Shown: positions 1 through 33,243 of the stretch, piece by piece
How positions within the stretch are numbered: the first letter of the stretch is position 1
Layout: each line of letters begins with the position of its first letter
Source: Gammaproteobacteria bacterium
GTDB taxonomy: Bacteria > Pseudomonadota > Gammaproteobacteria > Pseudomonadales > Azotimanducaceae
DNA: 33,243 nucleotides
Assembly (NCBI GenBank): GCA_009837725.1
Contig: VXSY01000231.1
Location: forward strand, 1-33,243
Reading direction: 5' to 3'
Program-made: the position numbers and the translations under genes
Notes under the pieces: generated by a model
The model's input: the letters and a program-made list of their open reading frames with translations, nothing else
Databases searched by the model: none
Told to the model about the DNA's origin: nothing

Positions 1-133
1 GTCCCCATCGGATCCTCGTGAAACAAGGGGTTATGCATTTTGTTCCATGCGAGGGGCAGGGATCTTGCCCTGCGTCACCAGCGTCCGTTGTCGGGGCTTG
101 GGTTTGGCGGCTAGCCGTGGTGGAATCTCTTGC

Positions 134-2281
134 ATGGGCGGACTGAAGCTTCGCGACTCCGTGACGGCGCTGCGGGGTGTGGGCCCGGGCTCCGCAAAGC
201 GGCTTGCTCGCCTCGGCATCGCCGAAATCCGAGACCTATTGCTGCATCTGCCGCTCAGATACCAAGACCGCACGCGGACGACGCCACTCGGCGAACTCGC
301 GGCCGGCACCGAATGCCTCGTCGCCGGGGAAGTCTTGGGCGCCGACGTGAACTACGGGCGCCGCCGTTCGCTGCTCGTGCGCCTGCAGGACGACAGCGGC
401 CGGCTGGCCATGCGCTTGTTCCATTACTCGCGGGGCCAGCGGGAATCGTTTGCGCCCGGCGCCTGGGTACGGTGCTTCGGTGCCGTGCGGATGGGACCTA
501 TGGGTCTCGAGATGGTGCATCCCGAGTACCGCCTGTTTCCGTCCGAACCACCGCCGCCGGCACCCGAACTGACGCCCGTGTACCGCCAAACCGAAGGCAT
601 CGCCACCGCTCGCCTCGCGGGATGGATCGAGGCGGCGCTGGCGGACGTTGACGAGGAGTTCGGCATCCCACTGCCGGACCAGGACTTCCCGTTGCTGCTC
701 GACGCGCTCCGCTGCGTCCACGGCAGGGCCGTGGACGAGGGCGATGTCGAGGACGGTGAGGCGCGCACGGCACGGCTTGCCGCCGCTCGCCGCCGCATCG
801 TCCTGGACGAGCTGCTCGCGCACTATCTGGTGATGAGGCGCCGTCGTGCAGCAAGGGGTGGCCTCGCGACCACCCCACTGCCACCGACAAGGCAGCTAGG
901 ACGCGAACTGCTGCGCAACCTGGGCTTTCGCCTCACCGGCGCCCAGGCGCGCGTGGCGCGGGATGTGCTGAACGACCTCGCCTCGAACGTGCCCATGATG
1001 CGACTGCTGCAAGGCGATGTGGGTTCGGGCAAGACGGTCATCGCCGCATTTGCCGCCATTCGCGCTGCGGAACACGGCTGCCAGACGGCGCTCATGGCGC
1101 CCACCGAAATCCTTGCCGAACAACATTTCGAGACGTTCAGCGCCTGGCTCGGTCCCCTCGGGATTGGCGTCGGTCTCTTGACCGGGCGGCTTGCCGCAGC
1201 GGAACGACGAGCTCGGCTCGCGGCGGTGGCCGCCGGCGAAGACCTTGTGGTGGTGGGTACGCATGCCCTGTTTCAGTCTGGCGTCGAGTTCCAGAGGCTC
1301 GCTCTCGCCATCGTCGACGAGCAACACCGCTTTGGCGTCGAGCAGCGCATGATGCTGCGGCACAAGGGGGAAGTGCCCCACCACTTGGTGATGACCGCCA
1401 CGCCCATCCCCCGCACGCTGACGATGGCGCTCTACGCCGACATGGATGTCTCGGTCATCGACGAGCTGCCGCCCGGTCGTCAGGCCGTGCGAACTCGGGT
1501 GGTGGCCATGTCGCGACGAAACGACGTGATCGCCCACGTCGGTCAAGCCGTGGTGGCTGGCGCGCAGGTGTATTGGGTCTGCACGGTAATCGACGATCAG
1601 GAAGGCGAGACGAACGGCGGCGGGCAACCGACCACGGAGGCGACGGCAACTCGGCAGGCATCTAGCAATCTGGGCTTGGGGTTCCCGCCGCGAGACCCCG
1701 AGCGAGCCGCCACCACGACCTTCGACGAACTGCAGGAACTCCTGCCGAACGTGCGCTCCGCCCTTGTACATGGGCGCCTGCCAGCGACGGAGAAAGCAGC
1801 CGCCATGGCCGCATTCAAGGCCGGCGAGATCGACCTCCTGGTGGCAACGACGGTTATCGAAGTGGGCGTGGATGTGCCCAACGCCTCCCTCATGGTGATC
1901 GACAACGCCGAGCGACTGGGCCTCGCCCAGCTTCACCAACTACGCGGCCGCGTCGGCCGCGGCAGCGCCCGCAGCGACTGCGTGCTGCTCTACCAACCGC
2001 CGCTGTCGGAAGTGGCAACGCAACGCCTAGCGGTGCTGCGCAACACGAACGACGGCTTCGCAATCGCCGAGAAGGACCTCGAACTGCGCGGCCCCGGCGA
2101 CATCCTGGGCACGCGCCAAACCGGCGAGCAAGCGTTCCGCATCGCGGACCTGGCCGAGGACGCCGCCCTGGTCCCGATCGCCACCCGCATCGGCGACGCC
2201 CTCCCAGACTCCGCCGAACTCGCGGGACAAATCACCTCCACTTGGGCCTTTGGCGCAGAGGCGGACTACCCCGAGATGTGA
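134..2281 (+). CDS. recG: ATP-dependent DNA helicase RecG
   Basis: Branch-migrating helicase that remodels stalled replication forks and Holliday junctions. The ATG at 134 was chosen because the protein then opens with the conserved helix-hairpin region (LRGVGPGSAKRLARLGI). The earlier in-frame ATG at 47 adds 29 residues without family character. From that start it is 715 aa, slightly longer than the roughly 690 aa usual for the family. Visible parts are the N-terminal wedge/OB region, TPVYRQTEGI near residue 150, Walker A GDVGSGKT (294-301), the DEQH box (395-398), MTATPIPRTL, and the C-terminal helicase motifs QLRGRVGRG and LELRGPGDILGTRQTG. An unusual Gly/Thr/Ala-rich stretch lies at about residues 490-529, between the YWVCTVIDD strand and FDELQELLP, where the family normally has a short loop. 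The Shine-Dalgarno is weak. Identification is secure; only the start is uncertain. Confidence 0.96.
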   Translation: MGGLKLRDSVTALRGVGPGSAKRLARLGIAEIRDLLLHLPLRYQDRTRTTPLGELAAGTECLVAGEVLGADVNYGRRRSLLVRLQDDSGRLAMRLFHYSRGQRESFAPGAWVRCFGAVRMGPMGLEMVHPEYRLFPSEPPPPAPELTPVYRQTEGIATARLAGWIEAALADVDEEFGIPLPDQDFPLLLDALRCVHGRAVDEGDVEDGEARTARLAAARRRIVLDELLAHYLVMRRRRAARGGLATTPLPPTRQLGRELLRNLGFRLTGAQARVARDVLNDLASNVPMMRLLQGDVGSGKTVIAAFAAIRAAEHGCQTALMAPTEILAEQHFETFSAWLGPLGIGVGLLTGRLAAAERRARLAAVAAGEDLVVVGTHALFQSGVEFQRLALAIVDEQHRFGVEQRMMLRHKGEVPHHLVMTATPIPRTLTMALYADMDVSVIDELPPGRQAVRTRVVAMSRRNDVIAHVGQAVVAGAQVYWVCTVIDDQEGETNGGGQPTTEATATRQASSNLGLGFPPRDPERAATTTFDELQELLPNVRSALVHGRLPATEKAAAMAAFKAGEIDLLVATTVIEVGVDVPNASLMVIDNAERLGLAQLHQLRGRVGRGSARSDCVLLYQPPLSEVATQRLAVLRNTNDGFAIAEKDLELRGPGDILGTRQTGEQAFRIADLAEDAALVPIATRIGDALPDSAELAGQITSTWAFGAEADYPEM

Positions 2282-2472
2282 CGCGACGCTTTCTGCGACG
2301 CAAGATCATGGACGTGGGGCTGGGGATCAGACTCAAAGCGCCAGCGGGTTGGGCGGCGCAAGCCAGGGTCAGCGATGTCTTGTTCCGCCTTCACCAGAGC
2401 TTGTGGCGCGAGCGCCGCCTTTGTGTGCGCGAAAGTACAATGGCGTTTTCGTCCTTGTTCACGCTGCGATGC

Positions 2473-2477
2473 AGGAG
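2473..2477 (+). promoter_or_regulatory. Shine-Dalgarno AGGAG that sets the gpmI start
   Basis: AGGAG lies 6 nt before the ATG at 2484. It decides the start against the in-frame ATG at 2469 and the ATG/GTG codons further upstream, which would add residues unrelated to the enzyme family. Confidence 0.75.
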
Positions 2478-2483
2478 CCATTG

Positions 2484-4049
2484 ATGCCGACAGATGTGCC
2501 GCCAACTGTCCTTCTGGTCGTCCTTGACGGTTGGGGGCATGCCCAGGCGCCGGTGGAGCCGGGGCAGCGCGAGAACGCTATCGCTGCCGCGCACACGCCG
2601 GTTTGGGATCGGCTGTGGGCGCATGCGCCGAACACCCTGCTGTCGGCATCGTCGGAGGATGTGGGGTTGCCTGCGGGGCAGATGGGCAACTCCGAAGTCG
2701 GGCACATGAATCTGGGTGCCGGACGCGTTATGCGTCAGGACCTCACGCGCATCGATCACGCCATCGCCACGGGCGATTTCTTTGCGAATCCGGCGCTGGA
2801 AGGTGCCATCGATGCCTCGCTGGCAACCGGCGGTGCATTGCATGTGCTCGGGCTGTTGTCGCCGGGGGGCGTTCACAGCCACGAAGACCAGATCGCGGCG
2901 TTCGTCACCCATGCGACCAAACGGGGGGTCAAGGTCCGTCTGCATGCGTTCCTCGATGGCAGGGACACGCCGCCGCAAAGCGCGGCACGGTCCCTCAAAC
3001 GCTTCGAGCAAGACTTCCCCGGTACCATCGCCTCGATTGCGGGGCGCTATTACCCGATGGATCGCGACCGGCATTGGGACCGCGTCGAGCGCGCATACGA
3101 CACGCTTGTGCGCGGCGAAGCGGCATTCGCGTTCTCGGGCCCCACGGCCGCGCTGGAAGCCGCCTACGAGCGTGGCGAAACCGACGAATTCGTGCAGCCG
3201 ACACTGGTGGGGGTGGATGGCCAACCGGGCATTGCCGACGGCGATGCCGTCGTCTTCATGAACTTCCGCGCCGACCGCGCTCGTCAGCTCAGCCAAGCCT
3301 TCCTCGCCGAGGACTTCGACGGTTTCAGCCGCCAACGTGTCGGTCTCGGCGCCTTCGTCACGCTCACTCGCTATGCGGACGACATCGACGCCCCTTGCGC
3401 GTTCGACAACGAAGTGCCGAGCCACACCTTCGGCGAAGTGCTCGCCAGCCTTGGCAAGACCCAGCTTCGCATCGCCGAGACGGAGAAATACGCTCACGTC
3501 ACATTCTTCTTCTCAGGGGGCAGAGAAGAGCCGTTCTCCGGGGAAAGCCGCGTGCTGGTGCCCTCGCCCTCTGTACCCACCTACGATCTCGCCCCAGCCA
3601 TGTCTGCCCGCGAGGTAACCGACCGCCTAGTCGCGGCGATCGAGGCGGGCGAGTTCGACGCCATCGTCTGCAACTTCGCCGGCGGCGACATGGTGGGACA
3701 CACCGGCGTCTTCGACGCCGCCGTGCAGGCGGTGGAAACCATCGACGAGTGCCTCGGCCGCATCGAAGCTGCGCTGAAGCGAACCGGCTCCACCTGCCTC
3801 ATCACCGCCGACCATGGCAACGTCGAACGCATGGTCGACCACCTGAGCGAGCAGCCGCACACGGCGCACACCTCATCGCCGGTACCGCTCGTGTACCTTG
3901 GCCCCGAGGAGCTGAGGTTCTCCCAAGGCGGCACACTTGCCGACGTTGCCCCGACCCTGCTCACGCTCATGGGCATACCGGTGCCGAAGGAGATGACCGG
4001 GCGGCCCTTGTCCCACTGCGTTGCAGCGTGGCGTCAGAGTGCCGGTTGA
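2484..4049 (+). CDS. gpmI: 2,3-bisphosphoglycerate-independent phosphoglycerate mutase
   Basis: Cytoplasmic glycolytic and gluconeogenic enzyme interconverting 3- and 2-phosphoglycerate through a phosphoserine intermediate, dependent on two manganese ions. The 521-aa product matches the usual length of about 510-515 aa. It begins with VLLVVLDGWG (metal ligand D15). The catalytic serine is S70 in GQMGNSEVGH. The insert domain has FLDGRDTPP and ISIAGRYY-like (SIAGRYYPMDRDRHWDR) motifs, and the metal site near the C-terminus has TADHGNVE followed by PHTAHTSSPVP. It is followed with overlap by an EnvC-type gene, an arrangement commonly seen in gammaproteobacteria, so the two are probably co-transcribed. 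The 200-nt gap after recG may hold its promoter. No oddities were seen. Confidence 0.97.
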   Translation: MPTDVPPTVLLVVLDGWGHAQAPVEPGQRENAIAAAHTPVWDRLWAHAPNTLLSASSEDVGLPAGQMGNSEVGHMNLGAGRVMRQDLTRIDHAIATGDFFANPALEGAIDASLATGGALHVLGLLSPGGVHSHEDQIAAFVTHATKRGVKVRLHAFLDGRDTPPQSAARSLKRFEQDFPGTIASIAGRYYPMDRDRHWDRVERAYDTLVRGEAAFAFSGPTAALEAAYERGETDEFVQPTLVGVDGQPGIADGDAVVFMNFRADRARQLSQAFLAEDFDGFSRQRVGLGAFVTLTRYADDIDAPCAFDNEVPSHTFGEVLASLGKTQLRIAETEKYAHVTFFFSGGREEPFSGESRVLVPSPSVPTYDLAPAMSAREVTDRLVAAIEAGEFDAIVCNFAGGDMVGHTGVFDAAVQAVETIDECLGRIEAALKRTGSTCLITADHGNVERMVDHLSEQPHTAHTSSPVPLVYLGPEELRFSQGGTLADVAPTLLTLMGIPVPKEMTGRPLSHCVAAWRQSAG

Positions 4050-5205
4050 AAGGCTCGGGGCCCTGCTGCTCGCTGGGTTGGTCATCCTCGTCGCGACCGC
4101 AGCGCGAGGAGAGGATGCGGAAACCCGGCGCCAGCTTGGCGACGTGGTGGAGCAACTCAACGCCCTAGACACCTGGCTCACCGACGCCGACCGGCGCATG
4201 GCCAAGCAACAGCAGGAACTCGCGCAAGCGGACCGGCGCATCGACGAGTTCACGCGACAGATGCGCGAACTCACCCGCAAACAAGCGCAGGCTTCGGTGC
4301 GCGTGCAGTCGGTGCAGGACGAGCGCGCCGCATTGGAGGCTCAGCGAGTGGAGCAGGCGCAGCGCATCGCCCAGCACATCCGCGACGCATGGCGCCACCC
4401 ACCCCGTGATTTCCTCAAGGCTCTGCTGAATCACGAAGACCCGGACGAGTTCGACCGCGCCGTGCGGATGCATGGCCATTTCGCGCGGGCAAGGGCCGAG
4501 TCGCTGGCTTCGTTTCGCGCCACCCTCGAGGCACTCGCCGACAACGCCGACCGTGCCGCCGGCGAGCAGCTCGTTCTCACCCAGGCGCGCACTTCCTTGC
4601 AGGAACGCCGCCAGGCGCTAGTGCAAACACGCTCCGACCGTCAACAGGCCGTCGACCTCCTGCAAGCCGAGCGGAGCGACCGCGCCGCCTTGCGCGAGCG
4701 CCTTGGGCGCGACCGGCAACGGCTCGAATCCCTTTTGACCGCCTTGGCACAGCGACCCGTGTCGGACCCGGCGTCCCGCGACGTGCCGCCGGCGCTATCC
4801 GGGCTTGACCTTGTGGAGTCGCGCGGCAAGTTGCCCTGGCCCGTGCAAGGCGAGATCGTCAATCGTTTCGGCCAGAACCGCGCCGGCGGCCGCATGACGT
4901 GGGAAGGCGTGCAGTTCAGCGCCTCCCCCGGCGAAGACGTGATCGCCGTGGCCAACGGCCGCGTCGTGTTCGCGGAATGGCTGCGCGGCTTTGGCCTGCT
5001 CACCATCGTCGATCACGGCAACGGCCACATGTCGCTCTACGGCCACAGCGACGCCATCTACAAGAAGGAAGGCGACTGGGTATCCGGCGGCGAAGCCATT
5101 GCCTCTGCCGGCCAGAGCGGCGGTCGAGCCGACGTGGGCGTCTATTTCGAAGTCCGTGCCGACGGTGAACCGACGGACCCTATGACATGGCTCGGCAGCC
5201 CGTGA
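4021..5205 (+). CDS. envC: EnvC-like murein hydrolase activator (degenerate LytM domain)
   Basis: Predicted periplasmic activator of the cell-division amidases rather than a peptidase itself. Layout of the 394-aa product: signal peptide (GALLLAGLVILVATAARG, about residues 12-30), a long heptad-rich coiled coil rich in Q, R and E (about 35-250), and a C-terminal LytM/M23 domain (about 270-394). The zinc ligands of active LytM enzymes are missing. The place of the H-x-G-x-D motif reads WEGVQFS, and the HLHFEVR motif reads VGVYFEVR. This loss is typical of EnvC, which activates AmiA/AmiB without cutting peptidoglycan. The start is either TTG 4021 (overlapping gpmI by 29 nt) or GTG 4039 (overlap 11 nt). 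Neither has a clear ribosome-binding site, consistent with translational coupling to gpmI. Confidence 0.88.
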   Translation: MQRGVRVPVERLGALLLAGLVILVATAARGEDAETRRQLGDVVEQLNALDTWLTDADRRMAKQQQELAQADRRIDEFTRQMRELTRKQAQASVRVQSVQDERAALEAQRVEQAQRIAQHIRDAWRHPPRDFLKALLNHEDPDEFDRAVRMHGHFARARAESLASFRATLEALADNADRAAGEQLVLTQARTSLQERRQALVQTRSDRQQAVDLLQAERSDRAALRERLGRDRQRLESLLTALAQRPVSDPASRDVPPALSGLDLVESRGKLPWPVQGEIVNRFGQNRAGGRMTWEGVQFSASPGEDVIAVANGRVVFAEWLRGFGLLTIVDHGNGHMSLYGHSDAIYKKEGDWVSGGEAIASAGQSGGRADVGVYFEVRADGEPTDPMTWLGSP

Positions 5206-5250
5206 GGCACGGGCCGTGGCGTGATCTGACGTTTTTCGACTGAGGCGACC

Positions 5251-6489
5251 TCACTCCACCGCCGCGTACACCATGTTCTGCAGCGTTTGTTGAATCCAAG
5301 GTGGTGAGCCGATGCGTTGGGGCATGAATATGGCCACCAGATCCAAGTTGGGATCGATCCAGAAGAAGGTGCCGGCGGCGCCGCCCCAGTAGTAGCTGCC
5401 GGGGGTGAGGGTGCTGCGGGAGGGGCCGGCTGGAGCGATGGCGAAGCCGAGGCCGAAGCCGTCGCCGCCCGCCGAGTCGCCCGCGGCGAGGAGATTCGTG
5501 GTCATCAGGGCAACCGTGGCGGGGCTCAGAATCCTTGCGCCGTCGAACGAGCCGCCACTCGCGAGCATCAGGCAGAAGCGCATGTAGTTGTCGGCGGTCA
5601 TCACGAGGCCCCCGCCGCCGGAGAGGAAGGTGACATCCCGGAACTCCGGGTCCTCGCGCGGCGAGTCCTGGACGATCACCTCGCCGTCCGTGACGTGGTG
5701 ATCTGTCCCGAATCGCTTTAACGCCGCATCCGGCACGTCGAAGTAGGAATCGTCCATGCCTAGAGGCGAGAACAATCGGTCCTCGAAAAACCCATCGAGC
5801 GGCTGGCCGCTGACCCTCTCCACTAGGTGGCCGAGCACGTCGGAGGAGAATCCGTAGTGCCAGCGCGAACCGGGCTCGAACAGCAGCGGAATGTCGGCGA
5901 GTTTCAGGACCAGCTCCCGCGTGTCGTGGGTGAGATAGTCCCAATCGTCGATCAGCTTGGCCTCGCGATACATGCGGTCCACCGGCGTATCGCCGTAGTA
6001 GCCATACGTCAAGCCCGAGGTGTGCATCAGGAGGTGTCGGGCAGTCACAGCGGTGCTCGCCGGCACTTGCTCCCCGTCCTCCAACACCTTCAGTTCCTTC
6101 CACTCCGGGAAGTGCATGGCAACCGGCGCATCCAGCAGCAGCTTGCCGTCCTCAACCAGCGTCATCGCCGCAACGCTGGTGATGGGCTTGGTCATGGAGT
6201 AGATGCGCATGAGCGAATCCATCTCGAGCGGAGCGCCGGTTTCGACATCCAAGGTTCCGACGGCGTGCTCAAACACCACGCTGCCCCGGCGGGCGATCAT
6301 GGCCAGCATTCCGGGGAACTCCCCTTGCGCCACCAAGCTGTCCATCCGTTCCGCCACCCGCGCCAGCCGAGACTCGGACATGCCAACTTCGGCGGGTGCC
6401 ACACGCGGCAGTTCGCCTGCGCACAAGGCGCCAGCAAGTACCGCAAACGACGAGATGGCGGCCACGCGGCCAGCAATGCGGTAGCCCAT
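5251..6489 (-). CDS. beta-lactamase-family serine hydrolase (class C / esterase type)
   Basis: Secreted serine hydrolase of the PF00144 family, which includes class C beta-lactamases, DD-peptidases and EstB-like esterases. The substrate cannot be told from sequence. From the ATG at 6489 the product is 412 aa. The start is supported by a strong purine-rich Shine-Dalgarno (GGGAGGGAG about 7 nt upstream); an upstream in-frame ATG at 6540 would spoil the signal peptide. Signal peptide: about residues 1-25 (VAAISSFAVLAGALCAG). Catalytic S98-x-x-K101 is in IYSMTKPI, the second-motif tyrosine is Y212 in WHYGFSSDVLG, and the third motif is YYWGGAAGT near the C-terminus. The EstB-like YGFSSD arrangement argues for an esterase/transesterase more than an antibiotic-resistance enzyme. 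It is convergent with envC and divergent from the TPR gene, sharing a 59-nt promoter region. Confidence 0.9.
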   Translation of the reverse strand: MGYRIAGRVAAISSFAVLAGALCAGELPRVAPAEVGMSESRLARVAERMDSLVAQGEFPGMLAMIARRGSVVFEHAVGTLDVETGAPLEMDSLMRIYSMTKPITSVAAMTLVEDGKLLLDAPVAMHFPEWKELKVLEDGEQVPASTAVTARHLLMHTSGLTYGYYGDTPVDRMYREAKLIDDWDYLTHDTRELVLKLADIPLLFEPGSRWHYGFSSDVLGHLVERVSGQPLDGFFEDRLFSPLGMDDSYFDVPDAALKRFGTDHHVTDGEVIVQDSPREDPEFRDVTFLSGGGGLVMTADNYMRFCLMLASGGSFDGARILSPATVALMTTNLLAAGDSAGGDGFGLGFAIAPAGPSRSTLTPGSYYWGGAAGTFFWIDPNLDLVAIFMPQRIGSPPWIQQTLQNMVYAAVE

Positions 6490-6548
6490 CAGACTCTCCC
6501 TCCCTAGCGAGCGCTCAAGTCTGACGCATCGCCGGAACACCCACCATA

Positions 6549-8468
6549 ATGCGACCTGTGGACGTCACGGCAGAACTCCATCGCGCCGCCGAATCGCTGC
6601 GAGCGGGACAGGCCGCCAGAGCGAAGCGGGCGGCGCAGGGTGTGCTCGCGGTGGAGCCCAGCAACGCCAAGGCCCGGCACCTGCTAGGTGCCGCATACGC
6701 CCGCGAGGGCGACCTGCCAAGCGCCATCGAACACCTGCAAACCGCTGCGCGAGCGATGCCGCGGCAGCATGCCGTGACGGCAGACCTCGCCGCCGCCTGG
6801 CAACGGCACGCAGATGGTCTGTTTGTCGAAGGCCGGGACGACGACGCCCGCGCAGCGCAGCGTGAAGCGATTTCCTGCGACCCGTTCTTCCCCAACATCC
6901 GCGCGGCGATCCAGGCCGGCGCCGAAGGCCGCCTGCGCGACGCCGAAACCGGCTACCGAGACGTGCTCAAGGCGGACCCGAACCACATCCACGCCCTCGT
7001 GGGCCTCGCCAACATCGCAATCGATCGCAACGCGCCGGACGACGCCGAGCGCCTGCTCGGGCGGGCCACGTCGGTCTCCGCCAACGTCAGCCATGTGCAT
7101 CGTGCTCTAGCCCGTCTAGCCATGAGCCGGTCGAGATTCCCGGAGGCCGAGGCTGCGGCACAGCGCGCGGTGGAGCTGAACCCCGAGCTCGCCGAGAGCT
7201 GGACGACGTTGGGCACGGTGCTGGCGTGGGGCCTGAAGCAGGCAGAAGCGGCCGCCGCGTTCGAGCGGGCGCTGGCGATCAACCCGAAGCAGCCACGGGT
7301 GCATCTCTCGCTCGGCCACGTCCACAAGGCGCTCGGCAACTCGGATGCGAGCATCCGCGCCTACCGAAACGCTGTGGGTGCCGACGCCGGTCTCGGCGAG
7401 GCGTGGTGGAGCCTTGCGGACCTCAAGACCTATCGCTTCACCGACGCAGAACGGAGCGCTATGCAGGCGGCGCAGGAACGCAAGGACCTGTTCGGCCGCG
7501 ACCGCGCTGCGCTCCATTTCGCCCTCGGCAAGGCGTTCGAGGACGGCGGCGAGGTGGACCAAGCGTTCGAGCACTACCGTCGCGGCAACGACCTGAGAGC
7601 GAGCCACGAGTCGTTCAACGTGGAACGGTTCGAGGCTCAGTGCCGGCGTTTGTGCCTGGCATTTACGGCGACCGAACTTGCCGAGAAGCAGGGAACGCAG
7701 GAGACGCGGCGGCGCACCGGGGTCGCTCCGTCCCCTACGCCCATCTTCGTCATCGGCCTGCCCCGTTCCGGCTCCACGCTCGTGGATCAGATCCTCTCGT
7801 CCCACAGCCGCGTGCAAGGGACCATGGAACTGCCGCATGTGCTGGGCTACGTGCGCGAGCTCGAACGCGGCGCCGGCTACCCGGATGCCGCGGTGCAGAT
7901 GACGCCCGAGGACTTGCGCGCCTTGGGCGACCGCTACCTCGCGGAAACCGCCTCCCATCGCGGTGACGCCCCATACTTCGTGGACAAGATGCCCAACAAC
8001 TTCCTCCACGTCGGCCTCATCGCCTGCATGTTGCCGCAGGCACGGTTCGTGGACACCCGCCGCCATCCCTTGGGCTGTGCCTTGAGCATCTACAAGCAGA
8101 ACTTCGCCCGCGGCCAATCCTTCAGCTATCGCCTGGACACCCTCGCCGCCTACTACAAGGGCTATCTCGAAATGATGCGCCACTGGCAGGACGTGCTGCC
8201 GGGCCGTATCCACCGCGTCATCTACGAGCGCATGGTGGACGACACCGAAGCCGAAACCCGCCGCCTCCTCGACCACTGCGACCTGCCTTTCGAGGAATCG
8301 TGCCTGCGCTTTTTCGAAACCGACCGCGTGGTCCGCACCGCGAGCGCCGAACAGGTGCGGCAACCCATCTACACCGACGCCAAGGAACACTGGCAAGCCT
8401 TCCGGCCGCAACTCGCGCCTCTCGAATCGGCCCTCGGCAATGCACTGGAAACGTGGGATACGTTCTGA
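6549..8468 (+). CDS. TPR-repeat sulfotransferase
   Basis: Two-part protein of 639 aa. The N-terminal half (about residues 1-340) consists of tandem tetratricopeptide repeats, recognisable from recurring patterns such as AESWTTLGTVLAWGLKQAEA and HLSLGHVHKALGNSDASI. The C-terminal part is a Sulfotransfer_3-type domain that transfers sulfate from PAPS to an acceptor. The 5'-phosphosulfate loop LPRSGSTL is at residues 404-411, and the 3'-phosphate-binding region is near residue 505 (RFVDTRRHPLGCALSIYKQ). This fusion is widespread in marine proteobacteria, and the acceptor (carbohydrate, lipid or protein tyrosine) is unknown. The ATG at 6549 lacks a convincing Shine-Dalgarno. It has no signal peptide, so it is presumably cytoplasmic. 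It shares a short divergent intergenic region with the serine hydrolase. Confidence 0.9.
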   Translation: MRPVDVTAELHRAAESLRAGQAARAKRAAQGVLAVEPSNAKARHLLGAAYAREGDLPSAIEHLQTAARAMPRQHAVTADLAAAWQRHADGLFVEGRDDDARAAQREAISCDPFFPNIRAAIQAGAEGRLRDAETGYRDVLKADPNHIHALVGLANIAIDRNAPDDAERLLGRATSVSANVSHVHRALARLAMSRSRFPEAEAAAQRAVELNPELAESWTTLGTVLAWGLKQAEAAAAFERALAINPKQPRVHLSLGHVHKALGNSDASIRAYRNAVGADAGLGEAWWSLADLKTYRFTDAERSAMQAAQERKDLFGRDRAALHFALGKAFEDGGEVDQAFEHYRRGNDLRASHESFNVERFEAQCRRLCLAFTATELAEKQGTQETRRRTGVAPSPTPIFVIGLPRSGSTLVDQILSSHSRVQGTMELPHVLGYVRELERGAGYPDAAVQMTPEDLRALGDRYLAETASHRGDAPYFVDKMPNNFLHVGLIACMLPQARFVDTRRHPLGCALSIYKQNFARGQSFSYRLDTLAAYYKGYLEMMRHWQDVLPGRIHRVIYERMVDDTEAETRRLLDHCDLPFEESCLRFFETDRVVRTASAEQVRQPIYTDAKEHWQAFRPQLAPLESALGNALETWDTF

Positions 8469-8678
8469 GCAAACCTCTGTCGACGTCTCGGGAGTGCGTG
8501 CCCTTCTCTCAAACGGAACAAGCCCCTCAACTCCTTGATTTTCGCAAAATAGTGCTTCTAAGCCGAGCCAACACCACCGTGCCGGCTGGATGGCGCCGTG
8601 TGAAGCGCCTCGAAGCGAGGGCCTTGTACGCTCCTCCCGCCGAAGGCGAAGCAACCAAGGGCCTGAAGCTGCAACCAG

Positions 8679-8716
8679 CCTCTCCCCCGCGAGACGGGCC
8701 CTGTCAGGGGGCGAGG
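8679..8716. repeat. large imperfect hairpin upstream of the TonB receptor
   Basis: CCTCTCCCCC (8679-8688) can pair with GGGGGCGAGG (8707-8716) at nine of ten positions around an 18-nt loop that itself contains GGGCCC. It has no T-run, so it is not a classic intrinsic terminator. It could end the upstream transcript with Rho or serve a regulatory role. The remainder of the 317-nt gap 8469-8785 shows no gene. Confidence 0.4.
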
Positions 8717-8727
8717 AACCGGGGGTG

Positions 8728-8755
8728 TTGCTTCCCAAGCGTGGTGGTGTACATT
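8728..8755 (+). promoter_or_regulatory. possible sigma70 promoter of the TonB-dependent receptor
   Basis: TTGCTT (8728-8733) and TACATT (8750-8755) are separated by 16 nt. They would place the transcript start about 25 nt before the ATG at 8786. Each box matches consensus at four positions. This is assignment by eye only. Confidence 0.3.
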
Positions 8756-8785
8756 GCCGCAGTCCCGCTGTCGGCTGGAGGAACC

Positions 8786-11185
8786 ATGCGGAAGTCGCGA
8801 AGGTCGCAGGGCCGAGAGATCAGCACACCCAACGATCCAAAGTTCGGGCCGTTTCCGCTATCCAAGCTCGCGATCGCCGTTGCAGCCGCATCGGGGATTG
8901 GCGCTGCGCCGTCTCTGCATGCTCAGGAGGCGTCGGCTTCAGCGCCGGCGCTCGAGGAAGTGATCGTCACCGCCCGCAAGCGGGAGTCCAACATTCAGGA
9001 CACGCCGGTGAGCATTCAGGCGTTCACCTCGGACGATCTCGAGCGGATGGACCTCGACCGGTTCGAGGATTTCGCCGATCAGTCACCGTCGCTTTCCTAC
9101 ATCAGCGCCGGCCCCGGCACGCAGCTCATGCACATTCGCGGCGTGTCCGACGGCGGCATCCCGCATGTCTTCCGCACCAACGATGCGACCACCAGCTACT
9201 ACCTGGATGAGCAGCCGGTGAACGGACGCGCCGGCGGGGCGCCGGACCTGCACCTCTACGACATCGAACGCATCGAGGTGCTGCGCGGGCCGGAGGGCAC
9301 CTACTACGGTGCAAGCTCGGTGTCTGGCACGGTGCGGATCATCACCAACAAGCCCGACACGGAAGAGACCGCCTACGGCTTCGATCTTGCCGGCGGCAGC
9401 ATCGCCCACGGCGACACCACCTACACGGCGGAGGGCTTCGGCAACCTGCCGCTGTCGGATCGGGCCGCGATTCGCGCCGTGTTCTGGCACGACAAGTCCA
9501 ACGGCTTTGTGGACAACATCGAGCAGGACTTCACCTACAGCAACGGCGTGACGGTGAACAACCGGCAGTGGGCCGGCGAGGACTACAACGAAGAGGAAAC
9601 AACCGGCGGCCGCATCGCCCTCAGCTTCGACTTGAGCGAGGACTGGCACGCGCTGGGCACGGCCATGACCCAGGCCACCAAGACTGTGGGCGCATGGGAT
9701 CACGACCCCACCCGGCACGGCGACCTCGAAGTGACTCGGCGCGGCCCGGAGTACACGAACCTGAACCACGCCCAATACGCTTTCACCCTCACCGGCGAGA
9801 CGGGCATCGGCGATCTCGTGTACGCAACGAGCTACTACGACCGCGACGACCTCGCCGTGAACGACTACTCCGACTACGTCGAATACGCCTCGTTCGGGAG
9901 TTGGGTGCAGCAGCACGCCTGCGAGAACTTCTACTGGTATGGCTTCACCGGCTGCGCCGACCCGAGCATTTTCTTCGAAAGCGAGGCCAACGCCAGCCGC
10001 TGGTCCCACGAACTCAGGATGGCGTCCACCGGCGAAGGCCGGCTGAACTGGATCGGAGGCATCTACTCCGAGACCGGGCGCTACGACGGCTACCTATTCT
10101 GGGAAATGCCAGGCATCAACTTCACCAGCGGCCCGGCGGAGTACTACGTCAGCCGCGACGGCGGCACGCCGCTGCCGCTCGAGTGGTGGAGTTGCCCCGG
10201 CTGGAAAGGCACGAACAGCTACGCCGCGGCGTTTGGCGACGTGTCCTGGGACTTCACCGACCAACTCACCCTCGCCGCTGGGATGCGCGTGTTCCGTGCC
10301 GACGACGGCGAGGGCAGTGGCTGGAGTTGCGGCTACCCGTGGGAGCCCAAGGAGTACGATCCCGATCAACCGGGCGAATCGGACACCGACCAAACCCTCA
10401 AGTTCAGCGCCCAATACGACCTCTCCGAGGACGTGCTGATCTACGCCGCCTACGGCGAGGGCTTCCGACGCGGCAGCCGCAACCCCAACGTCACCCATCC
10501 CGAGGTACCGGAATTCTACGAATCCGACTTCAGCCGTTCGTGGGAGGTGGGCTGGAAATCGACGATGGCCGAGGGCCGGGTGGTGCTGAACGGCGCCGCC
10601 TACTTCATCGACTGGGACAACTTCCAGACGGTCCTCTATGACCTCCTCACCGTGCCGTTCAACTTCCGTCGCAACGTGGAAGGCGCCACCATCCGGGGCG
10701 TCGAGGCCGACCTCACGGCGGTGCTGAGCGAGAACTGGACGCTCACCGGCGGCCTCGCCTTCAACCGCGCGGAACTCGTGGGCGACTTTGCCACCATCGC
10801 CCGAGAACCTCGCTTCGTCTATGCCGCCGAAGGGCGCCGCCTGGCACACACGCCGGAATGGAGCGCGTCGGTGGGACTCAGCTACGACCGCCCCTTGAGC
10901 GGCAACCGCGCCGTATATGGCCTTTTCAACTGGTCCTTCACCGACGAGCGCTGGAACCTACTCGCGCGCCAGAGCGAACAGCCACCGGTGCTCATGGACG
11001 CCTATTCCCTCGTCAACGTCCGCGCCGGCATGGACTTCAACGGCGGCGCCTGGGGAGCGGAGCTCTTCATCACGAATCTGACGGACGAGCGAGCGCAAAT
11101 CTTCCAGAACTCGGGCTACTACGACTCGCGCATCACCACCAACCGGCCGAGAACGATTGGGATTCGGCTGAAGGTGCGCTCCTAG
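8786..11185 (+). CDS. TonB-dependent outer-membrane receptor
   Basis: Outer-membrane gated beta-barrel importing a ligand with energy from TonB-ExbBD. The start at 8786 is fixed by GGAGGA (8777-8782) and by the signal peptide that follows (LAIAVAAASGIGAAPSLHAQ, about residues 28-47); the open frame continues upstream to 8300 but is not coding there. The product is 799 aa, normal for the family. A TonB-box-like LEEVIVTARKRES segment precedes the plug domain (about 60-180, with IRGVSDGG and IEVLRGPEGTYYGASSVSG). The barrel has many aromatic-rich strands and a final strand with RPRTIGIRLKVRS. The EEVIVTARKRE type is common in marine proteobacteria and does not reveal the ligand. Its position before an amidohydrolase and other catabolic genes suggests uptake of an organic compound rather than a siderophore, which is inference. 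Confidence 0.93.
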   Translation: MRKSRRSQGREISTPNDPKFGPFPLSKLAIAVAAASGIGAAPSLHAQEASASAPALEEVIVTARKRESNIQDTPVSIQAFTSDDLERMDLDRFEDFADQSPSLSYISAGPGTQLMHIRGVSDGGIPHVFRTNDATTSYYLDEQPVNGRAGGAPDLHLYDIERIEVLRGPEGTYYGASSVSGTVRIITNKPDTEETAYGFDLAGGSIAHGDTTYTAEGFGNLPLSDRAAIRAVFWHDKSNGFVDNIEQDFTYSNGVTVNNRQWAGEDYNEEETTGGRIALSFDLSEDWHALGTAMTQATKTVGAWDHDPTRHGDLEVTRRGPEYTNLNHAQYAFTLTGETGIGDLVYATSYYDRDDLAVNDYSDYVEYASFGSWVQQHACENFYWYGFTGCADPSIFFESEANASRWSHELRMASTGEGRLNWIGGIYSETGRYDGYLFWEMPGINFTSGPAEYYVSRDGGTPLPLEWWSCPGWKGTNSYAAAFGDVSWDFTDQLTLAAGMRVFRADDGEGSGWSCGYPWEPKEYDPDQPGESDTDQTLKFSAQYDLSEDVLIYAAYGEGFRRGSRNPNVTHPEVPEFYESDFSRSWEVGWKSTMAEGRVVLNGAAYFIDWDNFQTVLYDLLTVPFNFRRNVEGATIRGVEADLTAVLSENWTLTGGLAFNRAELVGDFATIAREPRFVYAAEGRRLAHTPEWSASVGLSYDRPLSGNRAVYGLFNWSFTDERWNLLARQSEQPPVLMDAYSLVNVRAGMDFNGGAWGAELFITNLTDERAQIFQNSGYYDSRITTNRPRTIGIRLKVRS

Positions 11186-11225
11186 CGGCCTACCGTCTCG
11201 CGGTAAGGCCAGGCGAAGGAACGGC

Positions 11226-12350
11226 GTGGGCGTTCACGGCACCGTCATCGACTGCGACTCCCATGTGATGGAGCCGGCCGACCTGTGGCAGCGCTATCTC
11301 GAACCTGCGTATCGGGACCGCGCGATTCGGATCGAGGAAACCGACGGCGTCGAGCAACTCGTCATCGGCGAGAAGGTCGTGCTCGAACGGGTGCTCGCGG
11401 GCCTCGGCGGCGCCAACATCGACCGCCGCAAGCTCTTCACCGAACCACATCGCTACGTCGACGGCTGTCCACCCGCGAGCTACGACCCCCACGAACGGGC
11501 CAAGCTGCTAGACAGTTGGGGCGTGGACCGCGGCGTGCTGTTCCCCACCATCGGCATCCTGCCGTTCCCGGAAGACGACGTCGATCTCGCCTCCGCCTAT
11601 TGCCGCGCCTACAACACCTGGCAGGCGGAGTTCTTCCAAACCATCCCCGACCGCGTGGTGCCCATCGCCACCGTCAACTGGCACGATGTGGATGAAGCGG
11701 CCAAGGAACTCGACCGCTGCCTCGCCCTCGGCTTCCGGGGCCTGTTCGTGCCGCCCGAAGCCATCGCCGGCAAGAGCCCTGGCGACGCCCATTTCGACCC
11801 CTTGTGGTCGCGCTGCGAGGAAGCGGGAATCCCCGGCTGTCTGCACGTCATCGTCCGCTTCGACGGCGCCGCAGCCCCCTTCGCCGGCTGGCGCACCGCC
11901 GCCTTGGGCCCCACGTTCGGCTTTTCGCTCGGCGCAACCGGACAACTCATCCCAGCCCTCGCCGCCCTAGTCCTAGGGGGACTCTTCGACCGCTTCGAGA
12001 ATCTCAAGGTCGCAAGCGTAGAGGCGGGATGCGGCTTCGCGGCCTATCTGATGGACCGCCTCGACGAAAAACACCATTTCTTCCGTCCCCTCTCCATGAC
12101 CCCGCTCGCCGAACGCCCCAGCGACTACATCCGCCGCAACTGCTACTTCGTCGCCGAACCGGAAGAACGCACCGTCAGCGCCATGATGGACCTGGTCGGC
12201 GAAGACCACATCCTATGGGGCAGCGACTATCCCCACGTGGACTCGCGGCTGGACGCCGCAGACCTGATGCGCGAGTCCGTTAGGCACGAGTCCGGCAAGC
12301 GCCTCGCTGGCTTCCTCGGCGACAACGCGATGCACGTGTTTGGCCTGTAA
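11226..12350 (+). CDS. amidohydrolase, COG2159 (Amidohydro_2) family
   Basis: Metal-dependent TIM-barrel hydrolase or decarboxylase of the PF04909 type. The family includes aromatic-acid decarboxylases such as ACMSD as well as hydrolases. The GTG at 11226 was chosen because GAAGGA lies 5 nt upstream and the protein then opens with GTVIDCDSHVMEP, whose D-x-H motif is the first metal site. Near the C-terminus, ILWGSDYPHVDSR carries the conserved metal-binding aspartate. Length is 374 aa, typical for this subgroup. It lies 40 nt after the TonB-dependent receptor on the same strand and may be co-transcribed, so its substrate may be the imported compound. The reaction cannot be specified. Confidence 0.88.
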   Translation: MGVHGTVIDCDSHVMEPADLWQRYLEPAYRDRAIRIEETDGVEQLVIGEKVVLERVLAGLGGANIDRRKLFTEPHRYVDGCPPASYDPHERAKLLDSWGVDRGVLFPTIGILPFPEDDVDLASAYCRAYNTWQAEFFQTIPDRVVPIATVNWHDVDEAAKELDRCLALGFRGLFVPPEAIAGKSPGDAHFDPLWSRCEEAGIPGCLHVIVRFDGAAAPFAGWRTAALGPTFGFSLGATGQLIPALAALVLGGLFDRFENLKVASVEAGCGFAAYLMDRLDEKHHFFRPLSMTPLAERPSDYIRRNCYFVAEPEERTVSAMMDLVGEDHILWGSDYPHVDSRLDAADLMRESVRHESGKRLAGFLGDNAMHVFGL

Positions 12351-12386
12351 GGGCCCTGCATAGGCCTCAGGTCTTTACCGCAGCCC

Positions 12387-13214
12387 TCAGTGGAAAGGCC
12401 GATCTCCCTTCACCGTCACGCGGATGCCGCTGCGGGTTTCGGGGTAGTAATCCCAGATGGCGACGTGTTGGACGCAGCGGTTGTCCCACATGGCGATGGA
12501 GTGGGGCTGCCACTGGAAGCGGCACTGGAACGTCGGGTTCTTGATGTGCTCGAACAGGAAGTCGAGCAGGGCGCGGCTTTCCGTGCGTGACAGGCCCTCG
12601 ATGCGGCGGGTGAAGCCGGCGTTGACGAACAGCGCCTTGCGCCCGGTGACCGGATGGGTGCGGATCACCGGATGCGATGCCTTGGGGAACTCGCGCTGGG
12701 GTTTGTGGTCGCCGTATTGGCCGGTGTAGTCGGACTCGTGCCGGGCCGTGAGGCCGTCCAATAGCGCCCGCATGGGTTCGCTCAAGGCGTCGTAGGCCTC
12801 GTACATGCTGGCGAACAGCGTGTCGCCGCCGTGCTTCGGCACCGTCTCGAGATGCAGGATGCTGCCGAGGGGCGGCTCTTCGTCGGCGGAGACATCGGAG
12901 TGCCAGCCGGCGCCGTTCTGCCGGAAGGACTCCTTGTCCGTGTGAATCATCATCAGTTCCGGATTGCCGTGCGCATAGGGTGCGGCCGGGTGGATGTGCA
13001 ATTCCCCAAAACGGCGCCCGAAGGCGAGGTGCTGCTCCGGCGAGATGTGCTGATCGCGCAGGAAGATCACCTGATGCGCCATCCAGGCGGCGTGGATTTC
13101 CTCGAAGGCGTCGTCGCTCAATGGCCGAGCGAGGTCGACGCCGTGCAGCGTGGCGCCGATGGTGGGCGTTAGCGGCTCCACCTCGATGTGGCGAAAGACG
13201 GGCCCAGCGTTCAT
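12387..13214 (-). CDS. TauD/TfdA-family Fe(II)/2-oxoglutarate dioxygenase
   Basis: Oxygenase that hydroxylates an organic substrate while decarboxylating 2-oxoglutarate. Members act on taurine, 2,4-D, alkyl sulfates and other compounds. The iron triad is visible: H105 and D107 in GWHSDVS, and distal H250 in RCVQHVAIWDYYP. The 2-oxoglutarate arginine is probably R261 in TRSGIRVTV. The product is 275 aa, normal for the family. The ATG at 13214 has AAGGAG (13221-13226) 6 nt upstream. The gene sits 10 nt after the cyclase-family gene on the same strand, so the two form an operon. The phrase QWQPHSIAMWDNRCVQH is the usual family signature. Substrate unknown. Confidence 0.93.
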   Translation of the reverse strand: MNAGPVFRHIEVEPLTPTIGATLHGVDLARPLSDDAFEEIHAAWMAHQVIFLRDQHISPEQHLAFGRRFGELHIHPAAPYAHGNPELMMIHTDKESFRQNGAGWHSDVSADEEPPLGSILHLETVPKHGGDTLFASMYEAYDALSEPMRALLDGLTARHESDYTGQYGDHKPQREFPKASHPVIRTHPVTGRKALFVNAGFTRRIEGLSRTESRALLDFLFEHIKNPTFQCRFQWQPHSIAMWDNRCVQHVAIWDYYPETRSGIRVTVKGDRPFH

Positions 13215-13224
13215 GTGGCTCTCC

Positions 13225-14175
13225 TTACCGAATCGCGATGGGATTGATGATCATCTGCACCGCGCCGCGCACCTTGGCCTGGCCGAGCACGAACAGGAAC
13301 TCGAACGCGCCGTCGCGCACCAGCGGGCCGGTGTTCATCGTCTCCAGGATGTAGATGCCGTTCTCCTTCAGCAGGATGACGTGGCCCTGGAAGGGACGGG
13401 CTGGATCCGGTGACGGCACCACGTCGAGTCCCCACGTGTCGGCGCCCACCGCGACCACGTTCTTGTCCGCCATGTATTGCGCCACTTCCTCGGTCTGGCC
13501 TGGCTCTGCCGCCACCCAAACCTCCGGCTCGGCGGTCAGCTTGGCGTCCGTCCAGCCGGTGTGGAACAGCACCACATCGCCTTCCCGAACCGGCGTGCCC
13601 TGCTTCTCCTGCACCGCTTCGACATCCTCCACGGTGAAGTACTGCCCCGCCTCCATGCTCTCGACGCCAAAGTGGCCGGCCATGTCCAGCACGATGCCGC
13701 GGGCGACGATGGGCGGCACCTTCTCGATGCCGAGCTTGGTCAGCCCCGTGATGCCGGCGAAGTCGCTGGCGTGGTTGCAGTTGTAGTAGGTGCCGTCCGG
13801 ACCGCCGAGATGGCCTAGGCCGTCGATCTGCGGCCCGATGCCGAACCACCCTTGGAAGACATCGTCGTTGTAGGTGGCGTTCGGGAACGGCCGGTTGCCC
13901 TCCTGCTGGTTCGGCTGCACCACCTGCAGCATCAGGCCGCGTGGCGCGAAGGCCGGGGTGGTGGAGTCGATGACGATGCCGAGGCTGTAGGTCTTGCCCG
14001 TCTTGATGAGTTTGGATGCCGCCAGCACCGACTCTGCCGTGATGAGATTGGCGCTGCCGATCTCGTCGTCCGCGCCCCAGTGCGAGTGCTGGCACTCGTC
14101 CGCCCATGCCGTGCCGCTGAATGCTGCGGCCAGCAATGCCGACGCGGCCACGCGCGTCCCATGTTGCCTGTTCAT
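13225..14175 (-). CDS. secreted cyclase-family (kynurenine formamidase-like) hydrolase
   Basis: Member of the PF04199 cyclase family, which contains metal-dependent formamidases, isatin hydrolases and related ring-opening enzymes. The ATG at 14175 is supported by AAGGAG (14181-14186) 5 nt upstream and by the signal peptide it creates (VAASALLAAAFSGTAWA, about residues 9-26), so a periplasmic location is predicted. The metal-site region reads PQIDGLGHLG followed by YYNCNHASDF, matching the subgroup with Q/D-x-x-x-H in place of the more common H-x-G-T-H-x-D. The core region VVLFHTGW is also typical. Length is 316 aa. The frame stays open upstream to 15171 across the crotonase gene, but that extension is antisense to it and rejected. 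First gene of a two-gene operon with the dioxygenase. Confidence 0.87.
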   Translation of the reverse strand: MNRQHGTRVAASALLAAAFSGTAWADECQHSHWGADDEIGSANLITAESVLAASKLIKTGKTYSLGIVIDSTTPAFAPRGLMLQVVQPNQQEGNRPFPNATYNDDVFQGWFGIGPQIDGLGHLGGPDGTYYNCNHASDFAGITGLTKLGIEKVPPIVARGIVLDMAGHFGVESMEAGQYFTVEDVEAVQEKQGTPVREGDVVLFHTGWTDAKLTAEPEVWVAAEPGQTEEVAQYMADKNVVAVGADTWGLDVVPSPDPARPFQGHVILLKENGIYILETMNTGPLVRDGAFEFLFVLGQAKVRGAVQMIINPIAIR

Positions 14176-14246
14176 GCCCCCTCCTTGTCGCTTTGCCCGC
14201 GCCTGAGGCCCGTCGCTACCGGACGGCCTTCGGCTTTGGGCTCTGG

Positions 14247-14284
14247 TGTTAGCACGCCCCTTCCGGGAGCGAAGGCTGTTAGCA
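14247..14284. repeat. direct repeat TGTTAGCA, 30-bp period, in divergent promoter region
   Basis: TGTTAGCA occurs at 14247-14254 and 14277-14284. The copies are exactly 30 bp apart, close to three helical turns, in the 147-nt region between the divergent cyclase and crotonase genes. The layout would suit a regulator bound on one face of the DNA, but two 8-mers can also recur by chance. Confidence 0.3.
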
Positions 14285-14322
14285 TCGTTGCAAGTGTGCT
14301 TGAGGGCAAGGGGCAACGGAAC

Positions 14323-15141
14323 ATGACCGAAACGGACGAGATTCTGTGCGAACGCAAGGGTGAGCAGGACGGCATTCTCTGGCTGACCTTGAACCGGCCG
14401 GAACGCCTGAACGCATTGACGTTCCCGCTCCTGCGCAAGATGCGGGAGATCCTCGTGGACGCCCGCTTCGACCGCACCGTGCGATGCGTCGTCATCACCG
14501 GCGCCGGACGCGGCTTCTGCGCCGGCATGGATATGGCGGGCGGCAGTGGCGGCGGGTCGCAGCCGTCGGACGGCTCCGTGGACGTCGAAGGCTATCGTCT
14601 CAACTTCCGCCACGAAGTGGAGACCTACGTTGCGCTCCGGCGCCTCGAGGTGCCGGTGGTTGCCGCCGTCAATGGCCCCTGCGTCGGCGCCGGCTTCGAC
14701 CTCGCCAGCCACTGCGACCTCGCCATCGGCTCCACCGCCGCCCGCTATCAGGTGGCCTACGTGCGCCGGGGTCTCTACGCCGACCTTGGCGGCTTCTGGT
14801 CGCTGCCGAAGATCCTCGGCTGGCGCAAGGCGATGGAGATGATGATGACGGGCCGCTTCATGAGCGCTGAAGAGGCGCACGAGTGCGGCTTCACCAACTA
14901 TCTGGTCGAGCCGGACGAGTTCGACCAGCGCGCGATGGAATTCGCGCTTCAGATCGAGGCCGGCCCCCCCATCGGCCAGAAAGTGGGCAAGATGCTGGCC
15001 TATCGCACCGCGCATCTCGACTACGACACTGCCATGCAGTGGTCTGAAACCGCCATCCCGTTGGTGGGACTGTCGCAGGACTTCGGCGAGGGCGTCTCGG
15101 CCTTCCGCGAGAAGCGCGACGCATCGTTCACGGGGCGGTAG
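14323..15141 (+). CDS. enoyl-CoA hydratase/isomerase (crotonase) family protein
   Basis: CoA-thioester enzyme of the crotonase fold, 272 aa from the ATG at 14323. Evidence is the oxyanion-hole motifs RPERLNALTF, GAGRGFCAGMDM (60-71) and AAVNGPCVGAGFDLASHCDLA (114-134). By alignment from memory with rat enoyl-CoA hydratase, the two catalytic glutamates are absent: the GGGCELA glutamate is D126 and the QPE glutamate is Y146. Instead D154 in GLYADLGG lines up with the aspartate used by dienoyl-CoA isomerase and PaaG-type isomerases. An isomerase or another crotonase reaction is therefore more likely than simple hydration. A Ser/Gly-rich loop (SGGGSQPSDGS) follows the second oxyanion motif. It lies upstream of the split peroxidase and CoA-transferase genes on the same strand. 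Confidence 0.9.
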   Translation: MTETDEILCERKGEQDGILWLTLNRPERLNALTFPLLRKMREILVDARFDRTVRCVVITGAGRGFCAGMDMAGGSGGGSQPSDGSVDVEGYRLNFRHEVETYVALRRLEVPVVAAVNGPCVGAGFDLASHCDLAIGSTAARYQVAYVRRGLYADLGGFWSLPKILGWRKAMEMMMTGRFMSAEEAHECGFTNYLVEPDEFDQRAMEFALQIEAGPPIGQKVGKMLAYRTAHLDYDTAMQWSETAIPLVGLSQDFGEGVSAFREKRDASFTGR

Positions 15142-15324
15142 CAACACTCCCTCTGGCCACATCCACCACACCGCGCTTCAGCGCATTGACAGGGGGCAGC
15201 AAATGACCGCCTTCCACGACATCACCATGAACGCCATCACCGGCGAGCCGTTGACCTTCTCCAAGTACAAGGGCCAAGCGTGCCTGGTGGTGAATCTCGC
15301 CAGCCAGTGAGGCATGACCAAGCA

Positions 15325-15337
15325 GTACGCAGGTCTG
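15325..15337 (+). promoter_or_regulatory. bacterial SECIS-like hairpin, 5' portion (3' arm displaced to 18079-18083)
   Basis: In the restored gene the sequence GTACGCAGGTCTGCGTAC forms a perfect 7-bp stem with a GGTC loop. The loop begins 24 nt after the T of the TGA codon. The core GCAGGTCTGC matches, as I recall it, the apical part of the E. coli fdhF SECIS bound by SelB. AAG (15320-15322) and CTT (18085-18087) can extend the stem across a small internal loop. The IS has cut the 3' arm after TG, so the hairpin cannot form in the present sequence. Confidence 0.75.
15330..15337. repeat. target-site duplication, left copy (CAGGTCTG)
   Basis: The 8-bp CAGGTCTG directly abuts the left inverted repeat and recurs at 18071-18078 after the right one. 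Eight bp is the duplication length known for the IS1595 family. The duplicated bases are the SECIS apical loop. Confidence 0.95.
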
Positions 15338-15362
15338 GGTGATTATTCACTTGACGCAAGCT
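15338..15362 (+). repeat. left terminal inverted repeat of the IS
   Basis: These 25 bp are an exact reverse complement of 18046-18070; the next inner base pair does not match. The repeat contains TTGACG (15351-15356), and 17 nt further on lies a weak TACGGT (15374-15379) that could drive the first passenger gene. Confidence 0.95.
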
Positions 15363-15431
15363 AGCCTGCCCGCTACGGTGGCCGCTTGGAAAGGTGGCGC
15401 TGGACCGCTGGCGGTGACAGAAGGGTTGCTC

Positions 15432-15863
15432 GTGGACTTTGGTTTGGAGGGATTGCTAGACGCCTTCGAGAAGGAAATCGGGCCGTGGGCGCGGAAATCT
15501 GCGGTGTGGTTCGCCTACGTTGCCCTTCTTCAGTTCGTGGTGTGGCCGCCGCTGTGGTTCGTCCTGCAATGGATTTACAGCGCCCAGCAAGAGGAGGCCG
15601 GTTGGTTCTTTTGGGTTGTTGGCGTCGGCGGCTACGTTGTCCTAGTCGTCCTCGTCAATCTCGTGTGCGTGTCTATTGCCCTGTGGTACACGAACCGGAA
15701 AGTGTCGAAGATCGACAAAGAGGCCGCCGAGAAACTGACACAGGCGACCACAGAGCTTAAACGGCAGATGGACGAAGTCTCGGAGAAGAGGCAGGAACTC
15801 CTGAGCCTCACCGAACGACTGCATCGTCAGGTCGTCCGGGCATCCGGGGAGTCGCCGGAGTGA
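15432..15863 (+). CDS. IS passenger: two-TM protein with C-terminal coiled coil
   Basis: Not recognised. The 143-aa product has a short amphipathic N-terminus and two hydrophobic segments (about residues 27-48, FAYVALLQFVVWPPLWFVL; about 58-83, FFWVVGVGGYVVLVVLVNLV). A charged heptad-like region follows from about 88 to the end (KIDKEAAEKLTQATTELKR). It is probably an inner-membrane protein with a cytoplasmic coiled coil. The start is ambiguous: GTG 15432 has AAGGG 6 nt upstream and was chosen; TTG 15426 and GTG 15414 are alternatives. It lies wholly inside the inverted repeats, convergent with the next membrane-protein gene 5 nt away. The neighbouring membrane gene raises the possibility that the two proteins act together, which is inference. 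Confidence 0.6.
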   Translation: MDFGLEGLLDAFEKEIGPWARKSAVWFAYVALLQFVVWPPLWFVLQWIYSAQQEEAGWFFWVVGVGGYVVLVVLVNLVCVSIALWYTNRKVSKIDKEAAEKLTQATTELKRQMDEVSEKRQELLSLTERLHRQVVRASGESPE

Positions 15864-15868
15864 AGCCC

Positions 15869-16414
15869 TTAGTCGTTGGGGGACCAGCTTGGCCTGAGCC
15901 TTGGGGGCGGTCGATGACGGTACATGGTCGCGTCAAACTCCTCGGCTTGCGCACGGAGCTTTGCGAACTCTTGCATCTCGTGCACCGTGAACGTGGAACA
16001 CCGGAGAGGGGGCTTGCATGGGGGCGCTTCGAGTCTCTCTTCGTACCACGCCATCCGCTCCAAGAGATCGTCCTCTTTCAGCCCCGTGGTGAAGCATCCG
16101 GCCCGTCCGATGCAGAACAGCGCCCGATGCCGGTGGTCGTCCTCCCATGGATAGCTCAGTCTCCGTCGCAGAACCTTGCCGCGCGGTTCAAGCACGCCGA
16201 TGCCGAGAGCGTTGTCCAGGCGGGCCAACCCGTCCACCACGGGGTAGCTCATCACCAGTACCAGCCCCAAGAACAAAGCAAGGAGCGCCGCTCCTATCGC
16301 GTACAAGCCCAGCACAAATCCCACATCAGCCCAAGACAGGGGGTTCCCACCTCGCTTCGCTCTCTCTGCGGCGAGAGCTTCCCGCGCCCCACGCAGCCCA
16401 GCCATCACATTCAT
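15869..16414 (-). CDS. IS passenger: single-TM protein of unknown function
   Basis: Not recognised. The 181-aa product has an Ala/Arg-rich N-terminus and one long hydrophobic segment (about residues 29-56, VGFVLGLYAIGAALLALFLG and onward). A soluble C-terminal region of about 120 residues is rich in Arg and His and ends PPPRLRPSWSPND. The ATG at 16414 has GGAG 7 nt upstream (16422-16425 on the plus strand), which supports real translation. It is carried inside the IS1595-family element and diverges from the 129-aa passenger gene. No catalytic motif is apparent. Confidence 0.6.
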   Translation of the reverse strand: MNVMAGLRGAREALAAERAKRGGNPLSWADVGFVLGLYAIGAALLALFLGLVLVMSYPVVDGLARLDNALGIGVLEPRGKVLRRRLSYPWEDDHRHRALFCIGRAGCFTTGLKEDDLLERMAWYEERLEAPPCKPPLRCSTFTVHEMQEFAKLRAQAEEFDATMYRHRPPPRLRPSWSPND

Positions 16415-16586
16415 GGCCTATCTCCGTTGCGGAGACGGGCGCAGTCCGTACAATGCGCGGCGCGCCCAACTCCGTTGGGTTGCACGCCGAGGGGCGGATG
16501 TTCTTGTTGGCTTTGGTCGGCTTCGGGGACATTCGTCCCCCGGCTCCTACACGGAGCATACACCCACTTCTACGAGGGTTTGTCTC

Positions 16587-16976
16587 ATGACGGACAACGA
16601 GCATCCCAACTGGATCAAGGCGCGAGTGGCCTGCAACGCAGAGACGTGGATAGAGCGGCTCTACGGAGTCATGAAGATCGACGTGCAGCGAGCGACCAAG
16701 GAAACGGGTCGCGAGCACCGCATCGACCTCAGGAACGGCCGGGAGATCACCGTCTCCTCGCTTGTCGAAGATTCAACGGACCAGTGGCAGGCGCGCCTTG
16801 GGCTCACCATTGCCGCGCCGAATACTCTCCGCGCCGCAAGCTCAGTCGGCACCGACACAATCGTCAACATCCATTGGACGGGCCACGAATGCGAGTTGTC
16901 CATCTGCGAGAAGAAGATGGAGCCGTGGGAGATCAGCAGGCGGCTGCTAGAGCCCCTGTTCTTTGGCGACGACTAG
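16587..16976 (+). CDS. IS passenger: 129-aa soluble protein of unknown function
   Basis: Not recognised. The ATG at 16587 follows a GAGGG about 9 nt upstream; the frame is open further upstream to 16413, but that part is compositionally unlike a protein. The product begins MTDNEHPNWIKARVACNAET, has a basic central region (RATKETGREHRIDLRNGREI) and ends EISRRLLEPLFFGDD. It lacks signal peptide and membrane segments. Its stop codon (16974-16976) overlaps the transposase stop on the other strand (16973-16975), so the two genes are tightly packed tail to tail. This suggests long co-residence in the element rather than chance capture. Confidence 0.55.
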   Translation: MTDNEHPNWIKARVACNAETWIERLYGVMKIDVQRATKETGREHRIDLRNGREITVSSLVEDSTDQWQARLGLTIAAPNTLRAASSVGTDTIVNIHWTGHECELSICEKKMEPWEISRRLLEPLFFGDD

Positions 16977-17878
16977 GCGGCTTCCCTTCCGCCGATCAGT
17001 TCCTCGAAGGTGAGGGGATCGGTGCGGACGATGCGGGCCATGGTGTCGCGGAAGATGTGGGGATTGGTGCGGTTGTTGAAGCGCCACTCAAGCTCTTCGA
17101 GGTAGCGGTCCATGTGCTTGGCGCTCATCTTGTGGAAGGCTCCGATGATGCTGCGCTTGAAGAGCGACCACACGCCCTCGATGCTGTTGGTGTGCACGTC
17201 TCCCACCACCCACTCTTCCTCGCTGTGGTTGACGGTCTCGTGCCGCGTGTCCTCGTCCTCGATGCCGAGGTAGGACTTCAGTTCGTCGGTGTAGATCGCC
17301 TCGGCGTCGTCCTTGACGGCGCGGTGGATGAAGTCGTGCAGGGTCTCCCGCTTCACGTTGGGGATGCGCTCGACGCGAAGCTCCCCGCCGCGCTGGATCG
17401 CGCCGGCAACCCAAGTCTTGTTGGACAGGGCCGGCTTGCCGCGCACCTTGCCGCCGATCAGCGTCTCGTCCACTTCCACGACGCCCAGAAGCGTGGGCCG
17501 GCCCTCCATGGGGTCGTTGCCCATCGCCTCGCGGATGCGGTGGCAGAGATACCACGCCGTCTTGTAGCCGACGCCGAGGGTGCGCTTGAGCTGGTTGGCG
17601 CTCATGCCCTTGCGCGACTCCACCATGAGGAAGATGGCGGCGAACCACTTGCGGAGCGGCAGGTGGCTGTCGTGCATGATGGTTCCGGCCGTGACGCTGA
17701 ACTGGTGGCCGCACGGACGGCAGCGCCACCGGCCCCGGCCCTTGATCGGGGTGGCCTCTCCGATCACGCCGCACGCCGGGCACTCGGGGCCGTTGGGCCA
17801 CCGCAGCAACTCAAGGTACTCCCGGCACTGGTCGTCGGTGTTGAAGGTGTCGAACAACTGAACGAGGTTCATGGACAT
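16973..17878 (-). CDS. IS1595-family (ISXO2-like) transposase
   Basis: DDE-type transposase that cuts and joins the ends of the surrounding element. The 301-aa product has an N-terminal zinc ribbon (CPACGVIG, then WRCRPCGHQFSV). A helix-turn-helix-like KGMSANQLKRTLGVGYKTAW region follows, then the catalytic domain: first aspartate in VVEVDETLIGGK, second in IYTDELKSYLG, and third region HTNSIEGVWSLFKRSI with the N/E pattern of this family. The ATG at 17878 has GGAGG (17887-17891) 8 nt upstream and is preferred over the ATG at 17872. No frameshift or stop interrupts it, so the enzyme may be active. It is transcribed inward from the right end, where a promoter-like sequence includes part of the inverted repeat. 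Confidence 0.95.
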   Translation of the reverse strand: MSMNLVQLFDTFNTDDQCREYLELLRWPNGPECPACGVIGEATPIKGRGRWRCRPCGHQFSVTAGTIMHDSHLPLRKWFAAIFLMVESRKGMSANQLKRTLGVGYKTAWYLCHRIREAMGNDPMEGRPTLLGVVEVDETLIGGKVRGKPALSNKTWVAGAIQRGGELRVERIPNVKRETLHDFIHRAVKDDAEAIYTDELKSYLGIEDEDTRHETVNHSEEEWVVGDVHTNSIEGVWSLFKRSIIGAFHKMSAKHMDRYLEELEWRFNNRTNPHIFRDTMARIVRTDPLTFEELIGGREAA

Positions 17879-18065
17879 GGCTCAATCCTCCAAGAAGCTG
17901 CCTAGGAACATCCTCGAACGCCCCGACTCGGAGGCGGTGGGGATGCTGCTTGGCAAGCGAGTCAAGAAAGGACTGGACAAGGAAGCCCAAGCCTTTGAAG
18001 CGCAACCGAATACCAAGCTCATGAGTCAACGATACACAGACTCAAAGCTTGCGTCAAGTGAATAA
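17871..18065 (+). CDS. small ORF at the right end of the IS (doubtful)
   Basis: A 64-aa frame, beginning MDMAQSSKKLPRN and ending DSKLASSE within the right inverted repeat. Its ATG overlaps the transposase start on the opposite strand by 8 nt. A GAGG lies only 3 nt before the ATG. Codon choice looks somewhat coding-like (many AAG, CTG and GAC codons), but it occupies the transposase upstream region and may be a chance frame. Not recognised. Confidence 0.25.
   Translation: MDMAQSSKKLPRNILERPDSEAVGMLLGKRVKKGLDKEAQAFEAQPNTKLMSQRYTDSKLASSE
18029..18057 (-). promoter_or_regulatory. probable transposase promoter
   Basis: On the minus strand TTGACG (18052-18057, inside the inverted repeat) is followed after exactly 17 nt by TATCGT (18029-18034). 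The boxes match consensus at five and four positions. The arrangement, with the -35 box in the terminal repeat, would drive the transposase at 17878. Confidence 0.45.
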
Positions 18066-18070
18066 TCACC
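18046..18070 (-). repeat. right terminal inverted repeat of the IS
   Basis: Exact 25-bp reverse complement of 15338-15362. It is followed immediately by the second copy of the target duplication. Confidence 0.95.
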
Positions 18071-18078
18071 CAGGTCTG
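18071..18078. repeat. target-site duplication, right copy (CAGGTCTG)
   Basis: Second copy of the 8-bp duplication. Deleting 15338-18078 leaves one copy and restores the peroxidase frame and the SECIS-like hairpin. Confidence 0.95.
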
Positions 18079-18414
18079 CGTACCCTTCAGGAGAGCGGCG
18101 CGGTGACGGTGCTTGGCTTCCCCTGCAACCAGTTCGGACGCCAGGAACCCGGCAGCAACGAGGAAATCCTCGAGTTCGCTCGCTCCCGCTACGACTGCAA
18201 TTTCCAGCTCTTCGAGAAGATCGAGGTGAACGGCGACGGCGCTTGCGAGCTCTATCGGTTGCTGAAGGCCGCACAGCCCGGCGCCGATGGCCGCGAGGAC
18301 ATCCCCTGGAACTTCACCAAGTTCCTCGTGGACCCAGAGGGCAACGTGCTGGCGCGCTACGAGCCTGGCATGACCCCCGCCAAGATCGGCGAAGACCTTT
18401 CGTCACGCCGTTGA
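18079..18414 (+). pseudogene. selenocysteine glutathione peroxidase, 3' part
   Basis: Continuation of the gene begun at 15203; joined to codon 45 it gives a 156-residue product, close to bacterial family members (about 158-183 aa). Conserved parts are VTVLGFPCNQFGRQEPGSNE (with the catalytic-tetrad glutamine), LFEKIEVNGDGACELYRLL and DIPWNFTKFLVDPEGNV (with the catalytic tryptophan and asparagine). The frame ends at TGA 18412-18414. In the current arrangement it is open from TTG 18049 in the IS end, so a fragment lacking the active-site residue could be made. The rest of the reading frame has no other damage, consistent with recent interruption. Confidence 0.9.
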
Positions 18415-18441
18415 GTCACCACGTGCGTTAAGGGGAACACC

Positions 18442-18642
18442 ATGCCGGCACTCGATGGCCTGCGCATTCTCGACATGACCCAATACGAGGCGGGCACCTC
18501 CTGCACCCAGGCCTTGGCGTGGCTCGGCGCCGATGTGGTGAAGGTAGAGGCACCGGGGCGGGGTGATCCCGGCCGGGGCCCGAGCGGCAACGGCGAGTAC
18601 TTCGTGGACAGCCAAATCAGGTACGAGAGATCGAGGAACTGA
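18442..18642 (+). pseudogene. CaiB/BaiF family (class III) CoA-transferase, N-terminal fragment
   Basis: About 55 codons of a class III CoA-transferase, an enzyme that moves CoA between carboxylic acids and is normally about 400 aa. The ATG at 18442 has AAGGGG (18430-18435) 6 nt upstream, and the start [18 protein letters not shown] followed by [21 protein letters not shown] is typical. Family similarity stops near GNGEYF (about 18605), and the frame runs out at a TGA at 18640-18642. The catalytic aspartate and the rest of the gene are absent from the window. The break marks where the chromosome meets the accessory island. It lies 27 nt after the peroxidase gene and was probably in its operon. 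Confidence 0.85.
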
Positions 18643-18650
18643 TTCGGTCC

Positions 18651-19409
18651 ATGATGGACAGGGTGATGGATAATGTCCTATTGAAGGATCCCTTCGACAG
18701 TGAAAAGCACAAGCGCGAAAAACGACTCTACGCGGCGCTGGTGCCCGACGAGGTTTTCATCGGGTCGCATTTTGAGCGTCGCTTCGTCACGTCGTTTGGG
18801 AAAGTGTGGGAAAACCTAATGGCCATTATTGGCAAGAGCGCATTGGGTTTTGCGGAGACAGACTACCACATAAGTGGCGAGATCCCACAGGGCTGCCTAC
18901 AGCGCATCCAAGAGACTTTGGACAGCCTTGAACATACGACGCGCGAGAAAGACACCGAGCGAGTCCGTCCGAGTTGGGATGCGGAGCTCGCTTATGTAAC
19001 AGCCGGAAGTGGTACACTGGTAAACACGACCGTCATCAGCGATGTATTTGTGTCGTCGGCCCGCACCGCCCCGGGCATGTCGTTCGAATTCAAGGCGCCC
19101 CAGCCAAACAGCGATCAAACCAAAGTGACCAAGGAGAAGATTTTCAAGCTTCACTGCATGCGCCCAAAACCGGTCAAGGCGGCGTACTTTGCGTTGCCAT
19201 ACAACCCCTACGGGGAGCGAAAGGACTACAACTGGACTTTCCCGATGCGTTGGTTTGACATGAGGAACGACCCCTGTGTACTGATGGGCGAGGAGCTATG
19301 GGACATGGTCGGGGGACACGGAACCGGCGACATGATTTTCGGTGTGGTGGATCGTCTCGGAAAACACTATCGACAGAGAATACGGGAGGAGTACCTCCGA
19401 ACGGGTTGA
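18651..19409 (+). CDS. TdeIII-like type II restriction endonuclease
   Basis: Resembles the TdeIII family of type II restriction enzymes by recalled family pattern; not verified by search. The 252-aa product has REKRLYAALVPDEVFIGSHF near the start, a PD-(D/E)XK core with D131 (SDVFVSS) and E146-x-K148 (SFEFKAPQPNSDQTKVTKEK), and ALPYNPYGERKDYNW plus LMGEELWDMVGGHGTGD near the end. In-frame codons before the ATG read [12 protein letters not shown], which looks like genuine protein, yet there is no start codon there. The gene may therefore have lost its original start at the island junction. The stop of the CoA-transferase fragment lies 8 nt upstream and could allow coupled translation. No cognate methyltransferase is visible. 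Confidence 0.6.
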   Translation: MMDRVMDNVLLKDPFDSEKHKREKRLYAALVPDEVFIGSHFERRFVTSFGKVWENLMAIIGKSALGFAETDYHISGEIPQGCLQRIQETLDSLEHTTREKDTERVRPSWDAELAYVTAGSGTLVNTTVISDVFVSSARTAPGMSFEFKAPQPNSDQTKVTKEKIFKLHCMRPKPVKAAYFALPYNPYGERKDYNWTFPMRWFDMRNDPCVLMGEELWDMVGGHGTGDMIFGVVDRLGKHYRQRIREEYLRTG

Positions 19410-19597
19410 GGTAGACGCGATCTCTGATTGGCTCTAACAGCATCGTCAGGGGGGAATGGTCGAGATGCAATGTGCCGGAATACCAGACATCGACTAGGCA
19501 CCTACAGGCGATGATCCAGGAACCCCTAGGATGGACGACACGACAATCCGCAGAGCGCCGGTGACTCACAGATGCGGGCGTTGCTTGAGGAAGCCAC

Positions 19598-20443
19598 TCA
19601 CTCGCAACGGAAACCGCCCGCACAATACCACTCGCTTCCAGCAAGAGCGCGGAAGGTGGCGGCTTGCCAGCGGTTCACGCCCAGCCGAGCCCAACTATCT
19701 CGCAGTTCGAGCAACTCACGCTGAACGGCTTCGGTGCCGAGCTTGTTGTAGATTCCAGCCATTTTCGGCGCTAAACCACTGATTTCGGTTGCGGCCTGCA
19801 ACGCGTATAGTCTGCCGAGGTTGAGCACATCGAACTGGTGCTTGATACGTTTATTGAGATTGTCGTCCCACGCGTCGACCGCCACGACGCGGAACACGAC
19901 CGCCGCAACGCCATCTTCTACAACGCGTGCATCAAGCCAACGCTTGCCGGAAACCTCGTCAAAATAGGGATGGACTGGGACTTCCTCAGGGCTGGTCGGC
20001 GCGGTTGCTCCCTTGCTATCGTTGCAGTCGCGGCAGGCGCCAACCAGGTTGTCAGGCGTCACTGCCAACTCGCAGAAGTGGGCCTTCGGCATCACATGGT
20101 CGAGCGTGGAAACCAACCCATGGGCGCAGAACGGGCAGATTCCTCCTTTTGGTAGCCCAATGATCGTGTCGTAAATTCGACGGCCTGGACTTCGCAAGGG
20201 CACCATGCGGTCTTCGTAGACTGCGACCATTTCCTCCTTGGATACGACACCGGAAACGTCGTGCGAAGTTGGCAGGTCGTGTAGTTGGCCAGCCATTGCG
20301 CAGGCCGCATACTCATCAGCCACGTCCGCTATTCGTTGCGCGACATTCGTCAATCGCCTTTTCAGGCCGGGGTTACTTGCGGAACTGACGCAAAGGAGAT
20401 AGGCCGCCTTGGCGCAGAAGTTGGGGCGGTCGACGGAGAGCAC
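19598..20443 (-). CDS. ptuB: HNH endonuclease, Septu PtuB-like
   Basis: Predicted nuclease partner of the adjoining ATPase. The 281-aa product contains an HNH/zinc domain at residues 101-145: GICPFCAHG (C103, C106), STLDHVMPKAHF (H116), TPDNLVGACRDCNDSKG (N132, C137, C140). This is followed by an alpha-helical C-terminal region. The start is GTG at 20443, directly abutting the TAG stop of the upstream ATPase gene (20446-20444), so translation is coupled. An AAA ATPase followed by an HNH protein is the layout of the Septu anti-phage system (PtuA-PtuB), and the lengths fit. The gene symbol is by analogy. Retron-linked and other ATPase-HNH pairs share this layout, but no reverse transcriptase is seen here. 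Confidence 0.72.
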   Translation of the reverse strand: MLSVDRPNFCAKAAYLLCVSSASNPGLKRRLTNVAQRIADVADEYAACAMAGQLHDLPTSHDVSGVVSKEEMVAVYEDRMVPLRSPGRRIYDTIIGLPKGGICPFCAHGLVSTLDHVMPKAHFCELAVTPDNLVGACRDCNDSKGATAPTSPEEVPVHPYFDEVSGKRWLDARVVEDGVAAVVFRVVAVDAWDDNLNKRIKHQFDVLNLGRLYALQAATEISGLAPKMAGIYNKLGTEAVQRELLELRDSWARLGVNRWQAATFRALAGSEWYCAGGFRCE

Positions 20444-22021
20444 CTAGGCGTTGTCTTCGGGTTCCGCTCTTGCGCCTTGAGCAATGAGCGCAGCGATGAG
20501 TGCCCGTCCTTCGGATCCGATCTGACCTCCGAACCGGCCCTTGACCGTCTCAAGATCGCTCTCCGCCTGAACAGCATCCGAGATCATCTTGTGGAACCCG
20601 GACCTGGTGACTTCCAAGCCAAAGACTTGATGTGTAAGGGTACCTACGTGTTCAGCGAAGGTCTCGACTGGCACACGCTCCGCCACGGATTGGTCACCGT
20701 AGCGCCTGATCTGCCAAACACAGGATTGGGGAACCTCCTGAAGCACGACTGGCGAGTGTGTTGCGATGATTGCGACCCCATTGCGGCTGATTAGGAGGTC
20801 CGACAATGCTCGGATGAATGCCGCAAGAAAAGGTGGGTGCAGGTGGCTCTCCGGTTCGTCCATCAGAACAAGAGTGCGTTCGTCCACCGTCTCGACCAGT
20901 CTCGTGATTGTGAGGAGGACGATTTTGTGCCCGGAGCTGAGTCTCCGAAACAACGCACGAGCTCTCGCATCAAAGCCGTGCGCGGACGAGTCTGGCAAGG
21001 CAGCGACACCAGATTCCTCGAAAACTGGGTCCGACTCCAAGGTCCTAAGCGCATTGATCCAGCGACGTTTACGGTGGTCGCGGGAGCACAGCTTAGCGCT
21101 TTGGATGAAGTCCTGCGAAAGTTCGTCGGGCTGGCGGGTAATGACGCTTGGCTCCCCTTCGACCATGTCGGGCACTAGGCCGCGCAGGCCGACATTAGTG
21201 TATTGGACCTTGCTGGGTGCGTTCGTGACTTTCGGAACCACCGGGAAGTCATCGAAGGCCGAAAACGCTACCGATACCACGTTTGCGAACGGACTCGAGT
21301 ACTGGTCGTTGTCATCATCGTCAAACGGGAACGGTCCTGGCAAATCGGCAAACCAGCCGTGATCCTCGCGGCTCGTCTCGCCCAAAGCGAGGGCTCGCGA
21401 CATCGCGTTTAGTAGATGCGACTTCCCGACGCCGTTCCGACCAATGAGTACATGGACGTTGGTTGGCGGTTGCGAGAGTGGCTCGACTTTGAACGACATC
21501 TCTATCGGGTCGCACGCCGGGTCAATCTGTTGGGGTCGTCCGACGTATTGGAAGGCGTAGTCCGTGAGCCGAGCATCGCCACGCAGAATACGCCGGAACT
21601 GCTCGATTAGTGTGCGCTCATTGACCCAACGCATGAGGGATACGTCGAAGGCTTCTTCGTCCTTGGCTTGCTGGAGCAGTTCGTCGTCAGCCACGACATC
21701 TCGAAGACCACGCAGCAGGTCCGCAGCTTCCTCGGTGTCGAGGCTGGCGACACCCTCGTAGTAGTCGGCATCTTGGCCCAGTGAGAAGAACCGACTGCCA
21801 AGCGTATTGAAACGACCAGGCAGGTCCGGATGCCCACTAAGCAATCCGAATTTTGCGATTTTCACACCGCCGAAATCGTGTCGTCTTCCGTCCCGATCGA
21901 AGAACACCAGGCGAAACAGGGTGCGAAATCCGAAGTCGTCCCAGTTATCGGTTTCCAGGAATGCGTCACCAGGGCTTGAACTTCGCGGGATTGCGTTCCG
22001 AGAGACGACGCGAAACTCCAT
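20444..22021 (-). CDS. ptuA: AAA ATPase, Septu PtuA-like
   Basis: ABC-type (AAA_21/RecF-like) ATPase, 525 aa, probably the sensor-regulator of the HNH nuclease next to it. The N-terminal 150 residues (GFRTLFRLVFFDRDG, SRFFSLGQDADYYEG) are a domain without known catalysis. Walker A is GRNGVGKS (194-201), the ABC signature is LSSGHK (361-366), Walker B is TLVLMDEPESHLHPP (D388, E389), and the H-loop is IIATHSP (H422). The ATG at 22021 has AAGGTG 6 nt upstream. In known Septu systems PtuA multimers bind PtuB and release nuclease activity during phage infection. Assignment here rests on architecture and gene order. Confidence 0.75.
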   Translation of the reverse strand: MEFRVVSRNAIPRSSSPGDAFLETDNWDDFGFRTLFRLVFFDRDGRRHDFGGVKIAKFGLLSGHPDLPGRFNTLGSRFFSLGQDADYYEGVASLDTEEAADLLRGLRDVVADDELLQQAKDEEAFDVSLMRWVNERTLIEQFRRILRGDARLTDYAFQYVGRPQQIDPACDPIEMSFKVEPLSQPPTNVHVLIGRNGVGKSHLLNAMSRALALGETSREDHGWFADLPGPFPFDDDDNDQYSSPFANVVSVAFSAFDDFPVVPKVTNAPSKVQYTNVGLRGLVPDMVEGEPSVITRQPDELSQDFIQSAKLCSRDHRKRRWINALRTLESDPVFEESGVAALPDSSAHGFDARARALFRRLSSGHKIVLLTITRLVETVDERTLVLMDEPESHLHPPFLAAFIRALSDLLISRNGVAIIATHSPVVLQEVPQSCVWQIRRYGDQSVAERVPVETFAEHVGTLTHQVFGLEVTRSGFHKMISDAVQAESDLETVKGRFGGQIGSEGRALIAALIAQGARAEPEDNA

Positions 22022-22494
22022 ACATCACCTTCGCCACGACACGCCCGTTTCGGGCATGTGGCTGCGCCTTCTAAAGGGTGGGGCACCTCCCGCCACCATA
22101 GCACTTGGCCCACATTCGCCGATGATCCCGGCGGGGCGGTTTTGCATATGCTTCATTCCGGTCGATTTGGGTCCCACGACGTAGCGATTATACGTATGAC
22201 TGCGGCCGTCGCCAGTTCCGTGTACGCAATCGCGGGATTGGCGCGACACCCATGACGGACGCTTGACCAGACGATCTGTGCAAATGGTTCCGCTCTCGGC
22301 TACAGTGCATCGGCCGTCACGAGCGCTATCGCGTAGGCGCTCCAACTCGCGGCGCGCTACCTGTCCACTCTCCAAGAGGGGCTCGAGACGATGTAAGGCC
22401 GTGCACCGGACTGGCCGGCCACGGGAAATCGTGGACCCTGACTAGACCTCGGTCAAGCGTTGGTGGAGTGCGCAACCGCCCAAAGGCCGTCAAT
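22022..22494. other. intergenic region upstream of the Septu-like pair
   Basis: A 473-nt stretch with no supported gene. On the minus strand a perfect TATAAT occurs at 22187-22192, but the -35 position is poor and the leader to the ATPase would be about 160 nt. A long leader could hide a small RNA, but no clear structure was recognised. Confidence 0.4.
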
Positions 22495-25400
22495 TCATCT
22501 CGAGGAAGGCGTAACGAAGTCGTCCCGCATACGATAGGCCGACGGCGACCCCCCCTCGACTAGGGCATCCAGAATCACCATGACTGCATTCCGAAGCCCA
22601 GGGTCCGTCTTGAGCCTGTGCGGCTCAGAATAGACGAACGGTCGCAACAGTCGCTCAAGGTCGAAGGCCACGTCCGACGTCGACGCCAACCGGACCGCGT
22701 TTCCCTCCTCCAGCACATCCGCCACGACCTCGAAGGCCCGCGGCATCGAAACCTGTCCGATCCTACTCAGGAAACTCGTGTACGCCCGCAACACGGGCAC
22801 GGTTGACGGTAGATCGCGAACCAGTTGCTCCACGCGATGCACGTGGCCGTCGAGCCTATGCCAGTCTTCCGCCTCCTCCTTCCAGTTAGAGCCAAGGAAG
22901 ATCATGTTCAGCAGGCCATGGCCGAACGAATCCTTGTCTGTTAAGCCCCTCGCCCACTCAGATTGTACGATTCCGTCCGCAAGCTGCTGCCATAGGCCCC
23001 AGAAACAACCGTCGGCGTTGCTGTCCGCGGCGAGAATGAGTCCGGTCAAAAACCACTCGCCGTCCCGACGATGATCGACCGCTGCATCCAGAACAGGCGC
23101 GCCGATCCGCAGCGCATCCTCCAACGGAAGGCGGAACAGGAACCTCCCAAGCGACGTGCCCGCGGCGTGCTCCAGCTCGTAGTCGCGCGGCACAGACTCG
23201 CCCGCGTGCCCGTCTGTACGCCATGTATTGGCGAGCCAATCGGCGACACGGGAATAGAAGCTCCACGACTCGTCCCATGCTGGTCGCTGTTCGAACAGCC
23301 TCAGAGCAGCCCTGATTGCTGGACCCGCTAACGGCTCGCCGAAGTCGACGGACGCGAGCTCACGATCCACGTCCAAGCTGCTCTTCTCAAACGCCGCCCG
23401 GACGGGTTGGACCACCGACTCGAATCGCCTCCAATCGTCGACCCGTACCTGGCGCTGCCGCACGTCTTCCCAGGATTCAACCTCCAGCCTCGACCGGTAC
23501 GCCGCCGCGGCTACGCACTCCAACGCCAGCGCCTTGTGGTTGTCGCCAACAAAAGCACCAAGTCCACCGAAAGCGTATTCCGTTACCTCGTGAACCGGGT
23601 GCGTCAACGCGAGCGCGAGAAGGTCAGTCATGTCGATGCCGGCCACTTGCCTGCCATGAGCCGTCAGCAATGGCACTACACTTGCGCACACGCAATCCGC
23701 ACCGGCTGTCCGCTGCTCCCTGTCCAAGTACCCAATGCCTGTTGATTTGCGCCGGACTTCAAAGTCCACGCGACTCACGCACCACTCGAAGTCACTCTGA
23801 CTGAGTTCGGCAAGGTGGTCCCTGATACACACCGCGGCCGCGAGCCCCTGCCCGTCCCGATAGAACTCCTCTGCCTCTTCGAGCTCCCGTTCTATGGCCT
23901 GCGCTTCGCCGAGCAGCGACTCCTTCCAGTCAAGGGGCTCGACCGAACCATCCCGATCCCACGCTTTCCGGGCTCGGTTTTGGAGTCCGAGGTATCGGCC
24001 GAGCGGCGCGGCTGACCGTTCAGTTTGCTCGACCATTTCTTGGACATCAGCTTCCAACTTAGCCGGGACCAGAACGACGCGGTGGCTAGTGCCCTCCCTA
24101 CCATCTCCCTCCACGGTGGCCGAGATGTGCTTTGGCTCGAAATCCCTTGCGTCCATCCGATGGAGCGCCAACCGCCAAACCCGAGTGTCCTCGCCCGAGC
24201 CAGCCGACAGTTTGTCGCGGTGCTGATCGATGATCGACCAGATCTCGTCGCGATGTTCGGTGAACTGCAACCTGACCGCGAGCATCTCGAGATCCTCCTT
24301 GCGGTGTGGGAGTTCGTCAGCGGTCGTTCGCTCCTGTTCGTACAACCGGCTTTCCGGGTTGAGCCCAGAGAAAAGCCGCGCAGCGCCGGATTCCAGCGCG
24401 AGCCGTTGGCGGTCTAGCTGTACTACCTCTCGGCTTGACAGCAGCGCCAAGGCCGCGCGTCCGGCCTTCTCCGGGTGCGCGATGCAGACGCTGGCCACCA
24501 CACTGGTCGTCATCACGTTGTTGCTGTCTCGGAGCAAGGAGAGCAGCCAGGGCTCGACATCTGCCCCTTCCGTCTTTGCCAATGCCAGGAGCCAAGACTC
24601 CAGCGCCATCAGCATCGACTGGACAAGGTCGGGACCCACCTGGTTCCCACGGTACTGGCTGTAGAGGAGCCGGTCCGCCCACTGGCTGACGGTCCCGTGA
24701 CCGGGGATCTCAAGTCTTGTTTTCGCCGCAGGTTCCAAGACCCTCCCTGGCCCACGTTCCTTGGCGTACCAGTCGGCCGAATGGTTGAGAAGGCTCACGG
24801 TAAATGCCACGGCCTTCGCTGGATGTTCCTCCAGCAGCACGCGGAAGGGCCCTTGCAGCGCGCTCGGCGGGAAGAAAGAGCCAACTGGTGCCCTACGTAT
24901 CCCGAAACCGTAGTCCACCTCTCCGAGCGATGAACCCATCGCGCGCCTCTCGCGTTCGCGGTTCTCCGCAGTGAGCCGGAACCGTGCGTCCAACAAGCCA
25001 ATCACCTCGTCCGGGAACTCCAGGCACGCAAGTGCGCCTTCAGGATTGGTGCAAACCAGTTCCATCAGGTCGTACGCCACTCTGTCAGCGCGGTCGCTGG
25101 TCTTCGCGCGTTCGATTAGCTCCCGGAACCGTGGGACCGCGCAGGGGACCTTCACCACGATCTTCAGCACGCGCTTCCGCGCGTCCGCTGACCCGTAATC
25201 GTCGAACTCCCCGAGGAGCCTATCTGCGATCAGGCCAGCTTCCGCGGCGCCGTCGGGTTTGGGGTCTCGCCCGCGCACCTGTCGGGCCCAGTCTTCGACC
25301 AGCCCGATCACCAGTTCTGGACGCTCCCGCAACAATCCGTCGATGGCGTCAAGCACCAAGCGAAGCGTCGGTGCCCAACCGGACCCCGTCGGCACGAGCA

Positions 25401-27522
25401 GCAGTGACGGCAGCCCAGGTACGTTCAGCCACTTCGGCGAGACTTTGCAGGCCACACGCAGTATGTGGACGAGCTGGATTAGCAGGTCTAGATCCCCACT
25501 CAGGATCCGCCCGCGACAACCATCCACAAATACCTCGGCGGACTCCGACAGCAATGCCGCCACGAAACAGTCATCCCGGAAGTGCCGTGGCACTTCGCGA
25601 TCGCCGACGGCCCGCAGAACCAAGTCGCCCGCATCATCCGGGTCCACGTCGAACCGTTCCGCCAGCCATTGCCGGAACCCACGACGTACAGCGGGAAAGC
25701 CGCCTATCGCCTGGGCGACCACTGCAACGGATCCTTCCGCACGGACGTACCGGTCGTCGATCGCCTGGAGGACACCCCAGTCCTCGAGGACGTCATGCGT
25801 CACCGCGTAGACCGCCGCCGAGTCGCCCGACGCATGCAGCAGCGAGTCCCTCTTTAGTGCCTCCATTGCTTCGGCATCGTCGTTGCCGGGGACAAACGAC
25901 CGTAGTGCTACCGCGCGGCGCCACGCGATGTCCAGAAACACCCGCCCACGCCGCTCCGGCATCCCGGCCCCTGGATATCCCTCCGCTCGGATCAGGTCCT
26001 GCCAGACCTTCCTTCGGAACTCGCGGAGGCTTGCGGGAAACGACGACTCCGCCCATCCCAGCCGGCTCGCCAAGTCCAACAGGTAGGGCGTTCGTAGAAA
26101 GCCCCGAAGTCGGGCATCTGCCAATGGCCGTACGAGCGACGGAACGCCCTCACGCACTCGGTTCAACTCAGCGTCGGACAGTAGCGGCATCTCGAAAATC
26201 GCCGGTGCTACATCGCTTGGCATCAGTGCGTTTCGCACCGTCTCCAGCGAGTAGTCGCGCACGGTGAGCACAATCCGGGTCGATCGGTCCCTCTGGGCAA
26301 GCTGGAGCAACTGCGTGAATCCATCACGGACTGACCGTTCGAGCAGTCTCTCCAAGCCATCGACAAGAATGACCTTCGCGTCGTGCGTCGCCAGAAGGGC
26401 CATCATCCGCTGCAGATTCAGTGTCGTCTGTGCGTTCGCAAGCACCTGATCGACGTGTGCGGTCGCGAACTCGACGGCCTGAAACGCCAATACGGGGTAG
26501 GTGCCCTCGTAGTCGGTGAGCAGCGCACGCGCTACCGCGGACTTGCCGGATCCAGCAGCCCCCGACACGATGACGATCTCGTGGTCCACGAGCTGCGACG
26601 CCAGCTCCTGCACAAGCGCGCCCCTGTCGATTGCGTAGCCGTCACCGATCGTCGAGCGGATGCCGTCCCGAACGGTCATTCCGTGTTCCACTAGCGCACC
26701 CAGTCCCGCCCGATCGGCGCTGGACACCGGTACGTAACGGGCCTGCAGGTCTGAGGGTAGGGAATCCTGACCGACGTAGCTCCTTGCCGTAGTCTTTCCG
26801 TCGCCCGCGAGCCTCAACAGAGCCGCCCAACCATCGCGCGCCACATCCAGCGAACCTCCGCCGTCGCCTGCGCAGTGTGCAAGAAGCCCCAACACCGATG
26901 CTTCCGCTTGGGCTGTCGGGCTGCCGAAGTCGAAGCTAAGGATGTTGACTGTCCGCAGGAAACGCCAATAAACATCGTCGGCCGGTGTACTGCCCGCCTC
27001 CGCCACGATCTGGCGGACGTCCCGATTCTGGCTCTGTGCCTTAACCGAGAGGTAGCCCTCGAGAGACGCCCTGCGTCCGAAGTCCTCCGCGTCGGCGGAG
27101 GCCCGGGCGCAATGAAGCAGCGCCCCAAAGTCTCGGAGCAGCGCGGACGTTCCGTGGAGGGTGACCACTGCCAGCTGGTCTGCCGCTTGGTCGAACCGAT
27201 CAGCTGCCAGGTAGTCCTTCCACATGCCGAAGATCGTCTTGCGGCAATCCTCGTTCGCCGCCGAGACCGAGAAGCTGCGCTTTACCTGTAACGCCAGTTT
27301 GCGCCGCACTCCATTGCTGCCTTCGCCAACTAGCAGGAGGTCGTCGGTCTGCCAGCCGAGGTGGCCGGCCTGCAAGTGGACCTCAACTACCGAGGTGTCA
27401 ATGAGTACCGGCGGCGTCGCCCGAACGAGAAGCAACCCGAGTGCGAACGCGGCGACATGCTGCTCGAACTGCTCGCCCGCACCCCCGGTAGCGGTGGGGC
27501 TCATCGATCTGTCGTTGCTCAT
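22495..27522 (-). CDS. STAND/NACHT-type NTPase with N-terminal nuclease-like domain (Avs-like defence protein)
   Basis: Giant 1675-aa protein. Residues about 10-200 look like a PD-(D/E)XK-type nuclease: GWQTDDLLLV (D60/D61) and KLALQVKRSF (Q79-x-K81), the Q-x-K variant found in Mrr and Cap4 relatives. Next comes a P-loop NTPase with IVIVSGAAGSGKS (Walker A 321-328) and KVILVDGLERL (Walker B, D388), followed by IVLTVRDYS. The remaining thousand residues appear alpha-helical and are likely a ligand-sensing scaffold. This nuclease-STAND-sensor order is that of Avs (AVAST) proteins, which bind phage proteins and then activate a nuclease. The ATG at 27522 was chosen for AAGG 7 nt upstream and because the upstream extension to 27735 overlaps the next gene. 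The exact subfamily was not recognised. Confidence 0.7.
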   Translation of the reverse strand: MSNDRSMSPTATGGAGEQFEQHVAAFALGLLLVRATPPVLIDTSVVEVHLQAGHLGWQTDDLLLVGEGSNGVRRKLALQVKRSFSVSAANEDCRKTIFGMWKDYLAADRFDQAADQLAVVTLHGTSALLRDFGALLHCARASADAEDFGRRASLEGYLSVKAQSQNRDVRQIVAEAGSTPADDVYWRFLRTVNILSFDFGSPTAQAEASVLGLLAHCAGDGGGSLDVARDGWAALLRLAGDGKTTARSYVGQDSLPSDLQARYVPVSSADRAGLGALVEHGMTVRDGIRSTIGDGYAIDRGALVQELASQLVDHEIVIVSGAAGSGKSAVARALLTDYEGTYPVLAFQAVEFATAHVDQVLANAQTTLNLQRMMALLATHDAKVILVDGLERLLERSVRDGFTQLLQLAQRDRSTRIVLTVRDYSLETVRNALMPSDVAPAIFEMPLLSDAELNRVREGVPSLVRPLADARLRGFLRTPYLLDLASRLGWAESSFPASLREFRRKVWQDLIRAEGYPGAGMPERRGRVFLDIAWRRAVALRSFVPGNDDAEAMEALKRDSLLHASGDSAAVYAVTHDVLEDWGVLQAIDDRYVRAEGSVAVVAQAIGGFPAVRRGFRQWLAERFDVDPDDAGDLVLRAVGDREVPRHFRDDCFVAALLSESAEVFVDGCRGRILSGDLDLLIQLVHILRVACKVSPKWLNVPGLPSLLLVPTGSGWAPTLRLVLDAIDGLLRERPELVIGLVEDWARQVRGRDPKPDGAAEAGLIADRLLGEFDDYGSADARKRVLKIVVKVPCAVPRFRELIERAKTSDRADRVAYDLMELVCTNPEGALACLEFPDEVIGLLDARFRLTAENRERERRAMGSSLGEVDYGFGIRRAPVGSFFPPSALQGPFRVLLEEHPAKAVAFTVSLLNHSADWYAKERGPGRVLEPAAKTRLEIPGHGTVSQWADRLLYSQYRGNQVGPDLVQSMLMALESWLLALAKTEGADVEPWLLSLLRDSNNVMTTSVVASVCIAHPEKAGRAALALLSSREVVQLDRQRLALESGAARLFSGLNPESRLYEQERTTADELPHRKEDLEMLAVRLQFTEHRDEIWSIIDQHRDKLSAGSGEDTRVWRLALHRMDARDFEPKHISATVEGDGREGTSHRVVLVPAKLEADVQEMVEQTERSAAPLGRYLGLQNRARKAWDRDGSVEPLDWKESLLGEAQAIERELEEAEEFYRDGQGLAAAVCIRDHLAELSQSDFEWCVSRVDFEVRRKSTGIGYLDREQRTAGADCVCASVVPLLTAHGRQVAGIDMTDLLALALTHPVHEVTEYAFGGLGAFVGDNHKALALECVAAAAYRSRLEVESWEDVRQRQVRVDDWRRFESVVQPVRAAFEKSSLDVDRELASVDFGEPLAGPAIRAALRLFEQRPAWDESWSFYSRVADWLANTWRTDGHAGESVPRDYELEHAAGTSLGRFLFRLPLEDALRIGAPVLDAAVDHRRDGEWFLTGLILAADSNADGCFWGLWQQLADGIVQSEWARGLTDKDSFGHGLLNMIFLGSNWKEEAEDWHRLDGHVHRVEQLVRDLPSTVPVLRAYTSFLSRIGQVSMPRAFEVVADVLEEGNAVRLASTSDVAFDLERLLRPFVYSEPHRLKTDPGLRNAVMVILDALVEGGSPSAYRMRDDFVTPSSR

Positions 27523-27600
27523 CCCTGCGCCTTCCTGCCTCCTATGCCGGTCGGACGTAGGCCACATAGTCGGAGTTTGGGGTTTACTTCTCAAGGTGGA

Positions 27601-27615
27601 CGCGACCTTGTCGCG
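27601..27615. repeat. perfect inverted repeat upstream of the STAND gene
   Basis: CGCGAC-CTT-GTCGCG is a 6-bp perfect inverted repeat with a 3-nt spacer, in the 133-nt gap between the HEPN-like gene and the STAND gene. It could be an operator or a short transcript hairpin between the two genes. Confidence 0.3.
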
Positions 27616-27655
27616 AACCAGCGACTGCATACTATGCCGAGGCTCATCCAGGTCG

Positions 27656-28195
27656 TCAGGGAGTATCCGGAAGCAGGTGCTGCTCAAGGTTGCTGACGAC
27701 AGCCGAACAGGATTCTGCGAAGAGGCGGATCTCATTCCCCAGGAGCCGGATCGTCTCGCCGGCCTTGCCGTCCCCAGCTATGTCCACATAGGACTCGTCT
27801 GCTACACCAAGGTTGTGGCCGAGGACATGTCGCTTCTGAATATTGAGCTCCAGGCACTCGACGTCGGCTGGGGCGAGCACTGAGAATGGCTCGATGCCCA
27901 GGTGCGCATACAATGCCGTTGCCCGCTCGATGTTCTGGAATGCAGTGCCGATGGCCTGCTTTGATCCAAGTCGGCTGAACTGATCTGGCAGTCGAGTGCG
28001 CACCAAATGGCGATAGATCGCCTTGAGTGTCGCCTCGAGGGCCGTCAGCACATCCTCGTGCGCATTACCGATCAGTCGATAGCCCAGTTCCGCGACCTTC
28101 CGCTCCACGGTTTCGCTGTAGAAGGGTGCCCGCGTGCGGAACAAAGCGGGGGCAGCGGACGCGGGATTGGCACCGGTCCGTTCCGCCTCGCCCAT
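27656..28195 (-). CDS. small HEPN-like helical protein
   Basis: Not firmly recognised. The 179-aa product is predominantly alpha-helical. It carries NIQKRHVLGHNLG at residues 118-130, where R122 to H127 fits the R-x4-6-H motif of HEPN ribonucleases, common in toxins and abortive-infection proteins. It precedes the STAND gene by 133 nt on the same strand and may be part of the same system. The ATG at 28195 lacks a Shine-Dalgarno. The frame is open for another 22 codons (ending GDLTFVEFM before the ATG) up to a TGA at 28264-28262 with no ATG, GTG or TTG. The N-terminus may therefore be longer with an unusual start, or truncated. Confidence 0.55.
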   Translation of the reverse strand: MGEAERTGANPASAAPALFRTRAPFYSETVERKVAELGYRLIGNAHEDVLTALEATLKAIYRHLVRTRLPDQFSRLGSKQAIGTAFQNIERATALYAHLGIEPFSVLAPADVECLELNIQKRHVLGHNLGVADESYVDIAGDGKAGETIRLLGNEIRLFAESCSAVVSNLEQHLLPDTP

Positions 28196-28445
28196 GAACT
28201 CGACGAACGTCAGATCGCCGGAAAATGGCAGGAAGGCGGGCTGTGGCCCGCAAGCACGTCGTCAACAAGCGCCTGTCTCTGCACGTCGCAACGATGGCGC
28301 GACACTCTAGCCCAAGGCAAACCCTCCGCCATTTCGGACCTCCGGACTGGACGCCGGTCCCGAGAATGCGTGTGCCGCGATGGAAGTGGCGCGGAAATGG
28401 CCTGGGGCCGCTGCCGGTAACGACAAGCCGCGAGCGTGCGCAACT

Positions 28446-29180
28446 CTAGAGCCCCAAGCACTCCAGGATGGCTTGGCCACCGGGCGAGTGTGGCCCGAGC
28501 GATGCCCCTCGTGCCTGTCCACGGCTGTACTTGATGACGTTCTGTCGGTCTTCGAGCCCCCATTCCTTAACCGCACGTGCGACAACAACCTTCTTGCCAT
28601 CCTTCGACGCCCTTTGCGCGAATGCCCGGACTGCGTTGGCCGACGCGATCTTCGTCGTCCCCCCGAAGGACTTCGAGTGATAGGGGATGAGCTCGAGACA
28701 GGCGACTGTTTCGGCAAGGCACTTGAGTGCCTGCGCGTAGTTGCTGTCGAATCTCCTGCAGGCGACGATACGGGCTGTCTCTCGTAGCTTTGACTCCCAC
28801 CAATCGAACCCGCCGGTCCAGGCCCACTTGGGATCGAGGAACATGTGCGAACTCACCTTCTGGCGGATGGTTTCGATGATGGACTGCCGAAAGCCACCGT
28901 CCATCTCCTCCGCAACATAGTCTGAGGCGCTGAAGCCGGGGTTCTTCAACAGCACGAACACCTTGGCGTTCTTGATGTCACCGTGATACGGCTGCGGCAG
29001 GAGGGACAGGTGAAACGCATCTTCCCGGAGCCTCCCTTGCTTGAACTTCTCGACGTAGTCGTCGTAGTTGTTCACGCCATGTTGAACGCGACCGGAGCGC
29101 AAATCGTCGGCCGGGTGTCGGTACGGCGGCCGCTGCAAGTCGCAATATCGCCAGAATTCCACAAGTTCCTCTGCCGTCAT
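28446..29180 (-). CDS. conserved-looking protein of unknown function (244 aa)
   Basis: No function assigned. The protein has LSLLPQPYHGDIKNAKVF followed by VLLKNPGFSASDY (about residues 58-88), then FLDPKWAWTGGFDWWESKL, LELIPYHSKSF and RGASLGPHSPGG near the C-terminus. The pairing of an N-P-G-x-S strand end with a later P-Y-H-S motif is faintly reminiscent of the uracil-DNA-glycosylase superfamily, but not enough to name it. I recall similar uncharacterised proteins in bacteria. The start ATG at 29180 overlaps the stop of a possible 67-aa upstream frame as ATGA. It lies on the same strand as the HEPN-like and STAND genes, 250 nt upstream of the former. It could be a component of that system or an independent cargo gene. 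Confidence 0.6.
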   Translation of the reverse strand: MTAEELVEFWRYCDLQRPPYRHPADDLRSGRVQHGVNNYDDYVEKFKQGRLREDAFHLSLLPQPYHGDIKNAKVFVLLKNPGFSASDYVAEEMDGGFRQSIIETIRQKVSSHMFLDPKWAWTGGFDWWESKLRETARIVACRRFDSNYAQALKCLAETVACLELIPYHSKSFGGTTKIASANAVRAFAQRASKDGKKVVVARAVKEWGLEDRQNVIKYSRGQARGASLGPHSPGGQAILECLGL

Positions 29181-29380
29181 GGCGGGATCGAAGCCTTGAT
29201 TTCATCTACCGGCTGGCAATTGTCATCCAGATCGGGGTGGTACGACAACGGCATAGATCGCGTCGAGATCTCCGCTAGCGGCAGGGTAATGCAACTCAGC
29301 GAGGCCAGCTGGCGAGCACGAGTGTGGTTCACGCCAATTTGGCCATCCTCCGAGAGAGGTATGCAACAATTTTGGGGCAT
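29177..29380 (-). CDS. possible small upstream ORF coupled to the 244-aa gene
   Basis: A 67-aa frame ending IKASIPP, whose TGA overlaps the ATG of the 244-aa gene (ATGA). The last two-thirds use GC-rich codons like real genes here, but the protein (LSYHPDLDDNCQPVDE) is not recognised and no ribosome-binding site was noted. The tight overlap is the main reason to list it. Confidence 0.25.
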   Translation of the reverse strand: MPQNCCIPLSEDGQIGVNHTRARQLASLSCITLPLAEISTRSMPLSYHPDLDDNCQPVDEIKASIPP

Positions 29381-29923
29381 AAGGACTTCAACGACCGCGG
29401 CGGCCCGAGAAACGTCGTCGGTACGGTCGGTGCGTACCCGCCCATGCGCAGAATTGGGAAACGAGCGTCGAGGTAGGCCCTGGACGGGTTAGGAGGGTGG
29501 TTCGATGCTGGCCGCCTCTTCTGCGGCGGGTCCGTGTGCACGACTTGCAGAGTCCGCCGGGGATAGGCGGTCGTGGCCACTCGTTGCATGTCACGACGGC
29601 AGGGTCCACGTGCGAACGGCGCGCGGCACAACGGATACCCGGCGCATTTGCGTTGGCGAGCTTCCTCAGGAAACTGATCGTACCGTCCTTCCGCCGTTTG
29701 TTCGTCGCCAAGGACGCGACGCGGGGCGGGTTGGTGCAGTCCAGGCTGTGGCGTGGCCGCTTCCAGGGTACCGGACGTGCGTCAGGAGTGCCTTGCAGCC
29801 ATTGGAGTCGCTTCGAATCCGAGTGGGAGTCAAGGTTGGACATCCCCCGTCAGTCACTGGTCCGCAGCCATTGTGTAAATCGCCGGAGACGGACGCTCTA
29901 CCACTTCGGAGCCCGAGCTCGGC
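29381..29923. other. region without a supported gene
   Basis: About 540 nt between the 244-aa gene cluster and the Abi gene. Several overlapping open frames on both strands have Arg/Pro/Ser-rich, non-protein-like translations, and none was accepted. It may be decayed sequence or contain promoters; no RNA structure was recognised. Confidence 0.4.
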
Positions 29924-30712
29924 TCATTGACCGAACCCGTCCGCTTCAATGGCCTTGATGAAGCGCAATAGCGCGGACACGGAGTCGAATATGTAGCGGG
30001 CTTCGGCGTCGTTCACGATGTCGTTGTCGTGGGCGAGCGATTTGTTGTTCCGGATGTCGTTGAAACTCTCGAAGATGCTGATGCTGCTCTTCATGGCGCG
30101 CATGCTGATTTCGCGGATGTGTCGCTCGTTCGATAGGATGCCGACGTACTTGCCCATCCGGCTGTGGAGCGGTTCGCGCTGATCGCAAGTGCCGCCATGG
30201 GCTTTGATCAGATGGGCGGTTTTCTTCATGCAGTAGGTATGTAGGCGGTCGAGCGCGGCAGCTGGTTTGGCAGCTTGGATGTCGCGTTCGATCGAGGCGA
30301 CGAGTTCCTCCAGTGTTTCGTCGGGGGCGAACCTGTCTATCGCATCGGTACGGGGTATGGCGCTGCCGCCCTCAATGCGAGAAATGAGGTCGAAAAGCGG
30401 GGTCTTGACGTCGGTTGGCGTTGTCGAGGCGCGCCAGGGAGCGAGTGGTCGAGGGCCAACGGCTGCCCTGCGCTCCCAGAGCTTGCGCAAGACCTTGGTG
30501 ACGAGGTGGTCGTCCGATATGGCAAGGAACGTGCGCAGGCGTTTTGCCTTCGAGCTTCCGTTAGCGTGGTAACTGTCGGCATCGATGTCGATCTGGAACT
30601 CTTCGTCAAAGAACACCGACATGGTGTGATCAGTGAAGTCGAGGACGTAGCCTTGATGCATGTCAAAGGCGTCGTCGATCGTGCGGATGTCTCTGCGAGT
30701 GAACTCGGTCAA
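29924..30712 (-). CDS. abortive infection family protein (Abi_C type)
   Basis: Predicted toxin-like phage-defence protein. The 262-aa product shows the pattern I associate with Abi_C (PF14355) proteins: an N-terminal domain with FTRRDIRTIDDAFDMHQGYV and SSKAKRLRTFL, and a helical C-terminal domain with LDRLHTYCMKK and PLHSRMGKYVGIL. Its ISIFESFNDIRNNKSLAHDN stretch has R221 to H228 matching the R-x6-H motif of HEPN RNases. The start is TTG at 30712, with AAGGTG (30720-30725) 7 nt upstream; no ATG is available nearby. No antitoxin partner was identified. It stands alone between two gaps and may act as a single-gene system. Confidence 0.75.
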   Translation of the reverse strand: MTEFTRRDIRTIDDAFDMHQGYVLDFTDHTMSVFFDEEFQIDIDADSYHANGSSKAKRLRTFLAISDDHLVTKVLRKLWERRAAVGPRPLAPWRASTTPTDVKTPLFDLISRIEGGSAIPRTDAIDRFAPDETLEELVASIERDIQAAKPAAALDRLHTYCMKKTAHLIKAHGGTCDQREPLHSRMGKYVGILSNERHIREISMRAMKSSISIFESFNDIRNNKSLAHDNDIVNDAEARYIFDSVSALLRFIKAIEADGFGQ

Positions 30713-30994
30713 TGGGTCGCACCTTGGCCGCTACATCGAGGACATTGTCGGAAAAACGGGTTGCGGACGCTAGCGCATCTAACGCGGCGCGACCAAGTTG
30801 CTGGGATCCAAGGCAAAGGAAGTGTGCCCCGCGCGCGTGGGATCGCTGCTTGCTGGGCCGCGCCCAGCATCAGCCAGTTCGTGGGTGGTGAGTCGGGCGG
30901 GGCGGGCGAGATGGGTGGCGAGAGCGTTGCGCGGTGGCTGCGCCAGCATGTGGCGCGTCCGCAGTAGTTGAGGCGACTCGAAGTACGAAGCGAG
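30713..30994. other. gap between Abi and caspase genes
   Basis: About 280 nt with no accepted gene. A plus-strand frame ending at 30967 (SVARWLRQHVARPQ) could be the tail of a lost gene, but its origin is unknown. The region should hold the promoter of the TTG-started Abi gene. Confidence 0.35.
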
Positions 30995-32620
30995 TTAGCG
31001 ACGGCGGGCTCGTTTACGCTTCGCCTTTGGGCTGGCCTTGGCTGGGAGCCTTGCCGGTTCGGGGTCCTGTGCGTCCGGGGGGATCGAGGTCATGGATTGC
31101 AGCATGGGGTGGCCACCACTCGGCAGACCGAGGCCGATGCTGTGATACCGCTCCAGGAGGTTGGACGATCGAGCTCCAGCAATGGTGATGTCGAGACGAG
31201 ATGCCCCTAGATCAAAAACGAGCGTGGGACCAGCCGGCAGGCCGAAGTAGACTCGTTCTGAGCGCTCGTCGTCCTCGAGTGTGCTGCCGGTCGTGGCAGA
31301 TTGGATGTCTTCGAGCCTATCCACTAGCTCGTCGAAATCAAGATTGGGGGCGCGGAACTCAACAATGAGGTGGTCAAAGGCGTCGCCAATGACGTCGCGC
31401 AAGGTCGCCCAATGCTCCCTGAGCTTGAGTCGACGAACGAGCACGTATTCTGCAGGGTCGTCGGGGTTCTGACTGGGCTCGACTGTGTATCGGAACACAG
31501 GCGTGTCGACGCTCCCACCCTCGGGATTAGCCTCGCTCTCGGTGTCTCGGCGACGGACGTTCAAGACCTGTTTGGAGGTGCTATAGACCTCTTGGACGTC
31601 GTCAGCGACTGTGTCCGCGAGCAAACGACAGACCCAACGATAGGCGGACTCATTCAGGTCTGCGGGGGTGGTGTGGAAGCCCCGTTGGAATCCCGGCAAA
31701 CGCCTGATCTCGCCCGATTGGGTTGACTCGAGGTATGCGTCCGTGACCTGAAGGCCGATCGGAGAGAGGGTGTTGTGCTGTGGCTGTTGAGGAGGCTTGA
31801 GGTAACGGATGGCGAACGTGTTGGAAGATGAGACGATGGCTTGGGGCGTCTGTTTACCTTGGATCGTCGTCTTGCGAGTGAGATATCGCGGGACAACCAA
31901 GCGTAACCAGTCGCGCAGGCCAGCGTCGGTTAGCCAGTCCCCTTCGACGAGCGGTTCACTGGTTTCTCCTCGCAAGGCTTGGAGGAGATGATGGGTCCAC
32001 ACGCCGTGGCCTAAGGACGGGAGGGAGTAGGATTTCTCACCGGGTGAGCAAGCGAGGAAGGTGGCGAGGTACCAGCCTGAGTGGAGAAACGCTCTTAGTT
32101 CGTCGGGGTTGAGGTCACCGACAACGTCTCGTGCGTGGGCGAACTCCTGAACATGCTCAGCACATGCGTCGACGAAGAGAAGAGCGCGCCTGCATTTGCC
32201 ATCCGCGAGAGGTTCGAGGGCGTCTTTGGAGAGGTCGAGCGTTGTTTTTGTGAGATTCTGCGGGTTGGTGTCATAGGCTGTCAGTCGGTTGCCAGCGGCG
32301 GTGTGGTAGCCGTGGCCAGCGTAGTAGAGGACAAAAAGGTCGTCGGGGCCGAGCGCGAAGGCTGCGTAACCGAATGCGTCCTGCAAGGCCGTCAGACTCG
32401 CGTCGGCGTTGGCGATGACTTCAACGCGAACGTCGTCGGGAGCCAGATCGTCATGGATCTCTCGGAGCGTGTCGGCGAACGCGTGGGCGTCGGCGAGGGC
32501 GAAGTCGACACCGGTAAGCGAGCGACGGCGGTAATTCTCTAAGCCGATGACGATCGCGTACACACTTCTGTATGGCGTTGTGTAGGGCACCTGAAGTCCT
32601 TGGCGTTGGCGCGAGTACAT
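30995..32620 (-). CDS. caspase-family (peptidase C14) protease
   Basis: Caspase-like cysteine protease, 541 aa from the ATG at 32620. This start was chosen because the caspase fold then begins promptly (YRSVYAIVIGLENYRRRSL), with GAGG 5 nt upstream; the frame is open to 32815. The catalytic histidine is H103 in LFVLYYAGHGYH and the catalytic cysteine is C153 in ALLFVDACAEH. The fold ends near residue 280. The C-terminal half (about 300-520) is an unrecognised domain, with an actin-like-looking stretch TLVFDLGASRLDITIAG, and the end is a very basic tail (KASPKAKRKRARRR). Bacterial caspase homologues are often effectors in defence systems, including gasdermin and type III CRISPR-linked proteases. 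Neighbouring genes here support that role. Its substrate and activator are unknown. Confidence 0.8.
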   Translation of the reverse strand: MYSRQRQGLQVPYTTPYRSVYAIVIGLENYRRRSLTGVDFALADAHAFADTLREIHDDLAPDDVRVEVIANADASLTALQDAFGYAAFALGPDDLFVLYYAGHGYHTAAGNRLTAYDTNPQNLTKTTLDLSKDALEPLADGKCRRALLFVDACAEHVQEFAHARDVVGDLNPDELRAFLHSGWYLATFLACSPGEKSYSLPSLGHGVWTHHLLQALRGETSEPLVEGDWLTDAGLRDWLRLVVPRYLTRKTTIQGKQTPQAIVSSSNTFAIRYLKPPQQPQHNTLSPIGLQVTDAYLESTQSGEIRRLPGFQRGFHTTPADLNESAYRWVCRLLADTVADDVQEVYSTSKQVLNVRRRDTESEANPEGGSVDTPVFRYTVEPSQNPDDPAEYVLVRRLKLREHWATLRDVIGDAFDHLIVEFRAPNLDFDELVDRLEDIQSATTGSTLEDDERSERVYFGLPAGPTLVFDLGASRLDITIAGARSSNLLERYHSIGLGLPSGGHPMLQSMTSIPPDAQDPEPARLPAKASPKAKRKRARRR

Positions 32621-33243
32621 TGTGGCCTCGACGCGGAGGCCAGAGCGGTGACCTGTCGGTCGGCGGGCACTCCTTCGAGGGCGCGCGATTGTGCCACTGG
32701 GCGTCGGGCTGAGCAAGAAACTGAGGAGGTCAGTGACCTTGGGTGACCTTGGTTGGAACGATGGAACGATGGTCAACTGCGGAAATGCGTCTAGGCGATC
32801 GAGTACACGGGACAAGATCGCTGCGTCGCGGGTCGCCGCCTGTCACTACCGGAAACGGGTTGGGCGAACCGGAGCGGCTAGCGCGAAGGGGTAGTGACAG
32901 ACGGCGAAAGCGGCATTGCGGCCAGCGGCAGCCTGAAGGTCTGCTAAGCACGCGGCCCGTGCAACGCTCGTGACGCGGTGCTATTGTGCCGCCCGTTCCG
33001 TTGCTGCCTTGCGCAGCATCGTCGGCGTGGAGCCGACATTCGCCGCCGACACGGCGGCCATGTGCCACAGTGCTGTAATGGCGCTGTACGGGCGGACGCC
33101 CCGCGAAGGCACGGCGGGCCACGTCGCATCGCGGCGGGGGCTTGACCCAGACGAAACGGCCAGGCGGCCGCCGCGCGGACTCGGACGAGTGTTGCTGACA
33201 ACTTTAAATCTCCCGCTTTTGTCCACCAGGAATTGCGCACTTC
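32621..33243. other. terminal region without a supported gene
   Basis: About 620 nt up to the window end. Open frames on the minus strand (for example 32981-33226) have Arg/Ser/Pro-rich translations that I do not recognise. The missing 3' part of the CoA-transferase gene is not here. The caspase promoter should lie in the first part. Confidence 0.35.

Follow-up and report, generated by a model that had tools for sequence, protein, structure and literature searches.

Glutathione peroxidases (GPx) with selenocysteine (Sec) have already been catalogued in bacterial selenoproteomes (PMC1088965, PMC2398784, PMC13188914): marine metagenomes provide examples from the Sargasso Sea (table row 5; PMC1088965) and from GOS (table row 40; PMC2398784), and a third source has a GPX-like UxxT entry (PMC13188914). 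Sec GPx is thus known in bacteria, though little studied, and the gene described here, from a 33,243-nucleotide stretch of a gammaproteobacterial assembly (the window), is a further member in the form of a disrupted allele. As in the marine proteins, it belongs to COG0386/PF00255, its catalytic codon is TGA, a T follows three residues on, and a bacterial SECIS element lies downstream; the likeness is one of description rather than of direct sequence comparison. Unlike the marine examples, the window's allele is disrupted by an insertion sequence (IS), and its relatives can be assigned, genome by genome, to a single family and given a selB status.

Other described systems resemble parts of this locus. 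The E. coli fdhF SECIS element also forms a hairpin just downstream of its UGA and shares an identical 10-nt core, GCAGGTCTGC; this match, proposed in an earlier note on this DNA, is borne out by the same 10-mer in fdhF of E. coli K-12. Measured from the T of the UGA, the core starts at 21 nt here versus 18 nt in fdhF, and the stem here is a perfect 7 bp; the fdhF element has a bulged U that is important for SelB. Vertebrate GPX4-type enzymes likewise have Sec and lack the resolving Cys found in Cys enzymes, but their SECIS lies in the 3′ UTR, and the one here is a bacterial SECIS within the coding sequence. The interrupting element resembles ISXO2-like members of the IS1595 family in its transposase domains and in its 8-bp target duplication, the usual length in that family, but differs in having three extra candidate ORFs with no family match over the cut-off. 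Full-text literature searches listed no paper whose title deals with bacterial selenoprotein genes disrupted by an IS, a result that concerns titles only and leaves absence unproven.

We are confident that the window carries a Sec GPx gene which an IS1595-family element, recently inserted into the gene's own SECIS, has inactivated (Table 1). Re-reading the sequence confirmed the earlier note's description of the reading frame, its internal TGA and the limits of the IS. Both pieces of the gene exceed the Pfam GSHPx (PF00255) cut-off of 27: the 5′ piece scores 41.7 bits over profile positions 1-41 with the TGA read as a residue, and the 3′ piece scores 73.7 bits over positions 51-108, scanned as 18049-18411, which takes in ten codons of IS end and target copy. 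Between the pieces lie the element and one 8-bp target copy, and rejoining the flanks by script yields 156 codons, TGA counted. The Gln, Trp and Asn active-site positions fall in the 3′ piece; the corresponding alignment columns (64, 123 and 124) and the catalytic column 37, which together we take to be the active-site tetrad, are invariant across 70 Sec and 98 Cys homologues. Rejoining and alignment together thus confirm the 156-residue enzyme with conserved Gln, Trp and Asn that had been proposed. Compared with an intact homologue (locus L134 of genome G005; G and L numbers are our handles for genomes and loci), the 5′ piece has no amino-acid differences and the 3′ piece has 5, plus 16 synonymous codon differences. 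The 3′ piece also matches, among others, PDB chains of GPX4.

Table 1. Features of the interrupted GPx locus (window coordinates)
Feature	Position	Strand	Support
5′ piece of Sec GPx gene, holding the start and the catalytic TGA	15203..15337	+	Pfam GSHPx
In-frame TGA, catalytic (peroxidatic) codon, residue 36	15308..15310	+	same codon in 59/59 relatives listed as having a TGA-bearing GPx
Left part of SECIS hairpin (5′ arm of stem, loop, start of 3′ arm), interrupted by IS	15325..15337	+	
Left copy of 8-bp target duplication, CAGGTCTG	15330..15337	+	
IS1595-family (ISXO2-like) insertion element, 2733 bp	15338..18070	.	25-bp perfect terminal inverted repeats
Candidate passenger ORF of IS, 174 aa	15339..15863	+	ORF only
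Candidate passenger ORF of IS, 181 aa	15869..16414	-	ORF only
Candidate passenger ORF of IS, 187 aa	16413..16976	+	ORF only
IS1595-family transposase, 301 aa	16973..17878	-	DDE_Tnp_IS1595, Zn_ribbon_IS1595, NF033547
Right copy of 8-bp target duplication, CAGGTCTG	18071..18078	+	
3′ piece of GPx gene, clean up to stop codon	18079..18414	+	Pfam GSHPx

One might instead see an ordinary pseudogene here, a Cys GPx gene in which the TGA is a plain nonsense mutation and the IS a later, second hit: the gene is indeed broken, and Cys occupies this position in 59 of the 79 GPx parsed from the best 80 matches of a genome-contig similarity search. However, the in-frame TGA aligns with the redox Cys of homologues and is common to related genomes, being found at this codon in each of the 13 relatives from the same genus that have a full GPx match, as well as in all 59 relatives whose GPx was listed as TGA-bearing; neither G005 nor G010 has TGC or TGT there in its intact gene. 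These relatives lead us to reject a plain nonsense mutation; with a SECIS-type hairpin conserved alongside the TGA and Sec machinery encoded in the genome, we give that reading practically no credence. The close homologues, which the earlier note had asked to be checked for TGC, have TGA, and its Sec-type reading is upheld by the shared TGA, the kept hairpin and the machinery. The result is a confirmed selenoprotein gene, one that ordinary annotation could be expected to overlook.

A SECIS-type hairpin with a G in its small apical loop is present at the empty site and in the intact relatives. At the empty site it reads GUACGCA-GGUC-UGCGUAC and begins after a 14-nt spacer, and its heart is the sequence duplicated as the IS target. 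The 7-bp stem and GGTC loop previously described just after the TGA exist only at the empty site; in the window itself the hairpin is split by the IS and does not form, and GCAGGTCTGC occurs on neither strand. The pairing is kept in 96.6% of pair cells in 67 distinct Sec segments, as opposed to 43% in the 97 Cys segments. Because the stem lies over coding sequence, its conservation may be partly at the protein level, for which the Cys homologues serve as the control. Covariation is thin, with change on both sides in one of the seven pairs and a compensatory G-C to A-U pair in six of the Sec sequences among the 67 segments: 245 of 500 shuffles equalled the measure of both-side change, and all 500 equalled the number of pair types. 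Sliding the hairpin by +2 or -2 columns reaches similar covariation scores (9 cells changed on both sides for the -2 slide versus 6 for the hairpin), but these slid registers pair in only 52-72% of cells. In folding of the restored sequence, suggested earlier as a check, the whole joined segment, folded freely, prefers another structure, and in L134 the stem emerges once the first 9 or 12 nt from the UGA are omitted. A SECIS model gave 61-63 bits to two intact relatives, both included in its own alignment, versus 17-34 bits to four Cys homologues of the same clade, and because of these scores we regard the resemblance to fdhF as greater than chance.

In the intact relatives, this hairpin would direct recoding of the UGA at codon 36, to be read as Sec by SelB and tRNA-Sec; conservation of the signal and presence of the machinery come from comparison, and Sec insertion itself we infer from sequence. 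The mature enzyme would reduce peroxide via a selenolate, probably with this one Sec doing the work and an external thiol, for example glutathione, recycling it, since the resolving cysteine of ordinary bacterial GPx is absent. In the host genome, with the hairpin split, translation would stop at the UGA, and any read-through would end at a TAG, which is codon 9 of the element. With both SECIS and frame broken by the IS, the host allele is almost certainly non-functional, and the gene there is probably dead. An open frame does continue from the end of the IS into the 3′ piece (TTG at 18049, in frame to 18414), from which a truncated GPx fragment might still be made and act; this we consider highly improbable, as such a fragment would have neither the catalytic Sec nor most of residues 1-45, and a 3′ half without the catalytic residue is not expected to give an active GPx.

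The Sec machinery has outlasted the gene: selA (467 bits), selB (380), selC (the tRNA-Sec, 67) and selD (245), which the earlier note had proposed searching for, are all present in the host genome. It would probably be retained for other candidate selenoprotein genes, and other TGA-bearing redox genes do exist in this genome. Formate dehydrogenase was considered as a further selenoprotein and rejected, as none of its five genome matches has an internal TGA or stop. A second SECIS of the same type was not found among the 150 of 1494 candidates scored with the SECIS model, which is GPx-specific and would miss other SECIS elements. The locus would exemplify how a selenoprotein can be lost when an element inserts in its recoding signal, with the Sec machinery retained.

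The transposase (130.6 bits to DDE_Tnp_IS1595, 63.8 to Zn_ribbon_IS1595 and 200.5 to NF033547), the terminal inverted repeats and the 8-bp target duplication place the element in the IS1595 family. Pfam and NCBIfam profile searches gave no match for the 181- and 187-aa ORFs, and for the 174-aa ORF no Pfam match and a weak NCBIfam match to YidC far under the cut-off. This is the sole full copy found in the host genome (7 of 73 first-look candidates scored), and the IS is missing from the two closest relatives, which are 92-93% identical in both flanks and in which the gene is uninterrupted; the earlier note had proposed looking for such relatives. The element's ends and target copies are perfectly repeated, like those of a fresh insertion, and the assembly comprises 303 contigs; the insertion could therefore be polymorphic, or a binning or assembly artefact, in a population that keeps a working Sec GPx. 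We think this unlikely, given that a single contig holds both junctions, that each flank is collinear with the same two relatives, and that a genome search found no second GPx. G007 has a related element, with 78% identity along part of its length, that is flanked by two copies of GATCCTCC; this target is not a palindrome, and with these two insertions (n=2) the idea of an IS that seeks hairpins or SECIS elements is unsupported.

The gene is not rare among the host's kin. Sec GPx occurs in at least 59 of the 91 genomes of the host's family and in 14 of the 16 of its genus, the host's own counted in both, so that the rarity ascribed to bacterial Sec peroxidases does not extend to this family, across the whole of which the Sec enzyme is the commoner form. 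Within the genus, G006 lacks both a full GPx match and a selB over the cut-off, and G009 has selB and no GPx match. The counts of TGA-bearing GPx are lower bounds from the best matches listed, and apply to genomes with more than a weak match (thus excluding, for example, G006, G021, G075 and G076). Among 146 genomes examined, selB is present in 54 of the 60 listed with Sec GPx, host included (Fisher p 1e-12, uncorrected for kinship); of the six without selB over the cut-off, four are <90% complete, and G033 and G055 are at 91-93%. We parsed 181 of 207 loci (L020-L226), leaving out L044, L106, L169, L170, L201, L202, L203, L208, L209 (G083; it begins inside the gene) and L210-L226, which are loci of the IS search; L169 and L170, read separately, have the TGA and stand outside the hairpin and tree counts. 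Identical segments (67 Sec, 97 Cys) and proteins (70 Sec, 98 Cys) were counted once.

The Sec and Cys enzymes also differ at the resolving-Cys column of the EF-C motif, which holds C in none of the 70 Sec rows (A, V or I instead) versus 92 of the 98 Cys rows; the window's own 3′ piece has A, and thus does not show the resolving Cys of thioredoxin-dependent 2-Cys GPx. We built a tree (quick method, unrooted, bacterial rows only, 40 of 97 inner branches weak) from the complete sets of 70 Sec rows and of 6 Cys rows that lack the resolving Cys, plus 24 of the 92 other Cys rows, with the Sec, resolving-Cys and SECIS-coded columns dropped. The Sec genes form one group, with six Cys genes nested inside, two of which have SECIS-like remnants; parsimony gives about five Sec-to-Cys replacements, at least two of them forced by well-supported branches. 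We therefore lean towards a single Sec clade in which Sec was gained and the resolving Cys lost on the same branch, followed by several Sec-to-Cys changes in which the resolving Cys was never regained and the SECIS remnants are decaying in two genes; the tree being unrooted, the direction of change is taken from the ordinary Cys enzymes as outgroup and from the remnants. For GPx, the table of a 2006 survey of bacterial Sec/Cys conversions, as its columns can be identified from the totals, has one Cys-to-Sec and no Sec-to-Cys event (PMC1794560). If our reading is right, the clade offers a natural series of reversions from one-Sec to one-Cys GPx, and the window would be another exit from Sec use, by an IS inside the SECIS itself. 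The Cys genes without the resolving Cys provide a ready set for comparing Sec and Cys chemistry on one enzyme scaffold. The Sec clade also takes in Acidimicrobiales rows and one Deltaproteobacteria assembly.

The earlier note described a selenocysteine (Sec) glutathione peroxidase (GPx) gene split by an insertion sequence, and both its coordinates and its biology are borne out by the two halves, the element ends, the TGA, the decoding machinery and the relatives (see table). The element's three other candidate ORFs gave no family match over the cut-off. No second full copy of the element turned up in this genome (4.66 Mb in 303 contigs, 95.8% complete; 7 of 73 candidates scored). Its nearest relative is an IS1595-type element in genome G007 (contig C122; loci L211 and L219), which is 78% identical to it across part of its length and lies between 8-bp copies of GATCCTCC, a non-palindromic target.

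Features of the window, and candidate selenoprotein genes on other contigs (C) of its genome, G000 (L, fetched locus)
Feature	Position	Remarks
GPx gene, 5′ half	15203-15337	Pfam GSHPx above cut-off
GPx catalytic codon	15308-15310	TGA
Insertion element	15338-18070	2733 bp; perfect 25-bp inverted ends; two flanking copies of CAGGTCTG
IS1595-family transposase gene of element		reverse strand; family matches
GPx gene, 3′ half	18079-18414	Pfam GSHPx above cut-off
Type II restriction enzyme match	18651-19409	
PDC-M01B HNH	19598-20443	
PDC-M01A/PtuA-like ATPase	20444-22021	
Avs4-like protein	22495-27735	
Weakly caspase-like protein	30995-32815	
Candidate selenoprotein gene	C66:8033-8236	L236
Candidate selenoprotein gene	C271:8552-8929	L239
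Candidate selenoprotein gene	C249:17618-18010	L242
Candidate selenoprotein gene	C178:18067-18282	L249

Two relatives, G005 and G010, are 92-93% identical to the window on either side of the element, their alignment runs continuously through the insertion site, and their GPx proteins are unbroken apart from the TGA. The insertion looks recent, since the window's GPx pieces differ from G005 at 18 synonymous and 5 nonsynonymous codons and the 3′ piece is free of stops until its own stop codon. Past the TGA, the reading frame enters the element and ends 18 codons on at a TAG, the element's ninth codon; because the Sec signal is also split, we infer from the sequence that no active GPx would be made in this organism. 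No second GPx was found in its genome.

By the note's own terms, reading the TGA as Sec would be refuted by a lack of selB or selC, or by TGC in close homologues; neither turned up. The window's genome has both selB (380 bits against a cut-off of 242) and tRNA-Sec (67 bits, plus an ARAGORN call), together with selD (245 bits) and selA (467 bits), which adjoins selB on contig C70. When 146 genomes were searched for PF00255, at least 59 besides the window's own had, among the matches listed, a GPx match with one internal TGA, and in 59 of 59 such regions fetched the TGA is the catalytic codon. Within the genus, the TGA-bearing gene is present in 13 of the 15 genomes other than the window's. In G006 (92% complete) the sole GPx match is weak and no selB passes the cut-off, the pattern that a loss of Sec decoding would leave; G009 has selB and no GPx match. 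Across the 146 genomes, selB exceeds the cut-off in 54 of the 60 that carry Sec GPx (a count that takes in the window's own), versus 28 of the 86 that do not (Fisher p ~1e-12, uncorrected for kinship). Four of the six Sec-GPx genomes without selB are less than 90% complete; the others, G033 and G055, are at 91-93%.

The 7-bp SECIS stem is paired in 96.6% of cells among 67 distinct Sec segments versus 43% at the same codons of 97 Cys homologues. Covariation by itself is weak evidence, since compensatory change is seen at just one position of the stem, where six sequences have it, and the remaining pairs are nearly invariant: on two of five measures many or all shuffles equal the observed value, and slid alignments give similar covariation scores but fewer paired cells. 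RNAalifold recovers 5 of the 7 pairs from the same alignment. Folded without constraint, the full joined segment adopts structures other than the stem; at the intact GPx locus of G005, the stem becomes the optimal structure when folding starts 9 or 12 nt further on, counting from the TGA. The core, GCAGGTCTGC, recurs unchanged in the E. coli K-12 fdhF SECIS, where its distance from the T of the TGA is 18 nt instead of the 21 nt seen here; it does not occur in the window as it stands. With our SECIS model, two intact relatives, both training rows, reach 61-63 bits, and the left junction reaches 20 bits.

The column after the EF motif holds Cys in 92 of 98 Cys homologues and A, V or I in all 70 Sec rows. 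We take this Cys to be the resolving Cys of thioredoxin-type GPx, which presumably occupies that column; its role is described in PMC8614756. With A, V or I there, the Sec enzymes should be unable to use the resolving-Cys disulfide. They probably work with the Sec alone and draw on an external thiol as reductant, like vertebrate GPX4.

In a quick, unrooted tree built without trait columns, all 70 Sec rows form one group (97% SH-aLRT) with the six Cys rows that lack the resolving Cys (L054, whose GPx is the same as that of L149, and L064, L148, L191, L192 and L196). These are nested inside the group and need about five separate changes, at least two of them forced by starred branches. SECIS-like remnants persist in L148 and L149 (26 and 34 bits with the SECIS model) and, given their close positions in the tree, may derive from one shared event. 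Acidimicrobiales rows also lie within the group, which suggests transfer between phyla. A 2006 survey describes leftover SECIS-like structures in certain Cys homologues derived from selenoproteins, and its GPx row, with columns identified from their totals, gives zero Sec-to-Cys events (PMC1794560); the reversions here may be new for the family.

The enzyme kind itself is already known, and the window's allele is a further, broken example: five Sec GPx are listed in Sargasso data (PMC1088965) and 40, by table row, in GOS data (PMC2398784), and a 2026 review includes them (PMC13188914). The Sec machinery of the window's genome may still be in use, since other genes carry in-frame TGA. Among the matches listed, and read in this one genome, there are four candidates: a SelW-like CxxU protein, two redox proteins with a UxxC motif, and a peroxiredoxin-like protein whose U takes the peroxidatic position; the match of the C178 candidate is weak. 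The formate dehydrogenase matches in this genome have no internal TGA.

Downstream of the GPx locus, alignment to the relatives ends at 18607, within a gene for a CoA-transferase of the CaiB/formyl-CoA-transferase type (from a scan of 55 residues), and a defence-type island follows (18608-32815).
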